NCBI GenBank assembly: GCA_012026795.1
Contig: VEPM01000034.1
Coordinates: forward strand, 1-46,985
DNA length: 46,985 bases
From: Candidatus Methanoperedens sp.
GTDB lineage: Archaea > Halobacteriota > Methanosarcinia > Methanosarcinales > Methanoperedenaceae
Direction: 5' to 3'
The position numbers and the translations under genes were made by a program. Each line of letters opens with the position of its first letter. Position 1 is the first letter of the stretch. The notes beneath the pieces are model-generated. The model saw only the letters and a list, made by a program, of their open reading frames with translations. It had not been told where the DNA came from and ran no database searches. Shown here one piece after another: positions 1 to 46,985 of the stretch.

Positions 1-101
1 GTTAAGCCTGTCAACGTTTTACACTGTACTAAGATGTGCGAACTCTCGGGAACTGTAAAAAGTCGCTATGCTCACTTATTTCAATTAAATTTTTTAAAAT
101 G

Positions 102-869
102 TTAATGTAAAATAATATATTTTGTTAATTCAGTAATCAAATCACCATAAAATATTGATACATAGAAACCCAGTGTTATTGGTATCATGAATGGCAAACC
201 AGGTGTAACCCATACATCCTTGATCAAATCAAAATCATTATCAGACATTTTCTTAAGTTCATTTATCACATTATCATCAATTTCTAAGCCGCCCCGTTTA
301 AAATAAAATTTGATACTATTATTTACCTTTTCAAATCCTTCGATCATTCTAATGTGCTTTTTATTTGAAAGTTCGCTGATCCTCGTCTTATAACCTATGA
401 ACGCATATAATGGTTTGTCGATATGCAGACCCATTTTTGAAACATTATAAATGGCGAGGATTAAAGGAACAACGATCGTAAGAAGCACTGCATTCTCAAA
501 TATCCCGAATGAAAATAAATTACTGAATAGCGGTAAGGGTTCATTAAGAGGGAAATCATATCCAAATAAACTAAAATCCGGATATGATGGAAAGAATAAA
601 GATAAGACGATAAGTGATTTTGCGTCAGCTCCTCCAAATACACCAATCTGGAATAAAAGATACACAAAAATGAAGATCAATCCTGTAGAAATAAACATCA
701 GAAATAAATAATCAATTCCGTGAAACCAGATGTCATAAGCAATAAAAAGAGATCCTCCTACAAGCATCACCAGCCATAATTTATTTGTAACGCGGCGGGT
801 TTTGATATCTGAATAACATGAATATAGTAAAAAAGGCGTACAGAACAATATCTTCAATATATATAGCAT
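102..869 (-). CDS. Archaeal type IV prepilin peptidase (A24/PibD-like)
   Basis: Membrane aspartic protease that would cleave class III signal peptides from pilins or archaellins. The two expected catalytic aspartates are visible: D21 in the motif SDIKTRRVTN at the end of the first membrane helix, and D82 in FGGADAK, the archaeal form of the GxGD motif. Several hydrophobic segments follow (about residues 34-45, 55-75, 85-95, 125-145), and a soluble stretch precedes a final hydrophobic segment at the C terminus. I place the start at the internal ATG at 869 (255 aa), because the longer frame adds a polar N terminus that runs to within 6 bp of the tRNA and pushes the first helix inward. No pilin gene lies nearby, so its substrates are encoded elsewhere. 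Family assignment is solid; whether it serves pili or archaella cannot be told. Confidence 0.88.
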   Translation of the reverse strand: MLYILKILFCTPFLLYSCYSDIKTRRVTNKLWLVMLVGGSLFIAYDIWFHGIDYLFLMFISTGLIFIFVYLLFQIGVFGGADAKSLIVLSLFFPSYPDFSLFGYDFPLNEPLPLFSNLFSFGIFENAVLLTIVVPLILAIYNVSKMGLHIDKPLYAFIGYKTRISELSNKKHIRMIEGFEKVNNSIKFYFKRGGLEIDDNVINELKKMSDNDFDLIKDVWVTPGLPFMIPITLGFYVSIFYGDLITELTKYIILH

Positions 870-958
870 ATTCTTTTCATTGTTTTTTATACATATAAAA
901 TTATGTGAGTCTAAAGGCAAACTATTTAGACGAAAATACCAATATACCCACACTTTAT

Positions 959-1032
959 GCCGTCGTGGCTTAGCCCGGCAAAGCGGCTGATTCGTAATCA
1001 GCAGATCGAGGGTTCAAACCCCTCCGGCGGCT
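959..1032 (+). tRNA. tRNA-Thr (anticodon CGT)
   Basis: A full cloverleaf can be drawn by eye. The acceptor stem pairs 959-965 with 1025-1031 (one G-U), and U1032 is the discriminator. The anticodon stem pairs 986-990 with 998-1002 and encloses the 7-base loop TTCGTAA, giving anticodon CGT (993-995), which reads ACG. The T stem pairs 1008-1012 with 1020-1024 around TTCAAAC. There is no intron and no encoded CCA; TTTA follows directly. Confidence 0.96.
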
Positions 1033-1036
1033 TTAA

Positions 1037-1044
1037 TTTATAAA
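1037..1044 (+). promoter_or_regulatory. Probable TATA box for the SNF2-SWIM-dinB genes
   Basis: TTTATAAA lies 45 bp before the SNF2 start codon. Transcription starting about 25 bp downstream would give a leader of about 20 nt without a clear Shine-Dalgarno site. It sits immediately after the tRNA 3' end. Position is seen; function is inferred. Confidence 0.4.
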
Positions 1045-1088
1045 AACAAACATTTATTACACAAAACATATGAGTATATTTGTATTAA

Positions 1089-4000
1089 ATGATCGTCTTA
1101 CATGGAACGTGGAAACCATCTGCTTCACTAAAGGAACAAGGGGGCTTCTTCTTATGGGGCGAGACTTCATCATCAGCTAAATTAAAGCGCAGGGGACGTC
1201 CCAGGGAGAGGAGAGAGACTTCTCATCCATTTCAGGCTTCAAAGGATGACATTCTCAAAATAATCACATTACTTGATCCCGCAAACAATGTTATTAAAAA
1301 TGCGTGGCAGGATAGCGCATTCATAACACTTCCCTCTATTTCAAATTCTCCACAGGCTTCTCCCGACCTGATTAAGGAAGATGACAGCGAAAATGGAAAC
1401 GGGAAAGTCACTCTGGCAGAATGGAAAATAGACGGTTTAAGCCTTCCTCCGGAAGATGCGGTTTCGCTTTTAACAGTGCTTTCTGGCTTCTGGACAGGAA
1501 TCGATGATTTTGCTATCGGGACAGACTTTAGGTACTGGAGCAAAGTCTCAAAGTTTTCAATGGAACTTATGTCAAAACAGCATTTCGTCCCCGGACTTGT
1601 TTCATCCGATAAAAACGGTCAGAGCTTTGCACGATGGCAGTATGTGCTCAATGACCAGGACGATATGATACGCATGTCAATGCTTGCCCGCGGAATGCCA
1701 CCAATTTGCAGATCGATCCTCTTAAATGGATCACCAAACAATCCCGAAGCATTATTATCTGATTATATAAACTCGGCTGTGGATGGGTGCATCCGGCGAT
1801 GGATCCCTATTTCTGAAATCCGGTCTAAAACATCAAGCATCTCATCAGCATGGTTAGAATCCCTTTCAACAGGCCAACCCATAAAAACCAATACACATGG
1901 ACTAAAAAACCTGTCTGAAGGAATAAGATCATGGGGCAGACCAATATACGAAGTAGAGAGATCCGGATTTCGCACATGTTTTCGTCTCGATCCACCTGCA
2001 CCGGATGTTGATGATAGCTGGAGCCTTCGGTATTTCCTCCAGGCATCGGATGACCCGAGCCTTCTTGTTCCGGCAGATGACGTCTGGAGAGAATCTCGTG
2101 ATACGCTCTCATTCCTGAAACGAAAATTCGACCACCCTCAGGAAAAACTTCTTGCTGACCTGGGAAAAGCCTCACGCTTATTCCTTCCGATTGAAGATAG
2201 CCTGAACGCGGCAAGGCCCGTTGCTGCAGAACTCAGGACGCAGCAGGCATATACATTTTTGAAAGAGGCGGCGCCCCTGCTATCTGAAAGCGGTTTTGGT
2301 GTTCTTATTCCACCATGGTGGAATAAAGGGGCAGCAAAGACACAGCTCGGGATAAAATTGAGCGTAAAACCAAAGCGCGAGCAAAAGACCGGAAAAGGAA
2401 TATTTACGTTTGATTCGATAATAAATTACAACTGGCAGCTTGCAGTTGGCGGTGAAGCCATAAGTGAAGAAGAATTTCAACATCTTTCAAGCCTCAAAGA
2501 GCCGCTTGTACGCATACGCGGGCAATGGGTGGAGCTCAAAAAAGATGAAATTGATGCCGCAATAAAATTCTTCAGGTCAAAAAATTCCGGTGAAATGAAG
2601 TTAAGTGAAGCCATGAAGCTAAGTATCGGACAGGGCGAGTCCGAAACAGGTCTTAAAATCTCTGGATTTGAGGCAAAAGGAAGCCTGTCCTCCCTGTTTG
2701 AACAATTATCCGGGCGCAAAGGAATAATGCAAATCCGACAGCCTGACAGTTTTAGCGGAGAACTTCGCCCCTATCAGGTGAAAGGTTTTTCATGGCTTGC
2801 ATTTTTGAGGCAGTATGGGCTTGGAGCATGCCTTGCTGATGATATGGGGCTTGGAAAGACCATTCAGCTCCTTGCCCTCTTATTAAAAGACAAGGAAGAA
2901 GGAAACAAAAGACCGACACTCCTTATATGTCCTACTTCTGTAGTCGGGAACTGGCAAAGGGAAGCAAAGAAGTTTGCCCCTTCTCTTCGCGTCCTTGTGC
3001 ATCACGGTATTAGCCGGAAGAAGAAAGAATTCATTAAAGAAGTTCCCAATTACGATCTTGTGATAAGCACTTATGCGCTTACACACAGGGACGAGGATGT
3101 GCTTGATAAGGTTGAATGGAATGGCGTAGTCCTTGATGAAGCGCAAAACATCAAGAACTCATCAACCAGGCAATCCCAGGCCGTGAGGCGGATAAAAGCC
3201 GGATATCGCGTTGCTCTTACCGGAACGCCTGTTGAGAACCGGTTGAGCGAGTTATGGTCCATCATGGAATTCCTGAATCCGGGTTATCTTGGCTCTGCTG
3301 CTGGTTTCAGAAGGACTTTTGCTCTTCCGATTGAGCGATATAATGATAAGGAAGCCGGATTGCGCCTGCGTAACATTATCACGCCTTTTGTGCTTCGCCA
3401 CCTGAAAACAGACTCTTCGATAATTAAAGACCTCCCCGATAAGATCGAAATCAAAGAACATTGCAACCTCACAAAGGAGCAGGCTACGCTCTATGAGGCG
3501 GTTGTAAAGGACATGCTAAGAAAGATCGAGAACTCTGAAGGAATCGAAAGAAAAGGTGCTGTGCTTTCTGCTCTTATGAGGCTCAAGCAGGTTTGCAACC
3601 ACCCGGCGCAGTTTCTTGGCGATGGCTCTTCCATCCCGGAGCGCTCAGGAAAGTTGAACCGGATAACCGGGATGCTTGAAGAAGTGCTGGCAGAAGGTGA
3701 TTCAGTCCTGATATTTACGCAGTTTGCCGAAATGGGCAGTATGCTAAAAGCTCATTTCCAGAAGGTTTTCGGGCAGGAGATACTCTTTTTGCATGGGGGG
3801 GTAAACCAGAAGCAAAGAGATCAGATGGTCATGCGGTTCTCGGAAAAAAATGGCCCAAGGATTTTCATACTCTCTCTAAAAGCAGGCGGTGTGGGTCTAA
3901 ATCTTATGCGTGCAAGCCATGTGTTCCATTTTGACAGGTGGTGGAACCCGGCAGTTGAGAACCAGGCTACAGACAGGGCTTTTCGTATCGGGCAGACAAA

Positions 4001-4187
4001 GAACGTACAGGTTCATAAATTCATCTGCGACGGGACGCTTGAAGAAAAGATAGATGAGATGATAGAGGTAAAGAAAGAGCTTGCAGAGAATATCATTGGT
4101 ACTGGTGAAGGATGGCTGACAGAGATGACTACCAGGCAGTTGAAGGAATTGTTCATGCTCAGACGCGAGGCGGTGGCTGATGAATAA
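1089..4187 (+). CDS. SNF2-family DNA-dependent ATPase/helicase
   Basis: Swi2/Snf2 (superfamily 2) translocase of the archaeal/bacterial Rad54-like type, 1032 aa. The N terminus MIVLHGTW...FFLWGE and the long region to about residue 560 fit the SNF2-associated N-terminal module of this subfamily. ATPase motifs follow: DDMGLGKT (584-591, Walker A), DEAQ (683-686), TGTP (711-714). The second RecA lobe includes FTQF (~870), LHGG and the motif VI sequence RAFRIGQ (963-969). The family moves along double-stranded DNA and remodels bound proteins. A SWIM zinc-finger gene starts 45 bp downstream and a translesion polymerase follows 8 bp after that, which suggests one transcription unit for repair or damage tolerance. 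The gene is intact. Its specific role is inferred. Confidence 0.93.
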   Translation: MIVLHGTWKPSASLKEQGGFFLWGETSSSAKLKRRGRPRERRETSHPFQASKDDILKIITLLDPANNVIKNAWQDSAFITLPSISNSPQASPDLIKEDDSENGNGKVTLAEWKIDGLSLPPEDAVSLLTVLSGFWTGIDDFAIGTDFRYWSKVSKFSMELMSKQHFVPGLVSSDKNGQSFARWQYVLNDQDDMIRMSMLARGMPPICRSILLNGSPNNPEALLSDYINSAVDGCIRRWIPISEIRSKTSSISSAWLESLSTGQPIKTNTHGLKNLSEGIRSWGRPIYEVERSGFRTCFRLDPPAPDVDDSWSLRYFLQASDDPSLLVPADDVWRESRDTLSFLKRKFDHPQEKLLADLGKASRLFLPIEDSLNAARPVAAELRTQQAYTFLKEAAPLLSESGFGVLIPPWWNKGAAKTQLGIKLSVKPKREQKTGKGIFTFDSIINYNWQLAVGGEAISEEEFQHLSSLKEPLVRIRGQWVELKKDEIDAAIKFFRSKNSGEMKLSEAMKLSIGQGESETGLKISGFEAKGSLSSLFEQLSGRKGIMQIRQPDSFSGELRPYQVKGFSWLAFLRQYGLGACLADDMGLGKTIQLLALLLKDKEEGNKRPTLLICPTSVVGNWQREAKKFAPSLRVLVHHGISRKKKEFIKEVPNYDLVISTYALTHRDEDVLDKVEWNGVVLDEAQNIKNSSTRQSQAVRRIKAGYRVALTGTPVENRLSELWSIMEFLNPGYLGSAAGFRRTFALPIERYNDKEAGLRLRNIITPFVLRHLKTDSSIIKDLPDKIEIKEHCNLTKEQATLYEAVVKDMLRKIENSEGIERKGAVLSALMRLKQVCNHPAQFLGDGSSIPERSGKLNRITGMLEEVLAEGDSVLIFTQFAEMGSMLKAHFQKVFGQEILFLHGGVNQKQRDQMVMRFSEKNGPRIFILSLKAGGVGLNLMRASHVFHFDRWWNPAVENQATDRAFRIGQTKNVQVHKFICDGTLEEKIDEMIEVKKELAENIIGTGEGWLTEMTTRQLKELFMLRREAVADE

Positions 4188-4232
4188 TTTAAAAACAATT
4201 GGAATTTGCGGTTGCCAGGAGTGGAGGGGATA

Positions 4233-5123
4233 ATGGCATACCGTGATGATTTCTGGGGAGGCTACACCTCTTCAAAACCCATAAAAGTGGAAGGCGGCAT
4301 CAAAGCAAAAAGCAAGCGAGACGGCATCGGCGACACATGGTGGTCAAAGCGCTGGGTCTCTGTGCTTGAATCGTTTGGCTGGAGCAACAGGCTTGAAAGA
4401 GGGAGAAGATATGCAAGAGGCGGGCAGGTACTTGGTTTTAAACTCACACCAGGAAAAGTCACAGCGCATGTGCAGGGTTCGGTATCTAAACCATATTCTG
4501 TCATGATAGAAATAAAACCGCTCACAGGCGAAGCGTGGGGAAAAGCCACGGAAGAGATGGCCCGGAAGGCGATATTTGCAGCAAAATTGCTGGCCGGTGA
4601 AATGCCGAAAAATATCGAAGAGGCATTTAAAGATGCGGGTGTACCTCTGTTTCCCGAATCTTCCAAAGATATCAAAACTGACTGTTCATGTCCTGATAGC
4701 GCAAATCCATGCAAGCATATAGCAGCAGTTTATTACATTCTGGCAGAAGAATTTGACCGCGATCCTTTCATGCTTTTTAACCTGAGAGGGCGGAAAAAAG
4801 AAGAAATCATGGTTTCACTTCGCCAAAAGCGGGTGGGAGAGGAGAAATCACAAGAACCCAAAAAAGAGGCTGAAAATGTAAAACCAGAAGAAACCCCTCT
4901 ATCAGTAGATGGTTTCTGGAGCGGCGGGGAACTTGAATCCTTCTCAGTCAACATATCCCATCCCGATGTGCCAGCCGCGATCATAAAGCGCCTGGGAACG
5001 CCGCAGTTCTGGGATAGCAAGGAAGATTTCAATAAGAAGATGGAAAAATATTATGAGGAGATCAGCCGGAAGGCCATTGAGACAGCTTATGGCGAAGCGG
5101 GGAAGACGAAAAAGATAAAATAA
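4233..5123 (+). CDS. SWIM zinc-finger protein
   Basis: 296 aa. It carries a clear SWIM motif, C151-x-C153-x6-C160-x-H162, within the stretch CSCPDSANPCKH. SWIM domains bind zinc and mediate DNA or protein contacts, and they often travel with SNF2 ATPases, as here. The N terminus MAYRDDFWGGY and the following WWSKRW segment are typical of SWIM partners of SNF2 enzymes. The C-terminal third is charged (KEAENVKPEE region) and ends in lysines. I use the ATG at 4233 because GGAGGGG at 4223-4229 stands just before it; an upstream TTG at 4206 has no such site. Likely a cofactor of the upstream ATPase (inference from adjacency). Confidence 0.85.
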   Translation: MAYRDDFWGGYTSSKPIKVEGGIKAKSKRDGIGDTWWSKRWVSVLESFGWSNRLERGRRYARGGQVLGFKLTPGKVTAHVQGSVSKPYSVMIEIKPLTGEAWGKATEEMARKAIFAAKLLAGEMPKNIEEAFKDAGVPLFPESSKDIKTDCSCPDSANPCKHIAAVYYILAEEFDRDPFMLFNLRGRKKEEIMVSLRQKRVGEEKSQEPKKEAENVKPEETPLSVDGFWSGGELESFSVNISHPDVPAAIIKRLGTPQFWDSKEDFNKKMEKYYEEISRKAIETAYGEAGKTKKIK

Positions 5124-5131
5124 GGTGATCC

Positions 5132-6226
5132 ATGTCAAATAATGAAATGAAATCCAGGATTATCCTGCATGTTGATATGGATTACTTTTTTGCCCAATGC
5201 GAGGAAAGAGAACATCCGGAACTAAAAGGAAAGCCTGTTGTCATTTGCGTCTACTCTGGGCGCGGAGGAGACTCTGGCGCTGTAAGCACGAGTAATTATG
5301 AAGCCAGGAAGTTGGGCGTAAAAGCGGGAATACCGATCAGCTATGCAAAGAAAATAGCTCCACAGGCAATATTCTTACCCGTAAACATGGAACTTTACCG
5401 CACGATATCTGATGATGTGATGGAGATATTGAAAGAATATTCTGAAAAAATTGAGCAGGAAAGTATAGATGAAGCATTTTGTGACCTGACAGGAAAAGTC
5501 AATGATTTTGAGGGGGCAAAATTGCTTGCCATACAGTTAAAAAATGAGATAAAACAGAAAGTCTCTTTGACATGTTCTGTCGGGATCGGGCCTAATAAAC
5601 TTATTGCCAAAGTTGCATCTGATTACAATAAACCCGATGGTCTGACTGTTGTGAGGCCAGAAGAGGTCTTACAATTCCTGGGACCTCTTAAAATTACTGA
5701 CCTGGTAGGGGTTGGTAAAAAGACCGGAGAAAGATTGAACGAACTTGGAGTGAAAAATATTGCAGATTTATCGAAACTCGCAGCAGATGAACTTGTCCGG
5801 GAGTTCGGACATGCGAAAGGTACCTGGTTGAAACAGGCTTCCCAGGGACTCGATGACTCGCCTGTTGAGGAGCGTTCTGGTACAGGACAGATTGGACGCA
5901 TAATCACGCTGAAGAAAAATACAAAAGATTTGAATACGATATTTGATGCGATCGATCAGCTTTCAAATGATATTCATATGAAACTGCAAGCAAGGAAGCT
6001 CAGTTTCAGGTCAGTCTCATTTATTGCTATTTCCCAGGACTTCAAAACCCACACCAAGAGCCATACACTATCCGCATCCTCAAAAGATGCCGGGACGATC
6101 AAAGCTCATGCCCATGAACTTGTGAAAGCATTTCTTGCAGAACATCCGTTTGCTCTCCGGCGGGTCGGGATAAGAGTTGCAAATCTGGAAGAAGAGAAAG
6201 GACAAAGAACGCTATGGGAGTTTTAA
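5132..6226 (+). CDS. dinB: DNA polymerase IV (Y-family translesion polymerase)
   Basis: 364 aa, usual DinB/Dpo4 length. Palm catalytic residues are visible: D15 and D17 in HVDMDYFFAQCE, and D113-E114 in SIDEAFCDL. A helix-hairpin-helix region (GVGKKTGERLNELGVKNIADL) and a little-finger domain follow. The last residues, QRTLWEF, match the core of a PCNA-interacting peptide (Q-x-x-L-x-x-F), as in other archaeal Y-family enzymes. Start is supported by AAGGTGATCC directly before ATG. It lies 8 bp after the SWIM gene and is probably co-transcribed with it and the SNF2 ATPase. It inserts nucleotides opposite damaged template bases. Confidence 0.95.
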   Translation: MSNNEMKSRIILHVDMDYFFAQCEEREHPELKGKPVVICVYSGRGGDSGAVSTSNYEARKLGVKAGIPISYAKKIAPQAIFLPVNMELYRTISDDVMEILKEYSEKIEQESIDEAFCDLTGKVNDFEGAKLLAIQLKNEIKQKVSLTCSVGIGPNKLIAKVASDYNKPDGLTVVRPEEVLQFLGPLKITDLVGVGKKTGERLNELGVKNIADLSKLAADELVREFGHAKGTWLKQASQGLDDSPVEERSGTGQIGRIITLKKNTKDLNTIFDAIDQLSNDIHMKLQARKLSFRSVSFIAISQDFKTHTKSHTLSASSKDAGTIKAHAHELVKAFLAEHPFALRRVGIRVANLEEEKGQRTLWEF

Positions 6227-6370
6227 TATATTCGTGGAGCGACATGCAGGACATTCAATATAACGGACAGGCAGCCCTTTAAATTTATTACCACAATCCC
6301 TGCAAATACATTCGTCCAGATGTATGTCTCTCAAAGCATTTATTTTATATTCGTCTCTGGCATTACTCAT
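6212..6370 (-). CDS. Small zinc-ribbon protein, 52 aa
   Basis: Short reading frame on the minus strand, convergent with dinB and overlapping its last 15 bp. The product begins MSNARDEYKINALRDIHLDE and contains C23-x2-C26 and C40-x2-C43 (CRDCGNKF ... ECPACRS), a rubredoxin/zinc-ribbon arrangement with knuckle spacing of 13. An extra cysteine is at 21. The paired CxxC knuckles, the basic residues between them and the lack of low-complexity sequence argue for a real gene. No strong ribosome binding site is visible (GAGTAAAAA before ATG). Function unknown; zinc or iron binding is inferred from the four cysteines. Confidence 0.6.
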   Translation of the reverse strand: MSNARDEYKINALRDIHLDECICRDCGNKFKGLPVRYIECPACRSTNILKLP

Positions 6371-6536
6371 TTTTTACTCTTTATGAGGATGAAATGGTAA
6401 ACTGCATATTTAATTCTTCGCCTTTTCATCAAAACTTGCATGGAGCGGAGTGTTGTGGAGCGAGCCAAGGTTTAAAGCAACAATTATTATTCTCTTGTTA
6501 TCAAATGCAGGAAGAGTCTTGCATCCTGAGAATCCT

Positions 6537-6560
6537 TTTTTAGATTCTGAAATCTAAAAA
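6537..6560. terminator. 10-bp palindromic hairpin, probable terminator
   Basis: TTTTTAGATT and AATCTAAAAA form a perfect 10-bp stem around the tetraloop CTGA. The A/T runs at both ends would give a U-tract on either strand. It lies 27 bp downstream of the minus-strand gene ending at 6587 and fits an end-of-transcript signal. Function is inferred. Confidence 0.55.
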
Positions 6561-6586
6561 TTCGGTTAGTTGAAATTCCAATTCAA

Positions 6587-6838
6587 TTATTTACAGCCTT
6601 TTTCCTTCCATTCTTTACCATACTTCATGCCCCAGGAAACCCACATAGCTCCGAGAATCGCTGTCGCCACGAGCAAGGCAACCAGAATAACAGCAATCTG
6701 CTGAAAAAGACTGAATGATGAAGCGAAAAATGCAACATAAATTATTGCAAAAATCAACAAGCCAAAGAAAACTATTATTGATATAACAACTTTTGATATG
6801 AGTTCAGGCGGAGTTTCCAAATTTTCATTAATGTCCAT
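6587..6838 (-). CDS. Small two-helix membrane protein, 83 aa
   Basis: Unrecognised family. The product starts MDINENLETPPELISKVV, then has two hydrophobic helices (about residues 16-40 and 47-70) and ends with a charged tail GMKYGKEWKEKGCK that includes a terminal Cys-Lys. The start at 6838 is set by GGGAGGG at 6848-6854. An in-frame TTG further up lies within this Shine-Dalgarno region and is unlikely. It stands alone, followed by a hairpin terminator. Both ends are predicted on the same side of the membrane. No function can be assigned. Confidence 0.65.
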   Translation of the reverse strand: MDINENLETPPELISKVVISIIVFFGLLIFAIIYVAFFASSFSLFQQIAVILVALLVATAILGAMWVSWGMKYGKEWKEKGCK

Positions 6839-6947
6839 ATTCAATATCCCTCCCAATTTCGGTTGATAGATAATAACTACAATATTAGTATTTAATTCTA
6901 ATACCTTATAAAATTAACTTCATACGTTAGCGGTTAAGAGAAAAATC

Positions 6948-7040
6948 ATGACACAGAACACGGATTGCACAGGTTCTCACGGAGACGTGCTTAAAAAATC
7001 TCTTTGCTCTCTGTGACCCCTGTGGTTTTGAATTTTCGGA
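6948..7040. repeat. Possible dispersed non-coding repeat
   Basis: The stretch beginning ATGACACAGAACACGGATTG and ending near CCTGTGGTTTTGAATTTTC has the wording of degenerate intergenic repeats that I recall from many microbial genomes (ACACGGAT..CACGGA and CTCTGTG..CCTGTGG). It differs in composition from its AT-rich flanks. Only one copy lies in this window, so the call rests on recollection, not on a repeat seen here. Confidence 0.25.
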
Positions 7041-7247
7041 TAGGTTCTTAATAGGAATCATAAAAAGATGTGTTATTAGCCATTAAATTCCTTAACCGAT
7101 ATTTGAATTGGGAAATGTACTTTGACTGATCACCCTTTTCAATGAGTGCAAATATTCGATATATGTCGCTATGAGCATAATTATCATGGTAATCATATTA
7201 TATAAGCAAAAATATTAATAGTATAATAACCATGTTAAATATGGAGT

Positions 7248-7429
7248 AGGGTTAAGCACTTAAAGTCTTTAGTAGCCTCAGTCTCTTTCGAAACATCGTT
7301 TAAATTAGGTGCTTAATCTTTACTACCTATCCTCTCGCCTTCATCAAACAAGAATTTAGGTAAAGAAATAGTTGGAGCGATTTGGATAGGATAGGATTGA
7401 TAAAAAAGTATTTTTATCTGCCCCAACTA
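7248..7429. other. Two adjacent hairpin blocks, possible structured RNA
   Basis: Block 1: 7248-7263 can pair with 7305-7320, including the 12-base arm TTAAGCACTTAA against TTAGGTGCTTAA (one G-U) and four more outward pairs. Block 2: an inner stem GATAAAAA/TTTTTATC (7399-7406 with 7411-7418, loop AGTA) nested within an outer stem TAGTTGG/CCAACTA (7369-7375 with 7423-7429). No gene overlaps them. They could be a small RNA, remains of a mobile element, or chance in AT-rich DNA. Confidence 0.3.
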
Positions 7430-7522
7430 CTATTCGTTAGTATGCGAATATAGTATTAAACATTTATGATCATTCCCAAAAAGTGATAATGGCTAAAATC
7501 CAGTATACTCCAATCAAAGCCA

Positions 7523-7795
7523 TTATAACTTAACACCTGAAATTAATTTGTATTTTTCCAGATATTTAAATCCTTTATCTGTCAGGGTCAGGAATTTCCT
7601 ATCATTATCGTCAGTAATTTCCTTGACCAGATCTTTTTCCAATAATTCATTTAAGCATTCTGAAAAACTTTGTGACGATAGATTTGAATGCCTGAGCAAT
7701 GGTGTTGGCCTTATGGAATTATGATGATTTCTAATAATATTTAGAATATCGAATATCATCTCGAGACGATCCCGTCTGCGCTTTATTTTGTCCAT
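7523..7795 (-). CDS. Archaeal winged-helix DNA-binding protein, 90 aa
   Basis: Small stand-alone winged helix of the archaeal 'predicted transcriptional regulator' type. A basic start MDKIKRRRDRLEMIFDIL is followed by a helix-turn-helix (RPTPLLRHSNLSSQSFSECL) and a wing ending in KFLTLTDKGFKYLEKY, the signature ending of this family. It overlaps the 3' end of the upstream membrane-protein gene by 13 bp, so the two are translationally coupled. Such membrane/winged-helix pairs recur in archaea. The target is unknown; a role in sensing at the membrane and local regulation is inferred. Confidence 0.75.
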   Translation of the reverse strand: MDKIKRRRDRLEMIFDILNIIRNHHNSIRPTPLLRHSNLSSQSFSECLNELLEKDLVKEITDDNDRKFLTLTDKGFKYLEKYKLISGVKL

Positions 7796-8007
7796 TTGGA
7801 CACCTTTTGGTAGATTATTCCTATAACTGCGATTGAAATTATCTGAAATACGGTTTGTAATTCAAATGGAATAAATCTTCGTGGACCCAGGGCGAGCAGG
7901 TTAACTATCCAGAACAGGAAAAACAGGACATACAAAATAAAAAGCTGGGAAATCTTTCTTGATCTGCTATAAAAATAAACAGCCATTAATATTGTAAAAA
8001 ACAGCAA
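7783..8007 (-). CDS. Small membrane protein, possibly damaged at its N terminus
   Basis: Up to 74 aa from a TTG at 8007, or 67 aa from an ATG at 7986. It has three hydrophobic segments (about residues 1-12, 19-40 and 52-64) and ends in IYQKVSKWTK. Family not recognised. In the same frame a better ATG lies at 8028, but its fourth codon is TAA (8017-8019), so the natural start may have been broken by a point mutation. The first helix begins right at the TTG, which fits a lost N terminus. It overlaps the following winged-helix gene by 13 bp and probably forms a pair with it. The left end of an insertion sequence is about 60 bp upstream, close enough to have displaced its promoter. Confidence 0.5.
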   Translation of the reverse strand: MLFFTILMAVYFYSRSRKISQLFILYVLFFLFWIVNLLALGPRRFIPFELQTVFQIISIAVIGIIYQKVSKWTK

Positions 8008-8120
8008 TACTGGTGGTTACCAATTCATAGTTTTGCCATTTAAACTTAACTGTTTGTTATGCTTGCAGTAGACCAGTGTAACGGTTACAATATGCGATAA
8101 AAACGATCTATAACTATTAT

Positions 8121-8170
8121 TGTTCATTCCCCCAATTTTATTTTAGTCAAAAGTAAGGGGGGAATGAACA
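8121..8170 (+). promoter_or_regulatory. Hairpin covering the transposase ribosome binding site
   Basis: TGTTCATTCCCCC (8121-8133) and its exact complement at 8158-8170 form a perfect 13-bp stem with a 24-nt loop. The right arm contains the only purine-rich site (AAGGGGGG, 8155-8162) and ends at the base before the TTG start at 8171. If transcribed, it would hide the ribosome binding site. Confidence 0.55.
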
Positions 8171-9412
8171 TTGGAATATAATGTAATTAAACACCTAAAA
8201 TCTTATTGGGACAAAATCAAATTCATCGGCTTGACCGATAGAGATGAAGAAGAATTCGTTGATGCGACTTCGCAGAATAGTGTTCGAGCATCTAAATTTC
8301 TAAAAGAGCTTAATCTTGACCCGATAATGCCTGAACTCAACAAATATTATTCAGTCAAAGAAGGGGAAGAGAAGTATCCGAGAAGAGCTATGTTCAAGAC
8401 AATGGTCTGGAGGAAGACCAAGAACATCAAGTACTATACAAGGACCGAAAATCATCTTAACAATCATTCTGATGAGGCTATAGAGCTTGGTTTTAATATC
8501 GACCAGAATGGGAATGTTATAATTCCCGACCATGAAACATTAAGGCATTTTGAAAAAATAAGATTGGGTAATGAAGGAATGGATTCAATAATGGAACTCT
8601 TTTGCATCAAGGTTGTTGGTACAGGAGATAAACTTGGATTAAAAATTGGTGAAAAAACTGGAACGGATAGTACACCAATTCAAGTTCCTAATGATACTAT
8701 CGGAGAATATAATGGATATTATAAGAAAAAGATGGTGAAAACACATATAACCGAGGATTATGACCACAATATCCCTCTGGCTAAAAAGGTGTGTGGAGGC
8801 ACTGACAATGATAACCAATATTTAGAAAGCATGCTCAGGAATACATCTGTTTCAGCTGGAAAGAATATGCGAGAGACGTGGTTTGATGGCGGTTATAATG
8901 GGAATGAAAATATTGCATTAGCCCATGTCGAATTTGGTTTGATATGCCACTATCATATAGACATGGATTGGCGAAGAAACGTTATGTACGAGCATAAATT
9001 CGGTGGAAAAACCTATACCTATACACCAGAACAAGAGATAAATTACCTGTATCGAAAGTACTGGAATGAACTTGATTACAAGAAAGATTCTTCACTTGAA
9101 GATATGATGCAATATCTTGTTAAGAAGGGAATTCATGATCCTGTTGCTATGTATTTTAGGAGTCCATACGTGCAGAAATATGAAGAATGCCCGGATGCTG
9201 TGCTTGATTTGTACCATATGAGAAACCACAGCGAGGGGGTAAACAGTTATATGAAACTCAATCTTGGATTAGAGACGCATATAAATGGGAAAGGCATAAA
9301 GAATATCGACCTTCATGTAACGCAATGCTGTATAGTTCTACTTGCAGTAGCTTTGATAAGATTGCAGCATGGGATAAAAGAAAATCTTTCTTCAGTTGCC
9401 TATTTGACATAA
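8171..9412 (+). CDS. DDE transposase (IS4/IS5-like superfamily)
   Basis: 413 aa with the expected acidic triad: D166 in GTDSTPIQ, D239 in WFDGGYNGNEN, and E355 in RNHSEGVNSYMK. The N-terminal third is an all-helical DNA-binding region with YPRRAMFKTMVWRKTK. It catalyses cut-and-paste movement of its own element. I cannot fix the IS family by eye; IS4, IS5 and IS1182 groups are possible. The only start supported in frame is TTG at 8171, 8 bp after a G-rich site held in a hairpin. The frame is open throughout, so it may be active. Confidence 0.85.
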   Translation: MEYNVIKHLKSYWDKIKFIGLTDRDEEEFVDATSQNSVRASKFLKELNLDPIMPELNKYYSVKEGEEKYPRRAMFKTMVWRKTKNIKYYTRTENHLNNHSDEAIELGFNIDQNGNVIIPDHETLRHFEKIRLGNEGMDSIMELFCIKVVGTGDKLGLKIGEKTGTDSTPIQVPNDTIGEYNGYYKKKMVKTHITEDYDHNIPLAKKVCGGTDNDNQYLESMLRNTSVSAGKNMRETWFDGGYNGNENIALAHVEFGLICHYHIDMDWRRNVMYEHKFGGKTYTYTPEQEINYLYRKYWNELDYKKDSSLEDMMQYLVKKGIHDPVAMYFRSPYVQKYEECPDAVLDLYHMRNHSEGVNSYMKLNLGLETHINGKGIKNIDLHVTQCCIVLLAVALIRLQHGIKENLSSVAYLT

Positions 9413-9500
9413 GGAGGTGAAAAAAAGTTATCAACGGTTTCATAGGGTCTTGGTAAGTACCTTTTAATTAGCTAATGGTTTTAACCGATAGCTTAAAGTA

Positions 9501-9567
9501 CTTTATAGTAGAAACGAGTACTCCCCTATCATCCGTAGGAGACAATAGTCGAATAACTACGGGAGGA
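9501..9567 (+). promoter_or_regulatory. Promoter and leader of the L1-L10-L12 operon, with hairpin
   Basis: CTTTATAGT (9501-9509) can serve as TATA box, which puts the transcript start near 9530. The leader then holds CCGTAG (9533-9538) complementary to CTACGG (9557-9562). The right arm overlaps the first bases of the Shine-Dalgarno sequence GGGAGGA (9561-9567). Ribosomal protein L1 is known to repress its own operon in Methanococcus by binding a leader or early coding structure, so this hairpin is a candidate site. The function here is inferred. Confidence 0.45.
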
Positions 9568-9573
9568 ATTATA

Positions 9574-10215
9574 TTGGAACACGAAAAAATACTAGAAGCT
9601 GTCAGGCAGGCTTTAGAAAAGTCTCCACAGCGAAAATTTGCGGAAAGCGTTGATCTAGCCATCAACCTTAAAAATCTTGATATGAACCAGCCCACGAACA
9701 GGCTTGATGAAGAAATAATCCTGCCAAACGGCCTGGGAAGACCTATAAAGATCGCGGTATTTGCAAAAGGTGATACTGCCCAGAGGGCTAAAGCTGCCGG
9801 TGCAGATTATGTTCTTGATCCCGAGGAGATAAGTGTTCTCGGAGAAGACAAAACACGGGCAAAAAACCTGGCAGAAGAAGTAAATTTCTTCATATCAGAA
9901 GCAGCATATATGCCTGTGATCGGTAAAACCCTTGGCCAGGTGCTTGGTCCCAGGGGAAAAATGCCCATACCATTGACACCGGATAAGGATGTCGTTCAGG
10001 TAATAAACAAGTCCAAGAACTCAATAAAAGTGAGGTCCAAGGATAAGATGACATTCCATATCACAGTGGGTAAAAAAGATATGGACCCTGTGAAATTATC
10101 CCAGAACATCGAGGCAATAATCAACCGTATTGAGCACAGGTACGAACGTGGCATGTATAACGTCAAATCGATCTATGTCAAATCCACAATGGGACCGGCA
10201 ATAAAGGTGGTATAA
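9574..10215 (+). CDS. rpl1: Ribosomal protein L1 (uL1)
   Basis: 213 aa, the normal archaeal length. It forms the L1 stalk of the 50S subunit and helps release the E-site tRNA. Family landmarks are NRLDEEIILPNGLGR near the N terminus, the GKTLGQVLGPRGKMPIP loop, and the C-terminal YVKSTMGPAIKVV. I place the start at TTG 9574 because GGGAGGA ends 6 bp upstream and the product then begins (M)EHEKILEAV as in relatives. A longer frame from 9475 lacks family resemblance and would run through the leader. First gene of the stalk operon; no L11 gene precedes it. Confidence 0.95.
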   Translation: MEHEKILEAVRQALEKSPQRKFAESVDLAINLKNLDMNQPTNRLDEEIILPNGLGRPIKIAVFAKGDTAQRAKAAGADYVLDPEEISVLGEDKTRAKNLAEEVNFFISEAAYMPVIGKTLGQVLGPRGKMPIPLTPDKDVVQVINKSKNSIKVRSKDKMTFHITVGKKDMDPVKLSQNIEAIINRIEHRYERGMYNVKSIYVKSTMGPAIKVV

Positions 10216-10216
10216 A

Positions 10217-11131
10217 ATGTCAACTGAAATAGCACACCACAGTATTCACATCCCAAAATGGAAAAAAGATGAAATTGAGGATATAAAAAGACTTATAACG
10301 GCTCATTCTTCAGTCGGTATTGTAGGAGTTACAGGAATCCCATCTAACCAGCTCCAACTAATGAGAAAGAGTCTGCGCGGTATTGCAGACCTCAAGATGT
10401 GCAGGAATTCTCTTATTGACCGTGCGCTTGCTGAATCATCCAATGAAGTCAAGCAGATAAACAAGTATGTTGAAGACCAGACAGCGTTATTGTTTACTAA
10501 CGAGAATCCTTTCAAACTCTTTAAAATCCTGGAGAAAGGAAAGACCTCTGCACCGATGAAGGCAGGAGGCATCGCTCCAAAGGATATAGTAGTTGAAAAA
10601 GGACCAACTTCCTTCCCACCAGGACCGATAGTCGGAGAATTGACCGGAGCAGGAATCCCGGCTGGTATAGAAGGAGGAAAAGTCGTAATCCGCCAGACAA
10701 AGACCGTGGCTAAAAAAGGCGATGTCGTTGATGCAAAACTTGCATCTATCCTTTCACGCCTTGAAATACACCCCATGGAATTGGGACTCGACCTTCGTGC
10801 TGTTTATGAAAATGGTACGATCTTTGAATCAAAGATCCTGTCGGTCGACGAGACCACTTATACAAATAATCTGACGTTGGCAGTCCAACATGCATTCAAT
10901 TTGTCAGTCAACTCAGCTTATCCGGCTAAAGCAACTATCAGCACACTGCTCGCAAAGGCAGCATCGCAATCAAGGAATCTTGCAATAAATGCTGAAGTCA
11001 TAATGCCTGAAGTCATCGATGTATTGCTTGGAAAAGCAAATGCACAGATGATATCTGTTGCCAGATTGGCAATGGCAAAGGACGCTAATTCCGTCAGCAG
11101 CAAAACAAAAGAGAGAATTCAAAAAAGTTAA
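10217..11131 (+). CDS. rplP0: Ribosomal protein L10 (P0, uL10), without the acidic tail
   Basis: 304 aa. The N-terminal domain binds 23S rRNA (HIPKWKKDEIEDIKRLI, then GIPSNQLQLMRKSLRG), followed by the archaeal insertion domain (SFPPGPIVGELTGAGIPAGIEGGKVVI). The C-terminal helices that carry the L12 dimers (ATISTLLAKAASQSRNLAINA, MPEVIDVLLGKANAQM) are present. Most archaeal P0 proteins then continue with an alanine/glutamate linker and end in GLGALFG; this one stops at KERIQKS. GGTGG stands shortly before ATG, one base after the L1 stop codon. It builds the stalk base and is co-transcribed with L1 and L12. Confidence 0.95.
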   Translation: MSTEIAHHSIHIPKWKKDEIEDIKRLITAHSSVGIVGVTGIPSNQLQLMRKSLRGIADLKMCRNSLIDRALAESSNEVKQINKYVEDQTALLFTNENPFKLFKILEKGKTSAPMKAGGIAPKDIVVEKGPTSFPPGPIVGELTGAGIPAGIEGGKVVIRQTKTVAKKGDVVDAKLASILSRLEIHPMELGLDLRAVYENGTIFESKILSVDETTYTNNLTLAVQHAFNLSVNSAYPAKATISTLLAKAASQSRNLAINAEVIMPEVIDVLLGKANAQMISVARLAMAKDANSVSSKTKERIQKS

Positions 11132-11152
11132 ATTCAATAAAAGGTGATTAAA

Positions 11153-11470
11153 ATGGAATACGTATATGCAGCGCTATTATTACACAGCGCAGGAAAGAAA
11201 ATAACTGAAGAAGGAATAACCTCTGTTATTAAAGCAGCAGGTGTTGATGTTGATGCAGTAAGGGTAAAAGCACTCGTTTCAGCCCTTGATGGGGTCAATA
11301 TCGAAGAGGCCATTGCAAAGGCAGCATTTGCAGCTCCGGCAGCAGCAGCGGCTCCGGCAGCAGCGGCAGCGGCAGCCCCGGCAGCAGCTGAAGCGCCAAA
11401 AGCAGATGAGAAATCCAAAGAGAAAGCTGAAGAAAGCGGAATGGAAGGCCTCGGCGCCTTGTTCGGTTAA
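11153..11470 (+). CDS. rpl12: Ribosomal protein L12 (P1)
   Basis: 105 aa. The N-terminal dimerisation and P0-binding helices ([20 protein letters not shown]) are followed by an alanine/proline hinge of about 27 residues ([20 protein letters not shown]), a charged segment and the conserved end [10 protein letters not shown], which contacts translational GTPases. AAGGTGAT at 11141-11148 supports the ATG at 11153; a GTG 9 bp earlier lies inside that site. Last gene of the operon; its stop codon is inside the terminator stem. Confidence 0.96.
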
Positions 11471-11509
11471 GAAGAATGTGAATTCTTCTTAAATTTTTTT
11501 CTTTTTTTT
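11467..11509 (+). terminator. Hairpin plus T-tract terminator of the stalk operon
   Basis: TTAAGAAGAAT and ATTCTTCTTAA (11467-11477, 11482-11492) form a perfect 11-bp stem with loop GTGA. T7, C, T8 follow (11494-11509). The L12 stop codon is part of the left arm. Confidence 0.8.
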
Positions 11510-11589
11510 GTTCATTAGAATTTTAAATATCCTATAATCCAAATATGTGTTTATAAAAAAATTAGACGGTAAATGCATCCGCATCTACC

Positions 11590-11877
11590 TTAAATGGTAT
11601 CCGATAAGGAAATTTCCATATTCATATCATTAAACGTTGTATCTATTGCAGATAGATTGCTTTCTGTCCCAAAAAGGTCATCTGTTACCGGTGAAACTGC
11701 CTGAGAAGATCCTGTTGCTGCCGGAGCTGCAATTGCTCCGGGTGTAACTGCTGCTTCACCTGGTGAAACCGATGTCTGGGCAGGGACCTGTCCAGGTGTT
11801 TCGGCCTGGTTCTTATCAACGCAACCTGATGTTGAGGCCGCTACAACCAACAATATTAAGATATAAATCCATTTCAT
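11590..11877 (-). CDS. Small lipoprotein of unknown function, 95 aa
   Basis: The product starts MKWIYILILLVVAASTSGC: a hydrophobic signal peptide and a lipobox-like STSGC with the acylated cysteine at residue 19. The rest is low-complexity, rich in Pro, Ala, Thr and Ser (GQVPAQTSVSPGEAAVTPGA), then a short acidic end. This looks like a membrane-tethered spacer or stalk. The start at 11877 is supported by AAGGAGATTAAAAAT; a longer frame would run into the upstream gene. It follows the coiled-coil protein gene by 4 bp, so both are one operon and probably act together at the outer face of the membrane. No family recognised. Confidence 0.7.
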   Translation of the reverse strand: MKWIYILILLVVAASTSGCVDKNQAETPGQVPAQTSVSPGEAAVTPGAIAAPAATGSSQAVSPVTDDLFGTESNLSAIDTTFNDMNMEISLSDTI

Positions 11878-11881
11878 ATTT

Positions 11882-12844
11882 TTAATCTCCTTTAGCAGTA
11901 AAAGTAGTAGTGGCTTCACCATTTATTTCCAGTTCGCCTTTCTCACTAACTTTTACCTTTCCACGGGCAAGTTTCCTGAATTCTTTACCGAATTCCGTCA
12001 GTTTTTTGCCAGCCTCTTTCAATTCCTTGATGGTGTCTCTTTGTAGTTCATTTGCCTTTTTAAGGAAATCCCTGGCATCCTTTTCATTCGTAACAGTGCC
12101 ATCTGCAGCAAATCCGGCATGAGTTGCAAATAAAGCCATAGTCCTGGCTTGAATCTCTTTTGCTTCTTTTACCCTGTCCTTGAACTCTGCTGCATCGGAT
12201 TCAAGTTTTGTTGTATCTGTACCATTAGCTTTCAATTTTGCAATGGCATCATCCACGTTTACTGAAACGTTATCTGCACGGCTTATGAAATTTTCAACCC
12301 TGTGGTTCAGAACTATTCCCAGGAAATAACGTGTCTCAAGATTTATCTTAGCTACAATTCCTGCCAGTTCCTTATGAGCAGCCCTGATTTCCCCGATAGT
12401 AGTTGCCTGGCTGACGTTTCCTTTCAACTGTTCAAGTTGTACTGTATGTGCATCAATGATCTTTATCGCATCGGAGGCTGATATTCCTTTATTTTCAGGA
12501 TTATCGAGCCTGTTCTTCATTACCTGAAGTTGGGCTTCGGTATGGTTTATTGCCTTGAGGAGATATTCCCTGGCCTTTACCATTAATTCTTCACTTGACC
12601 TGTTATCTGATTTATTGCCTGTATCCTTGATTCGCTTGTTTGCATCCTCAAAGAGCTTTTTCGCATCTTCAAATTGCTTTCTTGTATTGTCGAACTTTTC
12701 TTTTTGTACCTCATATTGTTCCTTTGTTTTTTCATACTGTTCTCTGGCTGTTGCCTGTGCTGCAACAGTTCCCGATAATAAGCTCAGGATGAACAGTGCC
12801 AGGATAAGGGGTGTTAATATCCTGAATATATTTGTGGGTTTCAT
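11882..12844 (-). CDS. Secreted coiled-coil protein, 320 aa
   Basis: A signal peptide (residues about 1-29, ending TVAAQA) is followed by a long, almost wholly helical, charged protein. The first mature segment shows repeats of the pattern EQYEKTKEQYEVQKEKFDNT, a clear heptad coiled coil (about 33-75). Four or more N-x-S/T sequons occur, for example NHT, NVS and NGT. The C-terminal 30 residues are beta-like (KVKVSEKGELEINGEATTTF). AAGGAGGT stands 6 bp before ATG, the strongest ribosome binding site in the window. It leads an operon with the small lipoprotein. Role unknown; an extracellular structural or envelope-spanning role is a guess from composition. Confidence 0.75.
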   Translation of the reverse strand: MKPTNIFRILTPLILALFILSLLSGTVAAQATAREQYEKTKEQYEVQKEKFDNTRKQFEDAKKLFEDANKRIKDTGNKSDNRSSEELMVKAREYLLKAINHTEAQLQVMKNRLDNPENKGISASDAIKIIDAHTVQLEQLKGNVSQATTIGEIRAAHKELAGIVAKINLETRYFLGIVLNHRVENFISRADNVSVNVDDAIAKLKANGTDTTKLESDAAEFKDRVKEAKEIQARTMALFATHAGFAADGTVTNEKDARDFLKKANELQRDTIKELKEAGKKLTEFGKEFRKLARGKVKVSEKGELEINGEATTTFTAKGD

Positions 12845-12868
12845 GTTTTTTACCTCCTTCTATATTTC

Positions 12869-12886
12869 CAATCGCATCCGCGATTG
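12869..12886 (-). promoter_or_regulatory. Palindrome in the leader of the coiled-coil gene
   Basis: CAATCGC and GCGATTG form a perfect 7-bp inverted repeat around a 4-base spacer, 25 bp before the start codon of the coiled-coil protein gene. It could be an operator or an mRNA hairpin. Only the symmetry is seen. Confidence 0.35.
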
Positions 12887-13008
12887 TATACCCAATACTA
12901 TAATGACAGATTACATAAATATACTTTTATGTGATTAAAAAATTAAGTTTTTTTATGCTTGATAATTCTTTACAAAACATTATAAACGCTTTTTTAGCTT
13001 TATAATAA

Positions 13009-13041
13009 ACTATATATAGCATATTCTGAAATTAGAATATG
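13009..13041 (+). promoter_or_regulatory. TATA box and start-site palindrome of the membrane regulator gene
   Basis: ACTATATATA (13009-13018) is a good TATA box. CATATTCT (13020-13027) and AGAATATG (13034-13041) form a perfect 8-bp inverted repeat with a 6-bp spacer, placed across the expected transcript start and 5 bp before the ATG. The transcript would be nearly leaderless. A bound repressor here would block initiation; autoregulation is inferred. Confidence 0.5.
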
Positions 13042-13046
13042 TGTTA

Positions 13047-13811
13047 ATGAAAAGACGAATTATTTTAGTTATAATTCTAATAACCATCCTGATCTCTCAC
13101 GTCCAGGCAGCAAAAGTATATGGTACTATATATGAATGGTCAGAGCTTGATAAACCTCTTAACAATGTGATAGTTGAAATAGAAGAGAACTCCACCAGAG
13201 TGCAATACAAGGTTTCTGGAAACGGAACATATTTTTTTGATATTTCACCTGGAAGTTATGATATCACAGCTAAATATTATTACAATAATATCCTGGAATT
13301 ATCCGGTGAAGAGAAGCTCCGGATAAACAATCCTGATGATTCAAAGAACCTTGATCTTATTCTGTTTCCACCTATTGATTCGGATTATGAGTATTTCGGG
13401 AATATAAACCTTACCGGTGAGTTAGACACAAAACAGGTAGATTCCACGAATTATATCATAATTTTTCTCGTTGCTTTTATTATTATTTCAATTATTATTA
13501 TTATTATCTTTATATGGAAGAAAAAAAGGACGCCAGACGTTCCAATAATCGATAAACCTGTTCCTTTGCCTCCCGAACAGTTAGAGGAAAAAGAAGACAG
13601 GAATCTGACGGAACTTCCCGATGACCTCAAAGAACTATATGATATAATATTGAAAAAAGGCGGAAGAATCACCCAGAAGGATTTGAGAAAAGAAGTGATA
13701 TATGGTGAAGCAAAAGTCAGCCTTATGATTGCCGACCTTGAAGACCGGGGTCTGATTAAAAAGATCAAGAAAGGACGTGCGAACATCATTATTGCTGAAA
13801 ACATAAAATAG
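13047..13811 (+). CDS. Membrane-anchored protein with extracellular beta domain and cytoplasmic winged helix
   Basis: About 254 aa. Signal peptide or signal anchor (1-21, ending SHVQA), then a carboxypeptidase-regulatory-like beta-sandwich (KVYGTIYEWSELDKPLNNVI ... GTYFFDISPGSYDITAKYYY), a hydrophobic helix of about 25 residues near 135-160 rich in isoleucine, a proline-rich linker, and a C-terminal winged helix (residues about 190-250: LYDIILKKGGRITQKDLRK, SLMIADLEDRGLIKKIKKGR). This order is typical of archaeal one-protein membrane regulators: an outside domain senses and the inside domain binds DNA. The start could also be the GTG at 13041. A palindrome sits at its promoter. Ligand and targets are unknown. 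Confidence 0.8.
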   Translation: MKRRIILVIILITILISHVQAAKVYGTIYEWSELDKPLNNVIVEIEENSTRVQYKVSGNGTYFFDISPGSYDITAKYYYNNILELSGEEKLRINNPDDSKNLDLILFPPIDSDYEYFGNINLTGELDTKQVDSTNYIIIFLVAFIIISIIIIIIFIWKKKRTPDVPIIDKPVPLPPEQLEEKEDRNLTELPDDLKELYDIILKKGGRITQKDLRKEVIYGEAKVSLMIADLEDRGLIKKIKKGRANIIIAENIK

Positions 13812-13872
13812 ACACAAATTTTTATATTTTAAAAACGCAACATTCATGGACATTTAAAACTTACAGGTGAAT

Positions 13873-15027
13873 ATGATAGAACGGAAGGAAATAACCGAAG
13901 TAATATGCGAATACGATATCAGTGAAACCACGATAGGTGTACTGGCATCGCATTCGGCACTCGATGTATGCGACGGGGCGGTAGAAGAGGGTTTCAGGAC
14001 ATATGCAGTATGCGAGAAAGGGAGGGAAAAAACCTACACACAATATTTTAAGGCACAGAGAAAAAATGGCAATCTGGTTCGGGGAATAGTTGACAGCGCT
14101 GATGTTTATTCCAAATTCAATGAGATAATGAAGCCGCAGAACCAGGAAAAGATGAGGGAGAAAAATACGATCTTTATTCCAAACCGCTCATTTACATCCT
14201 ATTGCGGGATAGATGAAATTGAAAATAATTTCAAGGTTCCAATGTTCGGAAGCCGGAACCTTCTCAGGAGCGAAGAGCGGGGAGAGGAACGGGATTACTA
14301 CTGGCTTCTTGAAAAAGCAGGGCTTCCTTATCCTGAGAAAATAGCAAGTCCTGAGGATATCGACAGTCTTGTTATGGTAAAATTACCTCATGCTGTTAAG
14401 AAACTGGAACGGGGTTTCTTCACAGCGGCATCTTTTGATGAGTACAAAAAAAAATCAGAGGCCTTCCTGAAACAGGGGATTATCACAAAAGAGGCGCTTG
14501 CAAGTGCCAGGATCGAGAGATATGTCATCGGGCCTGTATTTAACCTTGATATGTTCTATTCACCACTTGAAGAAAATATGAGCAAAGTAGAGCTTCTCGG
14601 TATTGACTGGCGCTTTGAGACAAGCCTTGACGGGCATGTCCGGCTTCCTGCTCCCCAGCAGATCGCGCTGAACGAATGCCAGATTACTCCCGAATATACA
14701 GTATGCGGCCATAATTCTGCGACTTTACGTGAATCTTTACTGGAGGATGCATTTGAACTGGCAGAGAAATATGTTAAAGCTGCCCGGAAATATTATGATC
14801 CGGGGATCATCGGACCGTTCTGTCTTCAGACATGTGTTGACAAAGACCTGAATTTCTATGTTTATGACGTGGCGCCGCGTGTTGGCGGAGGAACAAATGT
14901 TCATGTTTCCGTAGGGCATCCGTATGGTAACACCCTATGGCGCAAACCCATGAGCACCGGAAGGCGAATGGCAATGGAAATAAGAAAGGCGATCGAACAG
15001 GAAAGAATAGAAGAAATTGTAACATAA
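13873..15027 (+). CDS. purP: PurP-family ATP-grasp ligase (FAICAR synthetase-like)
   Basis: About 384 aa. PurP makes FAICAR from AICAR, formate and ATP in archaeal purine synthesis. Family landmarks are ASHSALDVCDGAVEEGF near the N terminus, the IPNRSF and VPMFGSRNLLRSEER segments, and the ATP-grasp core ending PRVGGGTNVHV. Methanogens often carry two PurP-like genes, and one may have another role, so the precise substrate is less certain than the family. AGGTGA stands 2 bp before the ATG at 13873; a GTG at 13867 is the alternative. The next gene, for GDP-mannose synthesis, starts 11 bp downstream and may share the transcript. Confidence 0.85.
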   Translation: MIERKEITEVICEYDISETTIGVLASHSALDVCDGAVEEGFRTYAVCEKGREKTYTQYFKAQRKNGNLVRGIVDSADVYSKFNEIMKPQNQEKMREKNTIFIPNRSFTSYCGIDEIENNFKVPMFGSRNLLRSEERGEERDYYWLLEKAGLPYPEKIASPEDIDSLVMVKLPHAVKKLERGFFTAASFDEYKKKSEAFLKQGIITKEALASARIERYVIGPVFNLDMFYSPLEENMSKVELLGIDWRFETSLDGHVRLPAPQQIALNECQITPEYTVCGHNSATLRESLLEDAFELAEKYVKAARKYYDPGIIGPFCLQTCVDKDLNFYVYDVAPRVGGGTNVHVSVGHPYGNTLWRKPMSTGRRMAMEIRKAIEQERIEEIVT

Positions 15028-15038
15028 TTTAAAAATAT

Positions 15039-16418
15039 ATGACCAACATTAAATCCATAATACTTGCAGGAGGTTCGGGCACACGCCTGTGGCCTTTGAG
15101 CAGGGAGCAATATCCCAAGCAATTCTTAAAACTTGAAAATACATCGCTATTCCAGAAAACTTTGTTGCGATGCCTTAAGTTATCTGATCCTTCCGAGATA
15201 TTCGTTGTTACAAATCAAAACCAGAAATTTTTTGTTTCAGGACAAATGGAAGAACTCAGGATTGAAGTACCAACGAAAAACATACTGATCGAACCACAGG
15301 GAAAGAATACACTTCCCGCAATATGTTTAGGTATGAATGAAATAAAAAAGCAGTATGGTAAGTGTGCTGTGGGCGTTTTTCCCTCTGACCATTTACTTGA
15401 CATGGCAGCTATTGATAAAATAAAAAGCGCAGAAAAATTATGTTCTAAATATCTCGTGACTTTCGGGATCACGCCTTCTTCTCCTCATACGGACTACGGT
15501 TACATAAAACCCGGGAAAAATTTTGAAAACGGTTCCAAAGTCCTTGAATTCAGGGAAAAACCCGGATTAGAGGCTGCAAAAAAATACATACAGGAAAAAT
15601 GTCTCTGGAACAGCGGCATGTTCATGTTCGGAACCGGAGTCTTTTTCAAGGAACTTAAAATACATGCGCCGGACATTATATCAGCCTTCACGGATGGAAA
15701 GAATATCGAGCAAATTTACAGTGAACTTCCATCCATTTCGATTGACTACGGCATAATGGAAAAATCAGATAAAGTGGCTGTTGTAAGGCTTGAATCCAAA
15801 TGGAGCGACCTTGGTGATTTTGATTCGATATTCCAGGAAACGGACAAGAATGAATTAGGAAATGCGGTTTATAATTGTGATGATATGTCTTTGAATTCCA
15901 GGGGAAATCTCATATATTCCAGAAAGGATAAGATCGTATCACTCATAGATGTAAATGATATGGTTGTGGTGGATACGCCTGATGCCCTTCTTGTTTCTCC
16001 CAGGAAATCATGCCAGAAAGTCAAGAATATCGTGACATCGCTTAAAAACCAGAATAATGATAAAGCATTATTCCACCTGACGGTGTACAGGCCGTGGGGC
16101 TCATATACGATACTGGAAGAGTCAGAAAGACATAAGATCAAGAATATTATAGTAACACCTGGTAAAAAACTCAGTCTTCAGCTTCATAATCACCGGAGCG
16201 AACACTGGGTAGTTGTCACAGGAATGGCATGGATCCGGGTTGATGACAGGGAATTTTATTTACGCAACGGAGAAAGCACTTTCATAAAAGCAGGAATCAA
16301 GCATAGATTATCAAATCCCGGAACAATACCGCTTGAAATTATCGAAGTCCAGCTTGGTGATTATGTAGGAGAGGATGATATTGAAAGATTTGAGGATGAT
16401 TTCGGAAGGATTAAATAA
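15039..16418 (+). CDS. manC: Bifunctional mannose-1-phosphate guanylyltransferase / mannose-6-phosphate isomerase
   Basis: 459 aa, the usual length of the two-domain ManC/AlgA type. The N-terminal nucleotidyltransferase has GGSGTRLWPLSREQYPKQF (11-29) and the EFREKP substrate loop (~170). The C-terminal cupin isomerase has RPWGSY (~350) and the metal-binding stretch LQLHNHRSEHW (~380). Together the domains turn fructose-6-phosphate-derived mannose-6-phosphate and mannose-1-phosphate into GDP-mannose. It sits at the edge of the glycan locus and is a likely source of mannosyl donor for it. It converges with the sulfur-relay operon, 20 bp apart. Confidence 0.93.
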   Translation: MTNIKSIILAGGSGTRLWPLSREQYPKQFLKLENTSLFQKTLLRCLKLSDPSEIFVVTNQNQKFFVSGQMEELRIEVPTKNILIEPQGKNTLPAICLGMNEIKKQYGKCAVGVFPSDHLLDMAAIDKIKSAEKLCSKYLVTFGITPSSPHTDYGYIKPGKNFENGSKVLEFREKPGLEAAKKYIQEKCLWNSGMFMFGTGVFFKELKIHAPDIISAFTDGKNIEQIYSELPSISIDYGIMEKSDKVAVVRLESKWSDLGDFDSIFQETDKNELGNAVYNCDDMSLNSRGNLIYSRKDKIVSLIDVNDMVVVDTPDALLVSPRKSCQKVKNIVTSLKNQNNDKALFHLTVYRPWGSYTILEESERHKIKNIIVTPGKKLSLQLHNHRSEHWVVVTGMAWIRVDDREFYLRNGESTFIKAGIKHRLSNPGTIPLEIIEVQLGDYVGEDDIERFEDDFGRIK

Positions 16419-16438
16419 ATACTACCCTATTAATATTA

Positions 16439-16684
16439 CTACCACGACACTATTCTATCATACTCAAACAGCATCCGGGCTATCCTCTTAAAATCCACAC
16501 ATTCATGCTTCGTGATCCCTCTTGCCCGGGCATCTGCTGCACAGGCATATACTCGAAGACCGGGATTCGTGTAAACAGCATCATGTAAGAGAAGAATTGC
16601 CACCTCATGCTCCTTACCCTGTGATTTAGCTATCTCAAACGGGGTAGCATCGTTGGGGTTCCTGATAATATGTAGTATCTTCAT
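16439..16684 (-). CDS. DsrH/TusB-like sulfur relay subunit
   Basis: 81 aa. It begins MKILHIIRNPNDATPFEIAK, close to the DsrH/TusB start, and keeps the YACAADARARGI segment, where TusB proteins have DL-ARG. Cysteines are at 48 and 62. In bacteria DsrH joins DsrE and DsrF in a hexamer that passes persulfide sulfur. Last gene of the five-gene operon, starting 2 bp after dsrF. Whether C48 takes part in sulfur transfer is not known. Confidence 0.75.
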   Translation of the reverse strand: MKILHIIRNPNDATPFEIAKSQGKEHEVAILLLHDAVYTNPGLRVYACAADARARGITKHECVDFKRIARMLFEYDRIVSW

Positions 16685-16686
16685 AA

Positions 16687-17031
16687 CTAGAATGGAATAA
16701 CAATATCTGATTCGTTAATTGTTCGGATTATCTCTTCACGTTCAACACATGTTATATTTTCAAGAATCTCCTGAATCCCTCTTTTTTCCATTGAAGGTTT
16801 ATCTGCAAGCATCCTGCATTTAAGCATGGAAAGCGCCCCAAACTCTTTTACAGGAGGAGGAATGTTGATAAATTCGGGTTTTGTGGGGGTTGCTGTATAA
16901 ATCCCGTCATCTATGAATATAACTGTGACCTTATCCTCCCGGAGTGTCAATCCCACGCTCATGCGCAGGGCTTCGGCATTCCTGCGTGTGTTAAATGGAA
17001 GGTTTCTTACAATTACAGCGATTTTTTTCAT
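16687..17031 (-). CDS. DsrF/TusC-like sulfur relay subunit
   Basis: 114 aa. DsrE/F superfamily fold: a first strand MKKIAVIVRNLPFNTRRNAE, then VTVIFIDDGIYTAT, matching the F/TusC pattern in which the second strand ends in a D-G-V/I-Y motif. Cysteines are at 72 and 95. It lies between the DsrE and DsrH genes, in the same order-neighbourhood as bacterial dsrEFH/tusDCB. Role in the complex is inferred from family and neighbours. Confidence 0.78.
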   Translation of the reverse strand: MKKIAVIVRNLPFNTRRNAEALRMSVGLTLREDKVTVIFIDDGIYTATPTKPEFINIPPPVKEFGALSMLKCRMLADKPSMEKRGIQEILENITCVEREEIIRTINESDIVIPF

Positions 17032-17034
17032 AAT

Positions 17035-17337
17035 TTACCCGAACGATATGAACCTGTCAACATCACTTGCAATACAGGCATGGTCATACTGGCTTCCGAA
17101 TAATATGCCATCCACTTTAGCGACTTTTCTTTGTTCTGCATTAAATGCGCAGATTGCTATTTCAATGCCCCTGTCGACCAGTCCTGCAAATTCTTTTTTA
17201 TTCACATTATAAACGCCATCATACATCAGGAAAATAGATACATCTATACCATGCTCCCTAGCAGCTTTGCTTATTTCAATAACAGTGTTGGTATTCTCAT
17301 TCTCAGGGCTTGTGGTCAGGAGTATCCCCAGTTTCAT
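17035..17337 (-). CDS. DsrE/TusD-like sulfur carrier subunit
   Basis: 100 aa. It begins MKLGILLTTSPENENTNTVI and has FLMYDGVYNV followed by a helix and the active-site type segment GIEIAICAFNAEQR, with C63 at the position of the persulfide-carrying cysteine of TusD/DsrE. A second cysteine is C88. Its ATG overlaps the TusA stop codon (ATGA), a sign of tight coupling. It would accept sulfur from TusA. Function is inferred from the family. Confidence 0.8.
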   Translation of the reverse strand: MKLGILLTTSPENENTNTVIEISKAAREHGIDVSIFLMYDGVYNVNKKEFAGLVDRGIEIAICAFNAEQRKVAKVDGILFGSQYDHACIASDVDRFISFG

Positions 17338-17558
17338 AATTTTTTTATCCTTACTTTCCAGAGGTGATCGCCTGTTTTCTCAATACCCATTATTTTATGG
17401 CCTTCATTTTTCAGGCTTCGCGGGACATTCTCAACTGCCGGTGCATGGTCAAAATATACGACCAGTTCCTCGCCGCTTTCTACTTCTTCAAGTTTCAGTT
17501 TTGTTTTTACAAAGGTGTAAGGGCAAACCTCACCTTTAAGATCAAGTTCAGTTGTCAT
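17334..17558 (-). CDS. tusA: TusA-family sulfur carrier protein
   Basis: 74 aa. It begins MTTELDLKGEVCPYTFVKTK, the TusA/SirA hallmark, with the sulfur-carrying cysteine at residue 12 in a C-P-Y-T variant of the usual C-P-x-P. GGTGA before the ATG at 17558 overlaps the stop codon of the upstream E1-like gene. TusA proteins carry persulfide sulfur to tRNA thiolation, molybdenum cofactor or sulfur oxidation enzymes. Here it stands between an E1-like enzyme and a DsrE gene, so it is probably the hub of the relay. Confidence 0.88.
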   Translation of the reverse strand: MTTELDLKGEVCPYTFVKTKLKLEEVESGEELVVYFDHAPAVENVPRSLKNEGHKIMGIEKTGDHLWKVRIKKL

Positions 17559-17563
17559 ATTAT

Positions 17564-18373
17564 TCACCATATTCTGCATGAATCCCCATATATCTCTTCC
17601 TGTATTGAGGTTATCTTTGGCACTTCACCGCAAATCGGGCAATTCTTGTTCCATCTCATCTTGATCTCATCGAAAGTCATGTTCAGCGCATCATAATAAA
17701 CGAGACGCCCCACAAGCAGTTCGCCAATTCCAAGAAGATATTTCACGACCTCAGTTGCCTGCATTACACCGATTATTCCTGGCAGGACGCCAAGTACGCC
17801 TGCTTCCTGGCAGCTTGGCACCATCCCGGGGGGAGGGGCATGTTCAAAGAGGCATCTGTAGCATGGTCCCTTATGAGGAATAATGGTTGTGACCTGTCCC
17901 TCGAACCTGTATATACTGCCGTGAGAAAGAGGTTTATTTGTTATAACACATGCATCGTTAACGAGGTACCTTGTCGCAAAATTATCAGAGCCGTCAACTA
18001 TCATGTCATATTCTTTAAAAATATCGATAACATTATTGGCATTCAGCCGCTCAATATAGGTTTTCACTTCAATATCCGGATTGAGATTGTTTATGAACTG
18101 TTTTGCGGACTCAGCTTTGGGCTTTCCCACATTGCCTCCATGTATAACCTGTCTCTGGAGATTGCTCAGATCCACAGTGTCATCATCGATAATACCAAGA
18201 GTCCCGATGCCTGCTGCTGCAAGATATTCAATTATTGGTGCGCCAAGACCCCCTGCGCCTATGCATAATACCTTCGATGAAAGCAGTTTTTTTTGTCCTT
18301 TCCCACCTACTTCAGGTAATATGATATGGCGCGAGTATCTTCTTATTTGTTCTTCATTAAATCCGCCTAACAT
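17564..18373 (-). CDS. E1-like adenylyltransferase (ThiF/MoeB/HesA family)
   Basis: 269 aa. The nucleotide-binding loop GAGGLG (39-44), the arginine finger-type RRYSRHIILPEVG near the start, and DGSDNFATRYLVNDAC (127-142) are standard. Zinc-binding pairs C171-C174 and C245-C248 and the cysteine C188 in PSCQEAGVLG are present. These enzymes adenylate the C-terminal glycine of ubiquitin-like sulfur carriers (ThiS, MoaD, SAMP). No rhodanese domain is fused, and no ubiquitin-like gene is in this operon. GGTGAT precedes ATG at 18373. First gene of the operon with tusA and dsrE-F-H. Confidence 0.9.
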   Translation of the reverse strand: MLGGFNEEQIRRYSRHIILPEVGGKGQKKLLSSKVLCIGAGGLGAPIIEYLAAAGIGTLGIIDDDTVDLSNLQRQVIHGGNVGKPKAESAKQFINNLNPDIEVKTYIERLNANNVIDIFKEYDMIVDGSDNFATRYLVNDACVITNKPLSHGSIYRFEGQVTTIIPHKGPCYRCLFEHAPPPGMVPSCQEAGVLGVLPGIIGVMQATEVVKYLLGIGELLVGRLVYYDALNMTFDEIKMRWNKNCPICGEVPKITSIQEEIYGDSCRIW

Positions 18374-18497
18374 TGTTTTATCACCACATTATTACTGTGA
18401 GTTCTATTTACGCCTATGAAGTATTACTGGCATAAATAATTTTTGGTAAATCGCATGTATAGAATATCAAACAAAAAGATATTTCATCTCTGAAGAT

Positions 18498-19643
18498 ATG
18501 CTGGGTATGATGAGCCCACCCCTTGTATCGATTATAATCCCATGTATGAACGAGGAAAAGACCATAGGAGTGTGCATAAAGAAAGCATGGTTAGCATTGA
18601 AAAAAGAGGGTTGGGACGGGGAAATAATTATCCCGGATAATTCCAAAGATAATTCCAGGGATATAGCAAGAAAGCTTGGAGCAAAGATCGTAATACCGAA
18701 CAATAAAGGATATGGAAATGCTTTCCTTGAAGGGTTCTGGCATGCAAAAGGAAAATACATCGTGCTTGCGGATGCAGATGACACCTATGACCTTTCTGAA
18801 CTGGCAAAGTTCCTGAAACCTTTAATGTCAAATGATGCGGATTTTGTAATGGGCACAAGATTTAAAGGCCAGATCAAAAAAGGTTCTATGCCATGGCTTC
18901 ACAGATACATTGGAAATCCAGTATTAACAGGCATTCTTAATGAACTTTTTAAAACAAATCTCAGCGATTCCCATTGCGGCATGAGGTCAATAAAAAGAGA
19001 AGCGTATGATCTGCTTGATCTTAAAAGTGAAGGGATGGAATTTGCAAGTGAAATGATAATAGAAGCTGCCAGGAAAAAGTTACGAATAACCGAGGTACCT
19101 ATTACATATTATCCGAGGCTGACACCCTCCAAACTCCACTCATGGGGAGACGGATGGCGCCATTTAAGGTTCATGATGCTTTACAATCCTACGCCATTTT
19201 TTTCGATCCCGGGTTTCTTGATATTGATCCTTGGAATATTTATGACAGTGACCCTATCAATTCGCGGGAATGTTGAAACAACAAGCCTGCATTCTTTTAT
19301 ACTTGGTTCGATGCTGCTACTCATCGGTACCCAGATGATAGCCACCGGTGGCTACATGAAAGTTTATGGGATTGTTCATAACAGGATCGACAAAACCGGA
19401 TTGACCGCTAAAATACTGGATTACCATTCCCTGGAATTAGGACTATTATTTGGAATTGTATTATTTTTTGCAGGCCTTGTCCAGGGTTCGGGTGTGGTCT
19501 TGAAATGGATAGGATCGGGATATGGTTCACTTTCAGAAGTTGGGACTGCAGTGACATCAATGACAATGGCAGCGCTTGGGATCCAGGTCATATTTTCGGC
19601 ACTAATTATAAGTATATTTATTCTTGAAGATAAGGAAAAATAG
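18498..19643 (+). CDS. GT2 polyprenyl-phosphate-sugar synthase-like membrane protein
   Basis: 381 aa. The N-terminal GT-A domain (VSIIIPCMNEEKTIG, then LADADDTYD with D92-x-D94) resembles dolichol-phosphate mannose/glucose synthases, and SHCGMRSI is a typical later motif. Four hydrophobic segments occupy residues about 215-380. Such enzymes make lipid-linked sugars at the inner membrane face for later transfer outside. It opens the glycan locus, divergent from the sulfur-relay operon. The donor sugar cannot be told from sequence. An in-frame second ATG lies 9 bp downstream. Confidence 0.85.
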   Translation: MLGMMSPPLVSIIIPCMNEEKTIGVCIKKAWLALKKEGWDGEIIIPDNSKDNSRDIARKLGAKIVIPNNKGYGNAFLEGFWHAKGKYIVLADADDTYDLSELAKFLKPLMSNDADFVMGTRFKGQIKKGSMPWLHRYIGNPVLTGILNELFKTNLSDSHCGMRSIKREAYDLLDLKSEGMEFASEMIIEAARKKLRITEVPITYYPRLTPSKLHSWGDGWRHLRFMMLYNPTPFFSIPGFLILILGIFMTVTLSIRGNVETTSLHSFILGSMLLLIGTQMIATGGYMKVYGIVHNRIDKTGLTAKILDYHSLELGLLFGIVLFFAGLVQGSGVVLKWIGSGYGSLSEVGTAVTSMTMAALGIQVIFSALIISIFILEDKEK

Positions 19644-19651
19644 TATAATTT

Positions 19652-20548
19652 ATGGAAAATATAAAATTATCAGTTGTCATACTTACAAAAAACAATGGTA
19701 CAACGATCGGAAAAGTCCTGCAACAGGTTCAGGCGCAACAAATCCGTAATGATTATGAGATTATTGTGGTTGATTCGGGGTCAAGCGATGATACGATACG
19801 GAAGGTATCCGGATTTAATGTAAGATTTTATACCATACCACCTGGTGAATTCGGACATGGCAGGACCCGGAACCTTGCATCCGGATATGCTACAGGAGAT
19901 TATATTGTGTATCTTTCTGCGGATGCGATACCTGCAAATGAGAATTGGCTTAAAAATCTCGTAGATAGGCTTGCCATTGAAAATGTTGCAGCGACCTTTG
20001 GAAGACAGATCCCTTATGAAAATACACCACTTATGGAACGATTTTTCATTCAGAGGAATTATCCGCCTATTTTAAATGAACCATACTCGGTAAAAGATTT
20101 CAACATGAATGCATTTTTCTCAAATGTAAATTCCGCGATCAAGCGCTCAGTATGGAAAAATACAAAATTTAACGAGGAACTCATCATTAGCGAAGATCAT
20201 GACTGGGCCAGAAAAGCAAACGAACTTGGATACAAAATAGAGTATGTCCCGGATGCAGCTGTGTTCCATTCTCATAATTACGGCTTAAAACAGGTATTTA
20301 AAAGATATTTTGATTCAGGGGTATCATTTTCCCAGATGTATATGAAACCGGCAGTTCTGAGTAATGGAATCAAATATTTTATAGCTGAAATAATATATGT
20401 GGGACGGGAAAATTTCATCAAAATCCCGTATGCAATATGCTACGACATCTTTAAATTCACCGGATTTTTTTTTGGGTTGCATCATAAATGGATACCCGGA
20501 TCAATTAAGAGGCATTTGAGCATGCATGCATATTACTGGAAAAAATAA
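19652..20548 (+). CDS. GT2 glycosyltransferase, rhamnosyltransferase-like
   Basis: 298 aa. GT-A fold with LSVVILTKNNGTTIGKVL at the start, IIVVDSGSSDDT, the FGHGRTRNL segment common in rhamnosyl- and related transferases, a LSADAIP metal-site stretch, and SEDHDWARKA as the catalytic-base region. The C terminus (KRYFDSGVSFSQMYM) is typical of rhamnosyltransferase-like proteins. It lies 8 bp after the polyprenyl-type enzyme, same transcript. A nearby full dTDP-rhamnose pathway makes rhamnose a reasonable donor, but this is inference. Confidence 0.82.
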   Translation: MENIKLSVVILTKNNGTTIGKVLQQVQAQQIRNDYEIIVVDSGSSDDTIRKVSGFNVRFYTIPPGEFGHGRTRNLASGYATGDYIVYLSADAIPANENWLKNLVDRLAIENVAATFGRQIPYENTPLMERFFIQRNYPPILNEPYSVKDFNMNAFFSNVNSAIKRSVWKNTKFNEELIISEDHDWARKANELGYKIEYVPDAAVFHSHNYGLKQVFKRYFDSGVSFSQMYMKPAVLSNGIKYFIAEIIYVGRENFIKIPYAICYDIFKFTGFFFGLHHKWIPGSIKRHLSMHAYYWKK

Positions 20549-20556
20549 ATAAAATA

Positions 20557-21585
20557 TCATATTCTCTCATGGCTTTTTATTATCCATCGATTGAGCCTGG
20601 AGAAATCCGCACCTTTTGATCGTAATTTCATTCGCTGGTTCAACATATGGGGAAGTTTTTCATATGCTGACAATTTTGCGCGTAATACAGCAAATAAAAC
20701 CGATCTGAAACTGTAATTTAAAACCGGTTCTTCCTTTTCGGGAGTAATTCCAAAGAATGTTTTTATGAATAACATTATATATCTAAAATAATGGATGTTC
20801 GTGAACGGGAGTTGAACAATAAGTACCTGAACAGGAAAATATTTCCACATATTCCAGAGCTTGTTCCTTTCGATAAAAAATATTTTGAACGGTGATGAAC
20901 TTTTGGCTGTTGCAGAATGCATATGATATACAATAGCATCAGGCGCGAAAATGCATTTCCAGCCAAAAAGATGCATCCTGAAAGATAGATCCACATCCTC
21001 AAAATATGCAAAATACTCTTTATCAAAGAGACCTATTTCATCAAGCATTTCCCTGCGATATATGGCCGCTCCTGCGCAGGAACCGAAGATTTCCTCCATT
21101 TTATCATACTGTCCTGTATCTTTTTCTTCTCTCCCCCTGTCGTATGCATTTCCGTTCTGGTAAATAACGATGCCTGCCGAATCAATTATGTTCCGGTCAT
21201 AGTACCGCATCATCTTGGATGCGCAACACCCGATACCGGGATCGGATTCTATAACCCTCACAAGATTATTTACCCAGTTTTCATCTGCCTGGGCATCATT
21301 GTTTATGGTGGCTATGAATTCCCCCTTTGAAATCCTGATGCCGCTGTTCACGCCTTCCGCAAAGCCAAGATTAGTAGTATGTCCTGAAATAACGATACCT
21401 GGAAATTTATTTCTTACAAAATCAATTGAACCATCAGAAGAACCATTATCTACAAATATGATCTCGATATTTTTGTAGGTTTGTCTTACCAGTGATGAAA
21501 GGCATGTCTCAAGGTACTGTTTTCCATTCCAGTTGAGAACGATTATGGAAACAGTTCCGGTGACAGTTCGTTTGAGGAGCATCAA
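20557..21585 (-). CDS. GT2 glycosyltransferase, WbbL-like
   Basis: 342 aa. It begins with VSIIVLNWNGKQYLETCLSS, then IIFVDNGSSDGS, INNDAQADENW (metal-binding region) and YFAYFEDVDLSFRM (catalytic base region), the pattern of rhamnosyltransferases of the WbbL type. The C-terminal third is helical and basic. It is on the minus strand, convergent with the previous gene (8 bp apart). Start could be either of the first two ATG codons. Product linkage is unknown. Confidence 0.85.
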   Translation of the reverse strand: MMLLKRTVTGTVSIIVLNWNGKQYLETCLSSLVRQTYKNIEIIFVDNGSSDGSIDFVRNKFPGIVISGHTTNLGFAEGVNSGIRISKGEFIATINNDAQADENWVNNLVRVIESDPGIGCCASKMMRYYDRNIIDSAGIVIYQNGNAYDRGREEKDTGQYDKMEEIFGSCAGAAIYRREMLDEIGLFDKEYFAYFEDVDLSFRMHLFGWKCIFAPDAIVYHMHSATAKSSSPFKIFFIERNKLWNMWKYFPVQVLIVQLPFTNIHYFRYIMLFIKTFFGITPEKEEPVLNYSFRSVLFAVLRAKLSAYEKLPHMLNQRMKLRSKGADFSRLNRWIIKSHERI

Positions 21586-21696
21586 AGCATATAATGGAAA
21601 AACTAATATAATAGTATAAGCCTTTTATTGTTCCAGCAAAACTATTTAATGAATACAAATAAAACAGTTATATCTGGATAGGATAATATAGCAAAT

Positions 21697-22170
21697 ATGA
21701 AAAATATTGACGGCGTAGTCATAAAAAACCTGAAAGTCGTTCCTGATGAGCGGGGCTGGCTTATGGAAATCCTGCGATGCGATGATAAGATATTTACCAA
21801 ATTCGGGCAGGTTTATATTACAACTGCTTATCCCGGAGTCGTAAAAGGCTGGCATTATCACAAGAAGCAGACTGATAATTTCACATGTGTACATGGCATG
21901 ATGAAAGTCGTCCTGTATGATGGTAGGGAAGAGTCACCAACTTATAAGAATTTGATGGAATTGTTCGCGGGTGAAAAAAACCCGATACTGATCAGTGTTC
22001 CTCCTGGTGTATATCACGGGTTCAAAGCCGTAGGTACGGAGACGGCATATTTCCTGAGTATTCCCACCCTGCCTTATAATTATGAAGAACCTGATGAATA
22101 CAGATTGTCTCCGGATTCTAAGGAAATACCATACGATTGGGGACTTGCACCCGGATTAAAGCACGGTTGA
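21697..22170 (+). CDS. rfbC: dTDP-4-dehydrorhamnose 3,5-epimerase-like cupin
   Basis: 157 aa, shorter than classical RmlC (about 180-190). Cupin with the KGWHYHKKQTDNF stretch, whose first histidine matches the catalytic RGLHxQ site of RmlC, and HGMMKVVLYDGREES and VPPGVYHGFKAV as in the family. It epimerises dTDP-4-keto-6-deoxyglucose at C3 and C5. First gene of a tight four-gene operon with the other dTDP-rhamnose enzymes, which supports the assignment despite the short length. Confidence 0.85.
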   Translation: MKNIDGVVIKNLKVVPDERGWLMEILRCDDKIFTKFGQVYITTAYPGVVKGWHYHKKQTDNFTCVHGMMKVVLYDGREESPTYKNLMELFAGEKNPILISVPPGVYHGFKAVGTETAYFLSIPTLPYNYEEPDEYRLSPDSKEIPYDWGLAPGLKHG

Positions 22171-22183
22171 ATTGGTGAAAAAA

Positions 22184-23140
22184 TTGAAATTACTTATAAC
22201 AGGCGGTCTTGGTTTTATCGGAAGCAACTTTATCCGGCACATGCTTGTAAAATATCCCGGTTACGAGATTATAAATCTTGATAAGCAAACGTATGCAGGA
22301 AATCCTGATAATCTCAAAGATATTGAAAAAAACCCGAACTATACGTTCATCCGCGGTGATATCTGCGATTCAAAAGTAGTGAATAAGCTCATGGAAAAAG
22401 TTGACCATGTAGTACATTTCGCTGCTGAGAGCCATGTTGACCGCTCGATCGAAGATGCATCAGTTTTTGTTAAAACCAATGTCCTTGGCACATTTACGCT
22501 TCTTGATGCCGCATTAAGACACAATATACGGAAATTTATTCATATCTCTACTGACGAGGTATACGGAAGCATAATCCGCGGATCGTTTGTGGAAACTGAC
22601 ATCCTGACTCCTTCAAGTCCTTATTCTTCAAGTAAGGCAGGTTCTGATCTTTTAGCCCGATCTTACTTTATCACTCATAAGCTGCCTGTGGTCATTACCA
22701 GGTGCACCAACAATTTCGGACCATACCAGTATCCTGAGAAGCTTATACCCCTGTTTATAACGAATTTGCTTGAAAACCAAAAAGTTCCGGTCTATGGGAC
22801 AGGAAAAAACGTGCGCGACTGGATATATGTTCTTGATCACTGCAAGGCAGTTGATTTTATACTTCACAAAGGCAGTATAGGGGAGATATACAATATTGGC
22901 GGCGGGGCCGAAAAAACAAATATTGAGATCACAACAAAGATTCTCAAGATGCTAAAAGCTGATGAATCCATGATCGAATATGTTAAAGACCGGCCCGGAC
23001 ATGACCTTCGGTATTCGCTTGATTGTTCAAAACTTACGTTGCTCGGATGGGAGCCTGAGCATGACTTTGATGACGCCCTGGAGCATACTGTAAAATGGTA
23101 CATCGAAAATCGCTGGTGGTGGGAAAAATTAAAACGATGA
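22184..23140 (+). CDS. rfbB: dTDP-glucose 4,6-dehydratase
   Basis: 318 aa, short-chain dehydrogenase fold. The NAD site is GGLGFIG (7-13), and the catalytic residues appear as T123-D124-E125 in STDEVYG and Y147-x3-K151 in YSSSK. NFGPYQYPEKLIPLFI and RDWIYVLDHC are classic RmlB signatures. I use the TTG at 22184 because GGTGA (22174-22178) sits 5 bp upstream and the product then begins (M)KLLITGGLGFIGSNF, as in relatives. GTG 22175 and TTG 22172 are alternatives. It makes dTDP-4-keto-6-deoxyglucose. Confidence 0.94.
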   Translation: MKLLITGGLGFIGSNFIRHMLVKYPGYEIINLDKQTYAGNPDNLKDIEKNPNYTFIRGDICDSKVVNKLMEKVDHVVHFAAESHVDRSIEDASVFVKTNVLGTFTLLDAALRHNIRKFIHISTDEVYGSIIRGSFVETDILTPSSPYSSSKAGSDLLARSYFITHKLPVVITRCTNNFGPYQYPEKLIPLFITNLLENQKVPVYGTGKNVRDWIYVLDHCKAVDFILHKGSIGEIYNIGGGAEKTNIEITTKILKMLKADESMIEYVKDRPGHDLRYSLDCSKLTLLGWEPEHDFDDALEHTVKWYIENRWWWEKLKR

Positions 23141-23934
23141 TCTTTGGCGCTGGCGGGATGCTTGGTATGGAACTGTGCCAGGTATTTCCTGACGCTGTGA
23201 AACTCAAGCATAGCGATATTGATATACGTGATAAAGATATGGTCATTGAATCCATCTCAAGGACTGAACCTGATGTTGTTATCAATGCTGCCGCATATAC
23301 TGCCGTGGATGACTGCGAAGATAATCAGGACCTGGCTTTTGAGGTAAATGGCAAAGCTCCGGGATATATAGCGCAGGGTTGCTCTATCACTGGTGCAAGA
23401 CTCATTCATTACAGTACGGATTATATATTTGACGGCTCTAAAAAGCAGTATATAGAAACCGATGCATCCAATCCGATCAACGTCTATGGTCATTCCAAGC
23501 TTATGGGTGAAAAAAATATAATTGAAAAAACGGATGATTTCAGGATCATAAGGACATCGTGGCTTTTCGGGCTACATGGTAAGAATTTTGTTGATACTAT
23601 GCTAAAACTGTCCGGACAGGTGGATACAGTAAAAGTAGTAAATGACCAGTTCGGTAAACCAACGTATGCGGCTGACCTTGCCAGGAAAACCGAAGAGATC
23701 ATCGGACATCCGCCCGGAATTTACCATATAACAAACGAAGGCGTGTGTTCCTGGTATGAATTCGCATCTGCGATAATAACAAATGTCAAGCCGTGCAGCA
23801 GCAATGAATTCCCGCGTAAGGCCAGGCGTCCGCAATATTCGGTCCTTGTGAACACAAAAACAACTCCGATGCGCCACTGGAGAGATGCGCTTGCTGATTA
23901 TTTAAATAAGCGAAAAAATTTTGAGGTAACATGA
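23137..23934 (+). CDS. rfbD: dTDP-4-dehydrorhamnose reductase
   Basis: 265 aa. NADPH site GAGGMLG (4-10), NAAAYTAVDDCE (50-61), YSTDYIFDG (92-100) and the catalytic pair Y117-x3-K121 in VYGHSKLMGE define RmlD. It reduces the 4-keto group to give dTDP-L-rhamnose. The ATG at 23137 overlaps the rfbB stop codon as ATGA, so I prefer it over longer starts inside rfbB. It in turn overlaps rfbA in the same way. Confidence 0.93.
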   Translation: MIFGAGGMLGMELCQVFPDAVKLKHSDIDIRDKDMVIESISRTEPDVVINAAAYTAVDDCEDNQDLAFEVNGKAPGYIAQGCSITGARLIHYSTDYIFDGSKKQYIETDASNPINVYGHSKLMGEKNIIEKTDDFRIIRTSWLFGLHGKNFVDTMLKLSGQVDTVKVVNDQFGKPTYAADLARKTEEIIGHPPGIYHITNEGVCSWYEFASAIITNVKPCSSNEFPRKARRPQYSVLVNTKTTPMRHWRDALADYLNKRKNFEVT

Positions 23935-24644
23935 AAGGAATAATACTTGCAGGAGGAACAGGCTCCCGCCTGTATCCATTAACCAAGATCACGAATAAAC
24001 ATCTGCTTCCTGTGTATGATAAGCCTATGATATATTATCCACTGCAAACACTTATCGATGCGGGGATAAAGGAGATAATGATCGTCTCCGGCCGGGGTCA
24101 TGCAGGTCATTTTCTTGAACTCCTGGGATCGGGAACCGAATTTGGAGTGCATCTTACTTATGAAATACAGGAAGAAGCGGGAGGAATCGCACAGGCCCTT
24201 GGCCTTGCGCAGGATTTTGCGGATGATGAACCCGTAACGGTAATCCTTGGTGATAATATATTCCAGGATAATGTGAATGAAGCAGTTTCCTCATTCAGGT
24301 CAGGCTCCATGATATTTATTAAGGAAGTGCCCGATGCAAACCGGTTTGGCGTTGCCCGGATCAAAGGAAAAAGCATTATATCGATTGAAGAAAAACCGGC
24401 TGTTCCCAGGTCGAATCTGGCAGTTACAGGATTATATATTTATGATGCAAGTGTTTTTAATATTATCCGGACACTTCGGCCTTCGGGAAGGGGAGAGCTT
24501 GAGATCACGGATGTAAATAATGAATATATCCGGCAGGGTAAAATGAGTTATTCTGTTCTCTCCGGATTCTGGAGCGATGCGGGAACGTTTGAGTCATTGT
24601 TCAGGGCAAGTGAACTGGTACGGAATATGAGAATAGCTGAATAG
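23931..24644 (+). CDS. rfbA: Glucose-1-phosphate thymidylyltransferase, short form
   Basis: 237 aa. The nucleotide-binding start GIILAGGTGSRLYPLTKITN, KHLLPVYDKPMIYYPL, the LGDNIF metal site and IEEKP follow RmlA closely. Classical RmlA has about 290 residues; the missing C-terminal part includes the secondary, allosteric region, so feedback by dTDP-rhamnose may be weaker (inference). ATGA overlap with rfbD. It makes dTDP-glucose, the entry to the rhamnose pathway, and closes the operon. Confidence 0.92.
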   Translation: MKGIILAGGTGSRLYPLTKITNKHLLPVYDKPMIYYPLQTLIDAGIKEIMIVSGRGHAGHFLELLGSGTEFGVHLTYEIQEEAGGIAQALGLAQDFADDEPVTVILGDNIFQDNVNEAVSSFRSGSMIFIKEVPDANRFGVARIKGKSIISIEEKPAVPRSNLAVTGLYIYDASVFNIIRTLRPSGRGELEITDVNNEYIRQGKMSYSVLSGFWSDAGTFESLFRASELVRNMRIAE

Positions 24645-24708
24645 AAAATATTATATATAATAATAAAATTTTATACCTACAGTGGGGACATGATCTTTTC
24701 AGCAATAC

Positions 24709-24758
24709 TGCGCCGGGGTGCGACCCCAGACCCCACGCGGTCGCGCCGCCGATGGCGG
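24709..24758. other. GC-rich palindromic island
   Basis: About 50 bp of very GC-rich sequence in AT-rich surroundings. It contains GGGGT-GCG-ACCCC (24715-24727) and CCGCC-GAT-GGCGG (24746-24758), both perfect 5-bp palindromes. It lies between the end of rfbA and the broken wzm copy. A remnant of a repeat or an insertion scar are possibilities. Confidence 0.4.
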
Positions 24759-24765
24759 ATATACC

Positions 24766-25110
24766 ATGAAATCAAAGGTTGTTTACTCTCGAATATATGG
24801 TGTTGATTACAAGATTTTAGATTATAAAGAGTTGATAAAAAACCTTGTGATAAGCAACCTCAAAACGAAATACTCCAGTTCATTTATCGGATTTGCCTGG
24901 TCAATGCTGAATCCCCTGATGATGATGCTCGTACTGTATTTTGTATTTAACAATGTCTTTAAATCCACACAGGAGCATTTTGCTCTTTTATTTATTAATC
25001 GGCCTGATTGGCTGGCGGTTTTTTGCACTGGGAACCACATGGCCATGTCCTCTATCGTAGGAAAAGCAATTTTGTCACCAAGATCGGATACCCCGCGAGA
25101 TACTAAATCC
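24766..25110 (+). pseudogene. Truncated, frameshifted 5' copy of the wzm permease gene
   Basis: From ATG 24766 the frame reads MKSKVVYSRIYGVDYKILDY and then follows the intact permease at 27060 closely (KNLVIS.LK.KYSSS.IGFAW, NNVFKSTQEHFA). By eye about nine in ten bases match over 24838-24984. After STQEHFA one base is inserted relative to the intact gene, and a second compensating indel follows near 25038. The alignment stops around 25104, at the equivalent of GAGATATTGA in the intact gene. Only about the first 100 of 253 codons remain, so no working permease can be made. The break coincides with the stop codon of the neighbouring minus-strand glycosyltransferase. Confidence 0.85.
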
Positions 25111-26914
25111 TAATTGAAAAATCCTCCTTGATCAATGTTAGATTAGGATTATAATATGGATCTCCTTTATCAATAACACTACCCCATTTTTCTCTCATGT
25201 ATGAATATTCTTTTAAAAACCTCTTCATCTTTTCAGGAGTATTTTCATATCCTCTGCTCAATGATTCATGGTGATACAGTTCCGCATAAGGGGTATAGGT
25301 TATGAGATATCCTTTTTCCCTTATCTTTAAACAGAGATCAACGTCATTAAAAGCAACTTCAATGTTTTCATCAAATCCTCCGACCTCATAAAATACTTTT
25401 TTCCTTATTAAGACGCATGCTGCCGTCACTGCACTGAGATTATGGATAACATGAGGTCCCTTAAAATACACCATATAAATATTTGATAAATGTTTATAAG
25501 AATGACCTGCGATGCCCGGTTGTTCAGGCCTCCCTCTTATCCCCAAGATAACTCCAGCATGTTGTATCGTTCCGTTAGGATAAAGCAACTTGCAGCCTAC
25601 AGCTCCTACTTCCGGGCGCTGCGCGTGCTCAAGTATGGCTGATAACCAGTCCTCATTTATCACTTCCGTGTCGTTGTTCAAGAACAAAAGGTATTCACCG
25701 TTTGATCTTTGAGCTGCAAAATTATTAATAGCTGAAAAATTAAATGGTTGATCATATTTTAGAACAGTGATGCCTGGTGATCCACTTATCGATTCCAGAT
25801 ATCTAAGCGTACGACTGTCATTGCTATAATTATCGATAATTATTATTTCATAATTTTTATAAGTGGTTTTCTTTCTGATGCTTTCTATACATTTTTTCAA
25901 TGTTTTAAGCTTATTCTTAGTTGGTATGATTACGCTGACCAATGGTTCCCCAATTATATCTCTCTTGATCCTGAAAAAACCAGGAAATCTTCCGGGCAAA
26001 ACCTTCCCACTTATTTTTCTCCGGTCTATAGCCTCCTCAAGCGCTTTATATGCTGAGATATCTGCATAACTCTTGGACTGGTATCTCACTGATGTAGAAC
26101 CGGGGAGTTGTCTCCAATGATACAGGATCTCCGGTATATGAAAAATCTTATCCGTTTGTTCAGTAACCCTGAGAACAAGATCATAGTCCTGGCTTCCTTC
26201 GAATCCTTTTCTAAACCTTCCAATTTCATCTATCAGATTTTTTCTATAAATTCCAAAATGGCAGGTGTACATATTTGATAAAAGCAGGTCTGGAGACCAA
26301 TCAGGTTTAAAATAAGGATTAACCCTCTTATCATCTATTGTTATATTGTCCTCATCGCTGTATATCATATCAGCTTCCGGGTGTTCCTGAAGCAGTTTCA
26401 CTACTTCATACAGGGCATTGACGGAAAGTTCATCATCGTGATCTAAGAAACCAGCGAATTCTCCGGTGGCCAACGATAATGCCTCGTTTGATGCACCTGA
26501 GATTCCCTGGTTTCGGCTGAGGTATTTTACTTTTATCCTGGGGTCTTTTTCGCTGTATCTATCAAGCATTTTTTTAATATAATCACCTTTGGAAGCATCA
26601 TCTACAAGGCATAATTCCCAGTTTTCATAAACCTGATCTATTACAGAATTTATTGCTTTCTCAAGCCAGATGCCATCCACGTTATACACGGGAGTGATTA
26701 TGCTGATCTTGGGGGAATATTTGAAGTTTTTTATTTGAGCCCTCATATTACTCAAATTCTGATCTGTTATTTTATTTTGTTCCAGATAAATCTCATAGTT
26801 TGATGCCAATTTCCCGGAATATTTTAAATAGACTATCGCTTGCCGGATAAATGAACGCAAGCCTTCCTCTCTCAAAATACTACAGCTATTGTTTACTAAT
26901 TGTGTAAATGTCAT
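25103..26914 (-). CDS. Two-domain GT2 glycosyltransferase
   Basis: 603 aa with two GT-A domains in tandem. Domain 1 (about 69-300) has ISIITPVYN, the metal-binding FLDHDDE (157-162) and EGSQDYDL as the base region. Domain 2 (about 325-590) has VSVIIPTKNK, the LFLNNDTEV site (410-417) and FNDVDLCLKI. The first 65 residues are a helical lead. Such proteins may build disaccharide repeats or add two sugars in turn. Its 3' end abuts a broken wzm copy and the intact wzm lies beyond its 5' end, so the gene is bracketed by direct repeats. Complete and open. Confidence 0.88.
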   Translation of the reverse strand: MTFTQLVNNSCSILREEGLRSFIRQAIVYLKYSGKLASNYEIYLEQNKITDQNLSNMRAQIKNFKYSPKISIITPVYNVDGIWLEKAINSVIDQVYENWELCLVDDASKGDYIKKMLDRYSEKDPRIKVKYLSRNQGISGASNEALSLATGEFAGFLDHDDELSVNALYEVVKLLQEHPEADMIYSDEDNITIDDKRVNPYFKPDWSPDLLLSNMYTCHFGIYRKNLIDEIGRFRKGFEGSQDYDLVLRVTEQTDKIFHIPEILYHWRQLPGSTSVRYQSKSYADISAYKALEEAIDRRKISGKVLPGRFPGFFRIKRDIIGEPLVSVIIPTKNKLKTLKKCIESIRKKTTYKNYEIIIIDNYSNDSRTLRYLESISGSPGITVLKYDQPFNFSAINNFAAQRSNGEYLLFLNNDTEVINEDWLSAILEHAQRPEVGAVGCKLLYPNGTIQHAGVILGIRGRPEQPGIAGHSYKHLSNIYMVYFKGPHVIHNLSAVTAACVLIRKKVFYEVGGFDENIEVAFNDVDLCLKIREKGYLITYTPYAELYHHESLSRGYENTPEKMKRFLKEYSYMREKWGSVIDKGDPYYNPNLTLIKEDFSIRI

Positions 26915-27059
26915 GTTTTCTTCTTTTCATTGATCTGCTTAAATGATTTTAATAATCATGTAATTTTCCCTGATTTTTGAAAAATACGATAATTTAAGAC
27001 ATCATTATATAGAATAGAATATAACAAGAAAGCAAATTAGTGATAGGAACCATATTTAA

Positions 27060-27821
27060 ATGTACATATTTGAATATAAAGATCTAATAAAAAACCTTGT
27101 AATAAGCGACCTGAAAATGAAATACTCCAGTTCAGTTATTGGATTTGCCTGGTCAATGCTTAATCCTTTGCTGATGATGCTCGTACTGTATTTTGTTTTT
27201 AACAATGTTTTTAAATCCACACAGGAGCATTTTGCCATTTATATATTAATTGGACTCACAGGATGGAGATTTTTTACATTCGGAACAACGGGTGCTATGT
27301 ACTCTATTGTTGGAAAATCAAGTCTTGTAACCAAGATCTTTATACCACGTGAGATATTGACATTCAGTGCAGTAATATCTGTATTTATAAGCTCTCTACT
27401 CGAATTCATGGTATTGATCCCACTCATGGTTATTTTAGGAGTCAAACCTTCAATATTTATTATATTCTTCCCTGTCCTGCATATTCTATTTTTCCTTATA
27501 GTATATGGCATCGGACTGGCTATGGCATCGCTATTTGTATATTATAGAGATGTGAACCAGATATGGGATGTGCTTCTCCAGATGGGCTTTTTCCTTTCAC
27601 CGATCGTTTATCCGCTTTCCCTTATACCTGAGAAGTATATGTTTTATTATATGCTTAACCCTATAACAAGTTTAATTGAAATGTACAGGAACTTGCTTTT
27701 ATCTGGAATCCTGCCAGGACTCATGGATATTGTCCTCGTGTTAATGTTCGGGATTATCCTATTTTCACTTGGCTCATGGTTATTCAGGAAGCTTTCTCCA
27801 GGGTTTGCTGAGGAGATTTGA
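27060..27821 (+). CDS. wzm: ABC-2 type polysaccharide export permease (Wzm/TagG-like)
   Basis: 253 aa with six hydrophobic segments, the size and profile of Wzm. Family wording is clear in the first third (LVISDLKMKYSSSVIGFAWS, LNPLLMMLVLYFVFNNVF) and in the later FFLSPIVYPLSLIPEKYMFYYMLNPI. It forms the membrane channel through which a lipid-linked polysaccharide is exported. The ATPase gene starts directly at the next base after its TGA stop. A broken copy of its 5' part lies 2 kb upstream. Confidence 0.92.
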   Translation: MYIFEYKDLIKNLVISDLKMKYSSSVIGFAWSMLNPLLMMLVLYFVFNNVFKSTQEHFAIYILIGLTGWRFFTFGTTGAMYSIVGKSSLVTKIFIPREILTFSAVISVFISSLLEFMVLIPLMVILGVKPSIFIIFFPVLHILFFLIVYGIGLAMASLFVYYRDVNQIWDVLLQMGFFLSPIVYPLSLIPEKYMFYYMLNPITSLIEMYRNLLLSGILPGLMDIVLVLMFGIILFSLGSWLFRKLSPGFAEEI

Positions 27822-29129
27822 ATGTTCGAGCCACCACTGAAAAAAAAGGAAGATGGAGATGCCATAATAGTTGAAAATGTCAGAAAGCGTTTCAGGATTC
27901 CTCATGAGAAAAGAAATACTCTTTTTGAAAATATCGCTGGTGTAGTAAAGGGCAGGAAGCAGGATTATGATGAATTCTGCGCTCTCCGGGATATAAGTTT
28001 CAGGGTAAAGAAAGGGGAGAAGCTTGGAATCGTGGGTGAAAACGGAAGCGGAAAGAGTACACTCCTAAAGATCATCTCCGGTGTGTTTGTGCCTGATGCC
28101 GGGAATGTGAAAGTTTATGGCAAGGTTGCGCCGTTCCTTGAACTGGGCGTGGGTTTCCAGCCTGAACTCACAGCCGAAGAGAATGTGAGACTATATGGCG
28201 CAGTCATGGGTATGAGCAGGAAAGAGATGGAGAGCAGGTTCGAGGAGATATTTGAATTTGCCGAACTTGAGCGCTTTAAACAGATGAAGCTTAAGAATTT
28301 TTCAAGCGGGATGTATATGCGGCTTGCGTTTGCTACTGCTACTGCGACTAGCCCTGATATTTTACTGATAGACGAAGTACTGGCAGTAGGGGATGAGACT
28401 TTCCAGAGAAAATGTTTTGATAAGATCAATGAGTTCAAGATGAACGGGAAAACAATAGTTCTTGTTACGCATGATCTGGAGATGGTGAAACGGTTATGCG
28501 ATAGTGCTATTTTGCTTGATCATGGAAAGATGACTTCAATTGGGAATAGCCAGATGGTGATCGATGAGTATCACAAGAACATGCGCGAGAAAGCAGAATC
28601 AATTCTTAAGGTACAACAGAAAATAGTAATACAGCAGGAATCAACCCCTATCACTAATGAAGAATCCAGCGTTCCTGAAAAAGCTGAGCTTCCAAAAGAC
28701 AGGTGGGGAACGGGAGAAATTGAGATAACGGAAGTTAAATTCTTTGGCAGGGATAGCGAAGAGAAATATATTTTCAGAACAGGAGAAACCCTTATTGCAA
28801 AAATAAAGTATTCTGCAAAGCAAAGGATCGAAAAACCAGTTTTCGGGGTTGCGATTCACAGGAACGATGGAACCCATATAACAGGACCCAATACGAAATT
28901 CCATAATAATGTGATAGAAAGTATAGAAGGAGACGGGATAGTTGAATATATTGTGGATTCTTTGCCTTTATTAAATGGAACTTATTTGTTTACGGCTGCT
29001 GTGTATGATTTTGCATGTGTTAATGCATATGACTACCACGAAAAAAGATTTACCTTTAAAGTTGAAGATGAGAGTAAAAAAGATTATGGTATATTTTACA
29101 TTCCATGCAGGTGGAAATATGGCGAATAG
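27822..29129 (+). CDS. wzt: ABC polysaccharide export ATPase with C-terminal glycan-recognition domain (Wzt-like)
   Basis: 435 aa. Nucleotide-binding domain: Walker A GENGSGKST (72-80), signature FSSGMYMRL (160-168), Walker B LLIDEVLAV (181-189), H217. A linker of about 50 residues leads to a C-terminal beta domain (about 295-430, WGTGEIEITEVKFFGRDSEE, GVAIHRNDGTHITGPNT) like the Wzt C-terminal domain, which in bacteria binds the modified non-reducing end of the chain before export. That implies the exported chain carries a terminal modification such as methyl or phosphate; the fusion gene downstream encodes candidate enzymes. Partner of the permease upstream. Confidence 0.92.
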   Translation: MFEPPLKKKEDGDAIIVENVRKRFRIPHEKRNTLFENIAGVVKGRKQDYDEFCALRDISFRVKKGEKLGIVGENGSGKSTLLKIISGVFVPDAGNVKVYGKVAPFLELGVGFQPELTAEENVRLYGAVMGMSRKEMESRFEEIFEFAELERFKQMKLKNFSSGMYMRLAFATATATSPDILLIDEVLAVGDETFQRKCFDKINEFKMNGKTIVLVTHDLEMVKRLCDSAILLDHGKMTSIGNSQMVIDEYHKNMREKAESILKVQQKIVIQQESTPITNEESSVPEKAELPKDRWGTGEIEITEVKFFGRDSEEKYIFRTGETLIAKIKYSAKQRIEKPVFGVAIHRNDGTHITGPNTKFHNNVIESIEGDGIVEYIVDSLPLLNGTYLFTAAVYDFACVNAYDYHEKRFTFKVEDESKKDYGIFYIPCRWKYGE

Positions 29130-29204
29130 CAGCATTTTAGAAAGAAAATATACAAAGGTTTATTGCGCTTTAAAAAAGAATAAAATAAACGGAAAATATA
29201 TTTA

Positions 29205-32200
29205 ATGAGACCAAAAAAGATAATCCTGATAATTATAGATTCACTAAGAAAGGATCATTTAGGCTGTTATGGTTATAAGAGAAATACAAGCCCGAATATA
29301 GATACTCTTGCAAAAAGCGGGATACTTTTTAAATATGCTTTTTCAGCATGTCCAAATACAGTTCCTTCGATAGCATCTGTCCTGACTTCAAAGTATCCGT
29401 CAAATCATTCGATGGGTTTTGATCCAGATAAAAAGCTAGATCCAGAGGTAGATACAACTTTAGCCACTGTTTTGAACGAGAATGAATACAGGACTGCCGC
29501 TTTTCTAAGTAGCAGTGGGCTTACTGGCATAAACTCAGGTTTTGATATATTCGATGAAGGAAAGGGAAAAAGAGACTGTGCAGGGACAAATGAACAGGTT
29601 TTAAAATGGCTTGATGAAAATCACATGCAGGATTTTTTCCTGTTAGTTCATTATTCTGATTTGCAAGGGCCATATTTAAATTCAGGGTCTTATAAAAATA
29701 CATTCGTAGAGGATGAATTTTATGGAAATGCTGAGCAGATAAAGAACATCTCAGACAAAGACCCCACCTTCAACAGTATTCCCCGATACCAGATACTTAA
29801 TCCTGTCACAGATGCTGATAATATTCCTGTCAGTTTTGAAAGTGATGTGAGATATTACAAAGCGCAATATGACGGATGCATACGTAACATAGATGAAAAT
29901 ATCCAAAAACTCATTGAAAAATTAAAAGTCCTCAAGATTTTTGATGACTCACTGATAATCATCACTTCAGATCACGGTGTGGCTTTTGGTGAAAATAATT
30001 TATTCTTAGATTATGGATTATCTGTGACCTTGGACCAGATAGAAGTCCCGTTGGTATTGAAATTTCATAAAGGTTGGTATATAAAGAGCGGTATCTTAGA
30101 TATTCCAGTAAGCACCCTTGATATCATGCTAACTATACTCTCTTTATGCAATAATGATCTGAGTTTCATGCTTGAGGGGTATTCTCTCAAAGAAGTCCTT
30201 GAAGGTAAAGAAGATAATATTTTGAAAGAAAGAACAATAATGAGTGAAAATGAGCGTCAATTTGCTTTAATTAGTCCAAATGGATTGATGGAGCTTAAGA
30301 AAAAAGATGTTCCAACCAGCAATTATCATCCATATTTAGCAGCTTTACTTGAATCGCTAAACGGGAAGAAATACTATTGGGATTCAGGGAATGAGTATGT
30401 GCTGGCGATCCCATTTGATCAATATCAGAGATATAAAATAATATCTGATATAATAAACAAATTCAGAACCGACAAAGAAATATTTAAAATACTTGATGTT
30501 GGAGCCGGTTTTGAAAACAATCTAAAAAAGTTTCTTCCGTATGATGAAATTTTTTTATTAGATAAAAACTATCCAAAAGAGTATAATCAAAAAAGCAACT
30601 ACATAATTGGAGACATAACAAAAATAGGGCTTAACAAAAGTTATGATTTTATTATTTCTATTGATGCTTATGAGCATATATCCCCTATTTTTCGAGAAAA
30701 GTTTATCAATAAACTTATTGATCCTTCAAAAATCGCTACAATAATAGCTGCACCATTTGATACCCCTGGGGTTAGAGAATATGAAGTTTCTGCAAATGAG
30801 GTGTATAAAATCAGCCATGGGATGGAGTATAAGTGGCTTCATGAACATATCCAGAATGGGTTACCATCTCTCCCTTTTACTCTTGAATTAATTAAAAAAT
30901 CGAAGTACTCCTATACTGTGATACCCAATGGATATTTGCTACGATGGTTTGAAATGGTCTCGACTTATATGCTTACAGAAGGTATGCCTGAATTTACAAA
31001 GAGCATGGAAGCACTTTATGAATTCTACAATAAAAATTTTTACGCTTATGATAATTTAAATCCTGCCTATCGACATGTAATTGTAGTAAATAAAAGTAAT
31101 AATGAACCTGATTTTTCTGAAATTTATGCGAAGAATATTAAAATGGATGAGAATTTTACTATTAAATATGAATCTTTGCAGTCTATTCTTAAAAAAATCA
31201 GAGAACTTTCCAGCAATCTTAGGTACAAAGAATTGCTTGAGAAAAGAAGTGAGCTTACCGAACTCACAGGTGTACTGCAAGCCAAAGAAATTGAAATTAA
31301 TGAAATGAAAAGTACATCAAATTCAAAAGATTCTTTAATAAAAGTAAAAGATAATGAAATTATAGAACTCAAAGATGCTATGAATGTGAAAGCTTCTGAA
31401 ATTATAGAACTCAATAATACCCTGCAACAGATTCATATGAGTATAACCTGGAAATCAGTAATGAAATTTCAGAAAATCATTGATTTCTTTCTTCCGAATA
31501 ATACGCGGCGACGGCATTGTTATAATCTTGGGTTAAATAGCATTAATATAGTCGTAAACGAAGGATGGAGAAGCCTATGGATTGAATTTAAGGAAAAATT
31601 AAAAGGATGGGTTCCTTTTAAACATAGGATAAAAATAAATAATGTTTTATTAAAACTGAATGATCCGACAATTGATATAATTATTCCTGTTTATAACCAT
31701 GGAAAGTATTTGCAGGAATGCATTGAAAGTGCAATCAATCAAACATATTCTAATATCAATATAATAATTGTAGACGATTATTCAAGCGAATCTTTAGTTT
31801 TTGAAGTGTTAAAAAAATACGAAACGAATCCAAAAATAAAAATAGATTACCACAAAACAAATAAAGGTATTTCCGAAACGTTAAATGATGGAATTATTAT
31901 GTCATCTGGAAATTATCTAGCATTTTTGGATTGTGATGATATAATTGTTCCCAATGCAATAGAAAAAGTGGTAGATTTCATTAAGCACAACACTGACAAA
32001 TATTTTATTTATACGGATAGAATAAATATCAACCAAAGTGGAGAAACAGTTGAATACTTAAGTTTCAAAAATCGGGGAATGAATGCCAAAACAGAATTAT
32101 TATTGGGAATGTATACCTCCCATCTGAAAGTTATCAATAGAGAATGCTTTTCGAAAGTTGGTTTATTCGCGCCTAAATATGATTCCTCGCAGGATTATGA

Positions 32201-33230
32201 TATAGCACTAAGAATCTCAGAATATTTTGATTTTGGATATATTAATGATTATTTATACAAGCATCGAGTTCATGAAGAACAGTGTACACAAAGAAACCTC
32301 ACAAAACAAGAAAATCTTGCAATATTAATTAAAGACGCTGCAATCCAGAGAAGAAAGATATTACATGGCGATATTAGAAGATCAATATCAATTGTTATGC
32401 TGACTTTTAATAGACTTTATGATACAAAAAAATCTATTGAGTCCATTTTTAATTATACAAAATTGCCATTCGAGCTAATTATATTAGATAACAATTCAGA
32501 TAGCGATGTAAGAGAATATCTGAAGAAGTTGGAAAAAAAGAAATCCAATGTAAAAATTATTTTCGAGGATACAAATTTGGGGTGTGGCAGAGGAAGAAAA
32601 AAGGCTGTTAAATTCGCTAAAGGAAATTATATAGTCACGTTAGATAATGACATCTGCGTAACTCCTCTATGGTTAGAAAATTTCATCATAAGAATAGAAG
32701 ATGATAAGAAAATTGCTGCTGCGTGCGCAAAGGTAGTTTTTCCTGACGGAAAGATCCAATATAATGGAGGAAAACTGGAAATTAAAAACGATTTTATTGA
32801 ATTTTCTTTGCTTGATTCAAATAAAAATAAAAATGATTTATCAACCTTCAGGGAATTAGATTGCGATTGGATACCCGGGGGAGCGATGATAATAAAAAGG
32901 GAATTTCTTGAAAAAGTTGAATACCGGGAGGATATTGAAGGAGCATATGAAGATAACGACTATTCGTTACAAATAAAGAATATCGGAGGACGGGTAGTTA
33001 ATTGCCCATTATCTGAAGTAGTTCATTATCATTTGTATTTTGGTAAAAATATTTCAAAAGAAAAGAGATACATGAATGAAAGGTACGCAAATAAAAAAAT
33101 GATGAATGCATTTCTTGCTTTTTATAAATATAATAAGCTTATAATTAAAGATAAAGACTTATATAAAATATTGAATATATCAGATAAATCTGATGCTGAA
33201 ATCCGCAAACTTGTAACTACTCAAGCTTAG
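29205..33230 (+). CDS. Four-module fusion: alkaline-phosphatase-superfamily + methyltransferase + coiled coil + two GT2 domains
   Basis: 1341 aa. (1) Residues 1-405: sulfatase/phosphotransferase fold, with metal ligand D12 in IILIIIDSLRKDHLG, T52 in NTVPS at the nucleophile site and D256-H257 in TSDHG. (2) About 405-625: class I SAM methyltransferase-like domain, ILDVGAGFENN (428) and ISIDAYEH. (3) About 655-725: charged coiled coil. (4) About 820-1010: GT2 with IDIIIPVYNHGKYL, FLDCDD (907) and SSQDYDIA. (5) About 1060-1300: second GT2, SIVMLTFNRLYDTKKS, LDNDI (~1145) and EDNDYSLQI. No membrane segment is evident. It starts 75 bp after wzt and may be co-transcribed. Suggested role: capping or decoration of the exported glycan, matching the Wzt recognition domain (inference). 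Confidence 0.85.
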   Translation: MRPKKIILIIIDSLRKDHLGCYGYKRNTSPNIDTLAKSGILFKYAFSACPNTVPSIASVLTSKYPSNHSMGFDPDKKLDPEVDTTLATVLNENEYRTAAFLSSSGLTGINSGFDIFDEGKGKRDCAGTNEQVLKWLDENHMQDFFLLVHYSDLQGPYLNSGSYKNTFVEDEFYGNAEQIKNISDKDPTFNSIPRYQILNPVTDADNIPVSFESDVRYYKAQYDGCIRNIDENIQKLIEKLKVLKIFDDSLIIITSDHGVAFGENNLFLDYGLSVTLDQIEVPLVLKFHKGWYIKSGILDIPVSTLDIMLTILSLCNNDLSFMLEGYSLKEVLEGKEDNILKERTIMSENERQFALISPNGLMELKKKDVPTSNYHPYLAALLESLNGKKYYWDSGNEYVLAIPFDQYQRYKIISDIINKFRTDKEIFKILDVGAGFENNLKKFLPYDEIFLLDKNYPKEYNQKSNYIIGDITKIGLNKSYDFIISIDAYEHISPIFREKFINKLIDPSKIATIIAAPFDTPGVREYEVSANEVYKISHGMEYKWLHEHIQNGLPSLPFTLELIKKSKYSYTVIPNGYLLRWFEMVSTYMLTEGMPEFTKSMEALYEFYNKNFYAYDNLNPAYRHVIVVNKSNNEPDFSEIYAKNIKMDENFTIKYESLQSILKKIRELSSNLRYKELLEKRSELTELTGVLQAKEIEINEMKSTSNSKDSLIKVKDNEIIELKDAMNVKASEIIELNNTLQQIHMSITWKSVMKFQKIIDFFLPNNTRRRHCYNLGLNSINIVVNEGWRSLWIEFKEKLKGWVPFKHRIKINNVLLKLNDPTIDIIIPVYNHGKYLQECIESAINQTYSNINIIIVDDYSSESLVFEVLKKYETNPKIKIDYHKTNKGISETLNDGIIMSSGNYLAFLDCDDIIVPNAIEKVVDFIKHNTDKYFIYTDRININQSGETVEYLSFKNRGMNAKTELLLGMYTSHLKVINRECFSKVGLFAPKYDSSQDYDIALRISEYFDFGYINDYLYKHRVHEEQCTQRNLTKQENLAILIKDAAIQRRKILHGDIRRSISIVMLTFNRLYDTKKSIESIFNYTKLPFELIILDNNSDSDVREYLKKLEKKKSNVKIIFEDTNLGCGRGRKKAVKFAKGNYIVTLDNDICVTPLWLENFIIRIEDDKKIAAACAKVVFPDGKIQYNGGKLEIKNDFIEFSLLDSNKNKNDLSTFRELDCDWIPGGAMIIKREFLEKVEYREDIEGAYEDNDYSLQIKNIGGRVVNCPLSEVVHYHLYFGKNISKEKRYMNERYANKKMMNAFLAFYKYNKLIIKDKDLYKILNISDKSDAEIRKLVTTQA

Positions 33231-33255
33231 AGAATCAAATCTGATACAAAAAGTA

Positions 33256-34362
33256 TTATGAGCGAGTATGCCCGATCCATCTTACTTGTCTAGCTCTGGA
33301 ATCGGCATTCATATGACCAGCCACCTCTGCTACAATTTTGGGATTTGCTGTTCCTTTTTTGCGCATCACAGCGAACATGGTGCCAGGTGGCAATACACGT
33401 TCATGGATGTAATAGCAATCTAAATTCCAAATAAATTCCACCATGGATTTATCAAATGGATCATCCAAATTATAATTTGGCCCATATTGGGTATCAAGTA
33501 ATTGACGACATATTGAGTGGCATGGTACGTAGATAATGGGATCAAAATACTCTGGAATTAAAGGAAGTATATCCTGAGATCTGATTCCTTCAAAAGATCC
33601 CTGACTGTAATCAATGTTTCCATACTCAGGGGTAAAACGGGGTGTCCCATAGTACGTATGGTTAATTTTAAACTTATCTGGCCAAATAGACCATAATCGT
33701 ACCAAGACATCATATGTTTCGGGCCACATCATTAAACCATTTTTGGTGATTACATCAACAGTAACGAAAATGCCATCAGGCTTTAGAGCTCTATTGACCA
33801 TAGTGTACACTCTTTCCAATTCGTTAAGATGGTGCAGGGATGCAAATGCTGTAATGATATCATATTTTTTTTCTTCAAGACTTATTAAATTTAAATCCAT
33901 GGGTTCGGTTGATATATTTAGCCCCTTCTTTTCAATTTGTTTTTTGCCAATCCCCAAGAGTTCCTCATTTAAGTCTAAGCAATGATAGTGATAGTTGCTT
34001 GTAATCTTCTCGGCAATTGAAATCTCAACCCCGCAAGGACCACTGCCTAAACTGAGCATCTCCGGTTTCTCAATTTGACTGGCTTGATTGATAACATATT
34101 CCCACTGGGAAAAGCCAACTTTTTCTCGAATCAACTTTTGAGTGGCTTGTTCGATGTAACCCCATGAGTCAGATGTTCGCTCAAAAAGCGGTTCATCCTC
34201 TGTGAATTCTGCATACTTTTCAAGATATTCCTTTTTTTCTTGAGCCATTCTCTCTTCATATTCGGTACTTATTTGAGATTTTATTAATGTCTTCGATCCT
34301 ATTAATCCAGCCGGTATTTTTAATTTAAGTGATATCCCTTTGAAAATATCTTTCATTGTCAT
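33256..34362 (-). CDS. SAM-dependent methyltransferase
   Basis: 368 aa. A helical N-terminal region (about 1-100) precedes a class I methyltransferase core: MLSLGSGPCGVEISIAEK (motif I, ~110), HCLDLNEELL (acidic end of strand 2), YDIITAFASLHHLNELERV (motif IV) and ALKPDGIFVTVDV. The C-terminal 130 residues, with SFEGIRSQDILPLIPEYFDP, are typical of methyltransferases in glycan loci. It follows the GT-C-like gene by 10 bp on the minus strand, probably co-transcribed, so the acceptor is likely a surface sugar. Substrate not known. Confidence 0.82.
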   Translation of the reverse strand: MTMKDIFKGISLKLKIPAGLIGSKTLIKSQISTEYEERMAQEKKEYLEKYAEFTEDEPLFERTSDSWGYIEQATQKLIREKVGFSQWEYVINQASQIEKPEMLSLGSGPCGVEISIAEKITSNYHYHCLDLNEELLGIGKKQIEKKGLNISTEPMDLNLISLEEKKYDIITAFASLHHLNELERVYTMVNRALKPDGIFVTVDVITKNGLMMWPETYDVLVRLWSIWPDKFKINHTYYGTPRFTPEYGNIDYSQGSFEGIRSQDILPLIPEYFDPIIYVPCHSICRQLLDTQYGPNYNLDDPFDKSMVEFIWNLDCYYIHERVLPPGTMFAVMRKKGTANPKIVAEVAGHMNADSRARQVRWIGHTRS

Positions 34363-34372
34363 ATATTGCTTC

Positions 34373-36268
34373 CTAACTTCTATTTATCTTAAAAATCCAT
34401 ACCCCATCTTTGTTATAAACTGGTCTGAGATAGGTATTATTATTTAAATTTTCTAATTTGAAATTACCCCAATTTCTTCCCCCAAAATATAAATAATTAA
34501 CATTATTTTGAATTAGAAAGTTTATTGCAGATTCAGAACTAATTGAATTTTCAGCTTTTGACATTGCAATTACTTTTTCAATATAATTTTTATCATATGG
34601 TCTTTCCACCAAGTAAGTCATGGGTGGAATGGTAACATTTCTTTTTGTAAATAGAGGAATCCAATATCCACCGTCTATACCCGTTTTCAATTCTTGTGAC
34701 CAATCAAAACTGTATGATTCTATTAAAAATGTAGCATTATCTTCAGTGTTAACTTTAATCCAATTCATAGCATCTATGTCCCCCGGTTTTACAAACACAT
34801 TTTCCGGATAAAATGTGCCAATCAGATTAATTGCAGAAAAAGGAGCTAAAATTAATAAAGATATATAAAATATTGTTAAATTCTGCACTGATGTTATTTT
34901 AATTTTTTTTAGCAGATACGTAATAAAATAGCTGGAGGTTACTGCAATTGGAAAATATAAAATGGTCAATACGGTCACAAAATCGAGTGAACCTGAAAAT
35001 GGTAATTTTAACCAGAATGGATTTGAAAATGAAATCAATATTGAAATCCATAGAGTGATTAATATGATGTATTTGTTTTTCTTAAATACACCTATAAATA
35101 TCCCTCCAAAAGAAAGAAGAAGCAAAGGAAGATTTGTATAATATTTAATCGAATCACCAATCCTTTCTATCGAAAAAAAAGACGATGAAACATTTGAATA
35201 GTTTGATGCAGTTATAATTTGGGGTTCTATTATTAAACGCATCAACCATGGAAATAATAGAATGAGAGCTATTAGAATGATAACAAAACATCTTATTAGA
35301 ATTTCTAAGATTGCATTTCTATTATCTTTAATATGATAAATTCCATACATAAGATATAATATTGCGAAACTGGAAAAAGCGATTATGATACGATAATGAG
35401 ACAAAAAAAGTCCTGATATCATAAAACCTGATATAAATAATACTTTAATATCTCGCTTCTCCATTTCAATACATTCTATTATCAGAAGCAGCGCTATCGG
35501 AAGAATTACCATACCTGTAAGCTGGGTATACCTACCCCAATTTACGTAATAGGCAGGAAATATTGAAATCAGACCAACAATAAAAGAACTTAATAAAGCC
35601 ATGTTCTTATTTCTAAATAACCTATCCACAAAAATGAAAACCGATAATAGAGCGAAAGCATTTAAGATTTGTCCTGTAAATATAACGAGTTTTATAATAC
35701 TAATTCCAGATACCCAGTATAGAAATGCAACAATACTATGAAATCCGAAGTGATATGTAAAGGACGCAAGGGGAACATAAGGTTCATAAGATCCTGGAAT
35801 GCCTCCATTTTCGACAATCAATTGCGCTATTAGGGTATGATGGTAACTATCACTTCCCGGACCAACAAGAATACCCTCAACCTGGATAAACCTCACTAAT
35901 ATAGATATTATAAATATAATCAGCAAAACATAATAATATAAATCTTGTTTTAAAGAATTTTTGAAGTTTTCAAACCTGAAAAAATTCACTTCATTTCTTA
36001 TATTTCCAAATATATATTTTGAAAAAATTGTAACCACAAAAATAAATAATAGTAATATAACTAAAAAATTGTTCATCTTTATTCTAAATAATGTGAAAAA
36101 ATAAGTAATCAATGGAATGAATGAGAGGCTAAGACCTATGGAAATAATTAGACTCTGGAAAAAATCTATATTCAATTTTTTGAGAAAAATACAATAAATA
36201 AAATAACCAGGTACAAAAAATACAAAAATACTACTAACTATAAACTTAAGAGCTAATAAGGAATCCAT
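34373..36268 (-). CDS. GT-C-like polytopic membrane glycosyltransferase
   Basis: 631 aa with about 13 hydrophobic segments up to residue 490, then a soluble C-terminal domain of about 130 residues. The first large outside loop has GPGSDSYHHTLIAQLI, an acidic motif placed as in GT-C enzymes, followed by the aromatic PLASFTYHFGFHSIVAFLY. The C-terminal part (GDIDAMNWIKVNTEDNATF) resembles the extracytoplasmic domains of archaeal GT-C proteins. These enzymes use polyprenyl-phosphate sugars outside the membrane. The two DPM-like enzymes in this window could supply such donors. Exact family not fixed; a polymerase or O-antigen-ligase role is possible. Confidence 0.65.
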   Translation of the reverse strand: MDSLLALKFIVSSIFVFFVPGYFIYCIFLKKLNIDFFQSLIISIGLSLSFIPLITYFFTLFRIKMNNFLVILLLFIFVVTIFSKYIFGNIRNEVNFFRFENFKNSLKQDLYYYVLLIIFIISILVRFIQVEGILVGPGSDSYHHTLIAQLIVENGGIPGSYEPYVPLASFTYHFGFHSIVAFLYWVSGISIIKLVIFTGQILNAFALLSVFIFVDRLFRNKNMALLSSFIVGLISIFPAYYVNWGRYTQLTGMVILPIALLLIIECIEMEKRDIKVLFISGFMISGLFLSHYRIIIAFSSFAILYLMYGIYHIKDNRNAILEILIRCFVIILIALILLFPWLMRLIIEPQIITASNYSNVSSSFFSIERIGDSIKYYTNLPLLLLSFGGIFIGVFKKNKYIILITLWISILISFSNPFWLKLPFSGSLDFVTVLTILYFPIAVTSSYFITYLLKKIKITSVQNLTIFYISLLILAPFSAINLIGTFYPENVFVKPGDIDAMNWIKVNTEDNATFLIESYSFDWSQELKTGIDGGYWIPLFTKRNVTIPPMTYLVERPYDKNYIEKVIAMSKAENSISSESAINFLIQNNVNYLYFGGRNWGNFKLENLNNNTYLRPVYNKDGVWIFKINRS

Positions 36269-36522
36269 TTTTAAATCTCCATTAATATGTCCTAATTATT
36301 AATGTTTTGCATTACTGGGAATTAAGTATCGAACTGTTTTGAAGTTCCAACAAATTATGCGCCGCCACCGTCAATATCTTTCCATGAATTTTTATTGTTT
36401 GAAATTAAAAAATTATCATTTACTCATTCTTTTATCCATATGTTTTTTAGCTTAAAAGACATAAAATCATTAGAACGTCATTAAAAAATTTCAAAAATTG
36501 TTACAAGATCTTCTAAATCTTT
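36269..36522. other. 254-bp divergent intergenic region
   Basis: AT-rich spacer between the minus-strand GT-C-like gene and the plus-strand flippase-like gene, so it must hold both promoters. I see no gene. The plus-strand gene has no Shine-Dalgarno site before its ATG. Confidence 0.5.
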
Positions 36523-37488
36523 ATGAAAAAACAAATATTCCCAAAAATCATCGGGGCAATTCTAACTATCGCCCTTATAGCAACACTACTCCAACAGATC
36601 TCTGTGACAGATGTCTATTTTATGCTGATAAAAATAAACCCAGCGTACCTGATTATGGGATTTATTCTATATACAATAAGCTATTTCTTAAGAGCCCTGA
36701 GGCTTCACATCTTGCTGAATAGAGAAATAAGTGTAAAAGATCTCTTTTCCATCGTCAGCATCCACAATATGGCTTTAAACATCTTACCAGCACGCTCAGG
36801 GGAGTTATCATACATCTACCTGCTGAATAAACGTCATTACAAAAGCATCGGGGAGGGGGCAGCTACATTGCTCATAGTCAGGATATTCGATATCATTTCC
36901 ATTTCGATCTTATTTTTTACATCAGCAATGCTGGCATATGACCTGCCTGACATCATGATAAATGCTCTGCCTATTGTCGGTTTTTTGTTGTTCCTTGTCA
37001 TATTAATTCTATTGATGTTCATACATCAATGTAATAGATTCATTGCCTGTCTCAGAATTCTTTTCACATATTTGAAATATAACAAACTTCATTTCATCAA
37101 TTACATTCTCATAAAACTGGATGAAATGGCACTGAGCTTTGAGCACATTCATAGAAATGAGTTTATATTGAGCTTCTTAATCTCTGCAATGATCTGGATC
37201 ACCCTATATTCAGTAAATTATATCCTTGTCATCGCAATGGGCATAAATCTGCCATTAGGAGCTGTATTTTTAGCTTCTACATTTTTCTTTATGATATCGA
37301 TCCTGCCTATCCAGGGAATCGGTGGATTTGGCACGCTGGAAGGCAGTTGGGCTATCAGCTTTATAGCAGTTGGGACTACTAAGGTATCTGCGATAAGTTC
37401 GGGATTTCTAGCACATATTATACAGATTTTTTATTTTATTGCTTTATTTTTAATTGGATTCATATGGTTACGGAAGAAATCAGAGTAA
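36523..37488 (+). CDS. Flippase-like membrane protein (LPG-synthase TM / UPF0104 family)
   Basis: 321 aa, eight or so hydrophobic helices. Family wording: YFLRALRLHILLNREISVKD in the first cytoplasmic loop, NILPARSGELSYIYLL, and the late motif LPIQGIGGFGTLEGSWA, both diagnostic for the membrane part of lysylphosphatidylglycerol synthases and their relatives. The family includes lipid and polyprenyl-sugar flippases and proteins of glycan loci. Here, next to a DPM-type enzyme, a role in moving lipid-linked sugar is plausible but unproven. ATG without a ribosome binding site. Confidence 0.85.
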   Translation: MKKQIFPKIIGAILTIALIATLLQQISVTDVYFMLIKINPAYLIMGFILYTISYFLRALRLHILLNREISVKDLFSIVSIHNMALNILPARSGELSYIYLLNKRHYKSIGEGAATLLIVRIFDIISISILFFTSAMLAYDLPDIMINALPIVGFLLFLVILILLMFIHQCNRFIACLRILFTYLKYNKLHFINYILIKLDEMALSFEHIHRNEFILSFLISAMIWITLYSVNYILVIAMGINLPLGAVFLASTFFFMISILPIQGIGGFGTLEGSWAISFIAVGTTKVSAISSGFLAHIIQIFYFIALFLIGFIWLRKKSE

Positions 37489-37603
37489 AAATATGCATTT
37501 TAATTCTGACTTATTTTTGATATTTAAAAAAAATCCTGTGATATAATTATTAAGCCAAAATATATATCAGTAAACAAATAACATAAGTCAACACAAAGTT
37601 AAA

Positions 37604-38476
37604 ATGAAAATAACTGCAATAATCCCGGCTTATAATGAAGAATCAACAGTAGGAGATGTGATCAAAGTCACTTCCCAATATGTTGATGAGATTCTCGTAA
37701 TCAATGATGGAAGTACCGACAGTACCGCTGATGTTGCCAAAAAATCCGGTGCTATTGTTGTTGATAATATTGTTAACCGCGGTCTAGGTAAGACAATAAG
37801 GCGTGGTTACAATGAAGCTGTCATGTTAGGAGCCGATATAATTGTTCAGATAGACGCTGATAAGCAGTACGACCCAAAGGAAATCCCTATCCTTATAGAA
37901 CCGATACTAAAGAATAAAGCAGACCTTGTTTTGGGTTCAAGACTGGAGAATCTCAAATATGAAATGCCATGGATTAATAAATTTGGCAATAAAGCGTTTT
38001 CATGGCTGATTCGCCGCCTGACAGGGAAAAACATAAAGGACGGACAGACCGGCTTCAGAGCGATACGAAAAGAGGTATTTGACACAATAAAGTTAAGTGG
38101 AGATTTTACTTATACTCAGGAAATGATAATCAAAGCATCAAAAGAAGGGTGGCGTATAGAGAATGTTCCTATAAACTTCTATAAACGAAGCGCAGGTGAC
38201 TCACGCTTGATTTCAAGCCCTTTTGCATATGCGTGGCGCGCATGGATTATAATACTTAGAACCATAAGGGATTATGATCCGCTGAGATTCTTCGGAATAC
38301 CGGGAATAATTTTGTTTCTTACTGGCCTTGTTATAGGAAGTGCAATTCTGTATAAATTTGCAATCGTAGGAGTTATTGGCCATACCCCGGCAGTAATATT
38401 GACAGTCCTTCTAATAATATCAGGAATACAATTATTATTCTTAGCACTAATGTCAGATATGAACCGGCCCCAGTGA
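37604..38476 (+). CDS. GT2 dolichol-phosphate-sugar synthase-like enzyme
   Basis: 290 aa. It begins MKITAIIPAYNEESTVGDVI, has LVINDGSTDST, D84-x-D86 in VQIDADKQYDP, and GQTGFRAIRKEVF with a KRSAGDSRLI segment, all standard for DPM1/DPG-type enzymes. Two hydrophobic helices at the C terminus (about 225-250 and 258-285) anchor it. It makes a polyprenyl-phosphate sugar from an NDP-sugar. The next gene starts within its stop codon (GTGA overlap). Confidence 0.88.
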   Translation: MKITAIIPAYNEESTVGDVIKVTSQYVDEILVINDGSTDSTADVAKKSGAIVVDNIVNRGLGKTIRRGYNEAVMLGADIIVQIDADKQYDPKEIPILIEPILKNKADLVLGSRLENLKYEMPWINKFGNKAFSWLIRRLTGKNIKDGQTGFRAIRKEVFDTIKLSGDFTYTQEMIIKASKEGWRIENVPINFYKRSAGDSRLISSPFAYAWRAWIIILRTIRDYDPLRFFGIPGIILFLTGLVIGSAILYKFAIVGVIGHTPAVILTVLLIISGIQLLFLALMSDMNRPQ

Positions 38477-39219
38477 GTACAAAAATGGATATAAAAAAAA
38501 TCTTGCCAAAAACAATTTATTCAGACGTACCAGATTACTATTTACAGGTATCTGATGTGGAAAGAAGATTAGTAGGAAAAGATTTAAAAGGGAAAACAAT
38601 ATTAAATATTGGATGTGGCGGATACATCGTATCTGATGTATATTTTACTCTTCTAGGAGCTAAAGTTGTGGGAATTGACTATGATAGAAATGCCATTGAA
38701 CGTGCCCATAATAAAATCAAAAACCTAAAAAATATTGATATAGAGGTTAAATATGGTGACGGAAGAAAATTAGATTTTCCAGATAATTCTTTTGATTTTA
38801 CAGTTTCTTTTTCTGCAATTGAACACATGCCGTTGTATGAAGATAGGTTGTTAGTTATTAAAGAAATGAAAAGAGTTACAAAAAAAAATGGGTTTGTTAT
38901 TATAATTGGTCCTAATTTCTTAAACCTTCCTACAACACTATTTTCTCACCTTTTTTTTAAACGTATCCATGAATATGAACATAGATATGTTCCTTGGGAA
39001 TTAAAGGAAATGATGGTAAAAAATGGATTGGAAGTAGTTAGTTATGATGCAGAATCAGTGTATTTAGTTGATAAGGCACTTATTGAGACAAGATTCCCCT
39101 GGCTTAAAACAATTCCCTTGTTTTTTTTTTATCCATTGCATATTCTATTAAAATTTCTCAATGCAAAGCCATTTAAAATATTTGGCATGAGAATGGGGTT
39201 TAAAGCAAAGAAAGTGTAA
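38473..39219 (+). CDS. SAM-dependent methyltransferase
   Basis: 248 aa from GTG 38473. Class I core: TILNIGCGGYIVSDVY (motif I), VVGIDYDRNAI, DNSFDFTVSFSAIEHMP (motif IV) and VTKKNGFVIIIGP. A hydrophobic/basic C terminus (IPLFFFYPLHILLKFL) may dip into the membrane. GTGA overlap with the DPM-like gene couples the two, so the acceptor may be a lipid-linked sugar. An ATG four codons in is the alternative start. Confidence 0.82.
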   Translation: MSTKMDIKKILPKTIYSDVPDYYLQVSDVERRLVGKDLKGKTILNIGCGGYIVSDVYFTLLGAKVVGIDYDRNAIERAHNKIKNLKNIDIEVKYGDGRKLDFPDNSFDFTVSFSAIEHMPLYEDRLLVIKEMKRVTKKNGFVIIIGPNFLNLPTTLFSHLFFKRIHEYEHRYVPWELKEMMVKNGLEVVSYDAESVYLVDKALIETRFPWLKTIPLFFFYPLHILLKFLNAKPFKIFGMRMGFKAKKV

Positions 39220-39246
39220 TATTAGGAAAAGAATGACTTATACCAT

Positions 39247-40329
39247 ATGAATAAAAGAAAAACTTTGGAATATGCATATAATTTGTTTTGCTTTCTTAAT
39301 AGCAAACTACCCAAAGGATATTCGGCATTACCTCCCGTAATTATCTGGTTCATTACTTACAAATGCAATTTACGGTGTAAGATGTGTGGTTTTTATGGTC
39401 AGGGGGGAAAAATACCTGATGTCCAAAATGAGTTGAGTTTTGATGAAATAAAAATTGTTATCGATGGTCTTAGAAAAAGCTATCAATTCTATCCTTATAA
39501 ACCGTATATAGGAATTATAGGGGGTGAACCATTCATCCATCCAAAAATATTTGAAATTCTGGAATACTTGAGAAAAAGCGGTTTCTCCTATTCTGTAACA
39601 ACAAATTTTGTTTTGCTAAATGAGGAAAAGATTAACAGGCTGGTAAAAATTGGAATAAATGACCTGAGGATATCGTTAGATGGTCCAAGAGATATACATG
39701 ATGAAATAAGATCTGCCAGAGGAACATTCGATAAAATGTTCAATAATTTGAGATATTTTAGAAGCATTGATAAAAAAACGCCTATAAGGCTGAATTGTGT
39801 TATCAGTCCAATGAATCTTAGCAGAATACAGGAAATAATACCATATGCTAAAGAATTGGACGCATCTCTCTCATATCAGCATCTGGTATTTATTGATGAT
39901 GCACATCGCAATGAAAATACAAAAATTTCAAATAATATATTTGATGAAGATATGTATGTTGATGCAACTTCAATGACATTGTCAAAAAATGATGTTGCTC
40001 TACTAAATAAAAAATATATTGAAATAACTGATGAGTGCAAAAGGCAATATGTCCAAGTTTCATTTATGCCCGATCTAAGTGTGAATGATTTTGATGATTA
40101 TTATTTTGATCTTTCAGGGTATGTTCATCAAGAAAGATGCTTCTGGCCGTGGGGTACTGCAAGGATTACACCTGAAGGAAATATTTATTCGTGTATGCAT
40201 TATATATTTGGAAATTTAAGAAATAGTTCTTTTAAAAATATCTGGAACAACGAAAGGGCAAGAAAATTCAGATATACTCTTAAAACGATAAAATTATTCC
40301 CTGGGTGTATAAGATGTTGTAAGATATAG
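39247..40329 (+). CDS. Radical SAM protein with SPASM-like C terminus
   Basis: 360 aa. The iron-sulfur motif C40-x3-C44-x2-C47 lies in TYKCNLRCKMCGFYG; GGEPFIHPKIFEIL, TTNFVLL and RISLDGPRD follow as in radical SAM/SPASM enzymes. The C-terminal part has cysteines for an auxiliary cluster: ERCFWPW, IYSCMHYIFGNL, and GCIRCC at the end. Such proteins act on peptides, sugars or in cofactor synthesis; in glycan loci some deoxygenate or methylate sugars. Substrate unknown. It follows the methyltransferase by 27 bp on the same strand. Confidence 0.88.
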   Translation: MNKRKTLEYAYNLFCFLNSKLPKGYSALPPVIIWFITYKCNLRCKMCGFYGQGGKIPDVQNELSFDEIKIVIDGLRKSYQFYPYKPYIGIIGGEPFIHPKIFEILEYLRKSGFSYSVTTNFVLLNEEKINRLVKIGINDLRISLDGPRDIHDEIRSARGTFDKMFNNLRYFRSIDKKTPIRLNCVISPMNLSRIQEIIPYAKELDASLSYQHLVFIDDAHRNENTKISNNIFDEDMYVDATSMTLSKNDVALLNKKYIEITDECKRQYVQVSFMPDLSVNDFDDYYFDLSGYVHQERCFWPWGTARITPEGNIYSCMHYIFGNLRNSSFKNIWNNERARKFRYTLKTIKLFPGCIRCCKI

Positions 40330-40351
40330 TTCTAAAAAAACCTATATAAAG

Positions 40352-41140
40352 TTATTTTATTGTTTTGGATGCTTTAATAATAATATGGTGTCCTTTAAAC
40401 ATATTCAGCAATTTATCTAGCTTTGAGAATTGATACAATATTGGAAAAAAAAACTTATATAGTCTAAAAGATCTCGTTCCAATGAGTTTTGATTGGGTCC
40501 TCCCACTTGTCCAATTTTCACTATCTGAATGTATTGTTCGACCCAAATATGTAAAAATCTTACTCAATTCAGCAAAAAATTGAGAAAAATAACTGACCCT
40601 AATTATTTTAAATTTAGTTTGATTTAAAAGCTTATCTAAATTATTTTTAGTATAACCTCCTCTAACATGTCCAAAATCTTCTTTAATATTGACTCCTGAA
40701 ATCTTTCTTAGCCAATCTAATGAAAGAGTCGGATTCGTGCATGGTGTTGTAATTACAATGTGACCTCTGTTTTTTAGTGTTCTTTCACACTCTTCAATGA
40801 ATAACTTGTCATTTTCTATATGCTCAATTATTTCTGTTGCCAATATCTTATCAAAAACTTCTTTTTTAAATGGCGAACGCGTTGCATCTCCAATTACAAA
40901 ACAAATATTTCCATGACCAATTGATCGTTTTGCATTTTTTGTATTTGATAGGGACATATCAAGGCCAATAACCAACTTTGATTTTTTCGCTATATTTCTT
41001 ATAAAATAACCTCCCCCCGAACCCACATCCAAAATAATATCATTTTCTTCAGTTTCCATAAAATCCAAGATTATTGGAAGTCTAATTTTTTTGAGCAAAC
41101 TATATTCAATTGCTTCCGGGAATTCTATACAATTTTCCAT
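40352..41140 (-). CDS. SAM-dependent methyltransferase
   Basis: 262 aa. Class I core: DIILDVGSGGGYFIRNIA (motif I, about 34-51), LVIGLDMSLS, FDKILATEIIEHIEND (motif IV) and LKNRGHIVITTP. The C-terminal region with GHVRGGYTKNNLDKLLNQ is typical of the UbiE/COQ5-like group in glycan clusters. GAGGAG at the end of the upstream GT4 gene serves as ribosome binding site, so both are co-expressed. Substrate unknown, probably a sugar residue. Confidence 0.83.
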   Translation of the reverse strand: MENCIEFPEAIEYSLLKKIRLPIILDFMETEENDIILDVGSGGGYFIRNIAKKSKLVIGLDMSLSNTKNAKRSIGHGNICFVIGDATRSPFKKEVFDKILATEIIEHIENDKLFIEECERTLKNRGHIVITTPCTNPTLSLDWLRKISGVNIKEDFGHVRGGYTKNNLDKLLNQTKFKIIRVSYFSQFFAELSKIFTYLGRTIHSDSENWTSGRTQSKLIGTRSFRLYKFFFPILYQFSKLDKLLNMFKGHHIIIKASKTIK

Positions 41141-41141
41141 T

Positions 41142-42278
41142 CTACTCCTCTATGATTTCTGCCATTTCTTTAACGAGAATCTCCCAATTGAATTTGCCTA
41201 TCGCTTTCATCCTTCCTTTTTTTTGCAACTTTTGAACAAGTTCAGGACTTTCCAATAAATTTATTAATTTTTCAGCTAAATCCTTTGGATTATCCGGTTC
41301 GAAAAAAACAATATCGTCATTTTCTTCTGCTACTTCCTGTATTCCTTTGAGCCTTGAAGAAATTGCTGCAGTTCCACTTGCCCAGTATTCCAATAATTTT
41401 AGGGGCAAAACTGTATTATTTGCCAAAGTATTTGGCCTAGTTACGAGTCCGATATCTGCTTCTTTCAGATAGTTCATTATTTCATCATAGGGTTTCCAAC
41501 CTGTAAATATAAAGGATTTCTCCACACCCTTTCTTTTTGTTATCTCTTTTACAAAGTCGAGACATGCCCCTCCACCGACGATCATAAATTTTGTTTCGGG
41601 ATATTTCTCTAAAACCAATGGTGCAGCTTCTGCAATATAATTGACACCATCCTGGACATCCACGCCACCATGATGAATAATTGTGAAATAGTCTTTTTTT
41701 TGTTTTTCTGTGGAAAACTTTTCCACCTCAAAGCCAACATAATAAACAACATGTAACCTACTTGAATCAACACCATTTTTGATCAAAATATTTTTCATGA
41801 CATTTGAAACGACAATAACTTTGGTCGCAAATATTAATGAAGAATATTCCAATTTAGAGACAATTGAAATAAATATTTTCCAGGGAAATTTTTTCGGTGA
41901 TTCTTTCAGGTATTCGGTATGAAGATCAGTCACATCAATAATTACTTTTTTGTTGAATATTTTTCCAAATATAACAGCAGGTATACCAGCAATACCATGA
42001 GTGAAAATAACATCAAATTTTTTTATTTTGAACAACTCAAAAACAAAAAATAGCATATACTTAGATGCTGTGAGAATAAATGGCTTATCTTTTGAAACAT
42101 GGGGTAAGTTAATGATTTCAATTCCATTGATATTTTTATTATCTGTTGGAGCCATAATTTTTACATGATTTCCTCTTTTTCTTAATTCAAGAGCAGCCTT
42201 TACTATTAATAAACCAGCACCTCCACGAATTGGTGACACAAAATCATGAGCAGTTAGAATTATATTTAATTTTCTCAT
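41142..42278 (-). CDS. GT4 family glycosyltransferase
   Basis: 378 aa, GT-B fold. It starts LNIILTAHDFVSPIRGGAGL with the glycine-rich acceptor loop, has VVSNVMKNILIKNGVD between domains, FTGWKPYDEIMNYLKEADIGLV, and the donor-site segment VLPLKLLEYWASGTAAISS with the conserved glutamate. Retaining transferase using an NDP-sugar at the cytoplasmic face. The methyltransferase gene follows after 1 bp. Sugar specificity is not visible. Confidence 0.9.
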   Translation of the reverse strand: MRKLNIILTAHDFVSPIRGGAGLLIVKAALELRKRGNHVKIMAPTDNKNINGIEIINLPHVSKDKPFILTASKYMLFFVFELFKIKKFDVIFTHGIAGIPAVIFGKIFNKKVIIDVTDLHTEYLKESPKKFPWKIFISIVSKLEYSSLIFATKVIVVSNVMKNILIKNGVDSSRLHVVYYVGFEVEKFSTEKQKKDYFTIIHHGGVDVQDGVNYIAEAAPLVLEKYPETKFMIVGGGACLDFVKEITKRKGVEKSFIFTGWKPYDEIMNYLKEADIGLVTRPNTLANNTVLPLKLLEYWASGTAAISSRLKGIQEVAEENDDIVFFEPDNPKDLAEKLINLLESPELVQKLQKKGRMKAIGKFNWEILVKEMAEIIEE

Positions 42279-42395
42279 TTAAAGATCCTTATTAATTTGA
42301 TTAATTTTATCGATTGATTTCAATCTTTTGAGCAATTAATATGTGAAAGGGAATACATATATAAATAATATTCACATTTATGTTGCCGTAATGTT

Positions 42396-43103
42396 ATGAA
42401 AGCTTTAATCTTAGCAGGAGGGCGTGGAAAACGCCTTGAAGGTGTATCTGATAATAGAAATAAATGCATGCTTGAACTAAAAGGGAGGCCTTTAATCGAG
42501 CATAATCTCAATAATATAATTAAGCTAAACATAAATGAGATAGTAATTGTTGTAGGTTATAGGGCTGAAGATATAATAAATACTTATGGTATAGAATACA
42601 AAGGAAAGAAAATAAAATATGTAATCCAGTCTAATCAACATGGTCTGGTTCATGCTATTGAAAGCTCCAAAGAAGCGTTGGGTAGTGAAGATTTTATGTT
42701 GTTCCTTGGTGATGAAATCTTAATTAATCCAAAGCACAAAGAAATGATTGAAATATTCAATAACGAAGGACTTTTTGGCATATGTGGAATCGTTATCGAG
42801 AAGGATAGAAGTAAAATAAAGCATACATATTCGATTTTCAATGATGAAGGTGGAAGGATATATAGATTAATAGAAAAACCAAGAAATCCCCAAAATGACA
42901 TGCAAGGCACAGGAAATTGTATTTTTAAAAATGAACTTTTATCCTATATTGAAAAGACACCAATTAATCAAGTCAGGGGTGAAAAGGAGCTTCCTGATTT
43001 AATACAATGTGCTATAGACGAAGGAAAAATAGTTAAATCATTTATTATTTGTGATAAATATTCAAATATAAATTCAGAAGAAGATTTGAAAGAAGTTACT
43101 TAG
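42396..43103 (+). CDS. Sugar-phosphate nucleotidyltransferase
   Basis: 235 aa. It begins MKALILAGGRGKRLEGVSDN, then KCMLELKGRPLIEHNL, LFLGDEIL at the metal site, RLIEKP, and GTGNCIFKNELL. This is the short NTP-transferase form that makes NDP-sugars from sugar-1-phosphates; the base and sugar cannot be fixed by eye. It is distinct from rfbA 18 kb upstream, so the locus may use a further activated sugar. It stands divergent to the GT4 gene. Confidence 0.88.
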   Translation: MKALILAGGRGKRLEGVSDNRNKCMLELKGRPLIEHNLNNIIKLNINEIVIVVGYRAEDIINTYGIEYKGKKIKYVIQSNQHGLVHAIESSKEALGSEDFMLFLGDEILINPKHKEMIEIFNNEGLFGICGIVIEKDRSKIKHTYSIFNDEGGRIYRLIEKPRNPQNDMQGTGNCIFKNELLSYIEKTPINQVRGEKELPDLIQCAIDEGKIVKSFIICDKYSNINSEEDLKEVT

Positions 43104-43233
43104 ATATTAGAAATTAAGCGTTCATCTTATTAACTAAATATTTTTATAATATTATATATCTTAATTCGCAAGAATATATCTTTAGTGAGTAATAAAAAAG
43201 ATCAAAAATCCAAAGACTTAAGGAAAACAAAAA

Positions 43234-43959
43234 ATGATCCAAGGGCAAAAAAAAATAGAAAAAAAGAAAGTAAATAAAGAATATTATGATGTGTATTTTA
43301 AAAGCAACAAATATATAAAATTGGCTGATATTAAATCATCTTTTCAAAAATATAGAATTTCAAAAATTTTACAGATATATACGCCAAATAAGGAAGAAAG
43401 TATTTTGGATTTAGGATGCGGTTGGGGAACTTTTTGTTTTGCACTTGCACCGCTATGTAAGGCAGTTATCGGAGTGGATTTCAATCAAAAAGGTATAGAT
43501 CTTTGTAATAGATTGTTGGATAAATGGAAATCTGGAAATATAAAATTTTTATGTTCTGATGCTCAGAATACAGGATTAAAATCCAATTCGTTTGATGTTA
43601 TTATTTGTGCTGATTTGTTTGAACATCTATATCCTGACACTTTTGGAAATGTTTTGGATGAATGCAACCGATTATTAAAAAAAGGAGGAAAATTAATTAT
43701 CTGGACACCTCATCGAGGTCATATATTGGAAATTTTGAAAAATAATAATATAATTTTAAGCAAAGAGGAGGGTCATGTTGATTATAAGTCTATGGATTAT
43801 CTTATAAAGAATTTGCATAATAGAAAATTCCTTATTAAAAAGAGTTACTATGCTGAATCTCACATTCCCATATTTTGTATCATAGAAAGATGTTTTTTAA
43901 ATATCTTACCTATTATGCGAAGGCGAATAGCAATTCTGGCTGAGAAACTTATTGATTGA
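43234..43959 (+). CDS. SAM-dependent methyltransferase
   Basis: 241 aa. The first 15 residues are very rich in lysine (KKIEKKKVNKEYYD). Class I core: SILDLGCGWGTFCFALAP (motif I), VIGVDFNQKGI, FDVIICADLFEHLYPD (motif IV), LLKKGGKLIIWTPHRGH. The C terminus is basic with a hydrophobic stretch. Last gene of the glycan locus on the plus strand, facing the repeat-protein gene across a terminator hairpin. Substrate unknown. Confidence 0.83.
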   Translation: MIQGQKKIEKKKVNKEYYDVYFKSNKYIKLADIKSSFQKYRISKILQIYTPNKEESILDLGCGWGTFCFALAPLCKAVIGVDFNQKGIDLCNRLLDKWKSGNIKFLCSDAQNTGLKSNSFDVIICADLFEHLYPDTFGNVLDECNRLLKKGGKLIIWTPHRGHILEILKNNNIILSKEEGHVDYKSMDYLIKNLHNRKFLIKKSYYAESHIPIFCIIERCFLNILPIMRRRIAILAEKLID

Positions 43960-43986
43960 ATTATACTATTTTTCTTATACTATAAT

Positions 43987-44022
43987 AAAAAAAATTAAGA
44001 GCGAGAAATTTAATTTTCGCTC
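43987..44022 (-). terminator. Hairpin plus U-tract after the repeat-protein gene
   Basis: Read on the minus strand, GAGCGA pairs with TCGCTC and ATTT with AAAT (43999-44022; one bulged base, loop of 3). Eight T residues (A-run at 43987-43994 on the plus strand) follow. It lies 20 bp after the stop codon at 44042 and matches an intrinsic terminator. Confidence 0.7.
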
Positions 44023-44041
44023 CTAAGGAGTTTATTTCGCT

Positions 44042-45652
44042 TTATTTCTCCACCGGTGGAGCAATGCTATAGATATTATCTGTTGCTTGTCTTATATATC
44101 CCTGGGCTACAATTGATTGATTTGCAGATACGACCGAATATCCTGTGAAGTCACCAGGCACGACCGATGAAACAGTTACACCAGCCAGACCATATGGACC
44201 AACAGTCCCTGAATAACTACCGGCTTGAGTGCCGTTAGTGTAGTAATATCTAACATTTACACTAGCAGCCGCACTATTGGGATTAACTGCTTGTATCCCA
44301 GAGTTGTGGCTTGCGGTATTATATAAGAATGGCACATTGACATCTCCGATTGATCCGGGTTTCCTAACCTGCGGTGCAACACTGTAAACATTTGATGCAG
44401 ATGTTCTTATATATCCCTGAGCTACAACTGATTGGTTAGATATAATTTCTGAAGATCCTACGAATAACACCCCTGGAATCAAGGATGAAACTGTTGTTCC
44501 AACCAGATTCTTTGGAGGTAATATATACGTTGTATTAGCTGCCTTAGTTCCATTTACATAATATAAACTAACAGTAATCTGTGCAGGTACATTTCCTGGG
44601 TTGAATACCTGCAATCCGGAATCATAGTAATTGCCATTATAAACAAACGGGATATACGCAGTTGTTACTGTGTTGCTTAGTGCTGGTGCAATACTGTATA
44701 TGCCTGATGCCGATGTACGGATATAACCCTGAGCAGCAATAGGTAGATTAGAAGTTACCGTTGATGAACCTATAAAAAATACACCTGGCAGCAATGAAGT
44801 AATTGTCGTTGGACCTAGCTTCTTTGGATCCAATGTATAGGTAGTAGTAGCCGCCTGAGTTCCATTTATATAATATAATTTAACTGTCACAGTTGCTGTT
44901 GTATTCCCGGGGTTGATGACCTGCAATCCAGAATCATAATTTCCTCCATTATAAAGGAATGGAATAGTCACATTTGTCCCGATATCACTATCAGAGAATG
45001 ATGAGGCAAGTGAATATACGTCCTTTTGTATTGTTTTAATATATCCACCACTCTTTATTGGCAATTCAGATTTAACAATTGCAGATCCTACAAATAACGA
45101 GCCCGTTGCTCCCGTTATTTCATAAACATCTTTATTCCATAATTTTCCAGGTTGGACCATATAAACATCGTTACCTGCAACTGTTCCATTAAGGAAATAG
45201 TATGTTAATTCAACTGAAGCATTCGATGTTCCATTATTCATCAACTGAACTTTAGAATCATATACACTGCCTGTAGTTTTGTAAAGGAATGGCAGGAAAA
45301 AATGGTTTGCAGACTTCAATTGTATATCATGGAAATTCGTATTCCCCTCTGTAACATTTATACTTGTAACATTCGGAGCATACGAATCATTCCCCATTGC
45401 AACTAATGTATATTCACCGATCGGCATTTCATTGATTGCATACGATCCACCAATATCTGTCGTGTCATTATACTGCGGCCACTCCTTAATAAAGACAAAC
45501 GCCCCTGCTAATAATCCGCCGTCGGGTCCATAAACATACGCTAATGAAGACCCGGGGATCAATGCGATATACATTAATGCCAGAACTGATACAATTGCTA
45601 TTCCTGTTGCGGCCTTCTTATAACCGCTTGTAATATTTTCCAATATTTTCAT
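44042..45652 (-). CDS. Secreted surface protein with four ~105-residue repeats
   Basis: 536 aa. Signal peptide or anchor (about 13-38, ending SSLAYV), a carboxypeptidase-regulatory-like beta domain (about 39-115, GGSYAINEMPIGEYTLVAMG), then four repeats starting near 118, 228, 333 and 438. Each has the pattern (I/V/L)PF(L/V)Y..., D/NSG(L/I)Q..NP, YY.NGT, GSS..S and ends with GYIRTSASxIYSIAP. About twenty N-x-S/T sequons are spread through the repeats, suggesting heavy N-glycosylation. No C-terminal anchor is seen. GGAGAG lies 6 bp before ATG. It is next to the glycan locus and could be an envelope protein that carries or meets the glycan. Family not recognised. Confidence 0.75.
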   Translation of the reverse strand: MKILENITSGYKKAATGIAIVSVLALMYIALIPGSSLAYVYGPDGGLLAGAFVFIKEWPQYNDTTDIGGSYAINEMPIGEYTLVAMGNDSYAPNVTSINVTEGNTNFHDIQLKSANHFFLPFLYKTTGSVYDSKVQLMNNGTSNASVELTYYFLNGTVAGNDVYMVQPGKLWNKDVYEITGATGSLFVGSAIVKSELPIKSGGYIKTIQKDVYSLASSFSDSDIGTNVTIPFLYNGGNYDSGLQVINPGNTTATVTVKLYYINGTQAATTTYTLDPKKLGPTTITSLLPGVFFIGSSTVTSNLPIAAQGYIRTSASGIYSIAPALSNTVTTAYIPFVYNGNYYDSGLQVFNPGNVPAQITVSLYYVNGTKAANTTYILPPKNLVGTTVSSLIPGVLFVGSSEIISNQSVVAQGYIRTSASNVYSVAPQVRKPGSIGDVNVPFLYNTASHNSGIQAVNPNSAAASVNVRYYYTNGTQAGSYSGTVGPYGLAGVTVSSVVPGDFTGYSVVSANQSIVAQGYIRQATDNIYSIAPPVEK

Positions 45653-45922
45653 TTTTACTCTCCTATCCTTAACTTATATATATTGAATTTAAATAGTTAG
45701 TACATTTTACGAATTGAAGGTTAATATAACTTTCTACTTTATTTGCTATCAATGCGTGATCATAAGATGCCTTTCCACCTTTATTATTATTACAATTGAA
45801 TGGAGTCTCATATAAGCACTGAAGATCATGCTATATGCCATATATTCTGTGCTCTTGACTTTTCCAAATTCTAATCTAAGTATGAAGCCCACAGGGTCAT
45901 AAGACCCTGCAGTTCTTCATCA
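45653..45922. other. Intergenic region between the two surface-protein genes
   Basis: 270 bp. TATATATAAG on the minus strand near 45675-45685 and TATTTAAATT just upstream of it are TATA-box candidates for the repeat protein. A perfect 7-bp stem CAGGGTC/GACCCTG with loop ATAA (45892-45909) stands 13 bp after the upstream gene's stop codon, without a following U-tract. No gene seen. Confidence 0.5.
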
Positions 45923-46985
45923 TTAAATGTTTGAAACAACTCCTGATATAGTTCCCGTTGGCTTCTTAACGAGTTCAATATCCTGTATTACAACAGCGCT
46001 GCCTATTGTCGAGACAATTACCGAACTGTTGGCATTATACGTCGGATCAAGCTTTGCTGAAAGGTCAAACGTACCTTCAGTGACAGTAAACGAATAGAAC
46101 CCTGTCTCATTAGTCATTGTCGGAAGGCTGGTGTTGATGAACACTGTAGCACCCGGGATGGCCGTTTTAGTCACGCTGTCTATTACCGTACCATTTATGT
46201 ACCTCACAGATGGAAGTATAGTGGTTGCCGTATGCGTTACCATAGTGGTATTTACATTACCAGTGGTATCCACCGTTCTTGTTCCGATGGTGTATGTTCC
46301 CGGAGATACACTGGCATTGTAATACTGCTCTCCTTTTGTGACATTGTTCTGGAATGCTCCATTCAGATAAACCATAACCCTGTCAAAATCCTGGTCTTGC
46401 GGGTCAGTCCATGTCCAGTTGATATAATTCAGGGCATAGCTCACATTCGCCAGGTTTGTAACGCTTGTGGGAGGCGTAGTATCCCCGCTGGCAGTGGTAT
46501 TGGCAGGATCACTAACCGTAGTGGCATTCACGTTACCAGTTGTATCTACGGTCTTTGTACCAATTGTGTAAGTAGTGCTCGCATTCAACCCTATAGCTGT
46601 GTATGTTCCTGAGGTTACATTGGTCTTGAAAACGCTGTCAAGATACACTTCAACATGATCAAAGTCTGAATCCGACGGATTTGTCCATGACCAGGTAATA
46701 CTTGTTTCACCTGTTGCAGTTTCACCAAGACCAGTCACGCTTGCTGGAGGGGTAGCATCTGATGCTGTGGTTGCTGAATCAGTGACTATAGTACTATTCA
46801 CATTACCTGTTGTATCTACAGTCTTTGTACCAATTATGTAAGTCGTGCTTGCATTCAACCCGGTAGCCGTGTATGTTCCCGAGGTCACATTGGTCTTGAA
46901 AACGCTGTCAAGATACACTTCAACATGATCAAAGTCTGAATCCGACGGATTTGTCCATGACCAGGTTATGCTTGTTTCACCCGTG
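45923..46985 (-). CDS. Fibronectin-III-like repeat surface protein, 5' end beyond the window
   Basis: 353 residues visible; the N terminus lies beyond 46985. Three Fn3-like repeats of about 90 residues carry the wording SITWSWTNPSDSDFDHVEVY, TYTIGTKTVDTTGNVN and spacer (D)ATPPASVTGL; the first two are almost identical. Then a carboxypeptidase-regulatory-like domain (YINGTVIDSVTKTAIPGATV ... SFTVTEGTFDLSAKLDP) and an abrupt end GTISGVVSNI, where a further such domain would normally begin. Many N-x-S/T sequons. No membrane anchor at the visible end. Likely an extracellular adhesive or envelope protein. The abrupt end may mean truncation. Confidence 0.8.
   Translation of the reverse strand, partial: TGETSITWSWTNPSDSDFDHVEVYLDSVFKTNVTSGTYTATGLNASTTYIIGTKTVDTTGNVNSTIVTDSATTASDATPPASVTGLGETATGETSITWSWTNPSDSDFDHVEVYLDSVFKTNVTSGTYTAIGLNASTTYTIGTKTVDTTGNVNATTVSDPANTTASGDTTPPTSVTNLANVSYALNYINWTWTDPQDQDFDRVMVYLNGAFQNNVTKGEQYYNASVSPGTYTIGTRTVDTTGNVNTTMVTHTATTILPSVRYINGTVIDSVTKTAIPGATVFINTSLPTMTNETGFYSFTVTEGTFDLSAKLDPTYNANSSVIVSTIGSAVVIQDIELVKKPTGTISGVVSNI
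46584..46985 (-). repeat. 270-bp tandem repeat within the Fn3-like gene
   Basis: The block from 46584 recurs from 46854, a period of 270 bp or exactly 90 codons. A run of about 80 bp (around 46615-46695 and 46885-46965) is identical in both copies, while flanking parts differ mainly at third codon positions. The second copy is cut by the window end. A third, more diverged unit lies at about 46270-46500. Confidence 0.85.

Follow-up and report, generated by a model that had tools for sequence, protein, structure and literature searches.

A surface-glycan locus of probable replacement type, scarred by a wzm pseudogene, in a Candidatus Methanoperedens genome

A glycan locus in an archaeal genome carries a broken wzm gene, a glycosyltransferase (GT) gene and an intact wzm in succession, which raises the question of how two copies of an exporter gene came to lie on either side of a GT gene. 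The stretch of DNA analysed here (the window, 46,985 nt) is an entire contig, one of 68 in a 3.59-Mb genome. The mcrA of this genome has its best PDB matches in chains 9qr1 and 9qqt (1295 and 1249 bits, versus 895 for 1e6y), entries that we take to be from ANME-2d. This match and the genus set of 31 genomes fit Candidatus Methanoperedens as the host, a group apparently known mainly from metagenome assemblies. An earlier note on this DNA had proposed that the GT gene and a new wzm came in by insertion or exchange at wzm and that the old wzm stayed behind as a scar. From comparisons with related genomes we consider it probable that this surface-glycan locus is of the replacement type and keeps a pseudogene as its scar, although the course of events appears to differ from the one proposed.

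Two copies of wzm and the gene between them

From left to right the locus contains GT-like genes, rfbC/B/D/A, the wzm relic, the GT gene, wzm, wzt, a sulfatase-GT gene and further glycan and membrane genes. Three GT-like genes, named by eye from their ORFs (18498-21585), lie left of the rfb genes, which together occupy 21697-24644. Directly after wzt is a 1341-aa protein (29205-33230) with a sulfatase domain and two GT2 stretches. A 413-aa ORF that looks transposase-like by eye (8171-9412) is located just left of the ribosomal protein genes. Large, repeat-rich ORFs resembling surface proteins (44042-46918) close the contig; five relatives each have multiple stretches related to them, and these repeats are perhaps the reason for the contig end there.

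The relic is a 297-bp 5′ part of wzm on the forward strand (24808-25104, codons ~1-101), with homology starting at 24808 or 24814. In a DNA search of the genome against itself, the alignment of relic and intact wzm (27060-27821) that the earlier note had suggested gave 83% nt identity over ~290 bp (27066-27356) with an E of 2.3e-79, so the match is not due to chance. Nowhere else in this genome did the wzm part of the relic give a match above background. At the protein level the relic is 67% identical and aligns with wzm residues 3-99 (E 1.1e-31). The start codon is gone (TAC where others have ATG), the reading frame is disturbed by four single-nucleotide indels, and the 3′ two thirds of the gene are missing. 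With its homology to wzm, truncation and frameshifts the relic is classed as a wzm pseudogene and is not expected to work. A relic in the same orientation as the intact wzm and 2 kb before it, as first described, was thus confirmed, and the direct repeat 24814-24988/27066-27240 (89% identical) has a spacing of 2252 bp. Its details needed revision: of the 345 bp originally assigned to the relic, 24766-24807 is not wzm, and there are four indels rather than two. The stop said to follow after ~100 codons is found at 25111-25113, 115 codons into the frame of the ATG at 24766, with no internal stop before it.

Among the 31 genus genomes searched, a second, broken 5′ copy of wzm is present in this one only, while G017 and G019 carry a second wzm of a distant type. 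The same relic at the same site in related genomes, which the earlier note had named as evidence against its reading, was therefore seen in none of the other 30. The fragmentation of the assembly into 68 contigs could lead one to ascribe the relic to an assembly artefact or a sequencing error. However, the two copies differ by 17%, which rules out a collapsed repeat, the start codon and the last two thirds of the gene are also absent from the relic, and the left flank is collinear with two other genomes. We regard an artefact as very improbable.

The gene between the copies (25103-26914, reverse strand) encodes a two-domain family-2 GT of 603 aa with two PF00535 stretches, in agreement with the 1.8-kb gene on the opposite strand noted previously. 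All 603 residues align with homologues in G020 (68%) and G002 (61%), and the last residues match those of a G018 protein, so the gene is complete. The junction with the relic is its stop codon, TAG (25103-25105, reverse strand). Using blastn against relatives, GT homology starts at 25100-25105, while wzm homology of the relic, in matches that reach its end, stops at 25102-25112. Relic and GT gene are thus joined without a spacer, and the end of relic homology at about 25104 given in the earlier note holds.

The intact wzm (27060-27821, forward strand; ABC-2 type permease, PF01061) adjoins wzt (27822-29129, forward strand), which encodes an ATPase with a Wzt C-terminal glycan-binding domain (PF00005 and PF14524). 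An ABC-2 permease gene adjoining an ATPase gene with this C-terminal domain is the arrangement of a Wzm/Wzt-type glycan ABC exporter; on these grounds the intact pair, and not the relic, is the predicted glycan exporter here. The intact wzm is closest to those of G023 (85% aa) and G011 (83% aa), and wzt to those of G011 (76%, partial) and then G020 (74%).

We also compared gene order around wzm in the relatives by tblastn, leaving out weaker overlapping matches. Thirteen relatives (G023 to G034) have a good wzm, defined as at least 64% aa identity. In eight of them (G002, G020, G030, G016, G021, G013, G018 and G034) wzm directly follows rfbA, starting 10-63 bp past the aligned rfbA end. It follows an rfbD-like gene in G022 and G028, lies ~16 kb from rfbA on one contig in G008, and is on a different contig from rfbA in G023 and G011. 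Since rfbA and wzm are adjacent in most of these relatives (8 of 13), the relic stands where wzm is normally found and the intact copy has been displaced past the GT gene; in this respect the earlier note is supported. In G028 (L093 1-625, G028:C182) wzt, next to an intact wzm, is split into a piece with codons 1-44 and a piece with codons 25-187 that lie on opposite strands, which looks like an inversion scar.

The position and orientation of the GT gene vary within the locus, since its homologues lie downstream of wzt on the export-gene strand in G020 and G018 and downstream of wzt on the opposite strand in G002. In no searched genome does it immediately precede wzm on the opposite strand, and for the 145 bp in front of the intact wzm no relative gave a match better than shuffles. 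Neither result supports the claim that the GT gene was brought in together with the new wzm. By eye, the intact wzm seemed as if it might share a promoter with the stand-alone wzm genes of G023 and G011, but the local scores equalled those of shuffles (z 0.6 and -0.4); G023 and G011 share the wzm upstream region with each other (z 26). In G011 (L081 1-2250, G011:C325), pieces that resemble by eye the GT-like sequence at 20557-21585 flank an ATPase-like ORF just upstream of wzm, and a stretch of ~190 bp recurs at either end.

There is no transposase between the two copies, the ORFs of at least 80 aa in 24645-27059 being the relic frame and the GT gene only, and no known RNA matched 24600-27100 in Rfam at E<=1. 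Viral contigs contained no relative of wzm, leaving a viral vector unsupported, and a broken wzt gave a single match to them, at 33%. Between rfbA and the relic is a GC-rich (64%) dispersed repeat of ~75 bp (24706-24781, forward strand) that may have served as a recombination site. A search at E<=1e-3 located it at 8 other sites in this genome. Two copies in this genome flank a small PIN-type gene pair (L003; named by eye), and a copy lies ~40-55 bp after wzm in G018, G021 and G013. Copies were located at L003 1501-1576, L003 2930-3000, L084 2346-2419, L085 11098-11163 and L088 4723-4795; the window copy has no Rfam match.

The divergent block and the history of the relic

The nearest sampled species were identified by the identity of rpl1-rpl10 to this genome, which is 95% for G021, 94% for G018, 92% for G003, 88% for both G004 and G020, and 81% for G002. 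The genes rfbC, rfbB and rfbD (21697-23934, forward strand) form a conserved left arm. They are collinear with those of G018 and G021, where they are on the same contigs as rpl1-rpl10, and are 84-98% identical to them at the nt level per 90-bp window. The rfbD/rfbA boundary (23900-23960, ~23935) lies 0.9 kb before the relic; there the identity with G018 and G021 falls sharply from 94% to 82-83%, and it is 71-83% from rfbA on. The first gene of the divergent block is rfbA (23931-24644, forward strand; glucose-1-phosphate thymidylyltransferase, NTP_transferase), which is closest to G002 (91% aa) and G020 (89% aa), versus 83% aa for G018 and G021. A return of identity that would mark a right edge was not found up to the contig end: over this part, matches of at least 300 bp to G018 and G021 reach at most 73%, and among shorter matches in the repeat-rich surface genes some are 79-81%.

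Up to and including rfbD the locus is therefore conserved with the sister species; from rfbA onward, as far as the contig reaches, the allele is a different one. The same place, a conserved flank and a different allele from rfbA on are among the features of a replacement flexible genomic island. An exchange, as suggested earlier, is borne out in that this locus and that of the nearest species have different alleles, but its visible edge lies at rfbD/rfbA and not at wzm. The allele may have changed in this genome or in the G018/G021 sisters. To the right of the edge the nearest relatives differ by gene, being G002 and G020 for rfbA, G023 and G011 for wzm, and G011 and G020 for wzt. No searched genome has anything there above ~85% aa for wzm or 91% aa for rfbA, and no near-identical island was found in a divergent genome among 60 relatives (best wzm 85% aa, best GT 71% aa). 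With no donor in the sample, an older event stays compatible with the data.

The position of the relic in the ancestral slot, with the GT gene between the copies and ending exactly at it, is what one would expect if the relic were the inherited wzm of the lineage and a single insertion or exchange at wzm had brought in the GT gene and a new wzm. The identities are difficult to reconcile with this. The relic is 81.7% identical to wzm of G020, 80% to those of G023 and G011, and only 77-78% to those of G018 and G021, whose core identity is 94-95%. Vertical inheritance predicts ~94% to the sisters, unless their wzm was replaced, and rfbA, to the left of the relic, is already divergent. The relic is thus probably not the original resident allele, and the old wzm left as a scar does not describe it well. 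A single event at an inherited wzm survives only if rfbA-wzm of the sisters were themselves replaced, and we consider it unlikely.

The substitutions suggest when the relic broke. It differs from the intact wzm at 13, 5 and 28 first, second and third codon positions, respectively, a pattern like that between two functional homologues, the intact wzm and that of G023 (10/4/37). Only five substitutions are exclusive to the relic (2/1/2). The third-position excess and the few relic-only changes indicate that the copies diverged as working alleles and that the break is recent; the comparison points to a young break after which decay of the 5′ stub has begun.

Alignments and trees of wzm covered 13 relative genomes plus L052 and L053, but not L054 or a wzm group of ~41-44% identity. 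Over its whole length the relic matches no sequence better than the intact wzm, and vice versa (83.4%; UFBoot 75), because of one tract at gene positions 61-180 (24868-24987, forward strand), where they are 91.7% identical versus 77.8% outside it. Outside this tract the relic is no closer to the intact wzm than to wzm of other species. Permutation gave p values of 0.0086 for relic and intact wzm and ~0.001 for intact wzm and G020, neither of them safe after correction for 136 pairs, and a firm claim of gene conversion was dropped; the tract is a hint of recombination inside wzm. In the phylogeny of wzm and relic, also proposed in the earlier note, the relic groups with the intact copy, but AU tests retain both of its placements.

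The mutual best match, together with the variable position and strand of the GT gene among relatives, could also be accounted for by duplication of wzm in place, if a rearrangement inside the locus moved the GT gene between the copies and one of them decayed. The 77.8% identity outside the tract is no higher than between species, the codon-position pattern is that of two functional genes, and two wzm copies of this type occur in none of the other 30 genomes of the genus. A duplication is accordingly a doubtful explanation.

Ladders of broken wzt in related genomes

In 3 of the 31 genus genomes (G013, G002 and G018), broken 5′ copies of wzt are arranged serially in one orientation (L152, G013:C154; L155 and L156, G002:C84 and C8; L098 and L084, G018:C1 and C14; L088, G013:C227). 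At E<=1e-25 and with intact genes included, wzt matches numbered 10 in G013 (two, on C19, are only 43-45% identical and maybe another wzt), 5 in G002 (one, on C36, is a full gene cut by the contig end) and 4 in G018. Elsewhere there was one match in each of 21 genomes, including this one, two in G017 and G019, and none in five. Most fragments end near codons 160-180, just past the ABC signature, and one in G018 ends at codon 138. Identity among the G018 fragments, and between them and the full gene, is 85-91%, and most of the differences are at third codon positions (e.g. 9/3/48). Of the proteins scanned from small genes between fragments, 13 of 20 match a Pfam family at E<=0.01, the families including PIN, BrnT, CopG antitoxin, AF2212-like, TumE and Fic. 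Several fragments share a motif of ~60 bp that begins where the wzt sequence breaks off. Searching with one copy gave five matches in G013 and two in G002; the remaining 29 genomes, this one included, had none, and the motif in the G018 copies was seen by alignment only.

The ladders and the window have the same topology, a broken 5′ copy, an insert and an intact copy, and by this analogy they may be linked. One could imagine a DNA circle with the GT gene and a 5′ piece of wzm that integrated by a single crossover in wzm, yielding a broken copy, the cargo and an intact copy, with relatives having repeatedly done the same at wzt with toxin-antitoxin (TA)-type cargo. The agreement in topology with G018, G013 and G002, the junction motif shared by several ladder copies and the relic-intact tract, which might mark the crossover, would be in keeping with such a cassette. 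However, no circle was seen, the window contains neither a TA module nor the ~60-bp junction motif and this genome has no wzt ladder, the crossover would have joined alleles only ~78% alike, and the GT gene ends at its own stop codon with no extra cassette sequence. We therefore give the cassette little credence for the window. It is equally speculative that exporter genes of this locus act in the genus as self-sparing landing pads, at which cassettes with a wzm or wzt 5′ fragment would integrate and leave export uninterrupted, the ladders being repeated TA-type cases and the window a single-step wzm case with GT as cargo. In the literature searched, we found no reports on Methanoperedens with toxin-antitoxin and polysaccharide, and no titles or abstract openings on ladders of broken wzm or wzt.

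Proposed course of events and comparison with known systems

The reading that we prefer, replacement of a surface-glycan allele, would comprise the following steps. Homologous exchange in the conserved rhamnose genes would have brought in a block starting with rfbA and including a wzm. Inside this first wzm, the GT gene and another wzm-wzt allele would later have been joined, or the block might have arrived already joined. The sequence of the first wzm between codon ~100 and the GT stop codon would have been lost or have never arrived, and the redundant 5′ stub would then have begun to decay. At least two layers of exchange, in either order, are implied.

The locus would preserve a recent and legible trace of one surface-glycan allele replacing another in an archaeal genus, with its edge mapped in rhamnose genes. 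If the wzt ladders with their TA-type modules are confirmed, one could test how an exporter operon takes up cassettes and stays intact, and whether a surface type is fixed with the help of addiction modules.

Recombination at rml/rfb rhamnose genes occurs at the edges of pneumococcal and other polysaccharide loci. The window is like these loci in having a breakpoint among rhamnose-precursor genes beside a variable block, and differs from them in belonging to an archaeon and in using an ABC exporter. Swaps of LPS clusters with divergent wzm/wzt have been described in Xanthomonas (PMC2585010). There, as in the window, low-identity wzm/wzt are common to otherwise different clusters at one site, while a broken wzm bracketing a glycosyltransferase is a feature of the window that the available part of that report does not describe.

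A replacement glycan island with a pseudogene scar is a kind of event that is already known. Replacement flexible genomic islands carry genes for the O-chain, S-layer and glycosylation, and one archaeon is included among the cases in the portion of the source available to us (Lopez-Perez et al. 2014, PMC4033161). Those islands and the window have in common a fixed place, a conserved flank, a sharp divergence edge and a different allele inside. As presented in that portion, they reflect the exchange of whole clusters, with nearly identical clusters in two strains, whereas in the window no donor is seen and one edge is visible. The window differs from them further in that an exporter-gene scar and a displaced second copy remain.

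Follow-up and report, generated by a model that had tools for sequence, protein, structure and literature searches.

A Methanoperedens protein combining an AP-superfamily domain, a methyltransferase, a coiled coil and two glycosyltransferases downstream of Wzm and Wzt

The window analyzed here, a stretch of 46,985 nucleotides, lies on contig 34 (VEPM01000034.1) of the 3.6 Mb genome of Candidatus Methanoperedens sp. (GCA_012026795.1). On its forward strand, the dTDP-L-rhamnose pathway genes rmlC, rmlB, rmlD and rmlA (21697 to 24644) precede wzm (27060 to 27821) and wzt (27822 to 29129), which are located directly upstream of a large fusion gene. The rml genes were identified by NCBIfam and Pfam matches, with rmlD scoring above the NCBIfam cutoff (299 bits) and the other genes yielding rmlA-type, rmlB-type (GDP_Man_Dehyd/Epimerase) and rmlC-type (dTDP_sugar_isom) matches. 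Wzm is an ABC-2 permease (Pfam ABC2_membrane, E 2.5e-15), Wzt an ABC ATPase (ABC_tran, E 7.9e-25) with a Wzt_C carbohydrate-binding domain at residues 292 to 426 (E 8.9e-27), which bears out an earlier note on this DNA that had placed a Wzt with a C-terminal domain of this kind in front of the fusion gene. The opposite strand encodes a stand-alone tandem-GT2 protein of 603 amino acids (25103 to 26914, Pfam), a relative of the GT2-GT2 half of the fusion protein (28.7% identity to its residues 816 to 1341).

The fusion gene, also on the forward strand, is a single open frame from the ATG at 29205 to the stop at 33230 and encodes 1341 amino acids with no internal stop. Pfam, a family profile and AF2 confirmed the order of its parts: a Thr-type domain of the alkaline phosphatase (AP) superfamily with a sulfatase fold, a class I methyltransferase (MT), a helix of 94 residues and two GT2 domains. 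The four enzyme domains and the coiled coil that had been read from the letters alone are thus present in one frame.

The MT domain comprises residues 401 to 640 (alignment spanning 395 to 662; 30387 to 31190). Taken alone, the stretch 401 to 640 gave no significant Pfam or phmmer match, the best sub-threshold matches being Methyltransf_23 (E 0.014) and a PDB entry (E 0.071). By contrast, 23 of the 26 sequences homologous to precisely this stretch matched Methyltransf_11 and Methyltransf_25 in Pfam, and a profile of the 26-member family, named after its FDQYQRYK motif, matched solved SAM methyltransferases among the PDB chains (E 3.6e-6). The AF2 model of the domain (pLDDT 93.7) retrieved SAM methyltransferases by Foldseek, including RebM, whose structure has been named as close to that of WbdD (PMC3482155). 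Judged by the family profile, the Pfam matches of its members and the model, the region is a real class I SAM methyltransferase, so that the MT suspected near residues 405 to 640 held up when it was checked at family level. WbdD itself was absent from the PDB-chain matches of the profile at E 0.01, and homology to WbdD at the sequence level was rejected, as none was detected in this search against all PDB chains.

Directly behind the MT, the AF2 model shows one continuous helix (residues 651 to 744; 31155 to 31436), a putative molecular ruler. A heptad-score caller delimited a segment from 637 to 750, but is not selective enough by itself (it scores 48% of long ORFs as positive), and AF2 was used instead. 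No kinase domain was found between the MT and this helix, neither as a Pfam match nor in the model. Residues 745 to 812 (31437 to 31640) contain short helices (747 to 762, 768 to 786 and 788 to 800 in the AF2 model), a local maximum of the hydrophobic moment at 774 to 791 and an LPxxTxRRxxYDLG-type motif which is common to four related loci (L026, L027, L029 and L114); it is possible that these helices contact the membrane or the polymerase. Longer DNA tandem repeats occur between MT and GT, or between MT and C-terminus, in nine relatives; in eight of these genes they have periods of 21, 42, 63, 84 or 105 nt, all multiples of the 21 nt that encode one heptad. No tandem repeat was found in the coiled-coil stretch of the window gene. 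Repeats of this kind would fit a coiled coil that can change its length while keeping its register, according to the ruler model for WbdD, an MT-kinase-coiled-coil protein in which changes of coiled-coil length shift the chain length (PMC3482155, PMC5082667).

The two GT2 domains were detected by Pfam Glycos_transf_2 (E 2.2e-55 for the protein). The first (residues 825 to 985; 31677 to 32159) matched chondroitin synthase in the PDB (E 1.3e-33), the second (approximately residues 1062 to 1290; 32388 to 33074) was also recognized by NCBIfam. Both DxD motifs, at 909 and 1147, are intact and second acidic motifs are located at 997 and, as ED, at 1249.

The earlier note knew of no described protein with this domain order. 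The view that nothing similar had been described is not supported, since two characterized bacterial proteins are of the same kind and only the AP domain is new (PMC2943079, PMC3898925, PMC11231755). WsaE of the Geobacillus stearothermophilus S-layer glycan has an MT at its N-terminus, followed by two rhamnosyltransferase domains (PMC2943079, PMC3898925), is encoded beside wzm/wzt and methylates the chain-end rhamnose to give a 2-O-methyl cap (PMC2943079). By published description, it shares with the window protein the N-terminal MT and two GT domains in one chain as well as wzm/wzt and rml neighbours, and its methyl cap ends chain growth, which is also proposed for the window protein. On the other hand, WsaE is bacterial and no AP domain has been described for it, whereas the window protein is archaeal and has one. 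ORF6 of Klebsiella pneumoniae O7 has the order MT-kinase-CBM-coiled-coil-GT2-GT2 and was shown by assay to polymerize and to terminate (PMC11231755). It also resembles the window protein, by published description, in having MT, coiled coil and two C-terminal GT2 domains in one chain with wzm/wzt and rml genes nearby. It differs in that an atypical kinase and a CBM separate its MT from the coiled coil, where the window MT runs straight into the helix, and in that it lacks an N-terminal AP domain. WbdD of Escherichia coli O9a/O8 shares with the window protein an MT and a coiled coil (a ruler in WbdD, a putative one here) that operate together with a Wzt_C reader, but possesses a eukaryote-like kinase in O9a, is accompanied by a separate polymerase, WbdA, and has an MT without detectable sequence similarity (PMC3482155, PMC5082667). 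WbbB of K. pneumoniae O12 likewise unites terminator, ruler and polymerase in one polypeptide but terminates with Kdo through a glycosyltransferase and not with a methyl group (cited in PMC11231755). The MT-coiled-coil-GT2-GT2 protein is hence an already described kind, and the N-terminal AP domain, for which no precedent in terminators of this kind was met in the papers retrieved, is the new part.

When species genomes were scanned with only the MT domain as query, 23 loci were obtained, 28 distinct ones together with the window and its relatives in the genus. The MT gene is the next recognized gene after wzt in 22 of the 28, at a distance of 1.25 kb in one locus (L030) and much less in the remaining Wzt-linked ones, which span Paenibacillus, Clostridia, Sulfurimonas, Planctomycetota, Chloroflexota and Methanoperedens; many loci of the family are accompanied by rml genes. 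No adjacent Wzt was found for six MT relatives (L032, L039, L043, L046, L115, L117). In the plasmid records searched, the MT gave no match and the AP domain retrieved generic sulfatases only. The family is widespread in bacteria as well as in other archaea and is therefore no archaeal speciality. Its members occur as MT-coiled-coil proteins, as MT-coiled-coil-GT2-GT2 proteins and, in Nitrospirota-type genomes without Wzt, as carbamoyltransferase-MT-TPR proteins. The order MT-coiled-coil-GT2-GT2 is present in L028, L029, L036, L037, L049 and L114 to L116, the last three from other archaea of the phylum. In L033 to L035, L042 and L052, the tandem GT2 is encoded by the next gene, demonstrating that fused and split states coexist.

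Within the genus, two further proteins begin with AP-MT-coiled-coil and continue with different GT modules, the 2281-residue protein of L026 (AP-MT-CC-WbsX-GT4-GT2-GT4) and the 1456-residue protein of L027 (AP-MT-CC-GT2-GT4). Identities are 62 to 64% in the AP domain and 69 to 71% in the MT. L026 is syntenic with the window (75 to 92% identity for the rml genes, 73% for the nucleotide-binding domain of Wzt); its GT modules have been replaced while the block AP-MT-coiled-coil and, at 82% identity, the C-domain of Wzt are retained, a pattern that is expected if cap maker and cap reader stay together while the chemistry of the chain changes. Other Wzt loci of the genus (L087, L090) encode coiled-coil-GT proteins with different N-terminal MTs. 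Thus, these proteins appear to swap their N-terminal cap domain, coiled coil and GT modules block by block.

The AP-superfamily domain (residues 1 to 405; 29205 to 30419) was recognized by Pfam (Sulfatase, PF00884, at 5 to 314, E 2.7e-38) and has S1 sulfatases as its closest solved folds in Foldseek (E 4.7e-18). It shares with these enzymes (7lha, 7oz8) the fold of residues 1 to 340 and the DHG metal motif. Where they carry the Cys or Ser of CxPSR, however, the alignment revealed a threonine, with Ile in place of the Arg. The formylglycine motif C/S-x-P-x-R is absent from the domain, which reads T52-V-P-S-I at this position; a formylglycine nucleophile can therefore not form and a true sulfatase was rejected. 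The predicted active site consists of the nucleophile T52 (NTVPS) and the metal residues D12, D256 and H257. In a census of 29 relatives, with the window's own copy (L102) among the loci, threonine is the nucleophile in 26, and D12, D256 and H257 are found in 28, 29 and 28, respectively. Histidine occupies position 154 in 27 relatives and position 270 in 25, while the window has Q154 and Y270, and the single rows with these residues are its own copy. One metal site of the superfamily (D12, the Thr nucleophile and D256-H257) is hence present, whereas the second-site histidines (the DxH and HG columns) that nearly all relatives possess are absent. L027 retains both histidines, L026 has lost one, with Asn in the H270 column. 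The phosphatase-superfamily domain named in the earlier note is thus present, but it is of the Thr type, not a sulfatase, and has lost two conserved histidines, which the note had missed. The window copy may have little or no catalytic activity left.

Tentatively, the domain may serve as a pseudoenzyme or binding module, bringing in the chain end or a further member of the complex. Such a role would agree with the graded loss of the histidines (two in the window, one in L026, none in L027) under continuing constraint, as dN is well below dS in the AP domain as in the MT (dN/dS about 0.1, with dS near saturation), by which measure the domain is under purifying selection. The retention of T52, D12, D256 and H257 and the full residue set of L027 speak against this role.

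Somewhat unlikely is a hydrolase that removes a phosphate or phosphoester from the growing chain, the acceptor or the donor as an editing step before methylation. Fold and Thr nucleophile would suit such an enzyme, and stand-alone AP relatives occur commonly across further genomes of the phylum, some of them among glycosyltransferase genes. The closest relative outside, a 398-residue protein of a Bacillota genome (L126, 38.5% identity), also lies in a GT cluster, beside PAPS_reduct and methyltransferase genes. Yet such a hydrolase has no known substrate, and the second-site histidines of the window copy are lost.

More doubtful is an active phosphotransferase in place of the WbdD/O7 kinase, which would transfer phosphate or a phospho-alcohol to the chain end via T52, followed by methylation to a methyl-phosphate-type cap. 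Some Thr-nucleophile members of the AP superfamily, EptA and LtaS, are phosphotransferases. These precedents, the prevalence of the Thr nucleophile, the retained D12, D256 and H257, the purifying selection (with its near-saturated dS) and the position next to the MT within a terminator favour the idea, while the sulfatase-like fold and the loss of H154 and H270, the latter also replaced in L026, speak against it. So does the distribution of Wzt types. The Wzt C-domains of the window, L026, L028 and L030 are 72 to 84% identical, though L028 and L030 lack the AP domain, and that of the AP-bearing L027 pairs with AP-less L029 at 88%. The Wzt_C type does not track the presence of AP, and the exported end seems to be AP-independent. 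Barring recombination that has separated the two, the end read by Wzt is probably not set by the AP domain, which weakens the proposal that this domain makes the Wzt_C-read epitope. Less probable still is a new class of terminators in which an AP phosphotransferase replaces the WbdD/O7 kinase, the cap in archaea is a phospho-methyl group or phosphoester and rulers are tuned by heptad-multiple DNA repeats.

That the protein results from an assembly or annotation fusion of separate genes can practically be dismissed: AP domain and MT are each found alone elsewhere, but the frame has no stop, the junction (FDQYQRYK directly behind KKYYWDSG.EY) is conserved in three genomes at 62 to 71% identity, and the recurrence of the AP-MT-coiled-coil fusion in L026 and L027 led to the rejection of a chimera. 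No AP-MT fusion outside the genus was detected in 393 genomes of the phylum, and no bacterial one in 299 Bacillota genomes (E 1e-20) or in five bacterial genomes searched via the loci; among these genomes, the fusion was found only in Methanoperedens.

Considering domains and context, from which the working mode is deduced, it is likely that the window protein unites in one chain the polymerase, the ruler and the terminator of a surface glycan exported by an ABC transporter, similar to WsaE and O7 ORF6. The suggestion of a chain terminator or ruler with two GT2 domains is in so far supported by context and homology, with MT and coiled coil tied to Wzm and Wzt_C, even though it is neither particular to archaea nor of an undescribed kind. 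The two C-terminal GT2 modules would extend a lipid-linked chain at the membrane by sugar residues, probably L-rhamnose donated by dTDP-Rha, and the exported glycan is probably a rhamnan. The coiled coil would keep the MT at a distance of roughly 14 nm (94 residues x 1.5 A per residue) so that only sufficiently long chains could reach it. Methylation of the non-reducing end would then stop growth, and Wzt_C would read the capped end for export through Wzm. Judged by its fold and nucleophile, the AP domain may either act on phospho-esters at the cap or close to it, or bind the end of the chain. However, WsaE reportedly methylates in vitro irrespective of chain length (PMC2943079), and ruler action is therefore unproven even for this protein. 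With coiled coils whose DNA repeats are whole heptads, the wider family makes the ruler idea directly testable through natural length variants.

In the papers searched, control of glycan length was not described for anaerobic methane-oxidizing archaea. Judging by this locus, the cap-and-ruler logic known from O-antigens and S-layer glycans of bacteria, with cap maker, ruler, polymerase and cap reader, extends to these organisms, and the loci of the genus combine different GT modules with a conserved terminator. This scheme, in which a kinase has been the only non-methyl cap chemistry described beside an MT so far, does not account for the added AP domain.

At the Wzt-linked locus L114, which encodes a methyltransferase-coiled coil-GT2-GT2 protein, the Wzt (7846-8589) comprises just 247 amino acids and is devoid of the C-terminal carbohydrate-binding domain. 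Therefore, a different reader may recognize the cap at this locus. Another Wzt locus of Methanoperedens (L084, 6955-9681) encodes a 908-aa protein in which a GT2 domain is fused to the rhamnosyltransferase domains WsaF_N and WsaF_C, and this fusion constitutes an additional tie to the S-layer glycan system of Geobacillus.

In Nitrospirota-type genomes, a carbamoyltransferase, a methyltransferase belonging to the family of the window protein and TPR repeats follow each other in one chain (1192 aa at L039, 2676-6251; 1206 aa at L043, 8273-11890). No Wzt was found near these genes at either locus. The closest stand-alone gene for the phosphatase/sulfatase-fold domain lies in a Bacillota glycan cluster (L126, 8309-10873), where it forms a row with a PAPS_reduct-family gene and a methyltransferase gene.

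Decayed wzt pieces arranged in tandem were detected at L097 (1-12768; contig 154 of the same-genus genome G013), where four copies are spaced by 2.3-3.0 kb, at L029 (12610-14813) and at L098. Together with a wzm fragment of 131 aa in the window (24718-25113), they suggest that the transporter genes recombined repeatedly.

The coiled-coil linkers of the terminators at L026 (692-722 aa), L028 (314-381 aa), L036, L038, L087, L100, L116 and L117 contain DNA tandem repeats with periods of 21, 42, 63, 84 or 105 nt. These periods are heptad multiples, and the copies of some repeats are 100% identical, suggesting that the length of the putative ruler changed recently in the repeat-bearing terminators.
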